DNA of 44,552 nt, from positions 1-44,552 of the forward strand of contig MGVC01000084.1 in assembly GCA_001800285.1 (NCBI GenBank), read 5' to 3'. The notes beneath the pieces are model-generated. The model had not been told where the DNA came from. It did no database searches and saw nothing but the letters and a program-made list of their open reading frames with translations. The translations under genes were made by a program, and so were the position numbers. Shown piece by piece: positions 1 to 44,552 of this stretch. The stretch comes from Elusimicrobia bacterium RIFOXYA2_FULL_39_19. Lineage in GTDB: Bacteria > Elusimicrobiota > Endomicrobiia > CG1-02-37-114 > XYA2-FULL-39-19. The first letter of the stretch is position 1. The number at the start of each line of letters is the position of its first letter.

Positions 1-29
1 ACCCCTTTGATTGGACAGTATAATTAGTA

Positions 30-875
30 TTAAGCTGACAAGGCGCTGAAATTGTTTTTGTAGCTGACTTCAAATTCATTTGGCGGAACATAGCCTAAAG
101 ATGAATGAAGCCGTTTTGCATTATATACTTGTTCAAGAAAATATGGCACCCGTTCTATAACATCATCTATCGTCTGATAATCGTTTAAGTACACTTCTTC
201 GTACTTAAAAGTCTTAAAGAAACTTTCTGCGGTTGCGTTATGGTACGGATTCCCTTTATCAGACATACTGCTCAGAATATTGTGTTCTTTCAAAATATTC
301 ACATATTCTTCTGAGGCATACTGGACGCCCTGGTCAGAATGATGAATACAGCCAGTCAATGGTTTTCGGTCTCTAAGCGCCATTTTAAGCGCTTCTGTTG
401 CTAAAGATGCGTCCAAAGACAGTGACAAGGCATAGCCTATCACTTTACGGGAAAATAAGTCAAGAATTGCCGACAGATACACAAAACCGTGGGCAAGGTG
501 AATATATGTTATATCTGCAACCCAAATTTGATTCGGCGCTGTAGGGGTTATCCCTATTATCAGGTTCGGATATCTTTGAAAATTGTGTTTTGAATTTGTT
601 GTTGGCCGGTACGCTCTTGGCTGTTTGCACTGGATGTCCAACTCAACCATAAGGCGCCCTATGCGCTTATGGTTCACCCGGTATCCTTCACGGTGCAACT
701 GTTTGGTTACGCGCCGTTCCCCGTAACCAGGGAATTCTTTGACTATTTCTTCTATTCGCTTTTTTAGTTTTGATTCTTCTGCTATTTTTTTGGCTGATTT
801 CTTTGATTTATAATAATATGTGCTCAGGGGAATATTCATTAGTTCGCACCCCCGGCTCGTAGTTTCAACAAACAA
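30..875 (-). CDS. IS3-family transposase OrfB (DDE catalytic domain)
   Basis: This is the transposase catalytic subunit, 281 residues when counted from a TTG codon. It has an N-terminal HTH_21-like region (PGYGERRVTKQLHREGY around residues 49-65) followed by an rve integrase core. The catalytic triad is visible as D121 (WVADITYIH), D181 (HHSDQGVQYAS) and E217 (NATAESFF). The D181-E217 spacing of 35 intervening residues fits the DD(35)E signature. The frame stays open upstream through FIKEHQLFVETT, typical of IS3 OrfB, so the active product is probably an OrfAB fusion made by -1 frameshifting rather than a protein starting at this TTG. No internal stop is seen, so the transposase may be functional. 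Confidence 0.92.
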   Translation of the reverse strand: MFVETTSRGCELMNIPLSTYYYKSKKSAKKIAEESKLKKRIEEIVKEFPGYGERRVTKQLHREGYRVNHKRIGRLMVELDIQCKQPRAYRPTTNSKHNFQRYPNLIIGITPTAPNQIWVADITYIHLAHGFVYLSAILDLFSRKVIGYALSLSLDASLATEALKMALRDRKPLTGCIHHSDQGVQYASEEYVNILKEHNILSSMSDKGNPYHNATAESFFKTFKYEEVYLNDYQTIDDVIERVPYFLEQVYNAKRLHSSLGYVPPNEFEVSYKNNFSALSA

Positions 876-1189
876 CTGGTGCTCTTTGATAAACTTTCTT
901 TTTTCTTTGCAAGTTCCCGTTTGTATTCTATCGTTTTTTTTAAAAACTCGATTTCCATCGCTTGCCGGCCCACCATCCGTTCAAGTTTCTCTATTTTATC
1001 ATGGAATCCGGCTTCGGTGGTAGGCTCATTGTTCAAACGGCCATGTTCATATGCTTCAATCCATTTTAACAGTAAACTATACGATATCCCATATTTCCGG
1101 GCTACTGCTGTTTTGCTCGTTTGCCCGCTTAGTGCTTCCGTTGCTGCTTCTTGCTTTTGTTCTTTACTGAATTTTCTGTATAAACCCAT
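839..1189 (-). CDS. IS3-family transposase OrfA (helix-turn-helix)
   Basis: This 116-residue protein starts MGLYRKFSKEQKQEAATEAL. It contains the Tnp_1/HTH_8-like fold of IS3 OrfA (SKTAVARKYGISYSLLLKWI, about residues 25-44), which recognises the element's ends. A leucine-rich coiled segment follows (KIEKLERMVGRQAMEIEFLKK), used for multimerisation in this family. It overlaps orfB by 37 bp, with orfB in the -1 frame. An A-rich run in the mRNA (complement of about 892-905, codons AAG AAA AAA GAA) is the likely slippage site, although it is not a textbook A-AAA-AAG heptamer in the zero frame. Confidence 0.9.
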   Translation of the reverse strand: MGLYRKFSKEQKQEAATEALSGQTSKTAVARKYGISYSLLLKWIEAYEHGRLNNEPTTEAGFHDKIEKLERMVGRQAMEIEFLKKTIEYKRELAKKKESLSKSTSCLLKLRAGGAN

Positions 1190-1283
1190 ACAAGAGCCTC
1201 CTTTTTTAAGGTCTCTTGTCTGCTATTATACTAATTTAGTATCCAGTTTTTGGGGTACAGTCCAAAGTATATCCATACTATTT

Positions 1284-2378
1284 ATGAGAAATTTAAGAAA
1301 GATGGAATATGATTGGAATGGAAACCAGTTACGCAAGGAAATGGGCAGTGGGCAGTCAGTGGTAACCAAATATTTTAATTACGAATATGATTTTGAAAAT
1401 CGTATGACGAAGGTCATTTTCCCGGACAACAGCTATGAAAAGTATTTATATGCTCCCAACGGAAAGCGGGTAGCGGTTCAAAAATGGAGAGCGGGCGCAA
1501 CAACGCCCGAAGAAACCACCTATTTTGTTTATGATGCCTTACAGTGCAATAATGTGTATGAATTTTCAACAAACACCAATTCAACAAGCTCAGGGCAGGG
1601 TTCTGTTTCAAGGTATGTCTATAACTGGCCGGGAAATGAGATGATAAGTAAAATTACTGCATATCCGCCTGATGGTGTTACATCGATTTCTTATTATCAT
1701 TATGACGGTATTGGAAGTGCAAGTGCGATTACGGATAGTGCGGGAACAGTTAATAATACATACAGGTACGACCCATTTGGAAACATAATTACCAGCACAG
1801 GGAAAAACGGCAGGTATTCATTTGTCGGCGCTTTTGGTGTAGAGAATGACGGAATGAGCTGTCTGTTACACATGGGTGCCCGGTATTATGATCCAACAAT
1901 AGGAAGGTTTATTCAAAGGGACCCGCTTCGTGGTTTTGTTTCAGATCCACTTTCACTGAACCGGTATATTTATTGTGGAAATAATCCGATGAATTTTATT
2001 GACCCAAAGGGGTTGTTCTGGTCTGACGATGATGACTCTATGGCTGGTTCAAGCCATGAATATGGCGAAGAAGAGAAAGTTGAAGCAAAGAGAAAAGTCC
2101 CCTCTAATAAAGTTAAAGTTACAATAATTCAGTTATGGTATGCCGATTACATTTTTGGAGATAACTATAAAGACCCTGGAATTCCGCCACCAGCAGATAT
2201 ACCGAATAATCCCAAGGAGACAATATCGTATATTTATATTCCTTTTGATTATGCACTAATCGATCAAATAGAAAGAAGATCAGTAATAAATAATTATTAT
2301 TTGGCATTTCAGGAAATATTGATTATACAACAAAAGAGGTTTTATTATGGTCCATCATCGCAAAAAAAATGTGAATAA
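1284..2378 (+). CDS. RHS/YD-repeat C-terminal fragment with variable tip (orphan cassette 1)
   Basis: This is the C-terminal part of an RHS protein. Recognisable homology to the other copies starts near 1307 (NGNQLRKEMGSGQS) and runs through the RHS core (YEYDFENRMTKVIFPDNSYE, GARYYDPTIGRFIQRDPLRG, NRYIYCGNNPMNFIDPKG). The core ends at PKG near 2015. About 120 residues of unique tip follow, beginning with an acidic linker (FWSDDDDSMAG) and containing PGIPPPADIPNNPKE. No toxin family is recognised in the tip. The 5' end is lost beside the IS element. ATG 1284 or 1302 could start translation, but no convincing Shine-Dalgarno site is seen, so this may be a silent cassette. The frame is open upstream into the IS, but that part is not RHS. 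The last 32 bp overlap the next gene. Confidence 0.8.
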   Translation: MRNLRKMEYDWNGNQLRKEMGSGQSVVTKYFNYEYDFENRMTKVIFPDNSYEKYLYAPNGKRVAVQKWRAGATTPEETTYFVYDALQCNNVYEFSTNTNSTSSGQGSVSRYVYNWPGNEMISKITAYPPDGVTSISYYHYDGIGSASAITDSAGTVNNTYRYDPFGNIITSTGKNGRYSFVGAFGVENDGMSCLLHMGARYYDPTIGRFIQRDPLRGFVSDPLSLNRYIYCGNNPMNFIDPKGLFWSDDDDSMAGSSHEYGEEEKVEAKRKVPSNKVKVTIIQLWYADYIFGDNYKDPGIPPPADIPNNPKETISYIYIPFDYALIDQIERRSVINNYYLAFQEILIIQQKRFYYGPSSQKKCE

Positions 2379-2871
2379 TATTGTTATCGGGCTTTTAGTA
2401 CCATTGTTGTTTTTCTTCTCTTGTGCTAAAACCAAAGATTCTATACCAGAGAAAACTGTAAATATTGATAAGGCTTTAAAAGAGAGAATTGTCCAATATT
2501 ATGAATTAGAAAAGAAAGGCGATTGGTCGCATACTTATAATTTTCGTATAACTCCTTTTAAAGAGGTTGTACGTTTTGATTATTATAAATCTCGTATGCA
2601 AAAGGATAGCAAGGGGTGGAAATTGGAAAGTTATAAGTTTGTAGATTGTAAACAACAAAATAATTTGGCTTATGTAAAAATAGCATTCATTGAAATGATT
2701 CCTCCTGATTATTTGAAAACAAATGATATTTTATCGAATCTGCTTACTCGTAAAATAAGAAAGATGAAATTTACAGAAGATTCAATTTGGGAAAAAATAA
2801 ATGGAGTTTGGTATACTCGAAGCTGTTGTTCAAGATTACATTTATCCTTGAACGAAGAATTTGGTGAATAA
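2347..2871 (+). CDS. Putative lipoprotein, candidate immunity protein for RHS tip 1
   Basis: This is a protein of 174 residues of unknown family. The N-terminus has basic residues, a hydrophobic stretch and a lipobox-like FFFSC (VIGLLVPLLFFFSCAK), predicting an envelope lipoprotein. The mature part is charged and aromatic (YYELEKKGDWSHTYNF), loosely like NTF2-type or DUF4878-like lipoproteins, but I do not assign a family. AGAGG at 2335-2339 gives good spacing to the ATG. The gene overlaps the end of RHS tip 1 by 32 bp, the same layout as the other RHS tip/small-gene pairs here, which is the only reason to propose immunity. The frame reopens directly after the stop (see 2872-3057). Confidence 0.6.
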   Translation: MVHHRKKNVNNIVIGLLVPLLFFFSCAKTKDSIPEKTVNIDKALKERIVQYYELEKKGDWSHTYNFRITPFKEVVRFDYYKSRMQKDSKGWKLESYKFVDCKQQNNLAYVKIAFIEMIPPDYLKTNDILSNLLTRKIRKMKFTEDSIWEKINGVWYTRSCCSRLHLSLNEEFGE

Positions 2872-3057
2872 ATTGCGACAAGAAAAGATCTTGCTGAAAA
2901 TGATATTCTTCGTGTAAATTTAGTTTATTTACTTAAAGCAAGAGAACAGTTATATTCAGTTGGTATAATAGAGCTTTTTATTACAATAGTAATATCATCA
3001 TTTCTTTTCTGGTTTCTTAATACTAAAAAAATAAAAGAGCAATTTGCTTTGAATTGA
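2872..3057 (+). pseudogene. In-frame open tail after the lipoprotein stop, one transmembrane segment
   Basis: Immediately after the TAA at 2869-2871 the same frame stays open for 61 codons to a TGA. It encodes a polar stretch (RKDLAENDILRVNLVYLLKA) and then a clear transmembrane helix (GIIELFITIVISSFLFWFL) with a lysine-rich end. There is no ATG, GTG or TTG in this frame to start it independently. It could be the severed C-terminus of a longer protein, a separate decayed gene or, less likely, a stop-readthrough product. The remaining 72 bp up to 3129 hold nothing recognisable. Confidence 0.35.
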
Positions 3058-3129
3058 CGGGCGTTGAATTATTAATATAATTTAAAAATGGCTGTTTATA
3101 TGAATTAATTAAGCGAGACTGGGGATCAG

Positions 3130-3954
3130 ATGATTTCAAAAATAACAGCTTATCCACCTGATGGTGTTACATCGATTTCTTATTATCATTATGACGGTAT
3201 TGGAAGTGCAAGTGCAATTACTGATGCAAACGGGACAGTAACTAACACTTACAGGTATGACCCGTTTGGAAACATGATTACAAGTACTGGAAAATTAGGG
3301 CGTTATTCGTTTGTTGGCGCCTTTGGTGTAGAAAACGATGGCATGAGCGGTCTCTTTCACATGGGAGCTCGTTATTATGATCCAACAACAGGCCGTTTTA
3401 TCCAAAGAGACCCAATAAGGGGGTTTGTTTCAGATCCACTTTCACTGAACCGGTATATTTATTGCGGAAATAATCCGATGAATTTTATTGACCCGAAGGG
3501 GCTGACAGCAACAGCAGGAACTACAGATCCAGAAACGGGAGAAACGGTAATTACAAATACTGAAGCAGAAGATCAAGAAGGCAATAGACCGAAAGCAATA
3601 TTTAATGGATATTCTTTTATTTTCTTTTATCCAATTGCGAATGGATATATAGCAGTTTCAGGAAATGGAACGCATCAAGGAATACCTAGTGGGACTTGGG
3701 ATGCAACTAACTTACGAACAAGAACAAAAACTGGGATGGTAGATCTCACGGGATTGGGTTGGAGTGTAGATCTGAAACCGAATTTTAGCACAGATAGAGA
3801 TTTGATACGGATCCACCCTGACCAACCACCATATGGAACTGAAGGATGTATAGGAATAGAAGGAGATACGCGTTATTTATATAATGCGATACAAGGTTAT
3901 TTGAGCTTACAAACATCATTTACTGTACAGGTGACAAATGGGAAATGTAAATAG
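3130..3954 (+). CDS. RHS core fragment with L,D-transpeptidase-like toxin tip (orphan cassette 2)
   Basis: Residues 1-124 are RHS core, nearly identical to cassette 1 (DGVTSISYYHYDGIGSASA, ARYYDPTTGRFIQRDPIRG, NPMNFIDPKG). Residues 125-274 are a unique tip. It has a linker (TAGTTDPETGETV), a beta-rich stretch and then RIHPDQPPYGTEGCIGIEGD, with H229 and C240 in an H...GTEGCIGI arrangement. In YkuD-type L,D-transpeptidases and the Tlde1 toxins, a His and a Cys in HG...S.GC[IV] motifs are catalytic. I therefore propose a cell-wall-targeting peptidase/transpeptidase fold, by motif only. The N-terminal core is cut just before the first ATG, so this is a cassette rather than a complete RHS protein. 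It overlaps the next gene by 17 bp. Confidence 0.72.
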   Translation: MISKITAYPPDGVTSISYYHYDGIGSASAITDANGTVTNTYRYDPFGNMITSTGKLGRYSFVGAFGVENDGMSGLFHMGARYYDPTTGRFIQRDPIRGFVSDPLSLNRYIYCGNNPMNFIDPKGLTATAGTTDPETGETVITNTEAEDQEGNRPKAIFNGYSFIFFYPIANGYIAVSGNGTHQGIPSGTWDATNLRTRTKTGMVDLTGLGWSVDLKPNFSTDRDLIRIHPDQPPYGTEGCIGIEGDTRYLYNAIQGYLSLQTSFTVQVTNGKCK

Positions 3955-4567
3955 AGTAGTTAGTTTATTTGTTTTGTTGTTAAGTTTATTAACTTCAATA
4001 AGTATTTGTGAAAATAAAGCACTGTCTGCTAAAGTAACAAATTCAGCTTTTATTAATAATATTGTTAGTAGATTTCATGAAGGAATAAAATTGTATAAAA
4101 AATATCAAGAAGCCGAAAAACTTTCTATAGAAAAAGCTTCAACTGAAGATGAATATTGGAAAATACGTCAAAAGACAGATGATTATAACGAAAAAATCCT
4201 TTTCCTAGCATATTTTGAATGTGTGAAAATCCTTTCTGAGAAGCAGAAAAACAATAAGCCAAATAAATATCAAAAGGTGTTAATTGAAGAGTTTTTGAAA
4301 ATCCTATTGGTATTTGAGGGTTCTGCTGATGAAGAATGGTCGAGGGGTTCAGGAGAAGCCTATTTTAGAAACCCTTATTTAATTGAATATGGTATAAGGA
4401 AGTTTTCTGTAAAAAAACAAAAAATGTTAGTAGAAAGAATTAACAGAAGTTTTGAATATTATTCAGATGGATTTGAATATTTTGCACCTGGGGAAGACAA
4501 GAAACAATTAGAATCAATAAGAAAACGTTTAGAAGAATTTACAGATTTAATCAGAATGAAGCAATAA
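3938..4567 (+). CDS. Exported protein, candidate immunity protein for RHS tip 2
   Basis: A 209-residue protein with a signal peptide (VVSLFVLLLSLLTSISIC, cleavage probably near CENKALSA). The mature part is helical and highly charged (KKYQEAEKLSIEKASTEDEY, KKQKMLVERINRSFEYYSD). No family is recognised. AGGTG near 3930 lies in the tip gene and is well placed for this ATG, so translation is probably coupled to the toxin tip. The predicted periplasmic location agrees with the cell-wall-enzyme motif in the overlapping tip, because immunity to such toxins must act outside the cytoplasm. Function is inferred from position only. Confidence 0.65.
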   Translation: MGNVNRVVSLFVLLLSLLTSISICENKALSAKVTNSAFINNIVSRFHEGIKLYKKYQEAEKLSIEKASTEDEYWKIRQKTDDYNEKILFLAYFECVKILSEKQKNNKPNKYQKVLIEEFLKILLVFEGSADEEWSRGSGEAYFRNPYLIEYGIRKFSVKKQKMLVERINRSFEYYSDGFEYFAPGEDKKQLESIRKRLEEFTDLIRMKQ

Positions 4568-4583
4568 TTGTCTTGTCTAAAAT

Positions 4584-4901
4584 ATGAAATCTAAAACAGA
4601 AACGGTAAGTTTAAGAAGCGGAATTGGCGCGGTAAATCCTGAAAATATAACTACGGATTACCTGTATGATGGAAGTGGGAACCAGTTACGCAAGGAAATG
4701 GGCAGTGGGCAGTCAATAGTGACTAAATATTTAAATTACGAATATGATTTTGAGAACCGCATGACAAAAGTTATTTTCCCTGACAACAGCTATGAGAAAT
4801 ACCTTTATGCGCCCAATGGAAAGAGGGTTGCAGTTCAAAAGTGGTTGGCGAATGCTTCGCAACCGGAAGAAACTACATATTTTGTTTATGATGCGCTTTA
4901 A
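4584..4901 (+). CDS. Truncated RHS core fragment without tip (orphan cassette 3)
   Basis: The 105 residues match the middle of the RHS core (TTDYLYDGSGNQLRKEMGSG, YEYDFENRMTKVIFPDNSYE, APNGKRVAVQKW, EETTYFVYDAL). In every other copy, YDAL is followed by QCNNVYE. Here the Gln codon position is TAA and the next bases keep only a trace of homology (TTC AAT AAT). The core therefore breaks off before its PKG end and has no toxin tip. It is probably a non-functional remnant left by recombination. The HtrA-like gene begins 23 bp after its stop. Confidence 0.7.
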   Translation: MKSKTETVSLRSGIGAVNPENITTDYLYDGSGNQLRKEMGSGQSIVTKYLNYEYDFENRMTKVIFPDNSYEKYLYAPNGKRVAVQKWLANASQPEETTYFVYDAL

Positions 4902-4924
4902 TTCAATAATTTATGGAGGATTGT

Positions 4925-6316
4925 ATGTTAGTGAGAATAATAGTTTTTGTGGGTATATTTATTGTTAACTGTTTCTACTGTGATGAAATAAAAGTTCAGG
5001 AAAATAGTTTAAGTGTTCAAGAAATAGGGAAAAAGCTTGAAAAATCCGTAGCCAAAATAGAAGTGCTTAGAGAAGATGGTAAAATTGTTGCCGGTTCCGG
5101 TATGATAATATCTTCTGACGGTTTGATAATGACTAATAAACATCTTGTAGAATTCCCATTGGAAGAAATTATGTCAAAAAAAACTATAAAAATAGATGAA
5201 ATAAAAGTTACACTGCAAAATAACAAGGAATATAAAGCAAAAATAAAGGCTCAAGATGAATATATTGACATGGCTATTATAAAGATTGAAGAAGATAATT
5301 TGGATCCTGTGAAATTTATTGAAAATTCTGACAGTATAAAAAAAGGTGAAAAGGTTTTCGCAATGGGAAATCCTATGAATCTTGAAAAAACATTTACATC
5401 AGGGATTGTCAGTGAAATTCACAGAAGGTTTGTTATTCTTGGAACAGATAATCAAATTGAAGATTTTATTCAAATTGACGCCGCAATAAATCCCGGAAAT
5501 AGCGGGGGTCCTATGGTAAATGAAGATTGTGAAGTGATTGGGATGGTTACGTCAGGTATAAACCAAGGAGAAGGCCTGAGTTTTGCAATAGCTGCAAATT
5601 TACTAAAAAGAGAAAAAGACAGAATTATAAATAATTTGGAATACCCATGGTTTGGGGTTTGGGTTGAGTACAAAAAAGATGAGGATGAAGACGGTGTATT
5701 TAGAATTCAGGAAATAATTACAGAAAAAACAGGGCTGAAAAAAGGCGATATTATAAGAAAAATAAACGGTAAAGAATATACAAATACAATTAAGCTTCAG
5801 GCAGGAATAAGTGAATTAAAAATAGGCGCTAAGGCAAAGCTTTTGATTAAAAGAAAAAATAAAGAAGTGGAAGTGCTGATTCCTGTAAAGAAACGATTTG
5901 AAGATCCTGTTTTGCCTATAAAAACATTATTTGAAGTATGGGGTGTACTACTAGAAACTAATACTGACAGTGGTATTGAAGTCGCAAAAGTAGACAAATT
6001 TAACGAGGTTCAAAAAACCACGCCTTTTTATGATGTGTATCAATATGAAAAATATAAAGCTGCTGGTTTCAAAGATAATGATTTGATTTTTGGTGTAGCT
6101 AAAGTTGAGAATCAAGAATGGCTTGACAGTATATTCGGATTAAGAAGACTTGAAAATATATTCGGTAAAAAAATAAATGATTTTGAGAATTTAGAAGAAA
6201 CATGCAGGGAATATGTAAATAAAGGCTACTTGTTGACCGTCATATGTATTGAAAGGTCAAAAGAAAAATATTTCTGTGTATTGATCAGGCATATTCCAAA
6301 ATCAAATTATATTTAA
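4925..6316 (+). CDS. HtrA/DegP-like trypsin-fold serine protease with PDZ-like C-terminus
   Basis: An exported S1C serine protease of 463 residues. The N-terminal signal segment is LVRIIVFVGIFIVNC. The triad is visible as H73 (TNKHLVE), D115 (YIDMAIIKI) and S193 (NPGNSGGP), with the family glycine motif GSGMIISSDGLIMTN. After the protease domain (about residues 35-235) comes at least one PDZ-like domain (residues 240-330: TGLKKGDIIRKINGKE), then a second region with a PDZ-like hint (GFKDNDLIFGVAK). This start is preferred to the ATG at 4913 because GGAGG at 4915-4919 sits 5 bp upstream. It lies inside the RHS region, directly after a core with no tip. It could be cargo, an accessory protease or an unrelated passenger. 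Confidence 0.88.
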   Translation: MLVRIIVFVGIFIVNCFYCDEIKVQENSLSVQEIGKKLEKSVAKIEVLREDGKIVAGSGMIISSDGLIMTNKHLVEFPLEEIMSKKTIKIDEIKVTLQNNKEYKAKIKAQDEYIDMAIIKIEEDNLDPVKFIENSDSIKKGEKVFAMGNPMNLEKTFTSGIVSEIHRRFVILGTDNQIEDFIQIDAAINPGNSGGPMVNEDCEVIGMVTSGINQGEGLSFAIAANLLKREKDRIINNLEYPWFGVWVEYKKDEDEDGVFRIQEIITEKTGLKKGDIIRKINGKEYTNTIKLQAGISELKIGAKAKLLIKRKNKEVEVLIPVKKRFEDPVLPIKTLFEVWGVLLETNTDSGIEVAKVDKFNEVQKTTPFYDVYQYEKYKAAGFKDNDLIFGVAKVENQEWLDSIFGLRRLENIFGKKINDFENLEETCREYVNKGYLLTVICIERSKEKYFCVLIRHIPKSNYI

Positions 6317-6359
6317 CAGTAGTTACGCAGGTTTTGAGTAGCTATAAGAGGTAGTTTAA

Positions 6360-9300
6360 ATGGATAAAAAAAGAACAACATTTAGGTTAATTACGTTTGT
6401 TTTTATTGCATTTGTATTAAGTGCAGTTAGTTGCATAAATAATTTATCTGCAGCTGCTTCTTTGAGCCAAACTCTACGGGCGCCATTTTCAAATATTGAC
6501 GTCACATTCACTGATATTTCAGTTTATAGTTCTGATAACAGTGAATGGATCTCAATAATGAGCGATCAAAAAACAGTAAATTTATCATCCCTGGCTGATT
6601 TAGGATTAACCCAGGTTATCGGCGATAATAATATCCCTTCGGGCAACTACACAAAAGTAAGATATACAATAAGTGAAGCTGTTGGAAAACCTAAAAATAA
6701 CAACCAGCAATTTGTTTTTGAATTATCAGATGTTATCTTTGAAGAGAATTATTCATTTACCGTAAATTCCGGTAATAGTTATTTGCTTACCATACAATTT
6801 GATTTGTTCGGTTCAATAACAGACACCGTAACCGGGTATAAATATTTCCCAGTAGTTTCAAAGATATCCTTAATGAAATATGAAGAATTTGTGTGTACTA
6901 TAAAACCGACTGGCGGTGATTATACAACACTAAGCCAGTGGTCGGAAGCCATAGATTGCGATCTAACAGTATCTACCAACGTGGTATTTAACGGGGTTAA
7001 AACCGGTACAATGAATGATGGCGCGCTAGTTACGGGTTCAGTTTCAGGCGCCCAAGCTAAGGTATGGCATGCAACAGTAGATGGTACACAAATATTTGTG
7101 AATGTAACCAATGGGATGTTTGCATCAGGTGAACAAATCCGTGTAAATGAATCCAACTATTTTACCACGAGTGACAACGGTAATTTAGTTATAGCCGTAG
7201 CTGAATGCTATGCAATGGAACACCCCGGCAGTGTGTATTTAGCAGCGCATACAGGCCATTGGACCACAGGCCCCAATAATTACATAGAAATAAGAACCCC
7301 TGTTTCTGAAAGGCATAACGGTAAATGGGATGACACAAAATTCAGAATGACGGTAGATGATGAATCTTATGGGTTTTCAGTTGCAGCATCGCACGTAAGG
7401 TTAGACGGTTTGCAGATAGAAGTTTTAAATGAGGCCAGTGACCATGCCAGAGGCATAGAATTAAGCGGAAGCTCTGAATATGGCCCCTGGGACAGAAGAA
7501 TATCCAACTGTATAATAAAAGGAAAAGACAGTTTTACGGGCGGTTTAACCAGATACGGGATATCCTATTCCGGAAGCGCATGTTCAAGCAGTGCGGTAAA
7601 ATTATGGAATGATGTTATTTATGATTTCAACACGACAGGTGATGTTATTTGCAGAGGAATCTATGCAGGCAGACAAAACAGCAGATGGTATTTATACAAC
7701 AACACAATCCAGAACTGTAAAACCGGTATATGCAGTAACAATGCAGAAGCAGTAATAGTGATGAATACCCTGGTTCAGGATTGCAATAACGGTTTTGAAG
7801 GCAATTTTGATACAAGTTCTGATTATAATTTATCAGATTTAGCAAATGATGCGCCCGGAACAAATTCAAAGAATGAAACTACTGTATCTTTTGTTAATAA
7901 GAGCGGAGATGATTTTCATTTATTGAAAGCAGATGCAGGCGCAAAAGATTCCGGTGTTGATTTATCAACCAATCTCAATCTATATTTTGCTGCTGATATT
8001 GATGGTGAATCAAGGGAAGGTAACTGGGATATAGGCGCTGATGAATATTTTACACCATTGCCGGTAGAATTTATCTGTACCATTAAATCAACCGGCGGGG
8101 ATTATGCAACACTAAACCAATGGACGGAAGCTATAGATTGTGATTTGACAGTACCAACAAACGTAGTTTTTAACGGCACTAAAACCGGTACAATAAATGA
8201 TGGAACAATGGTAACAGGTTCTATATCAGGAGCGTATGGCAAAGTCTGGCATGCAACAGTAGAGGGCACACAGATATTTATAAATATAACAAGCGGTACA
8301 TTTGTGGCTGACGAACAAATCCGTGTAAATGAATTCAACTATTTTACAACAAGTAGTAATGGAACCGGCGCCATAGCAGTGGCTGAATGCTATGCAATGG
8401 AACACCCCGGCAGTGTGTATTTAGCAGCGCATACAGGCCATTGGACTACCAGCCCCGATAATTATATAGAAATCAGAACGCCTGTTTCAGAAAGGCATAC
8501 CGGTACCTTGGATGATACAAAATTTAAAATAACAGCAGACGATGAAGGATATGGATTTTCAATAGCTGCCTCAGATGTACGGTTAGACGGATTGCAGATA
8601 GAAGTTTTAAATGAGGCCAGCGACCATGCCCGGGGTATAGAATTAAGCGGAAGTTCTGAATATGCCCCCTGGGACAGAAGAATAGCTAACTGTATAATAA
8701 AAGGAAAAGGCAATTTTGCGGGCGGTTTAACCAGATACGGGATATCCTATTCCGGAAGTGCAAGTTTAAACAGTATGGTCAAGCTATGGAACAATGTAGT
8801 ATATGATTTTAATGCTGCCAGCACCAACACAGCATGCATTGGTGTTTGGGCCGGCAAGCAAAACAGCAAATGGTATGTATATAACAACACAATTCAGAAC
8901 TGTAAAACTGGTATATACGGCGGTAATGCAGAAGCGGTAATAGTGAAAAACACAATAGTGCAGGATTGCAGCGATGGGTTTAAGAATAATTTTGATGCAA
9001 GTTCTGATTATAATTTATCAGATTTAGCCGGAGATGCCCCTGGCACAAATTCAAAGAATGAAACTACGGTATCTTTTGTTAATAAGAGCGGAGATGATTT
9101 CCATCTTGCAGATAGAGATACCGGAGCAAGAAATGCAGGTGTAGATTTATTAACCGATTTATTTTTAGCATTCAATTATGACATAGACGGGAATGAGCGC
9201 CCTGTTGACGATGTATGGGATATGGGTGCTGATGAAGAGAGCACCTTAGGTATGATGAAAGTTGTCAGGCAACAATTGGCCGACCCGACCTTCAAACTTG

Positions 9301-9590
9301 GTGATGTATATGCGTATCCTAACCCATCAAAAGGCGGAATAAAACCAACAATACACGTTGAGGTTGGTATGGCAGACAGTGTAAACCTTAAAATATATAA
9401 TTTAGCTGCCGAATTGATATATGAAGTTGATATAGATGATACTTTGAAAATAGTTGACAATAAATACGCTTATGAATATCAGTGGAATACGGCTGGTATA
9501 GCCAGCGGAGTATACATTTACTATGTTGACGCTCAAAAGAGTGGTAAAAACCATATCAAAATTGTCCGCAAACTGGCACTGATAAGGTAA
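6360..9590 (+). CDS. Large secreted protein: DUF4382-like domain, two tandem beta-helix-like repeats, T9SS/FlgD-Ig-like C-terminus
   Basis: A 1076-residue surface or secreted protein. The N-terminal signal has a possible lipobox (FVLSAVSC). Residues about 25-170 resemble DUF4382 (PFSNIDVTFTDISVYSSDN, then IPSGNYTKVRYTIS). Two homologous units of about 390 residues follow, starting FVCTIKPTGGDYTTL and FICTIKSTGGDYATL. Each ends in a right-handed beta-helix-like stretch (WYLYNNTIQNCKTGI) and GxDxxxNW-type closing motifs (DIGADEYF). The last 90 residues (YAYPNPSKGG, GVYIYYVDAQKSGK, KIVRKLALIR) form a FlgD-Ig/T9SS type A sorting-like module. No enzyme active site is evident; adhesion or polysaccharide binding is possible. 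The gene follows the HtrA gene by 43 bp and is followed within 22 bp by another secreted-protein gene. Confidence 0.75.
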   Translation: MDKKRTTFRLITFVFIAFVLSAVSCINNLSAAASLSQTLRAPFSNIDVTFTDISVYSSDNSEWISIMSDQKTVNLSSLADLGLTQVIGDNNIPSGNYTKVRYTISEAVGKPKNNNQQFVFELSDVIFEENYSFTVNSGNSYLLTIQFDLFGSITDTVTGYKYFPVVSKISLMKYEEFVCTIKPTGGDYTTLSQWSEAIDCDLTVSTNVVFNGVKTGTMNDGALVTGSVSGAQAKVWHATVDGTQIFVNVTNGMFASGEQIRVNESNYFTTSDNGNLVIAVAECYAMEHPGSVYLAAHTGHWTTGPNNYIEIRTPVSERHNGKWDDTKFRMTVDDESYGFSVAASHVRLDGLQIEVLNEASDHARGIELSGSSEYGPWDRRISNCIIKGKDSFTGGLTRYGISYSGSACSSSAVKLWNDVIYDFNTTGDVICRGIYAGRQNSRWYLYNNTIQNCKTGICSNNAEAVIVMNTLVQDCNNGFEGNFDTSSDYNLSDLANDAPGTNSKNETTVSFVNKSGDDFHLLKADAGAKDSGVDLSTNLNLYFAADIDGESREGNWDIGADEYFTPLPVEFICTIKSTGGDYATLNQWTEAIDCDLTVPTNVVFNGTKTGTINDGTMVTGSISGAYGKVWHATVEGTQIFINITSGTFVADEQIRVNEFNYFTTSSNGTGAIAVAECYAMEHPGSVYLAAHTGHWTTSPDNYIEIRTPVSERHTGTLDDTKFKITADDEGYGFSIAASDVRLDGLQIEVLNEASDHARGIELSGSSEYAPWDRRIANCIIKGKGNFAGGLTRYGISYSGSASLNSMVKLWNNVVYDFNAASTNTACIGVWAGKQNSKWYVYNNTIQNCKTGIYGGNAEAVIVKNTIVQDCSDGFKNNFDASSDYNLSDLAGDAPGTNSKNETTVSFVNKSGDDFHLADRDTGARNAGVDLLTDLFLAFNYDIDGNERPVDDVWDMGADEESTLGMMKVVRQQLADPTFKLGDVYAYPNPSKGGIKPTIHVEVGMADSVNLKIYNLAAELIYEVDIDDTLKIVDNKYAYEYQWNTAGIASGVYIYYVDAQKSGKNHIKIVRKLALIR
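6887..8066 (+). repeat. Intragenic tandem duplication, copy 1
   Basis: First of two homologous units of about 1.18 kb inside the large secreted-protein gene. It shares long nearly identical stretches with copy 2, for example around 7200-7270 (gaatgctatgcaatggaaca) and 7540-7570 (accagatacgggatatcc). Confidence 0.85.
8067..9237 (+). repeat. Intragenic tandem duplication, copy 2
   Basis: Second unit. Identical patches alternate with diverged ones, so the copies have either been homogenised in places or are under uneven constraint. Confidence 0.85.
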
Positions 9591-9612
9591 AAACAGTATT
9601 CTGCAGGAAACA

Positions 9613-11751
9613 ATGTTTGGGATAAAAGGAAAAATGATATTAAATATTCTGTCTAAAAAAAATAGTATTTTACGGTATTTTGTACTATTTTTTGTTTTCA
9701 TGACTTGCCTAAGTAACTTAAACGCCAAGGTTACTATCAGCGGGTACGTTAGGGATGAATCAAGTGCGCCGTTGGCAAGTGTTGCAATGAATATCAGCCC
9801 GGGTTTTGGTTTAACTGTTTCATCTGCAAATGGTTTTTATTCATTTTATGTTTCTACTGGCAGCAATTATGTAGTAACCCCTTATTTACACAATTATGGA
9901 TTTATCCCATCCAGCAGGACATACACAAACCTTTCTTCAACACAAACCAATCAGGATTTCACTGCAACAGAATTTCTTCCGGGTAAAATATCAATCAGGG
10001 GTTGTGTGAAAGATGTTTTAGGTTCGTGGATTGGAGGAGTGGTTTTTATTGGCGGTGATTGGATTTCTTATACATCTGTAGATAGCAGCGGTAATTATAA
10101 GTTTAATAATTATAATCCCGGTAATTATGTTCTTATGGTTTCTTCTCTATATAGCAGTTATACTTTTGACCCTTATATAATAAGTCTTGAAAATGTAAAT
10201 ACAAATCAATTTAATCAGGACTTTGTTGGTACTTCAGTAGCTACTAATACATATGCAATCAGCGGATATGTAAAATATGCAAGTAGTGAGATGATTACCG
10301 GTGTTACAATGCACTTAAGCGGTGCAAAAACAGCCACTTCCTTAATTTGGGGTTATTATATCTTCCCTTGTTTACCCAGCGGGATATATACAGTAACTCC
10401 ACAAAAGGATGGGTGGATATTTAGTCCTGAAAGTACAACAATCACATTAGGTGGTTATGCCTATCCGAGTTTCTTTGCCTTTCCCAGCACCTATTCGGTT
10501 AGAGGTTATGTAAGAGATTCAAGCAGTAATGCGGTAAGCGGTGCTTTGGTATTCCTTAGCGGTTCCAGCACAGGAACAGTTATTACCGGCGCTGATGGTT
10601 CTTATGCATTTGTCAGTATAAGCACCGGAGCATATACCATTACCCCTGAAAAAAAGTATTATAATTTCAGTCCTGCAAATATAGAAATAGCTTATTTAAA
10701 CAGTGAAAAAACTGATATGAATTTTTTTGGTGTATATTCTACTTCGGGTTACACCTGTTCAATCAGAGGCCATATCAGGAATATTCAAAACGCGGAATTG
10801 CCGGGTATATCAATGAATTTATACTGGAGTGCTCAGGAATCAACGATAACAGCAAACGGTGGGTTGTACCAGTTTTTGAATTTAAAAGAAAAAGAAAATT
10901 ATGTATTGAGTCCGGAAAATGAAAATTACTATTTTATTCCTTCAAGTATCACAGTATTAAATCTTGAAAACGATGAAGAAAACAAGGACTTTACTGCAAT
11001 ATCAAAAACGATTAATGAAAATGGTTCAATTATAGAAACGGAAGTTGTTGAAACTGTTGGTGTAGCCGGAAAAGTAGTTACGGTTACAAATAATGCAAGT
11101 ACTATCAAAGGTGCACAAATAAGTATCCCGGCTTTTGCTTTTTCAACAAATACAATTATTGCAATCGGTAAAGTTACTAATCCGCCTGCTGCAGGTGATG
11201 AAATAAGGCAAAAAAGCAGCGTAATAGATTTTAGGGCTGTTACGGGTACAGTAATGTTTAGTACCTCTGTGGTAATAAGTCTGCCTTATGCTTCTGATGT
11301 CAGTAATCCGTATAGCATAAAAGCTTTTACCTATAATCCGGTAACGTTAACTTGGGATAAAATTCCAACAAAAAGCATAAATACAGCAAATAAATTGCTT
11401 TCTATTGAAACTAATCATTTAAGTTATTATGTTTTAGCTTATGATATAGGGATTGATTTAAGTAAGGTCAGGGTTTATCCAAACCCTTTTAAACCAAATG
11501 ACGGCCAGGCTAAAACCGGAACCTGGGGCCAGGGAATATTATTTGACGGGTTAACTGAAAAAGCAGAAATAGGAATATATTCAATTTCCGGTCAATTGGT
11601 AATAAAATTAGATGAAACGGATGCTGATGGACAAATGGTATGGTATGCAACAAATATTGAAAATGAAAAAGTGGCAAGCGGTGTATATATTTACTCAATT
11701 ACCAATAATTCCGGAGATAAAAAAACGGGTAAACTGGCAGTTATCCGATGA
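9613..11751 (+). CDS. Secreted multidomain protein with carboxypeptidase-regulatory-like repeats and FlgD-Ig-like C-terminus
   Basis: A 712-residue exported protein with a signal peptide (YFVLFFVFMTCLSNLNAK). At least five CarboxypepD_reg/CnaB-like beta-sandwich repeats follow, each starting I[SR]GYV[RK]D/KY and ending in a phrase such as YVVTPYLHNYGFIPSSRTY, YTVTPQKDGWIFSPEST or YTITPEKKYYNFSP (about residues 36-455). A region of about 130 residues (TVTNNASTIKGAQISIPAFA) comes before the C-terminal module (VYPNPFKPNDGQAKTG, ASGVYIYSITNNSGDKKTG, KLAVIR). That module is the FlgD-Ig/T9SS-like sorting or anchoring type also seen in the preceding gene. The two genes may form an operon (22 bp gap). 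ATG 9613 has AGGA 5 bp upstream; ATG 9634 is an alternative. Confidence 0.75.
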   Translation: MFGIKGKMILNILSKKNSILRYFVLFFVFMTCLSNLNAKVTISGYVRDESSAPLASVAMNISPGFGLTVSSANGFYSFYVSTGSNYVVTPYLHNYGFIPSSRTYTNLSSTQTNQDFTATEFLPGKISIRGCVKDVLGSWIGGVVFIGGDWISYTSVDSSGNYKFNNYNPGNYVLMVSSLYSSYTFDPYIISLENVNTNQFNQDFVGTSVATNTYAISGYVKYASSEMITGVTMHLSGAKTATSLIWGYYIFPCLPSGIYTVTPQKDGWIFSPESTTITLGGYAYPSFFAFPSTYSVRGYVRDSSSNAVSGALVFLSGSSTGTVITGADGSYAFVSISTGAYTITPEKKYYNFSPANIEIAYLNSEKTDMNFFGVYSTSGYTCSIRGHIRNIQNAELPGISMNLYWSAQESTITANGGLYQFLNLKEKENYVLSPENENYYFIPSSITVLNLENDEENKDFTAISKTINENGSIIETEVVETVGVAGKVVTVTNNASTIKGAQISIPAFAFSTNTIIAIGKVTNPPAAGDEIRQKSSVIDFRAVTGTVMFSTSVVISLPYASDVSNPYSIKAFTYNPVTLTWDKIPTKSINTANKLLSIETNHLSYYVLAYDIGIDLSKVRVYPNPFKPNDGQAKTGTWGQGILFDGLTEKAEIGIYSISGQLVIKLDETDADGQMVWYATNIENEKVASGVYIYSITNNSGDKKTGKLAVIR

Positions 11752-11881
11752 GGTAAAAACAATGTTAATCCGCCTATGGCGTAACAAGAACACTATTAAT
11801 TGCTTTATTCACACTTTCAGTCTTTACCCGCTTTCGCAGAATGCCCCGAGTGTAAACTTAGGCGTGAATGCGTTGTAGGGT

Positions 11882-11952
11882 ATCCCCTAAAGCTGCTTAT
11901 GCAATGCGGCAAATAGCCGCGAATATTGCAGAAGCGGTTAGCGACAGGGGAT
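11882..11952. repeat. Long imperfect hairpin
   Basis: The outer arms ATCCCCT (11882-11888) and AGGGGAT (11946-11952) pair. Inside, GCTTATGCAA pairs with TTGCAGAAGC (9 of 10), and GCGGC (11906-11910) pairs with GCCGC (11916-11920). Nested arms over 71 bp suggest a folded RNA or a small mobile palindrome. Confidence 0.55.
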
Positions 11953-11954
11953 GT

Positions 11955-11977
11955 TCTTCGGCGGTTTTTGCCGAAGA
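11955..11977. repeat. Hairpin
   Basis: TCTTCGGC (11955-11962) pairs perfectly with GCCGAAGA (11970-11977) around a 7-base loop, ggttttt. Confidence 0.6.
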
Positions 11978-11978
11978 T

Positions 11979-12018
11979 GAAGCAGATGCTATGGGCGTAA
12001 GCCCATAGCATCTGCTTC
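11979..12018. repeat. Perfect 18-bp palindrome with GTAA loop
   Basis: GAAGCAGATGCTATGGGC, loop GTAA, then its exact reverse complement. It shares the GGGC-loop-GCCC centre with palindromes at 18508-18540 and 18616-18632. There is no T-run, so it is a REP-like palindrome or a transcript-end structure rather than a classic terminator. Confidence 0.75.
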
Positions 12019-12036
12019 ACTGTTAGCTGTTTTTCT

Positions 12037-12201
12037 GAAAATACAGGTGCAGATTTTTTTAAAATAGGAATTGGTGCCAGGCCGGCAGGGCTTGGAAGCG
12101 CATTTACAGTCATTGCCAACGGTGTGACAGCAATACAGTGGAATGTAGGCGGGTTAGCGCAGTTAAACCAGCGTGAAGTTTTAATATTTGTTGATTACTA
12201 A
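12037..12201 (+). pseudogene. Fragment of a PorV/UPF0164-family outer-membrane protein
   Basis: The frame ending at TAA 12199-12201 reads ENTGADFFKIGIGARPAGLG, then SAFTVIANGVTAIQWNVGGL, then AQLNQREVLIFVDY. This matches the start of mature PorV/PorQ/UPF0164-type barrels, which typically read F[LK]KIG.GARP.G.GGAF.A.A.D..A..WNPAGLA. A full family member has about 300 residues or more; this one stops after about 54 and has no start codon. It is therefore a relic truncated at both ends. Its upstream signal sequence may be interrupted by the structured block before it. Confidence 0.7.
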
Positions 12202-12210
12202 CTAAAGGTT

Positions 12211-13731
12211 TTAATACCAGACAGGTTTTGAAATAAATTCTCTGCTTTTTAATCCGGTGCACAAATATAAGTTAACATTTCTGATAGGCGTATCTTTATA
12301 CTCTTTCCTGTAAATATCAATGGTTCTGTAAAGTTTAACCGACTTAAAAGACCTGTTTAAATCTTCTTTTAAATCTTCCGCCATAGGCTCAAAAATAATT
12401 AACAGCCCATTTCTGCCTTCAAGTGTGTCCCAGTTATCCCATATATCATACTGGTTTCCTTTTCTGTAACGATAGGGAAAACAATATACCTGAGGATGGC
12501 CGGCGGTATAAAATCTTACAATTGCCGGGGTCTGGTAATTAATGCCGAACAAAAATGTGTCTGCTGGCAGTTCTTTTAATACAGCACCCAATTGTGTGCC
12601 CACGGTATCCCAGCCGGCTACTTCATTACTGCGGTCATCCTGCGGCTTTACTTTTATGCCCAAAAGCATAATATTTGACGGAAAAAGAATAAGCAAAGAT
12701 ATGAATAATGCAAATATAAATCCTGTTGAGATATTTATTATTTTTGTCAGCGGTTTCCATGTGACTTCCTTTAAATAGATGTACATAGCTGTTAAGCCGA
12801 CAGGATAAAGAATATTGGGCCAGTTTCCTTCTACTTTTGAGCGTACGGACTGAACTAAAAAAAGAAAGAGCGGGAAAATAAGCATAGCAAAAATAAAGGA
12901 TTCGCGTTTAGTGCTGGTTTTAAAATACTTGATTAAGAAATATACGGCAGTAATAAGTATAAGCACAAAGAAAACCGGTGAAACAAGAAGTAATTGTGAA
13001 CCTAAAAATTCGGCTGTGCCTTCAAAAGGTTTTACTACAAAATTGCTGGCGTGTTTAAAAACATGTTTATAGTTTACAAAATCATGGGTGTAGTTCCAGT
13101 AAAAGTTTGCGCTTAAAAAAGCTAATGGTATAAAAAGCGACAGGTAAAAATCCTTAGAAAAAAACATTCTGCGGTTTTCTTTGTTTGATAAAAGCAGTAC
13201 GCCGACACAAAGCATCATAAGAAAACTGCTCTGCTTACCTGCCAAACTGAACCCGAAAAAAAGCGCCCACAAATACCAGTAAGCAGTTTTCCCGGTAGAA
13301 ACAGTTTTCCACAAAAAATAAGTAGAGGCTATCCAGAAAGGCATGGTAACGGAGTCATGCATAATAAGGATAGAGCCTATCATCCCCAGGGGGATAATCT
13401 GAAACGTAACAGTTGTTAAAAATGCTACGATAACACTGCCTGAAATACTTTCCGCCAGCAAAAAAAGAAGTATGCCGGAAATAAAGGAAGAAACCACCGC
13501 TCCTAATCTGACAAAAAACTGGGAATCAGAGCTGAATATGGTGAAAAACTTTATCCACCAGGCCACCAGGCCCGGCTGGGAGTAATAATTATAGGAAAGC
13601 CGCTTGGCCCACTCCCAGTTATACGCTTCATCAAAACACAAATTAATGGAATTTATGTAAAACAGTCTGAAAAGAGAGAGTGCGGATAGAACAGCCAGCA
13701 GATAATAAAAGTATTTTTTGTTTTCTTTCAT
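12211..13731 (-). CDS. GT39/ArnT-like polytopic glycosyltransferase
   Basis: A 506-residue integral membrane protein with about 11 hydrophobic segments, of the dolichyl-phosphate-mannose mannosyltransferase/ArnT superfamily (GT-C fold). These enzymes transfer a sugar from a polyprenyl-phosphate donor to lipid A or protein on the outer face of the inner membrane. The diagnostic first loop has the acidic pair in NLCFDEAYNWEWAKRLSYN, followed by QPGLVAWWIKFFT. A soluble C-terminal domain follows (about residues 375-506: NYQTPAIVRFYTAGHPQVYC). The start is set by GGAG 8 bp upstream of the ATG. It is alone on the minus strand, divergent from flbD. The acceptor is not deducible from the sequence. 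Confidence 0.85.
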   Translation of the reverse strand: MKENKKYFYYLLAVLSALSLFRLFYINSINLCFDEAYNWEWAKRLSYNYYSQPGLVAWWIKFFTIFSSDSQFFVRLGAVVSSFISGILLFLLAESISGSVIVAFLTTVTFQIIPLGMIGSILIMHDSVTMPFWIASTYFLWKTVSTGKTAYWYLWALFFGFSLAGKQSSFLMMLCVGVLLLSNKENRRMFFSKDFYLSLFIPLAFLSANFYWNYTHDFVNYKHVFKHASNFVVKPFEGTAEFLGSQLLLVSPVFFVLILITAVYFLIKYFKTSTKRESFIFAMLIFPLFLFLVQSVRSKVEGNWPNILYPVGLTAMYIYLKEVTWKPLTKIINISTGFIFALFISLLILFPSNIMLLGIKVKPQDDRSNEVAGWDTVGTQLGAVLKELPADTFLFGINYQTPAIVRFYTAGHPQVYCFPYRYRKGNQYDIWDNWDTLEGRNGLLIIFEPMAEDLKEDLNRSFKSVKLYRTIDIYRKEYKDTPIRNVNLYLCTGLKSREFISKPVWY

Positions 13732-13832
13732 AATTTCTCCTTAACCATACGCTATTTTATTAAATTATTGGAAATATGTGAATAGACATAGTGTTATTCG
13801 CATTTTACATTTATTGTTTACGGGTTTTCTGC

Positions 13833-13861
13833 TTGAATTTACCTGTGCAGTATGATATAAT
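13833..13861 (+). promoter_or_regulatory. Sigma-70-type promoter of flbD-motA-motB
   Basis: The -35 element is TTGAAT (13833-13838), with a 17-bp spacer and a perfect -10 TATAAT (13856-13861) carrying the extended TGa upstream. The transcript would begin near 13868, only about 6 nt before the flbD ATG, so the mRNA would be almost leaderless. Confidence 0.65.
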
Positions 13862-13873
13862 AATTTTACGATT

Positions 13874-14080
13874 ATGATAAATCTTACCCGCCTGAACGAC
13901 AAACAAATATTTATTAATCCGGACCTTATAGACAATATAGAAACCCATCCGGACACAACCATAACATTTACAAACGGAAATAAGCTTTCGGTAAAGGATA
14001 AACCGGAAGAGATAGTAAATAAAATTATTGATTTCAGGGCCAGAATAGCCGGTGCCGGAAAACAATACGAAAATAAATAA
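13874..14080 (+). CDS. flbD: Flagellar protein FlbD
   Basis: A 68-residue protein matching the whole FlbD family: MINLTRLNDKQIFINPDLID, then IETHPDTTITFTNGNKLSVK and EEIVNKIIDFRARI. In many flagellated bacteria flbD lies directly before motA-motB, exactly as here, 24 bp from motA. Its molecular role is poorly understood; it is linked to flagellar assembly or motor function. There is no Shine-Dalgarno sequence before the ATG, consistent with the near-leaderless promoter just upstream. Confidence 0.9.
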   Translation: MINLTRLNDKQIFINPDLIDNIETHPDTTITFTNGNKLSVKDKPEEIVNKIIDFRARIAGAGKQYENK

Positions 14081-14104
14081 AAACAGCATCATAACGGAGG
14101 ATTA

Positions 14105-14884
14105 ATGGATATTACAACGATAGTCGGTATAGTGGTTTTTGGTGCGCTGGTAATGGGTTCCATCATTGTTATGGAAGGGTGGGCCGGTTTTGTGCCATTT
14201 TTAAATCTTGAAGCATTCCTGGTAGTTATCGGGGGCACCTTTTGTGCAATTCTTGTTAATTACCCGCTGGGCCAGATAATGGGTTTAAGGAAAGTGCTTG
14301 CAAAAGTTCTTTCAACCACCGGGGAAAACACATCAGAAATAGTATCTACCTTTGTAAATCTTAATAAACGTGCCAGAACAGAAGGCCTGTTATCGCTTGA
14401 AAGCCAGGTCAGAACCATAAAAAATGATTTTTTAAGGCGCGGTGTTCAACTGGTTGTGGATGGTGTAGACCAGGAACTAATAAGAAACATGTTGGAAACA
14501 GAATTAGGGTTTATACGTGAAAGGCATAAAGTAGGACAGGAAATATTTAACTCTCTTGGTACTTATGCCCCGGCTCTTGGTATTATTGGTACAGTGCTTG
14601 GTATGATTCTTATGTTAAACAGCATAGAAGATGTTGAACAGGTTCCGCGCAGAATGGCCCTGGCTCTTGCAGCAGCATTCTACGGTTTAAGCGCTGGATA
14701 TTTAATATTTCTTCCAATGGCAGGAAAACTTAAACGCCGTTCAGAAGAAGAATTGCTGATAAAAGAAATTATTATACGCGGTGTTCTTTTGCTTCAGGCA
14801 GGTGCCAGCCCCAGTATTATGGAATCAAACCTGAAAGCATATCTTGAACCAGCCCAGAGAATGGCTGTCCGTTCAGCAAAATAA
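14105..14884 (+). CDS. motA: Flagellar motor stator protein MotA
   Basis: MotA (259 residues) forms, with MotB, the ion-conducting stator of the flagellar motor in the inner membrane. It has the expected four transmembrane segments: residues about 3-22, 30-50, 150-170 (LGTYAPALGIIGTVLGMILM) and 180-205 (LALAAAFYGLSAGYLIFLP). The conserved prolines lie near TM3 and TM4. The cytoplasmic loop between TM2 and TM3 contains the charged motor-contact region (ELIRNMLETELGFIRERHK). A strong Shine-Dalgarno GGAGG is at 14096-14100. It is followed by motB after 18 bp. Confidence 0.95.
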   Translation: MDITTIVGIVVFGALVMGSIIVMEGWAGFVPFLNLEAFLVVIGGTFCAILVNYPLGQIMGLRKVLAKVLSTTGENTSEIVSTFVNLNKRARTEGLLSLESQVRTIKNDFLRRGVQLVVDGVDQELIRNMLETELGFIRERHKVGQEIFNSLGTYAPALGIIGTVLGMILMLNSIEDVEQVPRRMALALAAAFYGLSAGYLIFLPMAGKLKRRSEEELLIKEIIIRGVLLLQAGASPSIMESNLKAYLEPAQRMAVRSAK

Positions 14885-14902
14885 TAAGGAGTTTATTAAC
14901 AT

Positions 14903-15634
14903 ATGCCTATAAAATCCAGAAACATGATAGACGAGGATGATCCCCGGGTAGCGAAAATCGGCCACCCTGCGCCTCCGTGGCTGGTAAATTATGCAGACCT
15001 TATGACGGAACTGGTCTGTTTTTTTGTTATTTTATATGCCTTGTCTGCAGTTTTAAATAAAAACGTACAGAAAGCTTTTACTGAAATGCAGGAAGTAATG
15101 AAAGAACAGAATATGGCAGGGGAAGTTAAAATGACTAAAGAAGGCCTTAAAATAACACTGGAAGAAAGCGGCGGCCTGTCATTTTTTAAAAGCGGCAGTG
15201 CAGAATTGTCCGATACAATGAAAAAAAATCTTGATTCAATGCTTCCTGAGTTTAAACAACTTTTAAGCGATAAAAAGATTAACATTTTAGTAGAAGGCCA
15301 TACGGATAATGTGCCTATAGCAACTTCACAGTTTGCGTCAAACTGGGAACTTTCAACTTCACGAGCTACAAATGTGGTGCGTTATCTGGTAACCAAAGAA
15401 AATCTGCCTCCTGCTTCAATGGCAGCTGTAGGTTATGGCCAGTACAGGCCTTTAGTTCCCAATGACACAGAGCAGAATAAATCAAAAAACCGCAGAATAG
15501 TGTTTCTTATAAAGGCAAATAACGACGCTAAAGAAGTTAAATCAGCTAAAATAGTATCTGATGCTCCACCCAAAGAAGCTTCGCGAGGCGAAATGCCTCC
15601 GTCAGAGCAGGAAAATACTAGCCCGGAACAGTAA
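14903..15634 (+). CDS. motB: Flagellar motor stator protein MotB
   Basis: A 243-residue stator partner. A single transmembrane helix (LMTELVCFFVILYALSAVL) is preceded by the ion-carrying Asp D32 in NYADLM. A plug/linker follows, then an OmpA-like peptidoglycan-binding domain (residues about 125-210: ILVEGHTDNVPI, NWELSTSRATNVVRYL, NKSKNRRIVFLI). The C-terminal tail is polar and proline-rich. The ion specificity (H+ or Na+) cannot be read reliably. It is co-transcribed with flbD and motA. Confidence 0.95.
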   Translation: MPIKSRNMIDEDDPRVAKIGHPAPPWLVNYADLMTELVCFFVILYALSAVLNKNVQKAFTEMQEVMKEQNMAGEVKMTKEGLKITLEESGGLSFFKSGSAELSDTMKKNLDSMLPEFKQLLSDKKINILVEGHTDNVPIATSQFASNWELSTSRATNVVRYLVTKENLPPASMAAVGYGQYRPLVPNDTEQNKSKNRRIVFLIKANNDAKEVKSAKIVSDAPPKEASRGEMPPSEQENTSPEQ

Positions 15635-15673
15635 AACCCCGCAAGAAAAATATTAGAAAAAGGAAGGATAAAA

Positions 15674-16891
15674 ATGGACTATTTAAATCTGGTAAAATCA
15701 ATTGCAAAAAAGAATGAGAAAAAAATCCTGCTTATAGTAGCTGACGGTTTAGGCGGTATGCCAAATCCCAACACCGGCAAGTCAGAGCTGGAAACAGCCA
15801 AAACTCCGAATCTTGATGCCCTGGCAAAAAAGTCCTGCGTGGGTTTAACTATTCCTATTGAATACGGTATTACACCCGGTTCCGGGCCGGCCCATTTGTC
15901 ATTATTCGGTTATGATCCGGTAAAACACCTCATAGGCAGAGGCGTACTGGAAGCCATTGGCGGAAATATCCCTATGACAAAAATAGACCTCGCCTTAAGG
16001 GGCAATTTTGCCACCATGGATTACGCCAAGGCCCTGGTTACAGACCGTCGTGCCGGCAGGATTCCTACGGAAAAAAATGTGGAAATCTGCCAAGAACTGC
16101 AGGAAAAAATAAAAAAAATTGATGACGTAGAAGTAATCATCAAACCCGGCAAAGAGCACCGTTTTGTTGTAGTGTTTCGGGGGGAAGGTTTATCCGAAAG
16201 TATTACAGATAATGACCCGCAGAAAGAGAATATGCCTGCCAAAAAAATCTCTGCTTCCGCAGCGGACGGGGAAAAAACAGCAAAAATAGTAAACAAATTT
16301 CTTGAAGAAGTTAAGAAAATAATAAAAGATAAACCGCCGGCAAATTATATTCTTATGCGCGGTTTTTCAAAATATCCGGATATCCCGCAGATGGAAGATG
16401 TTTTTGCCTTAAATCCGGCAGCCATAGCCACCTATCCTATGTATAAAGGACTGGCCCAGTTAGTCGGCATGAAAATATTGCCAACCGGCGAAACCATGGA
16501 AGACGAAATTGCAACCCTTAAAAAAGAATGGAACAATTATGATTTTTTCTATGTGCATTTAAAGAAAACCGATGCTTATGGTGAAGACGGCAATTTTGAC
16601 GGCAAAGTTAAAAAGATAGAAGAAATTGACGGTTTAATGCCGCAGTTCTTAAGCTTAAACCCGGATGTAGTCATTTTTACGGGCGACCATTCTACCCCGG
16701 CCGTAATGAAAGGGCACTCCTGGCATTTTGTTCCTTTTATGCTTTATTCAAAATACAGTTTCGGTAATGAGGAAATACAGAAATTCTCTGAAAGAGAATG
16801 CAAAAAAGGAATCCTGGGAATATTTAACGCAGTAAATGTCATGCCCCTGGCCCTGGGCCATGCTTTAAAACTGGATAAATTCGGCGCCTAA
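15674..16891 (+). CDS. apgM: Cofactor-independent phosphoglycerate mutase, archaeal type (ApgM)
   Basis: This enzyme interconverts 3- and 2-phosphoglycerate in glycolysis/gluconeogenesis without 2,3-bisphosphoglycerate. The 405 residues show the alkaline-phosphatase-superfamily metal sites: VADGLGG (about residue 22), TGDHSTP and GHSWHFVP. The phospho-acceptor Ser is S70 in TPGSGPAHLSLFGYDP. The length and FGYDP.../GRGVLEA order fit the ApgM (aPGAM) branch, related to ThrH/DeoB-like cofactor-independent enzymes, rather than the longer GpmI. It starts 39 bp after motB with AGGAAGG upstream. The next gene follows after 8 bp, so transcription is likely shared. Confidence 0.9.
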   Translation: MDYLNLVKSIAKKNEKKILLIVADGLGGMPNPNTGKSELETAKTPNLDALAKKSCVGLTIPIEYGITPGSGPAHLSLFGYDPVKHLIGRGVLEAIGGNIPMTKIDLALRGNFATMDYAKALVTDRRAGRIPTEKNVEICQELQEKIKKIDDVEVIIKPGKEHRFVVVFRGEGLSESITDNDPQKENMPAKKISASAADGEKTAKIVNKFLEEVKKIIKDKPPANYILMRGFSKYPDIPQMEDVFALNPAAIATYPMYKGLAQLVGMKILPTGETMEDEIATLKKEWNNYDFFYVHLKKTDAYGEDGNFDGKVKKIEEIDGLMPQFLSLNPDVVIFTGDHSTPAVMKGHSWHFVPFMLYSKYSFGNEEIQKFSERECKKGILGIFNAVNVMPLALGHALKLDKFGA

Positions 16892-16899
16892 CAGGTAAA

Positions 16900-18513
16900 A
16901 TGCAGAACAAAACCGTTACTTTTCTTCCCTCAGGGAATAAAATTGAAGTATCTGCTAATGAACTGACTATTAAAGATGCTGCTAAGCTTGCAGGTGTTTT
17001 AATAGAGTTACAGTGCGGGGGAAAAGGCCACTGTGGGAAATGCCGCGTCACCGTAGCCGGAGAAAACATACCGTCAACTGCACTTGAAAAAAAGTTCATT
17101 TCAAAAACTGATTTGGAAAAAGGAATAAGATTAGCCTGCCAGTCAAAAGTATCAGCAGATATTACAGTAACCATACCAAAAAAACTCCAGCCGGACAAAA
17201 AAAAATTATTCATCTCAGCAATACCCGCAGTCTTAAATGCTCAACACGTATCAGACAGCCTTGGGGTGGCAATTGATATAGGGACTACCACTATCGTAGG
17301 CGTGCTTGTTGATTTGAAAACAAATAAAACTTTGTCTGTGTATGCCTTAACAAACCCGCAGGCGGTCCATGGTGCGGATGTTATTTCCCGCATAAACTAC
17401 GTCATAAATACCTCAAACGGCCTTAAATTACTACAAAGTAAAACTATTGAAACAATCAATGAAATAATTGAACACATCTGCCTGGAACTTAAGAAAAAGC
17501 CTGAAACTATTACAAATATTTCTGTCTGCGGCAATACCACCATGCAGCATTTTTTTATTGGTGAGGATCCCAGGTCACTTTCAGTTGCCCCGTATCAACC
17601 CCCTATAAGAGGCGTTTATAAAAAATTTAATGCTATAAAACTCGGCCTTAAAGCCAATCCGGAAGCGGAAGTATACCTGATTCCAAATATTGCCGGTTGG
17701 GTGGGCGGAGACACCGTAGGTGTAGTGCTGGCAACTGAAATGCATAAATCAAAAAAAATAAAACTTGCCATAGATATAGGCACTAATGGTGAAATGGTGC
17801 TGGGAAGTAAAGACAAAATGTCATCTGCTTCAACGGCGGCAGGCCCTTGTTTTGAAGGTGCGCGCATCAGCTGCGGTATGAGAGCGGCTGACGGCGCCAT
17901 TGAGTCCGTTTACATAGCGGAAGATGGTATTTTCTGGCGTGTGATAGGCCGCGTAAAAGCTGTTGGCATCTGCGGGTCAGCGCTTATTGATACTGTGGCA
18001 GAGCTTTTAAAGTTCGGCATAATAGATGAAACGGGAAGAATACAGACAAAAGCAGAACTTGAAGGGAAAGTTCCTGAAGTACTGCTAAAATCTTTAATTG
18101 AAAACGAGTCCGGTAATTCATTTCAGATAACAGAAAATATAATTGTTACACAGCGCGATGTCAGGGAATTACAGCTGGCAAAAGCGGCTATTCATGCCGG
18201 AATACAGGTATTAATATCAGAAATGAAAATTAAATCCGCTGATATAGATGAAATTCTGCTGGCGGGAACCTTTGGGAACTATATTGATAAAGCAAATGCT
18301 CAGAGGATAGGCCTTATACCGGATTTTGCGCTTGAAAAAGTACGGTATGTAGGTAATGCCGCCTGTGAAGGCGCACGGCTTGTATTGATTTCTGATAAAG
18401 CAAAAAAAGAGGCGGAATCAGTTGCCGGTTTTGTGAATTATGTAGAATTGTCAGCCCGAAATGATTTTCAGGACGCTTTTGTAGAATCCATGATGTTTAA
18501 ACGGCAGCAGTAA
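16900..18513 (+). CDS. [2Fe-2S] ferredoxin-ASKHA protein of the RACo/RamA type (DUF4445)
   Basis: A 537-residue protein. The N-terminal plant-type [2Fe-2S] ferredoxin has cysteines C39, C45, C48 and C80 (LQCGGKGHCGKC, LACQ). The C-terminal ASKHA-ATPase part has LGVAIDIGTTTIVGVLVDL, ISVCGNTTMQHFFIG, KLAIDIGTNGEMVLG and LLAGTFGNYID. Characterised relatives (RACo, the reductive activators of corrinoid methyltransferase proteins) use ATP to re-reduce Co(II) cobalamin to Co(I). No corrinoid methyltransferase gene is in this window, so its partner is unknown. The window does also encode a B12-dependent ribonucleotide reductase, but there is no known link. The stop codon lies within a palindrome (18508-18540). 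Confidence 0.85.
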   Translation: MQNKTVTFLPSGNKIEVSANELTIKDAAKLAGVLIELQCGGKGHCGKCRVTVAGENIPSTALEKKFISKTDLEKGIRLACQSKVSADITVTIPKKLQPDKKKLFISAIPAVLNAQHVSDSLGVAIDIGTTTIVGVLVDLKTNKTLSVYALTNPQAVHGADVISRINYVINTSNGLKLLQSKTIETINEIIEHICLELKKKPETITNISVCGNTTMQHFFIGEDPRSLSVAPYQPPIRGVYKKFNAIKLGLKANPEAEVYLIPNIAGWVGGDTVGVVLATEMHKSKKIKLAIDIGTNGEMVLGSKDKMSSASTAAGPCFEGARISCGMRAADGAIESVYIAEDGIFWRVIGRVKAVGICGSALIDTVAELLKFGIIDETGRIQTKAELEGKVPEVLLKSLIENESGNSFQITENIIVTQRDVRELQLAKAAIHAGIQVLISEMKIKSADIDEILLAGTFGNYIDKANAQRIGLIPDFALEKVRYVGNAACEGARLVLISDKAKKEAESVAGFVNYVELSARNDFQDAFVESMMFKRQQ

Positions 18514-18540
18514 TCCATGGGCTTTGCCCATGGATTACTG
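18508..18540. repeat. Perfect 15-bp palindrome over the stop codon
   Basis: CAGTAATCCATGGGC, loop TTT, then its exact complement. It includes the TAA of the upstream gene. No T-run follows. It has the same GGGC-TTT-GCCC core as 18616-18632. Confidence 0.8.
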
Positions 18541-18554
18541 CATGTGTGACGTTT

Positions 18555-18603
18555 ACCCCTGCGATAGTTTTCAAATTGTGTTTTTTTGAAAACTGCATGG
18601 GGT
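18555..18603. repeat. Hairpin family B, copy 1
   Basis: ACCCC then TGCGAT then AGTTTTCAAA, a short T-rich loop, then TTTGAAAACT, GCAT and GGGGT. Outer and inner stems are separated by an asymmetric internal loop. Related copies lie at 23717-23765 and 23870-23919. Confidence 0.8.
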
Positions 18604-18615
18604 AGTTGTTTTTGC

Positions 18616-18632
18616 CACGGGCTTTGCCCGTG
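18616..18632. repeat. Short palindrome CACGGGC-TTT-GCCCGTG
   Basis: A perfect 7-bp stem with a TTT loop, sharing its centre with the palindrome at 18508-18540. The two flank the family-B hairpin. Confidence 0.7.
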
Positions 18633-18676
18633 AGGGTCAACCAGAAAATAAATTATTAAACAGAGGGTTAGTAAAT

Positions 18677-21133
18677 ATGAAAAATGTCAGACACCTTATA
18701 GTTTTATTATTGCTTTTATTTTTCCAAAAAGGTTCCTTTTCCAATGAAAACCTGTTTCCACGGCAGGTGCTGGGTTTTGATTCCTGCGCTTATACAAGAT
18801 ATTCAAACGGTTTAATACTAAATCCCGCCATATTATCTTCGCCTGATACAGTTAGCGGGGTAAATATATCTTATTTCAACCAGTCAAAAACCGATTTAAA
18901 TAACGGCTATAAGAAAACCTCTGTATTTCTTGGTTCAGGACTTGGTTTTGAGCAGTTTGAGAATATGGGTATTTATAACAAGGCATATACAGGCACCTTA
19001 GGGTTAAATTTTGAACCGGAGGAAGAATTTCAGAAGGTGTTTTTCGGGGCGGCTTTCAGAATTTATTCTATAGAGGAAAGCAATACCCGTACAAATTGGG
19101 ATATGGGTTTATTGTATAAACCTTTTTCATTTGTGTCTTTAGGTGCCGTAGCCCAGAATATCAGGGAAGAAAGTTTTGTAACAGGGCTTAAAATGTATCC
19201 GCAGTACCGGGGCGGTATTGCCCTGCATCATAACATAGGTAAAAAAGTACCCGTTATCATTTCCTATGACAAACTGGAAGCAGCAGACCCTCTGCATTCC
19301 AGCAAATATTTCTATAACCTCAGCCTTGATTTAAACGACAATATTACGCTTTTCGCCAATTCAACGCGGGATAGCGCGGAATTGGAAACAAATACTGCCG
19401 GTCTTACCTACTTTTTCGGTGAAAAACTGCTGGCGGGGTACAATAATGAATCAAAAAACAGCGTAGCAGGTTACAGCCTGGTATTTGACCCGACACAGAA
19501 AAGAATAATCAGAGGTACGGATATTTTCGGAGCTAAAATAGCTGAGCTGGAAATAGCGGGCGAATATGAAGAAGAAAGAACTTTTAATTTTATGTTTTTT
19601 GCTCCCAGGAAACCGCTTTTTAGAAACCTGCTGGCATCAATAAAATCTGTATCAGGCAGAAAAAAATGCGGTTACTTGTTCATTACCCTGAAAAACAACA
19701 ATCTTGGTTTCTGCCAGATTAAAGAACTTAGAGACGCCCTGGTAAGTTTAAGAAAAGACGGCAAAAAGGTATACGTTTATATGCCGGACGGTATAGACCC
19801 TAAAAATTACTTTCTGGCATCGGCAGCAGATAAGATATATACCACGCCAAACAGTTTTGTGCATCTTGAGGGTTTAAGCGCTGACCTAATGTTTTTCAAA
19901 GGATTGCTTGATAAAGTAAAAGTAAAAGCGGACCTGGTGCGTCCGGAAGAATGTATCTATAAATCCGGAATAGAGCAATTCACCAGAACTTCAGCATCAA
20001 AAGAATTTAAGGAAAACATGGAAAGCGTGCTGGGTGAATTTTATAATAAAGTGCTTGGTTCTATAAGTGAAGCACGCAACATAAATATTAAACTTCTCCA
20101 GGAGACAGTAGATAAACAGCCCCTTATGACTGCCCGCCAGGCAAAGGAATTAAACCTGATAGATAATACCGGCTATCTTACTGAAATAAAGGACTATCTG
20201 GCAAAGGAAACGGATACCGCTGAAACAGGCAAGGATTTGAAGATGTTTAAGCTTTTACCGGAAAAGAATTCAAATTTCTGGGCGCGGGAACCGAGAGTTG
20301 CTGTGATTTACGCATTAGGCGGCATAATGGACGGAAAAAGCGAACGGCAGGGGCCATTCTCTCCTATAAAAATAGTGGGCGCGGATACCTTCATTAAAAA
20401 ACTTGAACTGGTAAAAGAAAATAAAAAGATAAAAGTTGTAGTTATCAGGATAGATTCACCCGGTGGCAGCGGGCAGGCATCGGATTTGATATGGAAAGCC
20501 ATAGAAGACCTGAAAGCTGACGGAAAAAAAGTAGTGGTCTCTATGGGAAATGTAGCGGCCTCAGGTGGTTATTATATAGCCTGCAATGCTGATAAAATAG
20601 TAGCTGATGAATACACCATCACGGGAAGCATAGGCGTATTTGGCGGTAAAATTGTTTTCGGCGGACTACTGGACTGGGCGGGCATAAATACCGAAACAAT
20701 AAAATACGGCAGAAATGCAGATATGTTTTCATCCAACAAAGAGTTTACCGCTGAGCAGAAGCAGATAATTACCGCTCAGCTGGATGATTTTTATAAAAAT
20801 TTCAAGGAAAAAGTGGCAAAAGGCAGGAACCTTTCTTATGAAGAAGTATCAAACCTGGCAAAAGGGAAAATCTATACAGGTCAACAGGCGCTGGATGCCA
20901 AACTGGTAGATAAACTGGGCGGTTTGTCAGAAGCGCTGAAACTTGCCGGTGAAATAAGCGGTGTAGATGACCCGGAGAATGCGCTTTATATTGAAGATGA
21001 CAGGGGCTTAAAAGACCTGTTTATGGATTCTCTGGCCTTTTCTCCCGAACTAAAACTACAGAACACATTTAAAAGGTTTGAAAACTCAGGCTATGTATGG
21101 ACTATAATGCCTGCCTGGATAGATATAAAATGA
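18677..21133 (+). CDS. sppA: Signal peptide peptidase SppA fused to an N-terminal beta-barrel-like domain
   Basis: A serine protease that degrades cleaved signal peptides, with two tandem SppA/ClpP-like domains in about residues 325-790. The Lys-Ser dyad of 67K-type SppA is visible as K429 (CIYKSGIEQFTR) and S629 (GNVAASGGYYIACNADKI). Their spacing of 200 equals that of the E. coli enzyme (K209/S409). At 818 residues it is about 200 longer than the usual 600, because residues about 25-300 are an added domain. After a signal peptide (LIVLLLLLFFQKGSFS) this domain has alternating aromatic strands and YSNGLILNPAIL, like PorV/OMP barrels (LYKPFSFVSLGAVAQNIREE, NTAGLTYFFGEKLLAGYNNE). Such a layout would place the protease at the outer membrane or periplasm. 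It overlaps the next gene by 4 bp. Confidence 0.88.
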   Translation: MKNVRHLIVLLLLLFFQKGSFSNENLFPRQVLGFDSCAYTRYSNGLILNPAILSSPDTVSGVNISYFNQSKTDLNNGYKKTSVFLGSGLGFEQFENMGIYNKAYTGTLGLNFEPEEEFQKVFFGAAFRIYSIEESNTRTNWDMGLLYKPFSFVSLGAVAQNIREESFVTGLKMYPQYRGGIALHHNIGKKVPVIISYDKLEAADPLHSSKYFYNLSLDLNDNITLFANSTRDSAELETNTAGLTYFFGEKLLAGYNNESKNSVAGYSLVFDPTQKRIIRGTDIFGAKIAELEIAGEYEEERTFNFMFFAPRKPLFRNLLASIKSVSGRKKCGYLFITLKNNNLGFCQIKELRDALVSLRKDGKKVYVYMPDGIDPKNYFLASAADKIYTTPNSFVHLEGLSADLMFFKGLLDKVKVKADLVRPEECIYKSGIEQFTRTSASKEFKENMESVLGEFYNKVLGSISEARNINIKLLQETVDKQPLMTARQAKELNLIDNTGYLTEIKDYLAKETDTAETGKDLKMFKLLPEKNSNFWAREPRVAVIYALGGIMDGKSERQGPFSPIKIVGADTFIKKLELVKENKKIKVVVIRIDSPGGSGQASDLIWKAIEDLKADGKKVVVSMGNVAASGGYYIACNADKIVADEYTITGSIGVFGGKIVFGGLLDWAGINTETIKYGRNADMFSSNKEFTAEQKQIITAQLDDFYKNFKEKVAKGRNLSYEEVSNLAKGKIYTGQQALDAKLVDKLGGLSEALKLAGEISGVDDPENALYIEDDRGLKDLFMDSLAFSPELKLQNTFKRFENSGYVWTIMPAWIDIK

Positions 21134-21891
21134 AAAAGGTAAAAGTAACAGAAATAGTAAAATTTCTTAATAAAACCTTAGAAGTAAGCAGGATTAAAGA
21201 CTCTTCAAAAAACGGCCTGCAGGTTAAAGCTTCAAATGAAACCAATAGAATTGCATTTGCCGTAGATGCCTGCCTGGATACATTTAAAAAGGCAAAACAG
21301 CAGGATTGCAACATGGTGGTTGTACATCACGGATTGCTATGGAAAGGATCAAAAGATTCTTTGAAGTGGAAAGAAAAAAATATTGCATACCTCAAAAAAA
21401 ACAGGATGTCTCTTTATGCAGCACACCTGCCGCTGGATAAACATAACAAATATGGCAATAATATAAAACTGGCTGAGCTATTAGGCCTGAGCAATATTAA
21501 GGAATTTGGGGACTATCATGGGATTAAAATAGGATTTTCCGGCAGGTTTAAAAATCCAACAAGCCTGTATGCTGTAGCTGGAAAAATTGAAAAAACGCTA
21601 AAAACCAAGTGTATTACGGTACAAGGCGGAAAAAACAAGCTTAAAACAATTGCCATCGTATCCGGCGGTGGAAGCAGTGCTCTTGAAGAAGCTATACTAA
21701 AAAAGTATGATTGTTTTCTTATTGGTGAGGCACCCCATTATGTTCATAATGAAGCAAAAGACCGCGGAATGAACCTGCTGGTAGCCGGCCATTACCATAC
21801 CGAAACTTTGGGTGTAAAAGCGCTGGCAGAGTTGTTAGCTGAAAGGTTTGGAGTAAAAACTGTGTTTATTGATAATCCAACTTTATTCTAA
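21130..21891 (+). CDS. Nif3-family dinuclear metal-centre protein
   Basis: A 253-residue protein of the Nif3/YbgI/GTP-cyclohydrolase-I-type-2 family, a hexameric cytoplasmic fold with a two-metal site. The metal ligands are visible in VVHHGLLW, AHLPLDKH and VAGHYHTETLG, with a late Glu. FLNKTLEVSRIKDSSKNGLQ is the typical start. ATG 21130 is chosen because it forms an ATGA overlap with the sppA stop and matches the family N-terminus; the in-frame ATG at 21097 would add 11 atypical residues. The physiological role of the family is unsettled. The lipocalin start overlaps its stop by 1 bp. Confidence 0.88.
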   Translation: MKKVKVTEIVKFLNKTLEVSRIKDSSKNGLQVKASNETNRIAFAVDACLDTFKKAKQQDCNMVVVHHGLLWKGSKDSLKWKEKNIAYLKKNRMSLYAAHLPLDKHNKYGNNIKLAELLGLSNIKEFGDYHGIKIGFSGRFKNPTSLYAVAGKIEKTLKTKCITVQGGKNKLKTIAIVSGGGSSALEEAILKKYDCFLIGEAPHYVHNEAKDRGMNLLVAGHYHTETLGVKALAELLAERFGVKTVFIDNPTLF

Positions 21892-22433
21892 TGAAAAATA
21901 TAAATTACAAAATCTTTTTTATTATGTTTGTTTTTTCTGCGGGTTTATTTGCAGAAGATAAGCTGCCGCCCTTGAAAACTTTTGCTTATGTAGATGTAAG
22001 CCGCTGTAACGGCAGGTGGTATGAAATAGCAAAATACCCGAATTTTTTTCAGAGGGGCCTTATTGCCGGGACTGCTGACTGGTCTATTGACCCTGATGGA
22101 GATATCCGGGTTTATTTCATAGGAAAAAAAGGTAATCTTAAAGGAAAAGAAATAAAGTCAAAACTAAAAGGCTGGGTTTCAGATAAACAAACCAATACAA
22201 AATTTGTAATTCGTTTTTTCTGGCCTTTTTCCGGAGAATACTGCCTCATTGATGTCGGAAAGGATTATGAATATGCCGTAGTGAGCAAACCATCAAGAAA
22301 GCATTTATGGATTTTATCACGTACTCCGCAAATGGACGAGCAGGTTTATCAGAAGATATTAGACAGCTTGAAAGAACAGTGTTTTGACTTAGAAAAACTT
22401 ACCAGAACGCCACAGATTAATTCCGGAGATTAG
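21891..22433 (+). CDS. Lipocalin family protein (Blc-like)
   Basis: A 180-residue exported lipocalin with a signal peptide (KIFFIMFVFSAGLFAED) and no lipobox cysteine, unlike E. coli Blc. The lipocalin first motif is CNGRWYEIAKYPNFFQRG (GxW). Later strands are GTADWSIDPDGDIRVYFIG, FVIRFFWPFSGEYCLIDVG and YEYAVVSKPSRKHLWILSRT, all as in Blc/apolipoprotein D. Blc-type proteins bind lysophospholipids or fatty acids at the outer membrane. It is translationally coupled to the Nif3-family gene (TAATG overlap), which suggests one operon with sppA and an envelope role. Confidence 0.88.
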   Translation: MKNINYKIFFIMFVFSAGLFAEDKLPPLKTFAYVDVSRCNGRWYEIAKYPNFFQRGLIAGTADWSIDPDGDIRVYFIGKKGNLKGKEIKSKLKGWVSDKQTNTKFVIRFFWPFSGEYCLIDVGKDYEYAVVSKPSRKHLWILSRTPQMDEQVYQKILDSLKEQCFDLEKLTRTPQINSGD

Positions 22434-22458
22434 TTTAATAAAAGCATAAAGCAATAAA

Positions 22459-22476
22459 GCGGGATAGTAATCCCGC
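22459..22476. repeat. Short palindrome after the lipocalin gene
   Basis: GCGGGAT, loop AGTA, then ATCCCGC. It is part of a repetitive-looking spacer with a second related stretch near 22515-22545 (tgtagcggtcgcattactat). It could end the sppA operon transcript, but no T-run follows. Confidence 0.5.
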
Positions 22477-22560
22477 CGCTACAAAAATGTTTTTAACGTG
22501 GCGGGTGGTTGTTGTAGCGGTCGCATTACTATGCGGCTAATCAAAATAAAGGAAAATAAA

Positions 22561-23403
22561 ATGGGAAAAAGAAACAAAGCAGATTCAAAAGAAATAGGGC
22601 TGGATCTCGGAATAATTTTAAGCAAGTACTTTTTCAAAACAGAACACCTGCATTACGGTTATTGGACTAAGGATTTGGAAGTGGACCCTTTTAATCTGGC
22701 AAAAGCCCAGGATAATCACACGAATTTCATTGTTTCAAACATCCCTGATGGCACAAAAACAATTCTTGATGTAGGCTGCGGTATAGGGAAACTGTCACAG
22801 CGGTTTATTTCATTAGGGTATAAGCCCGAATGCGTATCACCCAGCAAGCTGCTAACAAAATATGCCCGTGAAATATTAGGCGGAGACATCTTAATACACG
22901 AATGCAAGTATGAAGATTTGCACACTGATAAACGCTATGATCTGATAGTGTTTTCTGAAAGTTACCAGTATGTAGACCTGGTAAAATCATTTGAAAATTC
23001 ACTGAAATATCTCAATACCGGAGGCCACATACTAATCTGCGATTTCTTTAAAACCGACGCAAAAGGGGAAAGTGCCTTAGGCGGCGGCCATCATTTAAAG
23101 GAATTCTATGAAACCGCTAAACGCTACCCGCTTAAAATGCTCAAAGATATTGATATTACCAGAGAAGCAGCGCCTAATCTTAAACTGATAGATGATTTCC
23201 TAACAAAAGTAGGCGTACCTGTGTGGCAGGCCCTGCTGGATTATATGGATAAGAAAAGCCCGTTTGTTTCAAAGATTATTAAGTGGAAATTCAGAAAAAA
23301 AATAGACAAGATTAACAAAAAATATTTCAGCGGCACAAGAAATGCTGAAAACTTTGCCATATTTAAATCTTACAGGCTCTTCTTGTTTAAGAAAGAAGCT
23401 TGA
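22561..23403 (+). CDS. Class I SAM-dependent methyltransferase
   Basis: A cytoplasmic methyltransferase of 280 residues. Motif I is KTILDVGCGIGKLSQRF, the post-I acidic region is atypical (YKPECVSPSK), and later motifs are YDLIVFSESYQYVDL and GGHILICDFFKTD. The overall order (HLHYGYWTKDLE before motif I) resembles the tocopherol-methyltransferase/cyclopropane-synthase-like branch acting on small molecules or lipids. The substrate is unknown. ATG 22561 is preferred over 22498 because AAAGGAAAA lies just upstream and the earlier part (AGGCCSGRITMR) is repeat-derived. It is probably not in the sppA operon, given the 127-bp spacer with palindromes. Confidence 0.8.
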   Translation: MGKRNKADSKEIGLDLGIILSKYFFKTEHLHYGYWTKDLEVDPFNLAKAQDNHTNFIVSNIPDGTKTILDVGCGIGKLSQRFISLGYKPECVSPSKLLTKYAREILGGDILIHECKYEDLHTDKRYDLIVFSESYQYVDLVKSFENSLKYLNTGGHILICDFFKTDAKGESALGGGHHLKEFYETAKRYPLKMLKDIDITREAAPNLKLIDDFLTKVGVPVWQALLDYMDKKSPFVSKIIKWKFRKKIDKINKKYFSGTRNAENFAIFKSYRLFLFKKEA

Positions 23404-23416
23404 AAATAGCGACCTC

Positions 23417-23445
23417 TTGACTAAAACAAAAAAAATCTTTATAAT
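23417..23445 (+). promoter_or_regulatory. Sigma-70-type promoter of tRNA-Gly
   Basis: TTGACT (23417-23422), a 17-bp spacer and TATAAT (23440-23445). The predicted start is near 23452, about 32 nt before the mature tRNA. Confidence 0.8.
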
Positions 23446-23483
23446 ATACATCACAATCAGTAAATGGCTCTTTTCTTAAAAAT

Positions 23484-23556
23484 GCGGGTGTAGTTCAGTG
23501 GCTAGAACGACTCGTTGCCAACGAGTAGGTCGAGGGTTCAACTCCCTTCGCCCGCT
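23484..23556 (+). tRNA. tRNA-Gly (anticodon GCC)
   Basis: A complete 73-nt cloverleaf. The acceptor stem is GCGGGTG with CGCCCGC, and the discriminator base is T. The D arm includes TAGTTCAGTGGCTAGAAC. The anticodon stem is ACTCG/CGAGT with loop TTGCCAA. The T arm is AGGGTTCAACTCCCT. CCA is not encoded. A good promoter lies upstream. The last 13 bases recur at 23652-23664. Confidence 0.95.
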
Positions 23557-23651
23557 ATTCTTACAGATTTTGTGGCGGTCTTGTGAGCCCGGGGCGCTCA
23601 CCAACTCGCGCCCGCCGCAAGAATATTCCGGTTTATTCACCGGAATTGCGG

Positions 23652-23664
23652 CCCTTCGCCCGCT
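23652..23664 (+). repeat. Duplicated tRNA-Gly 3' end (att-like)
   Basis: CCCTTCGCCCGCT is an exact copy of tRNA bases 23544-23556, lying 108 bp downstream. Such duplications mark integration at tRNA genes, but no integrase is present here. Confidence 0.5.
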
Positions 23665-23674
23665 TTGATTTTTT

Positions 23675-23703
23675 AAATAAACCTGATATGAAAAGGTTTA
23701 TTT
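23675..23703. repeat. Hairpin family A, copy 1
   Basis: AAATAAACC, loop TGATATGAAAA, then GGTTTATTT: a perfect 9-bp stem. The loop is almost identical to that of copy 2 although the stem differs. Confidence 0.75.
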
Positions 23704-23716
23704 AGTGTGAAAAATC

Positions 23717-23765
23717 ACCCCTGCGCTAATTTTTAAACTTGTTTTGTTTAAAAATTGCATGGGGT
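23717..23765. repeat. Hairpin family B, copy 2
   Basis: ACCCC, TGCGCT, AATTTTTAAA, loop, TTTAAAAATT, GCAT, GGGGT. Compared with copy 1, the inner stem has changed on both arms so that pairing is kept. Confidence 0.8.
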
Positions 23766-23775
23766 TAACACATCT

Positions 23776-23807
23776 ACAAAAACCCTGATGTGAAAAGGGT
23801 TTTTTGT
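23776..23807. repeat. Hairpin family A, copy 2
   Basis: ACAAAAACCC, loop TGATGTGAAAA, then GGGTTTTTTGT. The T-rich right arm could also act as a weak terminator. The loop matches copy 1 at 10 of 11 bases. Confidence 0.75.
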
Positions 23808-23869
23808 ATGTTAGGACTGCTACCCTTCCTAACGGGTAACAGCAGTCACGAGAGTTGTAACTGAAAATC

Positions 23870-23919
23870 ATCCCTACGATAGTTTTCAAACATGTTTAAG
23901 TTTGAAAACTGTAAGGGAT
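23870..23919. repeat. Hairpin family B, copy 3
   Basis: ATCCCT, ACGAT, AGTTTTCAAA, loop, TTTGAAAACT, GTA, AGGGAT. Relative to copies 1 and 2, the outer stem has changed on both arms (ACCCC/GGGGT to ATCCCT/AGGGAT). Confidence 0.8.
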
Positions 23920-23961
23920 TATCAGAAGGTAGCGGTCTTGTGAGCGTCAAAGGGTCTTTAT

Positions 23962-24189
23962 AATCTATGGGGAAGTATAGGCATAGTTGTGGAAAGGTGT
24001 TCTATTTCAAGAATGCAGAAATATTTAAGAATTAGAACACAGAATAATGTCATTTCAGTCATTGCGAGGAGCTTTTAGCGAAGCGGCAATCTAAAACAAC
24101 GAGATTGCTTCACTAACGTTCGCAATGACAAATTATAGCAATTATTGTCCCGTAAATTATAGAAGTTATCCACAATTTCCCCATAGATT
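23962..24189. mobile_element. MITE-like unit with 13-bp perfect terminal inverted repeats
   Basis: AATCTATGGGGAA (23962-23974) is the exact inverse of TTCCCCATAGATT (24177-24189). A second inner pair, TTGTGGA (23987-23993) and TCCACAA (24169-24175), strengthens the inverted symmetry. The 228-bp unit has no coding capacity and contains another palindromic repeat. No clear target-site duplication is seen. Confidence 0.45.
24058..24129. repeat. GTCATTGCGAGG-type palindromic repeat
   Basis: It starts GTCATTGCGAGGAGC and ends GTTCGCAATGAC, with CGGCAATCT and GAGATTGCTTC facing each other inside. This intergenic palindrome type is widespread in many bacterial phyla. Confidence 0.8.
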
Positions 24190-24270
24190 GGGAGACCCGC
24201 GTCAAAAAGTATCCTTCCTTAAAATCAACACGATAATATCATTTCAAACATAAACAAACCATAAACTCAA

Positions 24271-24909
24271 ATGCTTAAAATCAACTCAATCTACAAATCA
24301 ATCCAGGGAGAATCAAACTATACCGGATTGCCCTGCGTTTTTATCCGTTTGGCCGGCTGTAACCTACGCTGCAGCTACTGCGATACCAAATACGCCTATA
24401 ATAAAGGAAGGGCTGTGACTATCCCTGCAATATTAACCCGGGTAAAAGCTTTAGGTTGCCATCTGGTACAGGTTACGGGAGGGGAACCCCTATTACAGCA
24501 AGATACACCAAAACTTATAAATGAACTTATTAAGCAAGGTTATAAAACCCTTCTTGGCACAAACGGCACATATCCTATTAACAGTTTAAATAAAAAATGT
24601 GTAAAACTGATGGATATTAAATGTCCGTCAAGCAAAGCGGGCTGTCAAGCAAATCCGGGTAATTTGAAACATTTAACAAACCACGACGAAGTAAAGTTTG
24701 TTATTTCAAACGCGGCAGATTACAATTATGCAAAAACTATGCTAAAAAAACACAGTCTTACCAAGTACACCAACATAGTTTTTTCGCCTGCCTATAGAAA
24801 GTTAAATCCCAAAGTACTTGCAAGCTGGATTTTAAAAGATAACCTTAGTGTAAAGTTAGGCCTGCAAATACACAAATATATCTGGAATGCAAAAGAAAAA
24901 AACAAATAA
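24271..24909 (+). CDS. queE: 7-carboxy-7-deazaguanine synthase QueE
   Basis: A radical-SAM enzyme that converts 6-carboxytetrahydropterin to 7-carboxy-7-deazaguanine in queuosine/preQ0 synthesis. The 212 residues start with IYKSIQGESNYTGLPCVFIR. The [4Fe-4S] cysteines are C30, C34 and C37 (GCNLRCSYC), the CxxxCxxC motif. VTGGEPLLQQDTPKLI is the GGEP SAM-binding motif, and DIKCPSSK is the family's substrate loop. No other que gene is nearby and no preQ1 riboswitch is evident in its leader. There is no good Shine-Dalgarno sequence. Confidence 0.93.
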   Translation: MLKINSIYKSIQGESNYTGLPCVFIRLAGCNLRCSYCDTKYAYNKGRAVTIPAILTRVKALGCHLVQVTGGEPLLQQDTPKLINELIKQGYKTLLGTNGTYPINSLNKKCVKLMDIKCPSSKAGCQANPGNLKHLTNHDEVKFVISNAADYNYAKTMLKKHSLTKYTNIVFSPAYRKLNPKVLASWILKDNLSVKLGLQIHKYIWNAKEKNK

Positions 24910-25024
24910 AATATTTTTCTGCAAAAACTTTTCAAAAAATCCTTAAAAAACCCGCATTAAAAAAAACATTTTCAGCCGATTTTCCCTCGAAAAAACAAAA
25001 CAAAAAAAATATTTTTTAAAACAC

Positions 25025-25053
25025 TTGACAAATATACACCAAAGATATATATT
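25025..25053 (+). promoter_or_regulatory. Sigma-70-type promoter of nrdR(-nrdJ)
   Basis: TTGACA (25025-25030), a 17-bp spacer and TATATT (25048-25053). The first NrdR box covers the -10 element. Confidence 0.75.
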
Positions 25054-25088
25054 GTATCTGTAATTATTGGAAATACTATATGTTGTAT
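25042..25088 (+). promoter_or_regulatory. Tandem NrdR boxes (operator)
   Basis: Box 1 AAGATATATATTGTAT (25042-25057) and box 2 ATACTATATGTTGTAT (25073-25088) match the published 16-bp consensus acaCwAtATaTwGtgt at 12 and 13 positions. The 15-bp gap (31-bp period, three helical turns) is the spacing known for NrdR operators. Box 1 overlaps the -10 element, so NrdR bound with dATP would block its own promoter and probably nrdJ. Confidence 0.72.
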
Positions 25089-25314
25089 TCCTGCCAATAA
25101 CTATCATTGCTCTCTGTTGTGAACAAAATGGCCGCCAAATATCACCAAACAGCAAAATATGGCAAAGTATAACCCTACATGACAACAACTGGTGATGTCT
25201 GCCTTCTGCAGGCAGGGCTAAACGCTGATAACAGGTGCAAAAACAACAAACCCGATTTCCCAGGGCTCTTTAAACAAATTTAACAAGCTGTAAAACCTAC
25301 TAATTTAATTAATT

Positions 25315-25773
25315 ATGAAATGCCCCTATTGCGGATCTATTGATACCAGAACTACCAATTCAAGGCCGTTAGATTCTTCTTCTGTTGTAAGAAGAAGACG
25401 CGAATGCCCGGAATGCGCTAAGCGCTTTACTACCTACGAAAGAATTGAAGACATCCCTTTGATGGTAAGTAAAACTGACAATCAGCGCGAACCTTTTGAC
25501 AGGAATAAACTGCGTGACGGCATTGTGCTGGCATGCCGTAAAAGGCCCATAGACCAGGCCCTTATAGAAAAAATAGTCAGCGAGATTGAAAATGAGCTTA
25601 ACGAGTACGTGCTTGAAGTGCCCAGCAGGATTATAGGGGAAAAAGTGCTTAAAAAACTCCTTGAAGTTGACCCCATAGCCTATATAAGATTTGCTTCAGT
25701 TTATTACCAATATGCAGACATAGATACCTTTTACAATGAAATAAAGAGAATCAAAGAAATAAAAGAAAAATAA
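25315..25773 (+). CDS. nrdR: Transcriptional repressor NrdR
   Basis: NrdR senses ATP/dATP and represses ribonucleotide reductase genes. The 152 residues have the N-terminal zinc ribbon with C3, C6, C31 and C34 (MKCPYCGSIDTRTTNSRP, RRECPECAKRFTTYER). The ATP-cone domain follows (residues about 47-137: VSKTDNQREPFDRNKLRDGI, EVDPIAYIRFASVYYQYAD). The length is normal. It sits 71 bp before nrdJ, its expected target, and tandem NrdR boxes upstream suggest autoregulation. Confidence 0.95.
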   Translation: MKCPYCGSIDTRTTNSRPLDSSSVVRRRRECPECAKRFTTYERIEDIPLMVSKTDNQREPFDRNKLRDGIVLACRKRPIDQALIEKIVSEIENELNEYVLEVPSRIIGEKVLKKLLEVDPIAYIRFASVYYQYADIDTFYNEIKRIKEIKEK

Positions 25774-25807
25774 AAGTTTGTTATTATATAATTCTAAAAA
25801 AGGCGGC

Positions 25808-25827
25808 GAAAGGGAAAATCCCCTTTC
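25808..25827 (+). promoter_or_regulatory. Hairpin in the nrdR-nrdJ gap, before a strong ribosome binding site
   Basis: GAAAGGG pairs with CCCTTTC around a short loop. AGGAGG at 25834-25839 follows and sets the nrdJ start. It may tune nrdJ translation or protect the nrdJ mRNA. A TATAAT at 25787-25792 lacks a clear -35 element. Confidence 0.45.
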
Positions 25828-25844
25828 ATCAGCAGGAGGCAGTT

Positions 25845-28229
25845 ATGGCAGTAGCAACAAATGATTTGAAAGAGCAGGTAACTTCAAGGTTAAAACCGCA
25901 GATAAATGAGCATTCTTTGAAGATTTTACAGAAGCGTTACCTGAGAAAAGATGATTCCGGTAATCCTATTGAACGCCCGGAAGATTTGTTTTTCCGTGTT
26001 GCGGAAAACATTGCCAAGGCTGACCATATTTACGAACCGGATAAAAATATAGGCCCTGTTATTGAAGAGTTTTATACCATTATGGCTAATATGGAATTTA
26101 TTCCTAACTCTCCTACTCTGATGAATGCCGGCAGAGAACTGCAGCAGCTCTCAGCGTGTTTTGTGCTTCCCATAGAAGACTCCATGGACTCAATTTTTGA
26201 AACTCTGAAAAACACTGCCCTTATTCACAAATCCGGAGGCGGTACCGGTTTTTCTTTTACCCGTTTAAGGCCCAAAAATGACCTGGTGCGTTCCACCACA
26301 GGCGTATCTTCCGGCCCTATATCTTTCATGCAGGTGTTTAATGCGGCTACTGAAGCCATAAAACAGGGCGGCACCAGGCGCGGTGCGAATATGGGTATTT
26401 TACGCGTAGACCATCCGGACATTATGGAGTTTATTTCCTGCAAAGATTCAAATGAATCCCTTACCAATTTCAACATTTCCGTAGGCCTTACAGAAGAATT
26501 CATGCATGCGGTAGAAACCGATACCGATTATAACCTTTATAACCCGCGTGACGGCGAAGTAGTGGGTTCCCTGAAGGCAAATGAAGTGTTTACCAAAATT
26601 ATTGACCAGGCATGGAAAAACGGCGAACCGGGTATCATATATTTAGACAGAATTAATGAAAATAACCCGACTCCACAGATAGGCGCTATAGAATCCACAA
26701 ACCCTTGCGGAGAACAGCCCCTTCTTCCTTATGAATCATGCAATCTTGGTTCAATAAATCTCTCAAGAATGCTTGTTGAAGATGCCGAAACCCATAAAAA
26801 AGAAGTAGACTGGCAGAAACTGGAAAAATCAATTAAAACAGCAGTACACTTTCTTGATAATGTAATAGACATGAATAATTTCCCTATTGATAAAATCCGT
26901 GAAATGACAAGGGGAAACAGAAAAATAGGGCTCGGCGTAATGGGCTGGGCTGATATGCTGATAGAACTTGAAATATCCTACTCATCTACAGAAGCTTTGA
27001 GGCTGGCGGAAAAAGTATTCGGATTTCTTCAGGAAACAGCTAAAGAAACTTCCCGTGAGCTTGCCAAACAGCGCGGGCCATTTCCAAATTTTTCAAAAAG
27101 TATTTTTGCCAACGGTGAACCCATAAGAAATGCTACTCTTACCACCATAGCTCCTACGGGCACTATCGGCCTTATTGCAGGCTGTTCCAGCGGAGTTGAG
27201 CCCCTGTTTGCTTTAGTGTACACCCGTTCCAATATCCTTGGCGGGGAAAAATTTATTGAAGTAAACAGCGTATTTAAAAAACTGTCTGAAAAAGAAGGGT
27301 TTTTCAATGAAGACTTACTCAAAGACATGAGTGAAAAAGGCACCATTCAAAGCATGAAGCATATACCTTCAAAAATCAGAAGAATTTTTATGACCGCTCT
27401 TGATATTTCGCCTGATATGCACATCAGAATGCAGGGCGCCTTTCAGAAATATGTAGACAATGCAGTATCAAAAACTGTAAATTTTCCGCATACAGCCACA
27501 AAAGAAGACGTGGCAAAAGCATATATCATGGCTTATCAGCTGGGCTGTAAAGGTATTACTGTTTACAGAGACAAGAGCCGTGATAAACAGGTGTTAAATA
27601 TAGGCCAGTCATCATCCGAAGGCCAGTCAAAATCAGGTGTACCGATTACACACGGCAGGCCGGAACTTAAACCGCGTTTAAGGCCCAGGGCCACTTTGGG
27701 TAAAACCCTAATGATGAAAACAGGCTGCGGAAAAATGTATGTAACTATAAACGAAGATAATATAGGTGTATGCGAAATATTTACCCAGCTGGGCAAATCC
27801 GGCGGGTGTACATCCAGCCAAGCGGAAGCTATCGGCAGGTTGATTTCTCTTTCACTGCGTTCCGGCATAAAAGCGGATGAGCTTATTTCACAACTTAAAG
27901 GTATTAGGTGCCCAACCCCAATGCTTGCGGAAGGAACAGCAATTCTTTCCTGTGCAGATGCGGTAGCTAAAGCCCTTGAGAATTATTTAAAGGAAAAAGC
28001 CACACCGGATTTATTTGAGGCGGCCCCGGCTGCTGTTGCAGGAGGCCATGCAGTTACATTAACCGTAGAAGAACCGGTAACAAAACCGGCCATGCCTGCG
28101 GGAATGAAAACAAAAGGCAACCTGGAACATATAGGCGCCTGCCCCCAGTGCCCGGAATGCGGCAATATGCTGGTAATTGGCGAAGGTTGCGTATACTGCG
28201 GAGACTGCGGTTTCTCCAGATGCTGGTAA
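25845..28229 (+). CDS. nrdJ: Adenosylcobalamin-dependent (class II) ribonucleoside reductase NrdJ
   Basis: It reduces ribonucleotides to deoxyribonucleotides using B12 to make the thiyl radical, so it works with or without oxygen. The 794 residues show the NrdJ barrel: FIPNSPTLMNAG, LSACFVLPIEDSMDSIF, GGGTGFSFTRLRPKND, the active-site segment NPCGEQPLLPYESCNLGSIN, and the phosphate-binding APTGTIGLIAGCSSGVEPLF. After the barrel (about residue 600 on) come a TSCPD-type domain (CGKMYVTINEDNIGVCEIFT, GGCTSSQAEAIGRLISLSLR) and a C-terminal zinc-ribbon/redox tail rich in cysteine (CPQCPECGNML, GCVYCGDCGFSRCW). Downstream dcd and guaB make this a nucleotide cluster. Confidence 0.95.
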   Translation: MAVATNDLKEQVTSRLKPQINEHSLKILQKRYLRKDDSGNPIERPEDLFFRVAENIAKADHIYEPDKNIGPVIEEFYTIMANMEFIPNSPTLMNAGRELQQLSACFVLPIEDSMDSIFETLKNTALIHKSGGGTGFSFTRLRPKNDLVRSTTGVSSGPISFMQVFNAATEAIKQGGTRRGANMGILRVDHPDIMEFISCKDSNESLTNFNISVGLTEEFMHAVETDTDYNLYNPRDGEVVGSLKANEVFTKIIDQAWKNGEPGIIYLDRINENNPTPQIGAIESTNPCGEQPLLPYESCNLGSINLSRMLVEDAETHKKEVDWQKLEKSIKTAVHFLDNVIDMNNFPIDKIREMTRGNRKIGLGVMGWADMLIELEISYSSTEALRLAEKVFGFLQETAKETSRELAKQRGPFPNFSKSIFANGEPIRNATLTTIAPTGTIGLIAGCSSGVEPLFALVYTRSNILGGEKFIEVNSVFKKLSEKEGFFNEDLLKDMSEKGTIQSMKHIPSKIRRIFMTALDISPDMHIRMQGAFQKYVDNAVSKTVNFPHTATKEDVAKAYIMAYQLGCKGITVYRDKSRDKQVLNIGQSSSEGQSKSGVPITHGRPELKPRLRPRATLGKTLMMKTGCGKMYVTINEDNIGVCEIFTQLGKSGGCTSSQAEAIGRLISLSLRSGIKADELISQLKGIRCPTPMLAEGTAILSCADAVAKALENYLKEKATPDLFEAAPAAVAGGHAVTLTVEEPVTKPAMPAGMKTKGNLEHIGACPQCPECGNMLVIGEGCVYCGDCGFSRCW

Positions 28230-28258
28230 TAACAACAGTGGTTAGAGGTTAGTAGTTA

Positions 28259-28292
28259 GTGATTAGTAACTAAACACTTAAACACTAATCAC
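28259..28292. repeat. Hairpin between nrdJ and dcd
   Basis: GTGATTAGT (28259-28267) pairs perfectly with ACTAATCAC (28284-28292) in the 81-bp gap. It could mark the 3' end of the nrdJ transcript; no T-run is seen. Confidence 0.5.
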
Positions 28293-28310
28293 ATAACAAC
28301 TATTATAGAT

Positions 28311-28859
28311 ATGATCAAATCAGACAAGTGGATTAAAAAAATGGCAATGGAATTTTCAATGATTGACCCGTTTGAAGCTAAACAGGTCAGTTCCGGTGCT
28401 ATTTCCTACGGGGTTTCTTCCTACGGTTACGATATGCGCATTTCCGATGAATTTAAAATATTAAAGAAAACATCGGAAACAATTGATCCTAAAAATTTCA
28501 GCGCGTTTACATTTGAGGATTATAAAGGAATTACTTGTATTATTCCGCCAAATTCCATAGTACTGGCAAAATCCATTGAATACTTTAAAATACCCAGAAA
28601 TATTATTACTATCTGTTTCGGTAAATCCACTTATGCCCGTTGCGGTATATTGGTAAATGTAACGCCTTTTGAGCCGGAGTGGGAAGGTTTTGTAACTATT
28701 TCTATCACAAACACAAACCCGGTACCGGCAAAACTATATTCAAACGAAGGGATTGCGCAGGTTTTATTTCTTGAAAGCGATGAAATCTGCGAAGTGTCCT
28801 ACGCGGATAAAAAAGGCAAGTACCAGGCACAAAAAGTTATAACCACTGCAAAAATTTAA
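28311..28859 (+). CDS. dcd: dCTP deaminase
   Basis: It deaminates dCTP to dUTP (or dUMP in bifunctional members) on the route to dTTP. The 182 residues match Dcd: an N-terminal [40 protein letters not shown], the phosphate-binding [20 protein letters not shown] and the catalytic-Glu segment [16 protein letters not shown]. The sequence does not show clearly whether it is mono- or bifunctional. No dut gene is seen in the window. It precedes the IMP dehydrogenase-family gene by 23 bp with GGAGGAG in the gap, so the two are probably cotranscribed. Confidence 0.92.
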
Positions 28860-28882
28860 AAATTTATTGGAGGAGCATAAAA

Positions 28883-30043
28883 ATGACATTTTTTATCGGC
28901 CACAAAAAAGAAGCAAGAAGGTCCTACGGTTTTGACGAAGTTGCCATAGTCCCCGGTACGGTTACCATGAACCCGGAAGAAGTGGATATTTCTCTGAAAA
29001 TAGGCCCGCATAAATTCAAGTTACCGTTTTTAGCCAGCGCCATGGACGGCGCAGTAAGCCCTAAACTTGCCGTGGCCTTTAATAAATGCGGCGGGTTGGC
29101 GGTATTAAACCTTGACGGTATTTATACCAGATACGAGAATTATGAAGAAGTGCTAAACGACGTTGTAAGCGCCCCGCTTGAAAAATCTACAGAAATAATC
29201 CAGAAAATTTATAAGGAACCTATCAAGGAAAAACTGATAGCCCAGAGAATAAAAGAAATGAAACAGGGCAGTTCTGTTAGTGCTGTTTCCTGTATCCCTA
29301 ACAATGCAGAAAGATATTTGAAAATAGCCCAGGAAGCCGGTGCTAATGTGTTTGTAATCCAGGCCACTATTCTTACTGTAAAACACATTGCAAAAAAATA
29401 TAAACCCATTGACCTGCCGAAAATAGTAAAGAAAGCAAAAATCCCGTTAATACTGGGAAATTGCGTAAGTTATGATGCCGCTCTGGAACTTATGGATACC
29501 GGTTGTTCCGGAATCTTAGTCGGCATCGGGCCGGGCTCGGCTTGTACCACAAGAGGCGTACTGGGAATCGGCGTGCCTCAGGTAACAGCCACTATAGACT
29601 GTGCCCAGGCAAGAGACTATTATTACAAACAAACAGGCCGTTATGTAAATATTATAACTGACGGCGGTATGAACACCAGCGGAGATATTTGCAAAGCCTT
29701 TGCTTCAGGCGCAGATGCCATAATGCTGGGCTCAGCATTTGCCAGAGCCAAAGAAGCCCCGGGAAAAGGTTATCACTGGGGTATGGCTATGCCTCACCAG
29801 AATTTACCCAGAGGCACAAGAATACACGTAGGAACCACAGGAAGCATTAAAGAAATCCTGCTGGGGCCTGCCACTGTTGACGATGGTACCATGAACATCG
29901 GTGCAGCACTGCGGACCTGCATGGGTAACGTAGGAGCCGGAACCATAAAAGAATTTCAGCTTACAAAAATGATAATAGCACCGGACATTAAATCAGAAGG
30001 CAAAATACTGCAGAAAACCCAGAAAGTTGGAATGGGGAAATAA
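28883..30043 (+). CDS. GuaB3-family IMP dehydrogenase-like protein
   Basis: A 386-residue TIM-barrel protein of the IMPDH/GMP reductase superfamily, most like the GuaB3 branch: ARRSYGFDEVAIVPGTVTMN, FLASAMDGAVSPKLAVAF, and the active-site loop GIGPGSACTTRGVLGIGVPQ with catalytic C221. It lacks the CBS pair between strands that ordinary IMPDH (about 490 residues) carries. It presumably converts IMP to XMP, the step before GuaA. It may be the only IMPDH or a paralogue; that cannot be told from this window. A strong GGAGGAG ribosome site is just upstream. The substrate assignment is by family plus the adjacent guaA. Confidence 0.87.
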   Translation: MTFFIGHKKEARRSYGFDEVAIVPGTVTMNPEEVDISLKIGPHKFKLPFLASAMDGAVSPKLAVAFNKCGGLAVLNLDGIYTRYENYEEVLNDVVSAPLEKSTEIIQKIYKEPIKEKLIAQRIKEMKQGSSVSAVSCIPNNAERYLKIAQEAGANVFVIQATILTVKHIAKKYKPIDLPKIVKKAKIPLILGNCVSYDAALELMDTGCSGILVGIGPGSACTTRGVLGIGVPQVTATIDCAQARDYYYKQTGRYVNIITDGGMNTSGDICKAFASGADAIMLGSAFARAKEAPGKGYHWGMAMPHQNLPRGTRIHVGTTGSIKEILLGPATVDDGTMNIGAALRTCMGNVGAGTIKEFQLTKMIIAPDIKSEGKILQKTQKVGMGK

Positions 30044-30483
30044 AAATTGGTAGCCGCAGGCTTTAGCCTGCGAAACACAGTAAATATTTGGCAGCTGTTA
30101 TTTGTAGCGCAGTCTTACTGATTTTTCGTTTTATCATAGGACATCAGTACATTGCCCATAGTTAGCCTGCGAAACACAGTAAATATTTGACAGTTGTTAT
30201 TTGTAGCGCAGGCTTACTGATTTTTCATTTTATCATAGGACATCAGTACATTGCCCATAGTTAGCTTGCGATTGATCGGTTCCTGAAATACGCAACCTAA
30301 AGGTTGCGGCTACAAACCAGAATGTAGTTGCCGCTTTATCGGCGCCCTTAATGTAGCCGCAGGCTTTAGCCTGCGAAAAAAAAAGAATAATTGATTAAAA
30401 TTGAAATTTGAAAAGGAAAAAAGTAAATCAGTGGTTTAACAGTTAATACTGTTCACTCTTCACAATTTACGCTTTACTGACAT
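30044..30483. other. 440-bp repeat-rich intergenic region
   Basis: No gene. It contains two copies of the palindrome CGCAGGC-TTTA-GCCTGCG (30055-30072 and 30358-30375), a 99-bp tandem repeat (30065-30262), the palindrome CGCAACCT-AA-AGGTTGCG (30291-30308) and an operator-like inverted repeat AACAGT-TAAT-ACTGTT (30438-30453) upstream of guaA. Confidence 0.8.
30065..30262 (+). repeat. Two tandem 99-bp direct repeats
   Basis: Units 30065-30163 and 30164-30262 differ at four positions by eye. Both begin AGCCTGCGAAACACAG, joining the right arm of the TAGCCTGCG palindrome to a conserved spacer. A third unit starts at 30263 (AGCTTGCG) but diverges at once. Confidence 0.85.
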
Positions 30484-32010
30484 ATGATTCTAATACTTGA
30501 TTTTGGGTCGCAATACACACAGTTGATAGCGCGCCGTATCCGTGAAATGAAGGTTTACTGCGAAATACATCCTTTTAATTATGATATTTCAAAGGTAAAA
30601 GCCCAGATATCGGATATTAAAGGTATTATTTTATCCGGCGGCCCTTCCAGTGTGTATGAAAAAGACGCTCCTAAGTGTTCAACTGAAATATTTAAACTTG
30701 GTGTGCCGGTAATGGGTATCTGCTACGGCATGCAGTTGATGAACCAGGAACTTGGCGGTAAAGTATCCCATTCCGGAAAAAGAGAATACGGGTTTGCCAG
30801 CTTGAAAATAAGTAAAAAAGATAAGTTGTTTGACGGTTTTAAAAACCATCAGGTCTGGATGAGTCACGGAGACAAAGTAATAAAACTTGCGCCCGGCTTT
30901 AAAGCACTAGCGTCAACATCAAATACTAAATATGCCGTAGTTGCAGATTATTCCAGAAAGCTTTTTGGTTTGCAGTTTCACCCGGAAGTAAAACATACGC
31001 CTTCAGGCAGGGAAATGCTGGTTAATTTTGTTTATAAAATCTGTAATCAGAAGCCGGACTGGACCATGCACTCTTTCATAGCCAAAGAAAAAGTGGAAAT
31101 TAAAAAAATGGCAGGCAATGATTATGTTATCTGCGCTATGTCCGGCGGGGTAGATTCCTCTGTAGTAGCTGTGCTGTCGCACCTGGCGCTGGGAAATAAA
31201 CTTTACTGCGTGTTTGTAGATAACGGCCTGCTAAAATACGGCGAAAGAGAAAGAGTAGAAAAAACATTCGGCAAAACTTTCGGCAATAAACTGATAATAA
31301 AAGATGCCAGAAAGCTGTTTCTTGATAAGCTTGCCGGAGTAACAGACCCGGAAAGAAAAAGAAAAATTATCGGCCATACCTTTATAGAAGTGTTTGAACA
31401 ATGCATAAAAAACCTTAAACCAAAACATCTTATACAGGGTACATTGTATCCGGATGTAATTGAAAGCGTATCTGTAAAAGGCCCTTCGGCTACTATTAAA
31501 ACACATCACAATGTAGGCGGATTGCCGGATAAAATGAAAATGAAACTCATTGAACCTTTGCGCTTCCTTTTTAAAGATGAAGTCCGCGAGCTGGGAAAAG
31601 AGCTGAAAGTACCTAAAGATATTTTAACCCGCCACCCGTTTCCGGGCCCGGGGCTTGCCGTAAGAATATTAGGCGAAATTACAGAAGCGCGCCTTGAAAT
31701 AGTGCGTCATGCAGATAGAATTGTAGAAGAAGAAATACGCAAAGCCGGCCTTTATGAAAGCTTATGGCAGGCTTTTGCGGTACTACTTCCTATTAAAACA
31801 GTAGGCGTTATGGGTGACCAGAGAACCTATGATCATGCTATAGCTGTACGCGTTGTGGAATCTGTAGATGCCATGACAGCGGACTGGGCAAAAATACCCA
31901 ATGAAGTATTAAGCAGTATTTCCAGCAGAATTATAAATGAAGTAAAACACGTAAACAGAGTAGTTTATGACATAAGCTCAAAACCACCAGCTACCATAGA
32001 GTGGGAATAG
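30484..32010 (+). CDS. guaA: GMP synthase (glutamine-hydrolysing)
   Basis: It converts XMP to GMP with ATP and glutamine. The 508 residues have a class-I glutamine amidotransferase domain (nucleophile C80 in [18 protein letters not shown] gives His and Glu). The ATP-pyrophosphatase domain has the PP-loop [13 protein letters not shown] near residue 220. The C-terminal dimerisation domain carries [17 protein letters not shown] and the ending [10 protein letters not shown]. The length is normal. The gene follows the IMPDH-family gene across a repeat-rich spacer and precedes purC by 39 bp, so the purine genes are clustered. Confidence 0.96.
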
Positions 32011-32049
32011 AAAACCAGAAACTGTAAGAACATTTATTGGAGGTGTAAC

Positions 32050-32940
32050 TTGAGTACAGTATTAGAAACAAACATTTCACTAAAACCCTTTGCCAGAGGC
32101 AAAGTACGGGATATTTATGATCTGGATGACAAGCTTTTAATTGTGGCTTCAGATAGAATATCCGCTTTTGACTATGTCCTGCCAACACCTATCCCGGATA
32201 AAGGGAAAGTGCTTACCCAGATATCGGTGTTCTGGTTTAATTTTTTCAAAGCCAGCGTACCGAATCATCTGCTCACCACAGATTTAAAGAAAGACCTGGG
32301 CAAAATCCTTACGCAAAAAGACCTTGAGGCGCTTGAAGGCCGGTCTATGCTGGTAAAAAAAGCAAAAAGAATAAATATAGAGTGTATTATCCGCGGGTAT
32401 ATTTCCGGCTCTGCCTGGAAAGAGTATAAGGAAACAGGGAAAGTGTGTGAAATGAACGTAGGGGCAAACCTTAAAGAGTCAGACAAACTTTCAGAGCCTA
32501 TTTTTACTCCTTCCATAAAGTCCATGTCCGGCCATGATATAAATATTACCGAAGAACAGGTAGTAAATAACGAAGGAGCAGAGATTACAAAACAGATGAA
32601 AGAAAAAAGCATGCTGTTATATAAAAAAGCCGCAGAGTACGCTGAAAAACTGGGCATAATCATAGCAGACACAAAATTTGAATTTGGCACTATTGACGGC
32701 AAAGTGATTTTGATAGATGAGGCCCTTACGCCGGACTCTTCCCGTTTCTGGGAAAGAAGCAAATATGAACCGGGTAAATCCCAGGAAAGCTATGACAAGC
32801 AGTATGTCAGGGATTATCTTGAATCCATAAAGTGGAACAAACAGCCTCCCGTGCCGGAGCTTCCTGAAAACATAGTAGCAGGAACCCGCGAAAAATACCT
32901 GGAAGCATTCAGAAAAATAACTCAGAAAGCCCAGCTGTAA
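32050..32940 (+). CDS. purC: Phosphoribosylaminoimidazole-succinocarboxamide synthase (PurC)
   Basis: It joins CAIR and aspartate to make SAICAR in purine synthesis. The 296 residues (longer plant/yeast-like form) show KVRDIYDLDDKLLIVASDRI, DYVLPTPIPDKGKVLTQIS, RINIECIIRGYISGSAWKEY, the active-site ADTKFEFG and IDEALTPDSSRFW. Translation starts at TTG 32050; GGAGGTGT about 6 bp upstream and the family start point both support it. No strong terminator follows; the next gene (33035) begins a different, surface-protein operon. Confidence 0.94.
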   Translation: MSTVLETNISLKPFARGKVRDIYDLDDKLLIVASDRISAFDYVLPTPIPDKGKVLTQISVFWFNFFKASVPNHLLTTDLKKDLGKILTQKDLEALEGRSMLVKKAKRINIECIIRGYISGSAWKEYKETGKVCEMNVGANLKESDKLSEPIFTPSIKSMSGHDINITEEQVVNNEGAEITKQMKEKSMLLYKKAAEYAEKLGIIIADTKFEFGTIDGKVILIDEALTPDSSRFWERSKYEPGKSQESYDKQYVRDYLESIKWNKQPPVPELPENIVAGTREKYLEAFRKITQKAQL

Positions 32941-33034
32941 AACCCGGCTTTTCAAACTGCATTAAGTTAATATGAAAAAAGCTTTTTAAATTATAATAAT
33001 TATAGTGTTAAAGAATACAATAGGGGGAAAGTAA

Positions 33035-34462
33035 ATGTTCGGAAAAATGTTATTAAAGAAAATGAATCGTGTCGCTTTATTGTTAGTATTGCTACCCGTA
33101 CTGGTTTTTGCAGTTCCAACCCAGATAAATTTTCAGGGAATGTTAACAGACCCAAATACAGGTGATCCTCTCGGTGGCACCCCTCCGGGTACTCAATACG
33201 ATATGAAAATCAGTTTATGGGACCAATTATCCAGTGGAACTCAAAAATGGACTGAAACAAGAGATGGTACAAATGCTGTTTATGTGTCAGAAGGTTTGTT
33301 AAATGCGGTTTTAGGCCAGGTAACTGCATTAACGTCTGATGTTTTCAGCAATAACTCTGAATTGTACTTACAAATAGAAATCAGTGCCCATAGCGCAAAC
33401 ACTTATCAAACACTTTCACCAAGGCAAAAAGTTACAAGTGTTGGTTATGCTTTAGTTGCAGACAAGGCTGAACAAAATGTTTTAAAAACTGGTGATACAA
33501 TGACGGGAAAACTAAGTATACTGGCACCATTAGGACATGATGATTATGATTTAAATAGCAGATCGTCTGTATATGTTAGAAATGAATCACAAACAACTTA
33601 TGGAAATGGTTTATATATATTCAGTGCCCCAAGGTGGGGAGATGGAATAAGAATTAGCGCTGGGAGTTATGGAGTAAAAAGCACCGCTGTAGATTTTGGT
33701 TTATCTGGAGAAGCAACAGGTGTTACTTTACCGAGTTATGGTTTATATGGATCTAGTTTATATGGGTATGGTCTTCGTTGCAGTGGAGGAAATGCGGGTC
33801 TTTTTGCCCAAGGTAATTTTTCGAACTCTTGGGCTGGTTGGTTTGAAGGAAAAATTAATGTAACTGGTGATATCTGGGCTAATGATGTTCATGTTCCTGG
33901 AGGAGATATTGCGGAAAATTACGAGTCAAAGGAAAAATTAGAACCAGGAGATGTAGTAATTGCAGACAAAAATAATCCGATGCTTATAAAAAGATGTAGT
34001 ACAGAATACGATACAAAAGTATTGGGTGTAATTTCTACAAACCCGGGACTGGTTATTGATTCTTACTCTTCCGATTATGAAAAACCAACTTTTACAAAGA
34101 AATCAGAAAAAACCTATGAATCTGCAAAGTCAGAAGAATTACTGAAATACAAAGAAAAAAAGGACGTAACCGAAGAAAATAATATTTCAAAGCCCGAAGA
34201 TTTACCAGAACTTCCAAAAACAGATGCAATGGCAAAGAAAAATGGAAATCTTTTAGCAATTGTCGGAAAAGTTCCTACAAAAGTGACTACTGAAAATGGG
34301 CCAATAGGAATCGGAGACTTACTTACCACATCTTCAAAACCCGGTTATGCTATGAAAGCAACAATAGACAGTTTTGATAAAGTGGGAACAATTATCGGCA
34401 AAGCTCTTGAACCTCTTGAAAAAGGTGAAGGAAAAATTATGGTTTTGATAAACCTGCAATAA
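33035..34462 (+). CDS. Exported tail-fibre-like protein preceding the RHS gene
   Basis: A 475-residue protein with a signal peptide (LLLVLLPVLVFA). The N-terminal domain (residues about 25-145: TQINFQGMLTDPNTGDPLGG, WTETRDGTNAVYVSEGLL, LSPRQKVTSVGYALVADKAE) is of the kind found before tail-fibre or collagen-like stalks. The middle carries TGDTMTGKLSI and a glycine/tyrosine repeat. The C-terminal part (GGDIAENYESKEKLEPGDVV, LAIVGKVPTKV, GPIGIGDLLTTSSKPGYAMK) resembles the end domain of phage-tail/S74-neighbour structural proteins. No catalytic residue is claimed. It ends 1 bp before the RHS start codon, so the two are translationally coupled and likely act together at the cell surface. GGGGGAAAG lies upstream of the ATG. 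Confidence 0.72.
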   Translation: MFGKMLLKKMNRVALLLVLLPVLVFAVPTQINFQGMLTDPNTGDPLGGTPPGTQYDMKISLWDQLSSGTQKWTETRDGTNAVYVSEGLLNAVLGQVTALTSDVFSNNSELYLQIEISAHSANTYQTLSPRQKVTSVGYALVADKAEQNVLKTGDTMTGKLSILAPLGHDDYDLNSRSSVYVRNESQTTYGNGLYIFSAPRWGDGIRISAGSYGVKSTAVDFGLSGEATGVTLPSYGLYGSSLYGYGLRCSGGNAGLFAQGNFSNSWAGWFEGKINVTGDIWANDVHVPGGDIAENYESKEKLEPGDVVIADKNNPMLIKRCSTEYDTKVLGVISTNPGLVIDSYSSDYEKPTFTKKSEKTYESAKSEELLKYKEKKDVTEENNISKPEDLPELPKTDAMAKKNGNLLAIVGKVPTKVTTENGPIGIGDLLTTSSKPGYAMKATIDSFDKVGTIIGKALEPLEKGEGKIMVLINLQ

Positions 34463-34463
34463 A

Positions 34464-37400
34464 ATGCTGAAAAAAATAATTCTGCTTTTAATGGTGTTTA
34501 TTTTAGTAATTGCAACTCCCGTAACATATTTTTCTATGTGGAGTGATGACTATGCAGTTTCAAGAATAACAAACAACAACGAAAGCGCAAAAAAACAATC
34601 CACAAATTACAACTTAAACACAAATTTTGGTGAATCATTCATTGGTTTAACACAAAGCCAATCCTATAAAATAACAATAGGATTTTTTGGAGCATCAAAA
34701 GCCAAATACCTGCCCAACGGGTTACCTTCGCCTGAGCCAACACTTATTGAAGCATCAGCACAACCGCCATCAGTAAATGCCGGTGAAACCTCAAATATTA
34801 CTGCATTGATAATAGATGCACGTTATACGGATCAAAGGCCTGTCCCAAATGTTCAGGTGAATTTTCAGGTAACAGCTGGCGGTGGTTCTTTAGAAGTAAT
34901 AAACGGTACTTCTGATGAAAATGGTTACGCCAGAGCAAGATTGACTACGGGGCCTAATACTGCAGAAAACAAAATAAAAATAACTGTTCAGGGACAAACC
35001 CTTATAGAAAAGACCGTAATAGTAAACGGTTATAAAGCCGCAATTACAGGCAGCATTACTGGAACCCCAACAGTCGGAAGTTCTTTTATAAACTCGCAAT
35101 ACAGCCCCGCGTTGCCTGCCCCAGGAAGTTTATCAGGATATAAAAGTTTAAGTGCTATTCTTAAGGAAAAAGAACTTAGAGAAAAAGAAATACAAGAACA
35201 GCAAGAAAGAGAGAAAAAGCAGGAAGAATTCAGGCAGTATATGTTAAGCAGGAAAATAGAGCAATTTATTGGATTTCAAAAAAGTATTAATGAAACAATA
35301 ACAGAAATGAACAAATTGGCAGGAAAAATAGAAAAGAGAAGAGAAAAATATGATATGACAGTAGGCTTAATAGGTGATTATCAATCAGCAGGCGGTTTAA
35401 CAAAAAGCCAGTATAAAACAGCTTTAAATAAAGTAGGAAGAGCGGAATCCTTAGCTGCTGAAATCAATACCATGGTTGAACAATATAATGAGTACTCAGA
35501 AAAACTTAACAAATTGACTGCACATGCCCAATATCTTTGCGATGAAGTTGAAGAAATTGTCTGTGATTTTAATCCTGTAAACACTTTTAATGGAAACCTG
35601 ATTTACACGGTAAGAGATTTGTTTTTGCCTTCCAGGGGAATGTCTTTACAATTATCCAGGACTTATAATAGTTTCTCAGCCGCAGACAGCCCGTTCGGCT
35701 ATGGTTGGACTTTTTCTTATGATATGTACTTGAAGTTCATTGATGCGGACAATATAGTTTTTCATAGAGGTGATGGGGCAGAAATAAATTACTTGAAACA
35801 GCAAGATGGTACATTTAAGCCGGCAATAGGGAATTATTCAAACTTAATAGAAAATACTGATAATAGTTATACATTGACAGAACAATCAGGCATGAAGTTT
35901 AAATTCAGCGTTTCAGGCAAGTTAACCCAACTAGTTGACCGCAATAACAATACAATAACACTCACCTACACTGACGGCAAACTCACAAAAATAACTGATA
36001 CAACCGGCAGAGAAACTTTTTTCCAATATAACTTACAGGGCAGAATTTCAAAACTCATAGACCCGGCAAGCAGGGAAACAAATTATACTTACAATGAAAA
36101 TGGTGACTTAACTCAGGTAACCGGCCCGGGAGATTTTGCGGCAACTTATGCGTATGACAGCAACCACCTGATGATAGAACGCAATGACCCAAATTGTGAC
36201 ATAAAAAAATATGTTAAAAGAAAATATGAGTATGATGAAAATAACAGGGTAATTACTGAAATAGATGGCCTGAATAATAGGTTTACTATTCAATATGACC
36301 TGGCAAACAGAATAACCATTTTTACCGATGCTAAAGGCAATCAGACACAATTCCAATATGACGCTCTATGCAGATTGATTTCGCAGACAAATGCCGATAA
36401 CAATACAAAAACATATTCCTGGGATTCAAATAATAACAATACAAGTGTTACGGATTATAAAGGAGAAATAACCCAGTATACTTATGATATATATGGCAAT
36501 GAAGCCAGCGCTACAGACCCGTTGGGGAAAGTCCGGTCCGGAACCTGGGATATTTATGGAAATCCATTAACGGTTACAGACCCGAAGGGGAACACAACTA
36601 CATTTACTTATGACAATAATGGAAATCTCATTGAAATTGAAGATGCCTTGGATTCAACAATTCAATACAGTTATAATTCTTATGGGCAAAAAACATCCGT
36701 TACTGACAAAAATAACCACACCAGTACCTATGAATATGATCAATACGGTAACAATAACATAATAACTGACCCTCAAGAAGGGTCAACAAATCTTACCTAT
36801 GATGTTATTGGAAGATTAACGGGTGTTACGGATCCACTCAACAGAACCATGTATTATAATTACGATAATAGAAATCGCATAACAAAAATCATAAATTCCG
36901 ATGCAACGGAAAAGAGTTTTACTTATGATATAAATAACAATATTTTAAGCATTACTGATGAAAATAGCAATGTAACTTACTTTGCCTATGATGCCAATAA
37001 CCTGCTTTTAAACATTGAAGACCCTTTGCATAATAATACCGTTTATACTTATGATGAACTTGGCAGGAAAATAACTGTAAAAGACTCAAAAAACAATACT
37101 GCCAGCTTTACTTATGATAAACTTGACCGCATAACCACAGTAACCGATGCGTTAAACAACCAGACATCATTTGCTTATGATAAAATGGGAAATCAATTAT
37201 CTGTTACAGATGCAAGAGGAAAAACCACTTCTTTTGAATATGATGCAATAGGAAAAATGTTAACAAAAACAGATGCAAATGGTAAAAATGTTCTGTACGA
37301 ATATGATTCGGCAGGCTGTCTGACCGGACTTACGGACCAGAATAACCATAAAACGACTTATGAATATAACGCCCTTAATAGAATGATAAAAATCATAGAT

Positions 37401-40340
37401 CCGCTTAACGGCCAAACGATAAATAATTATGATAATGCCGGCAACATAACCTCAATTACAGATGCAAATGGAAATGCCACGTTATACGAATACGATTCTT
37501 TAAACAGACTGGTTAAAATTAAAGACGCGCTTGATAATGAAACCCATTTTACTTATGATGCTGTAGGTAATAAATTGTCAGTAGTAGACGCAAATAATAG
37601 AACCGTGCTATATGAATATAATTCAAGAAACAGGTTAGTTGAAGTGACTGATACCAAAGGCGGTATATCAACTTACGAATATGATAACGCAGGCAATAGA
37701 ACTGCTTTTACTGATGCATTAAATCATGAAACAAATTACCAATATGATGACTTAAACCGGTTAACTAAAACAATTGATGCGTTAAGCAACCAGACGGATT
37801 TTACTTATGACACTGTAGGGAACCTTATTTCAAAAACAGATGCTAACAACAATGTCACTCAATTTGAATATGATGTTTTAAACAGACTGACAAAAACAAT
37901 CAATGCCAAAGGCAAAACAACCCAATTATTGTATGATGCCGTAGGAAATAAAACAGCTGTAATTGATGCTAAAAGTAACCTGACTGCCTTTGAATACGAT
38001 AATTTGAACCGTTTAACAAAAATTACAGACCCTCTGAATAATCAAACCATTTATGCGTATGATTTTGCAGGCAATCGCACAACAATAATGGATGCAAACA
38101 GCAAAACAACAAATTATGAATATGATGCATTAAACAGACTGACAAAAGTAACTGATGCAAATAGTAAATCAACTTCCTATGAATACGATGCTGTGGGCAA
38201 CCGCTTAAGTCTTACAGATGCTAAAGGCAATAAAACCACCTACGAATACAATGCATTAAATAAAATAGTACAAGAAGAAGACCCTCTAAATAAAACTGTC
38301 CAGTACCAGTATAACGCTGTTGGTAATCTTATTGCAAAAATTGATGGAAATGATAACACTATAAGCTACGCTTACGATAATTTTGACCAGCTTACCCAGC
38401 AAACTTATCCAGACCAAGACGTGTCAAATTATACCTATAATGCTGTAGGCAATAGGACCCGCCAGTATAATCAAAATGCTGATGTAAGCTATGGTTATGA
38501 TTCCTTAAATAGGTTGATAACAGTTACCCAAAGTTTTCCCGGCACCAATTTAGGCCCAAAAGTTGTCCAGCATGCTTATGATGCTGTGGGTAATCGCACA
38601 TCGGTTACTTATCCGGATAATAAGGTAACTACATTTGCGCATAATGAAATTAACCAGACAACACAAATAAATGATGCAGATTCAGGAATAATAAGTTATG
38701 AGTACGATGATGTGGGAAATAAAACAAAAGCAACCTATTCAAATGGTATAGAATCTGATTATGTTTATAATGTTAATAACTGGCTTTTTAATATTGAACA
38801 CAAAAACACGCTAACCGGCGTGATGGTTTCTTCGTTTGGGTACACTTATGATAATGTGGGCAACAAAACCAACACAGTTGACGGTTACGGCAAAACGGAC
38901 TATATTTATGATAACCTTTATGAGCTTACAAAGGTTACATTTCCAGAAAAAACCTTCCAGGAATATTATTATGACCCTGTAGGTAACAGGACAAAATTTG
39001 TTGATGAACAGGGCGTAATAAATTATCAGTATAACAATGCAAATGAGCTGACTCAATATCTGGTTAATAGAAACAGCACGCAGGGCAATCAGGGCGGATT
39101 GTATGACCCCGGGATTGTTACGGTATCTACCGGAGCGGTGATTAATTTAAAGACAGGCATAAGCGCAGTAACCCTAAAAAATGTAACTGTTGATTATGAG
39201 TATGACGGAAATGGCAGCCAGGTGCAAAAAACAGTTAAAAATGAAGGGTCAACAATGAATAAAGAATATAACTATCAATACGATTATGAGAACAGGCTTG
39301 TGAAAGTAATTTTTCCTGACAATAGTTATGAAAAGTATTTGTATGCGCCCAATGGAAAGCGGGTGGCGGTACAGAAGTGGCAAGCAAATGCTTCGCAACC
39401 CGAAGAAACAACCTATTTTGTTTATGACGCATTACAGTGCAATAATGTTTATGAGATCAGCGGGAGTTCTGTTTCAAGGTATGTTTATTTATGGCCCGGC
39501 AATGAAATGCTTTCAAAGGTTGTTACTACTTCCGACTTACCACTTATGACTTACGGTTTTTATTACCATTATGATTCATTAGGTTCAGTGAGTGCGATAA
39601 CAAACTCAAGCGGAACTGTGACCAACACATATCGGTACGACCCGTTCGGTAATGTAATGAACAGCACAGGGAAAAACGGCAGATATTCATTCGTAGGTGC
39701 TTTTGGCGTAGAAAATGACGGTATGAGTGGCTTATTTCACATGGGTGCCCGCTATTACGACCCAACAATAGGAAGGTTTATTCAGAGAGATTCTGTAAGA
39801 GGGTTCATTGATGACCCTCTTACCCTGAACAGATATATTTACTGTGGCAATAACCCGATAAACTATATAGATCCGAAAGGATATGGGAAATTGGATTTAG
39901 ATGAAAATACCAATACTTATGGACATGGTGGAACAGGACAAGAATACATTGAAAAATATGGAAATTATGATTCAAATGATATTAATAACAACAATTCAGA
40001 GAGATCGTCTGGTAATTATAATTCGCCCTTGTTGTTCCCTTTAATTGGTGCAATTAGTCCATTGAAAATTACAATAAAAATTGTTAATTTATTACTTAAC
40101 CCAATTCCATTTACAGTAGATGATTTTATCTTTTATTTTCTAAAAGAAGCACCAGAATTAAATCCCATACAAGATAATCCAACAAATCCTGAAAATCCAA
40201 TGTATGGAACGTGGGAATTAGATATAAATAAATTACCAAAACAAGATCCAATACTTTTTATACCCGGAGATGTGCAAATACGTGGAATCAAAAATTCAAA
40301 AAATCAAAGTATAAATAATTATGATTGTAAAAATAAGTGA
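34464..40340 (+). CDS. Full-length RHS/YD-repeat polymorphic toxin-like protein
   Basis: A 1958-residue exported protein. In order: a signal segment (IILLLMVFILVIATPVTYF); a Big-1/invasin-like Ig domain (about 85-190: PPSVNAGETSNITALIIDA, VNFQVTAGGGSLEVINGTSD); a charged coiled coil (about 225-370: KEKELREKEIQEQQERE); a DUF6531-like entry domain (about 375-450: FNGNLIYTVRDLFLPSRGMS); and roughly 50 YD repeats to about residue 1560, built on YEYDALNRLTKVTDANS-like units. The RHS core ends at DPKG near residue 1804, and a unique tip of about 154 residues follows (SPLLFPLIGAISPLKIT, NPTNPENPMYGTWELDINKL). Such proteins form a shell that encloses and releases the C-terminal toxin. The tip's activity is not recognised. 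The next gene overlaps by 20 bp. Confidence 0.9.
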   Translation: MLKKIILLLMVFILVIATPVTYFSMWSDDYAVSRITNNNESAKKQSTNYNLNTNFGESFIGLTQSQSYKITIGFFGASKAKYLPNGLPSPEPTLIEASAQPPSVNAGETSNITALIIDARYTDQRPVPNVQVNFQVTAGGGSLEVINGTSDENGYARARLTTGPNTAENKIKITVQGQTLIEKTVIVNGYKAAITGSITGTPTVGSSFINSQYSPALPAPGSLSGYKSLSAILKEKELREKEIQEQQEREKKQEEFRQYMLSRKIEQFIGFQKSINETITEMNKLAGKIEKRREKYDMTVGLIGDYQSAGGLTKSQYKTALNKVGRAESLAAEINTMVEQYNEYSEKLNKLTAHAQYLCDEVEEIVCDFNPVNTFNGNLIYTVRDLFLPSRGMSLQLSRTYNSFSAADSPFGYGWTFSYDMYLKFIDADNIVFHRGDGAEINYLKQQDGTFKPAIGNYSNLIENTDNSYTLTEQSGMKFKFSVSGKLTQLVDRNNNTITLTYTDGKLTKITDTTGRETFFQYNLQGRISKLIDPASRETNYTYNENGDLTQVTGPGDFAATYAYDSNHLMIERNDPNCDIKKYVKRKYEYDENNRVITEIDGLNNRFTIQYDLANRITIFTDAKGNQTQFQYDALCRLISQTNADNNTKTYSWDSNNNNTSVTDYKGEITQYTYDIYGNEASATDPLGKVRSGTWDIYGNPLTVTDPKGNTTTFTYDNNGNLIEIEDALDSTIQYSYNSYGQKTSVTDKNNHTSTYEYDQYGNNNIITDPQEGSTNLTYDVIGRLTGVTDPLNRTMYYNYDNRNRITKIINSDATEKSFTYDINNNILSITDENSNVTYFAYDANNLLLNIEDPLHNNTVYTYDELGRKITVKDSKNNTASFTYDKLDRITTVTDALNNQTSFAYDKMGNQLSVTDARGKTTSFEYDAIGKMLTKTDANGKNVLYEYDSAGCLTGLTDQNNHKTTYEYNALNRMIKIIDPLNGQTINNYDNAGNITSITDANGNATLYEYDSLNRLVKIKDALDNETHFTYDAVGNKLSVVDANNRTVLYEYNSRNRLVEVTDTKGGISTYEYDNAGNRTAFTDALNHETNYQYDDLNRLTKTIDALSNQTDFTYDTVGNLISKTDANNNVTQFEYDVLNRLTKTINAKGKTTQLLYDAVGNKTAVIDAKSNLTAFEYDNLNRLTKITDPLNNQTIYAYDFAGNRTTIMDANSKTTNYEYDALNRLTKVTDANSKSTSYEYDAVGNRLSLTDAKGNKTTYEYNALNKIVQEEDPLNKTVQYQYNAVGNLIAKIDGNDNTISYAYDNFDQLTQQTYPDQDVSNYTYNAVGNRTRQYNQNADVSYGYDSLNRLITVTQSFPGTNLGPKVVQHAYDAVGNRTSVTYPDNKVTTFAHNEINQTTQINDADSGIISYEYDDVGNKTKATYSNGIESDYVYNVNNWLFNIEHKNTLTGVMVSSFGYTYDNVGNKTNTVDGYGKTDYIYDNLYELTKVTFPEKTFQEYYYDPVGNRTKFVDEQGVINYQYNNANELTQYLVNRNSTQGNQGGLYDPGIVTVSTGAVINLKTGISAVTLKNVTVDYEYDGNGSQVQKTVKNEGSTMNKEYNYQYDYENRLVKVIFPDNSYEKYLYAPNGKRVAVQKWQANASQPEETTYFVYDALQCNNVYEISGSSVSRYVYLWPGNEMLSKVVTTSDLPLMTYGFYYHYDSLGSVSAITNSSGTVTNTYRYDPFGNVMNSTGKNGRYSFVGAFGVENDGMSGLFHMGARYYDPTIGRFIQRDSVRGFIDDPLTLNRYIYCGNNPINYIDPKGYGKLDLDENTNTYGHGGTGQEYIEKYGNYDSNDINNNNSERSSGNYNSPLLFPLIGAISPLKITIKIVNLLLNPIPFTVDDFIFYFLKEAPELNPIQDNPTNPENPMYGTWELDINKLPKQDPILFIPGDVQIRGIKNSKNQSINNYDCKNK
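38785..39886 (+). repeat. RHS core repeat block, master copy
   Basis: The 3' part of the full-length RHS gene that is re-used in the two downstream cassettes (40667-41620 and 42667-43790). Stretches such as 39480-39570 are identical or nearly so in all three. Confidence 0.85.
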
Positions 40341-40593
40341 CAAAAATAAATTTAAAAAAAACGTAACTTTCATATCAATAGTTATTGTTATGAATACTAT
40401 TTTCAATGGATTGATAAATTTAAAACATTATTATGGTATATTTATATTGGTTTTAATAGTACCAATCAGTATGTTTATAACTCAATTTTTATTAAAAAAG
40501 CTAAAATTTCCTGTAATAGTCTTGTTAATTGTTATTTTTTACATGATGTTTTTTTTAGGTAAATATTTTTTAAATGTATTTTTAACCACGTAA
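40321..40593 (+). CDS. Small membrane protein, candidate immunity protein of the full-length RHS tip
   Basis: A 90-residue protein, mostly hydrophobic, with about three transmembrane helices (VTFISIVIVMNTIFNGLI, YGIFILVLIVPISMFITQFL, FPVIVLLIVIFYMMFFLGKY) and a basic N-terminus (KISDKNKFKKN). No family is recognised. Its ATG lies 20 bp inside the RHS tip in another frame, the usual layout of toxin-immunity pairs. If it is the immunity protein, the tip should act in or through the inner membrane. No clear Shine-Dalgarno site is seen, so translation may depend on the RHS ribosome. Confidence 0.6.
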   Translation: MIVKISDKNKFKKNVTFISIVIVMNTIFNGLINLKHYYGIFILVLIVPISMFITQFLLKKLKFPVIVLLIVIFYMMFFLGKYFLNVFLTT

Positions 40594-40654
40594 AAGCAAC
40601 AATTGTATTGATTGACATTGTGATAATAGAAAACAGAGATCAAGAAGTTAATTT

Positions 40655-41968
40655 ATGGCAATAAAAATAGCGTTTCCAGAAAAAACCTTCCAGGAGTATT
40701 ATTATGACCCTGCAGGTAACCGGACAAAATTTGTTGATGAACAGGGAATTATAAATTACCAATATAACAGCGCAAATGAGCTGACTCAATATCTGGTTAA
40801 CAGAAATAACACTCAGGGCAATCAGGGTGGGGTCTATGACCCCGGGTTTGCTACGGTCTCTACAGGCGCGGTGATTAATTTAAAGACAGGCATAAGCGCG
40901 GTAAGCCCAAAAAATGTAACTGTTGATTATGAGTATGACGGAAATGGTAGCCAGCTGCAAAAGACAGTAAATAGTGAAGGGTCAATAGTGAATAAAGAAT
41001 ATAACTACCAGTACGATTATGAAAATAGGCTTGTGAAAGTAATTTTTCCTGACAATAGTTATGAAAAATACCTTTATGCCCCAAATGGTAAGCGGGTGGC
41101 GGTACAGAAGTGGAGAGCCAGCGCAATCGAACCGGAAGAAACTACATATTTTGTGTATGACGCGCTTCAGTGCAATAATGTTTATGAGATCAGCGGGAGT
41201 TCTGTTTCAAGATATATTTATTTATGGCCCGGCAATGAGATGCTTTCAAAGGTTGTTACTACTTCCGACTTACCACTTATGACTTACGGTTTTTATTACC
41301 ATTATGATTCGTTAGGTTCAGTAAGTGCAATAACAGATAGCAGCGGCGTAGTAACCAACACCTACCGGTACGACCCATTTGGTAATGTAATGAACAGCAC
41401 GGGAAAATCAGGGCGTTATAGCTTTGTCGGTGCTTTTGGTGTTGAGAACGATGGAATGAGCGGTCTTTTCCACATGGGTGCAAGGTATTATGACCCAACA
41501 ATAGGAAGGTTTATTCAGAGAGATTCTGTAAGAGGATTTATAGATGATCCTCTTACATTAAACAGATATGTTTATTGCGGGAACAATCCGATAAACTACA
41601 TAGACCCGAAAGGTTTCAGTAAATTAGATTTAGATGAAAATGCATATACTTATGGACATGGTAATACAGGACAAGAATACATTGAAAAATCCGGGAGTTT
41701 TAATAAAGATGATTTTAATGATTTTACTACAACAAGAATGGATTTTAGTATTAGTGAATCAATGAAAAGTGTAGGGGAACAGTTGAAATATCTTGGTGAA
41801 GGTATTGCATTAGGGGGTGTAGCCATAGGATTGATAACAAGGATTCCAGTAATAGGAATAGCTTCTGCGGCAGCCGGCGGGGGTATTATAGCTGTTGGGA
41901 TTGCTTTAGAATTAGGTGGTGCTTATTATGGCAATTTTGAAGAAGATAAAAAATCATATTGTAAGTAA
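40655..41968 (+). CDS. Orphan RHS core cassette with hydrophobic tip (cassette 4)
   Basis: A 437-residue frame. From FPEKTFQEYYYDPAGNRTKF (nt 40667) to DPKG (about residue 317) it repeats the core of the full-length RHS gene. The tip first matches that gene for about 25 more residues (SKLDLDENAYTYGHGNTGQE) and then becomes unique. It includes a strongly hydrophobic, Gly/Ala-rich region (IALGGVAIGLITRIPVIGIA, then SAAAGGGIIAVGIALELGGA) that could insert into membranes like a pore-former hairpin. ATG 40655 lies only 4 codons before the homology begins and there is no signal peptide, so the cassette is probably a silent donor for recombination rather than a working secreted protein. Confidence 0.75.
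   Translation: MAIKIAFPEKTFQEYYYDPAGNRTKFVDEQGIINYQYNSANELTQYLVNRNNTQGNQGGVYDPGFATVSTGAVINLKTGISAVSPKNVTVDYEYDGNGSQLQKTVNSEGSIVNKEYNYQYDYENRLVKVIFPDNSYEKYLYAPNGKRVAVQKWRASAIEPEETTYFVYDALQCNNVYEISGSSVSRYIYLWPGNEMLSKVVTTSDLPLMTYGFYYHYDSLGSVSAITDSSGVVTNTYRYDPFGNVMNSTGKSGRYSFVGAFGVENDGMSGLFHMGARYYDPTIGRFIQRDSVRGFIDDPLTLNRYVYCGNNPINYIDPKGFSKLDLDENAYTYGHGNTGQEYIEKSGSFNKDDFNDFTTTRMDFSISESMKSVGEQLKYLGEGIALGGVAIGLITRIPVIGIASAAAGGGIIAVGIALELGGAYYGNFEEDKKSYCK
40667..41620 (+). repeat. RHS core repeat block, second copy
   Basis: Homologous to about 38940-39886 of the full-length gene. Identical runs alternate with silent differences. Confidence 0.85.
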
Positions 41969-42002
41969 TCACAATAATTAAAATAACAAAATGGAGTGTT
42001 TT

Positions 42003-42368
42003 ATGTCAATATTAAAATATTTTCATGTTTTTATGTGGTCATTCATTTTATTCGCAATGACAATAGATTATTTACATGCCATAAAAATCAAATCAAAATC
42101 ACGTTATTATTATAAGGATTATTACATGAATTTATTTTTTACTTTGTTATCATTACAATTGTTATATATTGAGAGGTTCATTACAAATAGCATTGTCAGT
42201 TATGTATTAATAATTATAGGTTTAATTATTGGTGTCATATTTGTAATTGTGTCAAGTAAAGTGCGTTTTAAAAAAACAATCTTTAATTATCTTTTCTTTA
42301 GTATAACAATTTTCCTATTATTTCCGTGCCAAATTGTTTTATTAGCTATCAAAATAATTAAACCTTAG
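42003..42368 (+). CDS. Polytopic membrane protein, candidate immunity protein for cassette 4
   Basis: A 121-residue protein with about four transmembrane helices (FHVFMWSFILFAMTIDYLHA, NLFFTLLSLQLLYIERFI, VSYVLIIIGLIIGVIFVIVS, NYLFFSITIFLLFPCQIVLL). ATG 42003 is chosen over 41991 because GGAG (41993-41996) lies at proper spacing before it. It follows the hydrophobic tip of cassette 4 by 34 bp. In colicin-type systems, immunity to pore-formers is provided by small polytopic inner-membrane proteins of this kind. The pairing is inferred from order and topology; no family was recognised. Confidence 0.6.
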   Translation: MSILKYFHVFMWSFILFAMTIDYLHAIKIKSKSRYYYKDYYMNLFFTLLSLQLLYIERFITNSIVSYVLIIIGLIIGVIFVIVSSKVRFKKTIFNYLFFSITIFLLFPCQIVLLAIKIIKP

Positions 42369-42476
42369 ATGTTTTGTATTGTTGTCTTATAATGGAATAT
42401 TAATAATTAAACTTATGAGCTATCAGGTTTGATAGTTAATAAAGGTTGAAAAACCCAAAACACTAAGTAAAGAATA

Positions 42477-42629
42477 ATGAAAAAGTATATGATACATAAA
42501 ACTTATATTAGAGTTTTAGTTATTGCAATTATAATTATCAATAATCAGTTTCTTTTTTCTGCTGAATGGAAAAGGGATACTGTTGGTTCGGGCAACGGTA
42601 AGATGCAACACTTAGCTGTTGGTGAATGA
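42477..42629 (+). pseudogene. Remnant of an exported FG-GAP/VCBS-like protein gene
   Basis: A 50-codon frame: a signal peptide (IRVLVIAIIIINNQFLFSAE) and then WKRDTVGSGNGKMQHLAVGE, which looks like the first blade of an FG-GAP/VCBS-type propeller (usual pattern GSG..GM...AVGDGRNDG). After the stop, the same frame continues RNDGV, stop, KAYD, stop, so homology runs on past the stop codons: a decayed gene. It sits between immunity candidate 4 and RHS cassette 5 and may be what was there before the cassette inserted. Confidence 0.45.
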
Positions 42630-44139
42630 AGAAACGATGGGGTATAAAAGGCTTATGATTGAGACTTATAATCAAAATAATATAATGTTTAATATTGAAC
42701 ACAAAAACACGCTAACCGGTGTGATAGTTTCTTCGTTTGGGTACACTTATGATAAGGTGGGCTACAAAACCAACACAGTTGACGGTTACGGCAAAACGGA
42801 CTATATTTATGATAACCTTTATGAGCTTACAAGGGTTACATTTCCAGAAAAAACCTTCCAGGAGTATTATTATGACCCTGTAGGTAACAGGACAAAATTT
42901 GTTGATGAACAGGGAGTTATAAATTATCAGTATAACAGCGCAAACGAGCTGACCGAATATATGGTTAACAGAAACAGTACACAGGACAATCAGGGCGGGG
43001 TGTATGACCCCGGGTTTGTTACGTTTTCTACAGGCGCGGTGATTAATTTAAAGACAGGCATAAGCGCAGTAACCCCAAAAAATGTAACTGTTGATTATGA
43101 GCATGACGGAAACGGCAGTCAGGCGCTCAAGACTGTGAGTAATGAAGGGTCAATAGTGAATAAAGAATATAATTACCAATACGATTATGAGAACAGGCTT
43201 GTGAAAGTAATTTTCCCTGACAATAGTTATGAAAAGTATTTGTATGCGCCTAATGGAAAAAGGGTTGCGGTCCAAAAGTGGAGAGCCAGCGCAAATGAAC
43301 CCGAAGAAACTACATATTTTGTGTATGACGCGCTTCAGTGCAATAATGTGTATGAATTCAGCGCAACTACAACGACAGTTAATCGGTATGTTTATTTATG
43401 GCCCGGCAATGAAATGCTTTCAAAGGTTGTTACTACTTCCGACTTACCACTTATGACTTACGGTTTTTATTACCATTATGATAGTCTTGGAAGTGTAAGT
43501 GCAATTACAGATAGCAGCGGCGTAGTAACCAACACATACAGATACGACCCATTCGGTAATGTAATGAACAGCACAGGGAAAAACGGCAGATATTCCTTTG
43601 TGGGTGCCTTTGGTGTGGAGAACGATGGAATGAGCGGGCTGTCTCACATGGGCGCCCGCTATTACGACCCAACAATAGGAAGGTTTATTCAGAGAGATTC
43701 TGTAAGAGGGTTTATTGATGATCCTTTGACACTAAACAGATATATTTATTGTGGAAATAACCCGATAAACTTTATTGACCCGAAAGGATTATTTTTCAAA
43801 GAATTATGGCAGGGAATAAAGGATGTTACTGGATGGACTAAAATTGAGCAAAAAATCCAAAGAACAGAAAAAAGAGCAGCTGAATTATCTAAGGAATCAG
43901 AAAAAATATTCTCTAGTGAACAAGACGACGCAAAACATATTTGGGTATCAAAGAAATTAACAATAGAAGAAGGGCCTGTAATAACTTTATTGGGTGGATT
44001 GTATAAAGAATTTAAAGATGCTACTGATGGTAATAAGTATACACATCCAGAACTTAAAGATATTATTAATGATTTAGAAGGTATAAGACAAGGGAAGCTG
44101 TATTTAGAGGAACAGAATAAATGCAAATCTCAAAAGTAA
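42619..44139 (+). CDS. Orphan RHS core cassette with toxin-like tip (cassette 5)
   Basis: A 506-residue frame. RHS homology starts near 42667 (YNQNNIMFNIEHKNTLTG) and runs to DPKG at about residue 387, with the same core motifs as the full-length gene (ARYYDPTIGRFIQRDSVRGF, NRYIYCGNNPINFIDPKG). The 119-residue tip is charged and helical: LFFKELWQGIKDVTGWTKIE, SSEQDDAKHIWVSKKLTIEE, NDLEGIRQGKLYLEEQ. The pattern DDAKH...W...G...E...D...NDLEGIRQG faintly recalls DUF6973-type toxin domains ([ND]AxRHxxW ... NNxxG); this is a weak, by-eye resemblance. ATG 42619 is only a nominal start; 42685 is an alternative. It overlaps the next gene by 19 bp. Confidence 0.75.
   Translation: MVNEETMGYKRLMIETYNQNNIMFNIEHKNTLTGVIVSSFGYTYDKVGYKTNTVDGYGKTDYIYDNLYELTRVTFPEKTFQEYYYDPVGNRTKFVDEQGVINYQYNSANELTEYMVNRNSTQDNQGGVYDPGFVTFSTGAVINLKTGISAVTPKNVTVDYEHDGNGSQALKTVSNEGSIVNKEYNYQYDYENRLVKVIFPDNSYEKYLYAPNGKRVAVQKWRASANEPEETTYFVYDALQCNNVYEFSATTTTVNRYVYLWPGNEMLSKVVTTSDLPLMTYGFYYHYDSLGSVSAITDSSGVVTNTYRYDPFGNVMNSTGKNGRYSFVGAFGVENDGMSGLSHMGARYYDPTIGRFIQRDSVRGFIDDPLTLNRYIYCGNNPINFIDPKGLFFKELWQGIKDVTGWTKIEQKIQRTEKRAAELSKESEKIFSSEQDDAKHIWVSKKLTIEEGPVITLLGGLYKEFKDATDGNKYTHPELKDIINDLEGIRQGKLYLEEQNKCKSQK
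42667..43790 (+). repeat. RHS core repeat block, third copy
   Basis: Homologous to about 38766-39886. Runs such as 43390-43470 are essentially identical to the other two copies. Confidence 0.85.
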
Positions 44140-44552
44140 TATCATCAATCATAATTCGTACAATTATAATGGTATTTATTTTTTTAATGCCATTGACCGT
44201 AATTATAATAACAGACCAATTTACAAGCTATTTAATTGAAACATTATATTTTCCCGATTGGTTTTCTAATAGATATTTTGTTTTTTTTGATTATTTAGTT
44301 CTTAGCATAGTTGTACTATCTGTTAATATTAAATTAAGAGGTAAAAGAATCAAAAAGATTGTTCTTTGGAGCGGTGTTTTTATTTTGTTCATAAATAATT
44401 ATATTGGTGAACAAGTTTTTAAGTCCTGGAAAGAGGAAGAAAGAAAGTATATTTCAGGAATAGAAATTGGGATAACTGAAGAAAAAGTTGTTGAAAAGTT
44501 AGGAAACCCTTTTAGGATGTATTATTCTTCGTCAGCCCCTGTTGATTATTAT
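44121..44552 (+). CDS. Membrane-anchored protein with BamE/SmpA-like motif, candidate immunity protein for cassette 5 (runs off the window)
   Basis: At least 144 residues; the gene continues past the window edge. It has three hydrophobic segments (IIMVFIFLMPLTVIIIT, YFVFFDYLVLSIVVLSVNIK, KIVLWSGVFILFINNYI). A soluble part with GIEIGITEEKVVEKLGNPFR follows, the G[MI]T..EV...LG.P pattern of the SmpA/OmlA (BamE-like) fold. AGAGG upstream lies within the RHS tip, and the ATG overlaps that tip by 19 bp, so expression is probably coupled. Role as immunity protein is inferred from position. Confidence 0.62.
   Translation, partial: MQISKVISSIIIRTIIMVFIFLMPLTVIIITDQFTSYLIETLYFPDWFSNRYFVFFDYLVLSIVVLSVNIKLRGKRIKKIVLWSGVFILFINNYIGEQVFKSWKEEERKYISGIEIGITEEKVVEKLGNPFRMYYSSSAPVDYY

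Follow-up and report, generated by a model that had tools for sequence, protein, structure and literature searches.

The question raised by this locus is whether three similar hairpins in a 44,552-nt stretch of Elusimicrobia bacterium RIFOXYA2_FULL_39_19 (contig C84 of its 3.09-Mb genome, G000; the whole stretch is called the window here) act as an RNA or are the palindromic ends of a mobile repeat, the two options that the initial annotation had offered. The hairpins (18555-18603, 23717-23765 and 23870-23919) are found with exactly the coordinates and stems given there, and they fold as RNA far better than chance (z = -4.2, -4.5 and -5.7; none of 200 shuffles was as stable). The internal loop described for them is indeed asymmetric but smaller than assumed, as TGC pairs with GCA; the unpaired bases of this hairpin, termed H2, are a 3-nt bulge on the 5' side (GAT or GCT, that is G-N-T) and a 1-nt bulge on the 3' side. 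H2 is a genuine hairpin but not a complete unit, as it makes up only about one third of a larger element, which in copy 1 spans approximately 18498-18641. As set out below, the evidence favors the mobile repeat among the two options, while an RNA role after co-transcription is possible.

The element consists of hairpins in a fixed order, namely H1 with a conserved 3' bulge TGTGTG, H2 with its 5' G-N-T bulge, and in G000 also H3. H1 begins with TAAACGGCAGC, carries the TGTGTG bulge on its 3' side and closes with CGTTTA, where H2 abuts without a gap; its inner stem is freely replaced. Most G000 copies then run on into H3 and end with GGATCAAC. Copy 1 (18498-18641; like all features of the window described here on the + strand) is a complete short form H1-H2-H3 with the left end TAAACGGCAGC, the left flank TT and the right end GGTCAAC. 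Its H1 (18498-18555) has the outer stem TAAACG/CGTTTA, the inner stem GCAGTAATCCATGGGC/GCCCATGGATTACTGC and the 3' bulge ATGTGTGA; its H2 (18555-18603), the hairpin first reported, comprises ACCCCTGC, the bulge GAT, a 10-bp inner stem and a T-rich loop; and its H3 (18606-18641) reads CCACGGGC TTT GCCCGTG, with the foot GTT/AAC and the right tip TCAAC. Copy 2 (23666-23813) shows the same architecture with other stem sequences. Its H1 is formed by TGATTTTT/AAAAATCA around TAAATAAACC/GGTTTATTTA with the bulge GTGTG, its H2 (23717-23765) by AATTTTTAAA/TTTAAAAATT, and its H3 by TAACA...TGTTA; the stems thus differ throughout from those of copy 1, with GTGTG and the H2 core retained. Copy 3 (23815-23927) has a left end that is not clear-cut, and it combines an upstream hairpin GACTGCTACCC..GGGTAACAGCAGTC (23815-23847) with an extended H2, CTGA..TCATCCCT/AGGGATTATCAG, the H2 proper (23870-23919) having the outer stem ATCCCT/AGGGAT.

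The covariance-model search that the initial annotation had proposed for the genome and its relatives recovered about 35 copies in G000 and matches in two further genomes. A strict pattern finds 13 copies in G000. A model of H2 alone (R1) finds about 30 places there, some of them matched on both strands because the H2 hairpin is nearly symmetric. A model of H1 and H2 together (R2) was applied to five genomes (G000-G004) and matches 36 times in G000, among them 18498-18603 in copy 1 and 23666-23765 in copy 2, 15 times in G003 (Elusimicrobia CG1_02_37_114, of the same order but another family than G000), twice in G004, and 0 times in G001 and G002, the two genomes of the sister genus g2. R1 matches occur in only three of 295 genomes sampled across the phylum, again G000, G003 and G004. 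Viral contigs that were searched contained no match, and a Mariniphaga match (L084) was discarded as fortuitous, as it lies within other sequence and lacks a second hairpin. In the alignment, the G000 and G003 copies form lineage-specific types, with a consensus of its own shared by the G003 copies. The G003 version consists of H1-H2 only, for example TAAACGGCAGC GAA GCATGTGTGCCGTTTA CCCCAGCG...GCGAGGGGT, so the minimal element is the two abutting hairpins, and H3 is an addition in G000. Judged from these alignments, the lineage-specific consensus is what separate bursts would be expected to leave, and the patchy presence fits mobile DNA. The initial annotation knew no named family for the hairpins, and this stands, as neither Rfam nor the literature searched holds one: Rfam 15, with gathering and relaxed thresholds, returned, within the window, only a tRNA and, close to another copy, a c-di-GMP-I riboswitch, leaving the element unmatched, and nothing on repeats of this sort in Elusimicrobiota turned up in an incomplete literature search. 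The repeat family is previously undescribed, while its kind, non-autonomous hairpin repeats, is known.

The paired stem changes had been read as compensatory and as a sign of selection on structure. Three copies contain few such events, and the claim was borne out by 13 H2 copies, in which four pairs carry double changes (shuffles 1.0±0.8), and then by 23 copies aligned over H1 and H2. In the latter, double changes occur in 16 of 27 pairs, as compared to 4.1±1.4 in shuffles (0/500) and 4-7 in slid-partner controls; the shuffle tests are inflated by related copies, yet the slid controls preserve relatedness and also lie far below the observed value. In these 23 copies 95% of the cells pair, and the covariation score is 0.228 versus 0.084±0.008. 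The H1 outer stem alone contributes nine double-change pair types versus 2.4±1.0; its positions 1 and 3 are invariant and position 2 varies once (T27, A26, A27 of 27), and positions 4-8 vary. Template switching in imperfect palindromes, in which one arm is copied onto the other, could be proposed instead of selection on structure, and the wholesale replacement of near-perfect palindromic inner stems is indeed what arm-copying or palindrome swapping would give. However, such a process would erase asymmetric bulges, and both TGTGTG on the 3' side of H1 and G-N-T on the 5' side of H2 are kept in nearly all copies of two families; the H1 outer stem, too, speaks against it, as double changes of many kinds occur there at single positions (4-8), and we think that template switching is quite improbable. 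The persistence of these bulges alongside extensive double changes speaks for selection on structure.

Strong covariation also argues for a cis-acting RNA, that is a structured 3'-UTR or intercistronic domain (a terminator, an mRNA stabilizer or something unknown) that acts in the transcript after the stop codon. In this case, an excess of G-U pairs over A-C mismatches could be looked for, but the non-Watson-Crick exceptions amount to five G-T and four A-C, small numbers to which H2 alone likewise adds no clear excess, and therefore neither strand stands out as that of an RNA. That inner stems are replaced wholesale and that Rfam has no match also weighs against a cis-acting RNA.

Three copies (L044, L045 and L048) are long forms of about 300 nt, with extra hairpins between and inside H1-H2-H3. 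Their H1 is closed by 11 bp around two sub-hairpins, it is followed by a CTGTG..CACAG hairpin (CCGTG..CACGG in L048, which alone also has a CACTTGC..GCAAGTG hairpin), and an additional hairpin lies inside the H2 loop. These multi-branched forms fold with z-scores of about -6, which is in line with a cis-acting RNA, and their three-branched H1 has an RNA-like look that counts against a mobile repeat. The long forms could accordingly be taken for a structured RNA or ribozyme of which the short forms are remnants that decayed by deletion. In agreement with this, the long forms hold a three-way H1 with an 11-bp closing stem as well as further hairpins; in the short forms a 5' arm, GGCAGC, is still there although its partner has gone with the deletion, and one deleted module is flanked on both sides by the direct repeat TTTACCC. 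Nevertheless, the short form spreads by itself, given that the same form recurs in many copies and also in a second family, and no ribozyme-like conserved unpaired core was recognized in the long forms, for which Rfam was negative as well; we regard decay from one long RNA as very improbable. Other shortened derivatives keep both ends, or the left end: in L187, of only 43 nt, the left end is fused to GGATCAAC, the right end (left end plus H3), and L207 is without H2. On contig C74, a 247-bp unit with related hairpins is tandemly repeated.

At the left end, positions -2 and -1 before the TAA hold a pyrimidine in 35/38 and 34/38 copies, even though they lie outside the paired part of the element, and the left end is therefore set at YY/TAA in nearly all copies (the slash marks the end). 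The upstream gene has this very TAA as its stop codon in 15 of 39 copies (11/33 plus L170, L172, L148 and L173, with the placement of L172 read from sequence). The expected rate, defined as stops among the non-coding-plus-stop YYTAA sites within the window, is 7.7%, which gives p = 8e-8, or 4e-4 with the expected rate doubled. In rpsG, ribosomal protein S7 ends with ..FAHYRW, as do the aligned solved homologues, and what reads as the start of EF-G comes next; likewise, the formate-tetrahydrofolate ligase ends with ..IVGLF where a solved homologue has ..ITGLF. As both proteins keep their natural C-termini, the natural stop itself is the insertion point. In the gene for a RACo-like corrinoid-activation protein (16900-18513), copy 1 begins a few codons inside, and the last codons, KRQQ and the stop, are derived from the left end of the element. 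While rpsG and the ligase gene were tested by search, the other neighbors were identified by reading the sequence; they include outer-membrane-like proteins, a HAD-like hydrolase and a LemA-like gene. A corrinoid-related regulation, suggested by the copy behind the RACo gene, was dropped in view of the unrelated other neighbors such as rpsG and the ligase.

Start at a stop codon in 15/39 copies is again what a cis-acting RNA could show, and so is the orientation of the neighboring genes, most of which point in the direction of the element (22 ++, 7 --, 3 +- and 2 -+). But this sense bias follows from the targeting of TAA stops, the fixed left flank YY/TAA points to an insertion target, the neighbors have unrelated functions, and the scattered copies are missing from the sister genus, so that we find a cis-acting RNA unlikely. 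A mobile repeat is favored over it because the copies are alike inside but not in their flanks and sit in dispersed, functionally unrelated contexts, were amplified in a lineage-specific manner, share the YY/TAA target, include deletion derivatives that keep the ends, and show no G-U excess.

At the other side, the right tip is GATCAA(C) wherever H3 is present; L035 has TCTA, and its 5' foot is changed to match. This tip pairs with the H3 foot, including co-changes, and in nearly every copy the TAA pairs with an internal TTA, the left complement lying 3' of the hairpin. The right flank is unconstrained, and no consistent target duplication exists, as the flanks share words of only 0-5 nt. A DDE-type MITE with TA duplication was rejected, since GGGGTA is not universal (GGGGTTG and GGGGTTT occur), TAAACGGCAGC and GGATCAAC are not inverted repeats by eye, and a consistent duplication is missing. 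We infer a single-strand mechanism because the fixed left target, the absent duplication, the bulged end hairpins and the internally paired tips resemble the features of IS200/IS605 ends. Taken together, we consider it fairly probable that the hairpins belong to a modular mobile repeat, which is non-autonomous and moved in trans as a folded single strand by the logic of IS200/IS605 (HUH Y1) elements; mobility is well supported, while the enzyme is what we infer, and by analogy it is probably IS200/IS605-like, acting on folded single-stranded DNA. In such a mechanism, the shape and the bulges of the hairpins would allow the folded strand to be recognized. The internal TTA at the H1 foot would base-pair with the left target TAA and so read it, and the H3 foot would in turn pair with the right tip TCAA, in the manner of IS200/IS605 (HUH Y1) transposases. 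Insertions within genes would be lost and those at TAA stops would survive, as the stop is retained; the hairpins would then sit in the mRNA just behind the stop codon, where they may affect stability or coupling, and RNA effects after co-transcription are possible in this way.

Some observations count against the mobile repeat. The left complement lies on the other side of the hairpin than the left guide of IS608 (see below), the right ends differ, at H2 in G003 and at H3 in G000, and G001 and G002 possess Y1 genes and lack the element. An autonomous relative with TnpA and the same ends, or a linked transposase, was not found in G000-G004: R1 detected no H2 near any of the 18 Y1 transposase loci in these five genomes, and pattern searches found no convincing H1-like left end near them. 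The Y1 transposases were thus rejected as adjacent mobilizers, and the partner may be lost, absent from the G000 MAG, or of another kind. On contig C25, a 163-aa Y1 gene and a relic are 3.5 kb apart and separated by other genes. A bolder and rather doubtful reading is that of a new class of single-stranded elements that would home to TAA stops via a guide in the left hairpin and colonize gene ends harmlessly, including the rpsG-fusA operon, with a long form of about 300 nt that may also be a functional structured RNA. If the mobile-repeat reading is right, a family of small mobile elements is added to a phylum with almost no described repeats, and stop codons would serve it as safe sites, a natural case of an insertion system sparing its host. 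It would also be a warning that intergenic hairpins may covary strongly without belonging to an RNA gene.

Among known systems, integron attC sites are folded strands in which one arm carries unpaired bases and the terminal structure varies. The element would share the folded strand and shares the one-arm unpaired bases, but it occurs in scattered single copies and not in a cassette array, and attC was dismissed, as RYYYAAC/GTTRRRY (R) boxes are not seen at the element ends by eye. The IS110 bridge RNA was also dropped, since the element, with variable stems and conserved unpaired bases, shows the opposite of a guide loop. The BOX repeats of Streptococcus pneumoniae (boxA-boxB-boxC) resemble the element in their constant end modules, optional inner modules, RNA-like fold and nested insertions, as compared by description only and with no sequence relation seen; they have terminal inverted repeats linked to an IS, whereas the element has the YY/TAA target and stop-codon placement (PMC3049150).

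REP/BIME repeats with RAYT (TnpA-REP) resemble the element in that they are short, dispersed, imperfect palindromes, some of them bulged and mostly beside or behind coding regions, for which mobilization as folded ssDNA has been proposed, as here (PMC3733652, PMC8266576). The TnpA-REP of E. coli needs an unpaired stem bulge for REP recognition (PMC8266576). However, REPs are defined by GTAG or CGTC tags (PMC3733652), and the element has neither at its hairpin foot, its left foot being TAAAC; some copies contain GTAG by overlap only, within GGGGTAG, and it is lacking in L033, L035 and most G003 copies. Furthermore, the element differs by asymmetric hairpins in the fixed order H1-H2(-H3), by its YY/TAA left target and stop-codon insertion, and by tested Y1 genes that are not flanked by copies.

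The likeness to IS200/IS605 elements extends to the mode of insertion. IS608 inserts 3' of a TTAC tetranucleotide that is kept in the left flank, its C_R is TCAA, and base-paired guides beside the hairpins read both sites (PMC5934647). The element similarly inserts 3' of a short left-flank target without duplication, has hairpins at both ends and the right tip TCAA (PMC5934647), and its tips pair with internal complements where IS608 reads its cleavage sites by guides. It differs in that it contains no transposase gene and has no autonomous partner identified in the lineage, and in that the left guide of IS608 lies 5' of the left hairpin, whereas the TTA complement lies 3' of it. If the mobile-repeat reading holds, the element would allow a test of whether base-paired guides of the IS608 type explain target choice in non-autonomous hairpin repeats.

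The region that holds the second and third copies of the modular hairpin repeat is bracketed by GGTCTTGTGAGC, which is present twice in the window, once on each side (23577-23588 and 23934-23945). Upstream of the second copy, the stretch 23484-23663 holds a tRNA-Gly (gcc) together with a repeat of its 3' end: CTTCGCCCGC is found at 23546 and again 108 bp further on, at 23654, and judging from this repeated 3' end it looks as if a small element had been inserted at the tRNA. Directly behind the third copy, a further dispersed repeat (AATCTATGGGGAAGTATAGGCATAGTTGTGG...; CCCATAGATTGGGAGACCCG) occupies 23952-24195, which also occurs on several other contigs (L115 on C76, L053 on C74 and L174 on C60).

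On contig C74 of this genome (L053, 23.7-24.3 kb), a 247-bp unit is arranged in tandem between two genes, with 2.2 repeats of 99% identity, and hairpins resembling H1 and H2, the first two of the repeat, lie inside the unit. On C5, a c-di-GMP-I riboswitch (61 bits; L049, 1772-1909) is located a short way upstream of a copy. On C25, a degenerate copy immediately precedes tandem units of ~75 bp (GGAGGAGTTTGCCTTAGCCTACC...GGCGGAAAATGTAAT; L125, about 1660-1880), and an ORF starts just after them.

Elsewhere in the window, YD/Rhs-like C-terminal segments are repeated at 34464-44139 and 879-4901, with a 1958-aa ORF followed by partial copies of 84-92% identity, which suggests from sequence an Rhs-type cassette array.

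A palindrome at 24056-24127 of the window (CATTGCGAGGAGC...GATTGCTTC...GCAATGAC) is similar to the CGTC-type REP repeats of other bacteria. The GTAGCCGCAGGCTTTAGCCTGCG palindromes at 30050 and 30353, in a region (30050-30393) that also carries a 99-bp tandem duplication (30063-30260), are REP-like of the GTAG type.

What the first reader, a model, noticed from the sequence alone, without database searches (positions are those of the whole stretch)
33035..44552. RHS polymorphic-toxin array: one full-length gene, two spare tips, each with its own small membrane protein
The full-length RHS gene is followed by two partial copies of its 3' core, each ending at DPKG and each carrying a different tip. 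After or overlapping every tip is a small gene (40321, 42003, 44121) predicted to encode a membrane protein. Three unrelated tips each paired with a membrane-located partner suggest a set of envelope-active toxins in a candidate-phylum bacterium, with spare cassettes ready to recombine onto the master gene.
Basis: partly seen in the sequence, partly recalled or inferred. Interest (0 to 1): 0.72.

Follow-up and report, generated by a model that had tools for sequence, protein, structure and literature searches.

The report
RHS toxin array with envelope immunity partners
This bacterium carries a large secreted toxin gene followed by spare toxin ends, each with its own membrane or exported protector gene, a known kind of bacterial weapon; here all the pairs point to attack on the cell envelope, and the toxin ends share an unexplained cysteine close to their last residue.

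Summary
A 1,958-aa RHS gene (34464-40340) is followed by two core copies (about 87% DNA identity to it) with different tips. Each tip is followed or overlapped by a small membrane-protein gene. One of those tips is weakly L,D-transpeptidase-like (Tlde1). All five window partners, plus four in sister arrays, are transmembrane, lipoprotein or signal-peptide proteins. The best evidence for toxin/immunity pairing is a paralogous cassette on contig C71: core, tip start and partner end are conserved, while the tip C-terminus and partner N-terminus diverge together (dN/dS about 0.75-0.83 against 0.11 in the core). Excess identical runs show gene conversion among core copies. No T6SS sheath gene was found; the master gene has a Sec-like signal and follows a fibre-like gene. 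New and unexplained: 9 of 9 tips on this core family end with a Cys within the last 8 residues; phylum-wide, 29 of 57 short-tip clusters do (4.4 expected). Architecture and logic match known RHS displaced-tip arrays. Toxicity, immunity and actual tip swapping remain inferred.

The parts
33035..34462 (+). Fibre-like exported protein, 475 aa, ending directly before the RHS gene
   Evidence: Weak Peptidase_G2 (E 0.0029) and Bdello_MAT_N (E 8.5e-5) hits, both below curated cut-off; similar gene upstream of RHS genes in G024
34464..40340 (+). Master RHS gene: Sec-like signal, Ig-like stretch, DUF6531, RHS repeats, Rhs_assc_core, tip
39882..40340 (+). Tip 1 (152 aa), hydrophobic stretch, ends ..NNYDCKNK
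   Evidence: no family match
40321..40593 (+). Partner 1, 90-aa multi-pass membrane protein, overlaps tip 1 by 20 nt
40655..41614 (+). Partial core copy 2, ends IDPKG
41615..41968 (+). Tip 2 (117 aa): shared 34-aa linker, then Gly-rich hydrophobic hairpin, ends ..KKSYCK
42003..42368 (+). Partner 2, 121-aa multi-pass membrane protein (ATG at 42003 preceded by GGAG)
42660..43788 (+). Partial core copy 3, ends IDPKG
43789..44139 (+). Tip 3 (116 aa), predicted all-helical at low confidence, ends ..NKCKSQK; paralogue on contig C71
44121..44552 (+). Partner 3 (at least 144 aa, cut by contig end): membrane N-terminal part, soluble C-terminal part
1281..2012 (+). Second array: partial core (subtype 2), interrupted upstream by IS3-type element
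2013..2378 (+). Tip A (121 aa), ends ..SSQKKCE
2347..2871 (+). Partner A, 174-aa lipoprotein-like (..LLFFFSC)
3130..3501 (+). Partial core (subtype 2)
3502..3954 (+). Tip B (150 aa), Tlde1-like: ..IHPDQPPYGTEGCI.., ends ..NGKCK
   Evidence: PF10908 at E 0.2, below cut-off; motif compared with PMC9638812
3938..4567 (+). Partner B, 209-aa signal-peptide protein
4584..4901 (+). Core remnant without tip
30..1189 (-). IS3-type transposase (rve and HTH_Tnp_1 ORFs) inside the second array

Best explanation
Two RHS polymorphic-toxin arrays with displaced tips. The master protein is exported by Sec (inferred from its signal-like N-terminus). It should fold into an RHS cocoon holding its C-terminal tip, and autocleave at the DPKG boundary, as known for RHS proteins. 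The tip would act on the envelope of neighbouring cells: tip 2, and perhaps tip 1, by inserting into membrane; tip B on peptidoglycan; tip 3 and tip A by unknown means. Each small gene encodes the immunity protein, sited in membrane or periplasm because that is where the toxin acts and because the producer's own toxin crosses its envelope. Homologous core copies allow tip/partner units to be exchanged by recombination and gene conversion. Shown: anatomy, envelope-type partners, tip/partner co-divergence, conversion tracts. Inferred: export, toxicity, immunity, swapping onto the master gene.
For: RHS domains over cut-off and core copies all ending at DPKG. Partners membrane or exported in 9 of 9 pairs of this core family, in 58 of 83 tip clusters of the phylum, against 16 of 51 control RHS ends and 6 of 17 ordinary window genes. 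Tip 3/partner 3 against the C71 paralogue: core dN/dS 0.11, tip residues 1-70 dS 0.02, tip C-terminus and partner N-terminus at 50% and 41% identity with dN/dS 0.75-0.83, partner C-terminus dS 0.07. Identical runs beyond codon-position shuffles: 98 nt master/copy 3, P 0.0002; 71 nt, P 0.003; A/B 59 nt, P 0.0004. A similar three-cassette array in another family of the phylum (G105) has two DUF6973 tips (E 6e-10 and 6e-8) and TM partners. No VipB/TssC match in the genome.
Against: No tip in the window matches a toxin family over its cut-off. Tip B lacks one catalytic His of Tlde1 (Glu there). Both structure models were of low confidence and the one fold search found nothing. Membrane calls rest on Kyte-Doolittle hydropathy. 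Core copies at 87% identity have not been recently exchanged over their full length.
Confidence: 0.78

Rival explanations
1. Displaced-tip graveyard: only the master pair is functional; downstream cassettes are silent relics of earlier displacement with no role as a reservoir.
For: One core remnant has no tip (4584-4901) and one array is broken by an IS3-type element; no swapped tips seen among held relatives.
Against: Tip and partner frames are intact in all five pairs (partner 3 as far as the contig runs); partner frames overlap tip ends in four of five; the C71 paralogue shows fast interface divergence rather than decay.
Confidence: 0.25
2. Tips are ordinary structural or adhesive ends of a surface protein and the small membrane proteins are anchors or chaperones.
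For: Many RHS/YD proteins are surface proteins (general knowledge); no toxin domain over cut-off in the window's tips; control RHS ends in Chloroflexota often lack partner-like genes.
Against: A different partner for every tip, co-divergence with its tip, Tlde1-like and DUF6973 tips in the same core family.
Confidence: 0.12
3. Toxins aimed at eukaryotic or otherwise distant cells, with incidental neighbouring genes.
For: RHS cocoons also serve such toxins (general knowledge); no direct evidence here.
Against: One partner per tip implies a need for self-protection; tip B looks peptidoglycan-directed.
Confidence: 0.05

Closest known systems
Enterobacterial rhs loci with dissociated tips (Jackson 2009, PMC2935791)
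   Same: Full-length gene followed by partial core plus tip fragments, core boundary DPxG, different tips on one core clade
   Different: There the core regions within a locus are described as identical; here they are 87% identical with conversion tracts. Partners here are all envelope proteins
Salmonella rhs main/orphan module (Koskiniemi 2014, PMC3967940)
   Same: Main gene plus downstream orphan tip with its own immunity gene; evidence of recombination onto the main gene given there
   Different: Homology there 522 bp at 95%; no swap shown here, no T6SS sheath gene found here, different tips
Polymorphic toxin systems with standalone cassettes (Zhang 2012, PMC3482391)
   Same: Modular C-terminal toxins with adjacent immunity genes; pore-forming and LD-peptidase toxins listed
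   Different: That survey reports one immunity family as the only lipoprotein in its collection; envelope partners dominate here
Tlde1 L,D-transpeptidase effectors (PMC9638812)
   Same: Tip B has His-x7-Thr-x-Gly-Cys-Ile and an exported partner
   Different: Pfam E 0.2, below cut-off; second catalytic His is Glu; carried by an RHS core rather than as T6SS cargo

Membership tests
RHS polymorphic toxin | RHS/YD repeats and Rhs_assc_core ending at DPxG | tested here: met
RHS polymorphic toxin | Variable tips on a conserved core, with displaced copies | tested here: met
RHS polymorphic toxin | Adjacent cognate immunity gene | tested here: inconclusive
   Adjacency and co-divergence met; protection not testable
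RHS polymorphic toxin | Tip is toxic | not testable with these tools
   Needs an expression assay
T6SS-delivered Rhs effector | T6SS machinery in the genome, PAAR/VgrG context | tested here: not met
   No VipB match (genome 97.8% complete); no PAAR match in the master protein; Sec-like N-terminus
Tlde1 (tip B) | PF10908 match over cut-off | tested here: not met
   E 0.2, 12.5 bits against 30.1
Tlde1 (tip B) | Catalytic His, His, Cys | tested here: not met
   Two of three present, from the sequence
DUF6973 (tip 3) | Profile similarity to DUF6973 tips | tested here: inconclusive
   No Pfam hit; hhalign to the G105 DUF6973 pair probability 0.7%, E 0.077, over the QDxxxH stretch
Bdellovibrio mosaic adhesive trimer (33035-34462) | NF053851 over cut-off | tested here: not met
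   22.4 bits against 60

The most novel reading that the evidence does not exclude
In this phylum, short RHS tips carry a conserved near-terminal cysteine (the only non-catalytic Cys in the tips of this core family) that serves a common step, such as a disulfide or thioester link to the cocoon, to a carrier or to the target envelope. It would be carried by many unrelated toxin domains, making it a previously undescribed C-terminal handling signal of RHS toxins.
Probability: 0.25. Interest if true: 0.72.

Novelty: new variant of a known kind. Interest (0 to 1): 0.5.

Why it matters
It extends displaced-tip RHS arrays to a phylum where this genome has no T6SS sheath gene and immunity partners are almost all in the envelope. 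It gives several testable toxin/immunity pairs without known domains. The C71 mosaic offers a natural map of the tip/partner interface. The near-terminal cysteine, about sixfold over expectation across tips without detectable similarity, is a specific feature with no current explanation.

Tried and rejected
Structure prediction of tip B (single sequence, pLDDT 34) and tip 3 (pLDDT 63) was uninformative; the PDB fold search with tip 3 found nothing. Tip B in 341 genomes of the phylum, and tips B and 2 in plasmids: no homologues outside this genome. The genome-contig scan gave one distant Chloroflexi locus, so the organism could not be named. I considered that the C-terminal Cys is a by-product of partner start codons read in the tip's frame (..AATGC..): true for tip 3 and its C71 paralogue only; in the window's other tips the Cys codon is not part of the partner's start codon. 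The idea that C-terminal Cys tracks exported partners was not supported (Fisher P 0.56). The Cys is not exclusive to this phylum: 7 of 25 short clusters in a Chloroflexota control (3.0 expected, P 0.024).

Full report
Observation. The window is one whole contig, C84, of a 3.09-Mb genome in 86 contigs, 97.8% complete. The described array is real: master RHS gene 34464-40340, two partial core copies, three tips and three small membrane-protein genes. Core copies are 86-87% identical to the master in DNA and all end at IDPKG. Tips 1 and 2 share about 34 residues after DPKG before diverging. Partner 2 most likely starts at 42003.

The contig's first 4.9 kb holds a second array of the same core family: tip A with a lipoprotein-like partner, tip B with a signal-peptide partner, a core remnant, and an IS3-type element in its first cassette. 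Contig C71 ends in a paralogue of cassette 3, and C84 and C71 stop within 4 bases of the same point of a repeated sequence, so partner 3 is cut by assembly. C78 begins with an RHS core fragment of the second array's subtype. The exported protein with a YPNP C-terminal domain downstream of the second array (6360-9590) has a relative next to the G105 array too (40% and 51% identity in two blocks), which suggests an old locus.

Pairing. Across the C84/C71 cassettes, core dN/dS is 0.11 at dS 0.84; tip residues 1-70 have dS 0.02; tip residues 71-116 and partner residues 1-93 are 50% and 41% identical with dN/dS 0.75 and 0.83; partner residues 94 on have dS 0.07. A divergent block spanning the tip/partner junction, bordered by near-identical sequence, is what exchange of a matched toxin-immunity interface would leave. 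Identical runs in core copies exceed codon-position-preserving shuffles (98 nt, P 0.0002; 71 nt, P 0.003; 69 nt, P 0.005; A/B 59 nt, P 0.0004), so conversion between copies has probably occurred.

Relatives. The same core family occurs in G105 and G111 (one genus of another family in the phylum) as tandem cassettes, three in G105, with identical tips where both are held; two tips are DUF6973, and all three partners have TM segments. Other genera of the phylum carry RHS arrays with other cores.

Envelope. All nine partners of this core family (five here, one on C71, three in G105) are TM, lipoprotein-like or signal-peptide proteins. In the phylum 58 of 83 tip clusters have a partner with a stretch of mean hydropathy 1.6 or more, against 16 of 51 Chloroflexota RHS ends (P 1.6e-5) and 6 of 17 ordinary window genes. 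Limits: hydropathy only, partners chosen by a mechanical rule, and the control phylum has a different envelope and base composition. Tip 2 has a Gly-rich hydrophobic hairpin, as expected of a membrane-inserting toxin. Tip B has a weak Tlde1 match (E 0.2) and His-x7-Thr-Glu-Gly-Cys-Ile; the second catalytic His described for Tlde1a (PMC9638812) is Glu.

Delivery. The master protein has a Sec-like N-terminus, and no VipB-type T6SS sheath gene was found. A fibre-like exported gene ends directly upstream. A similar gene also lies directly upstream of two RHS genes in G024 and of an RHS-like ORF on C17 of this genome. Its match to the Bdellovibrio MAT family (PMC10769870) is below cut-off, so a targeting role is only a suggestion.

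C-terminal cysteine. All tips on this core family (9 of 9) have a Cys within their last 8 residues; the other core types first examined did not. In the wider survey, 29 of 57 clusters of tips shorter than 190 aa have it (4.4 expected from Cys content, naive P 8e-18); 23 of 51 without this core family; 1 of 26 long-tip clusters. Chloroflexota: 7 of 25 (3.0 expected). Clusters are not fully independent, so the P value is indicative. It is not explained by partner start codons except for tip 3 and its paralogue, nor by partner location. Its role is unknown; a covalent link to cocoon, carrier or target is the idea I would test first. One literature search found no description of it.

Comparison. 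The arrangement fits the displaced-tip model of Jackson 2009 (PMC2935791), the main/orphan system with evidence of recombination in Salmonella (PMC3967940), and the standalone-cassette logic of Zhang 2012 (PMC3482391). It is an RHS polymorphic-toxin array by architecture; it is not a T6SS Rhs effector by the tests run. What differs is the envelope-only partner set, diverged and converted core copies, the fibre-like neighbour and the terminal Cys.

Noticed in passing
ends of tips 1, 2, 3, A, B; L016, L061, L100, L145 and others: Near-terminal Cys in tips without detectable similarity; 29 of 57 short-tip clusters in the phylum, weaker in Chloroflexota.
   Followed up: partly
33035-34462; L063, L064, L246: Fibre-like exported protein directly upstream of RHS genes in two genomes of different families.
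   Followed up: partly
6360-9590 and L061 4342-7458: Exported protein with YPNP C-terminal domain beside the RHS array in two distant genomes.
   Followed up: partly
4913-6316: Trypsin-like PDZ protease gene starting directly after the core remnant of the second array.
   Followed up: no
42477-42629: Short ORF with a signal peptide just ahead of core copy 3, in another frame; possibly the start of a broken secreted gene.
   Followed up: no
L016 12677-13690: Transposase-like gene (looks REP-associated tyrosine type) shortly upstream of the C71 cassette.
   Followed up: no
L021 53-742: A different RHS type in the same genome has a tip that looks like an M23 peptidase (by eye only).
   Followed up: no
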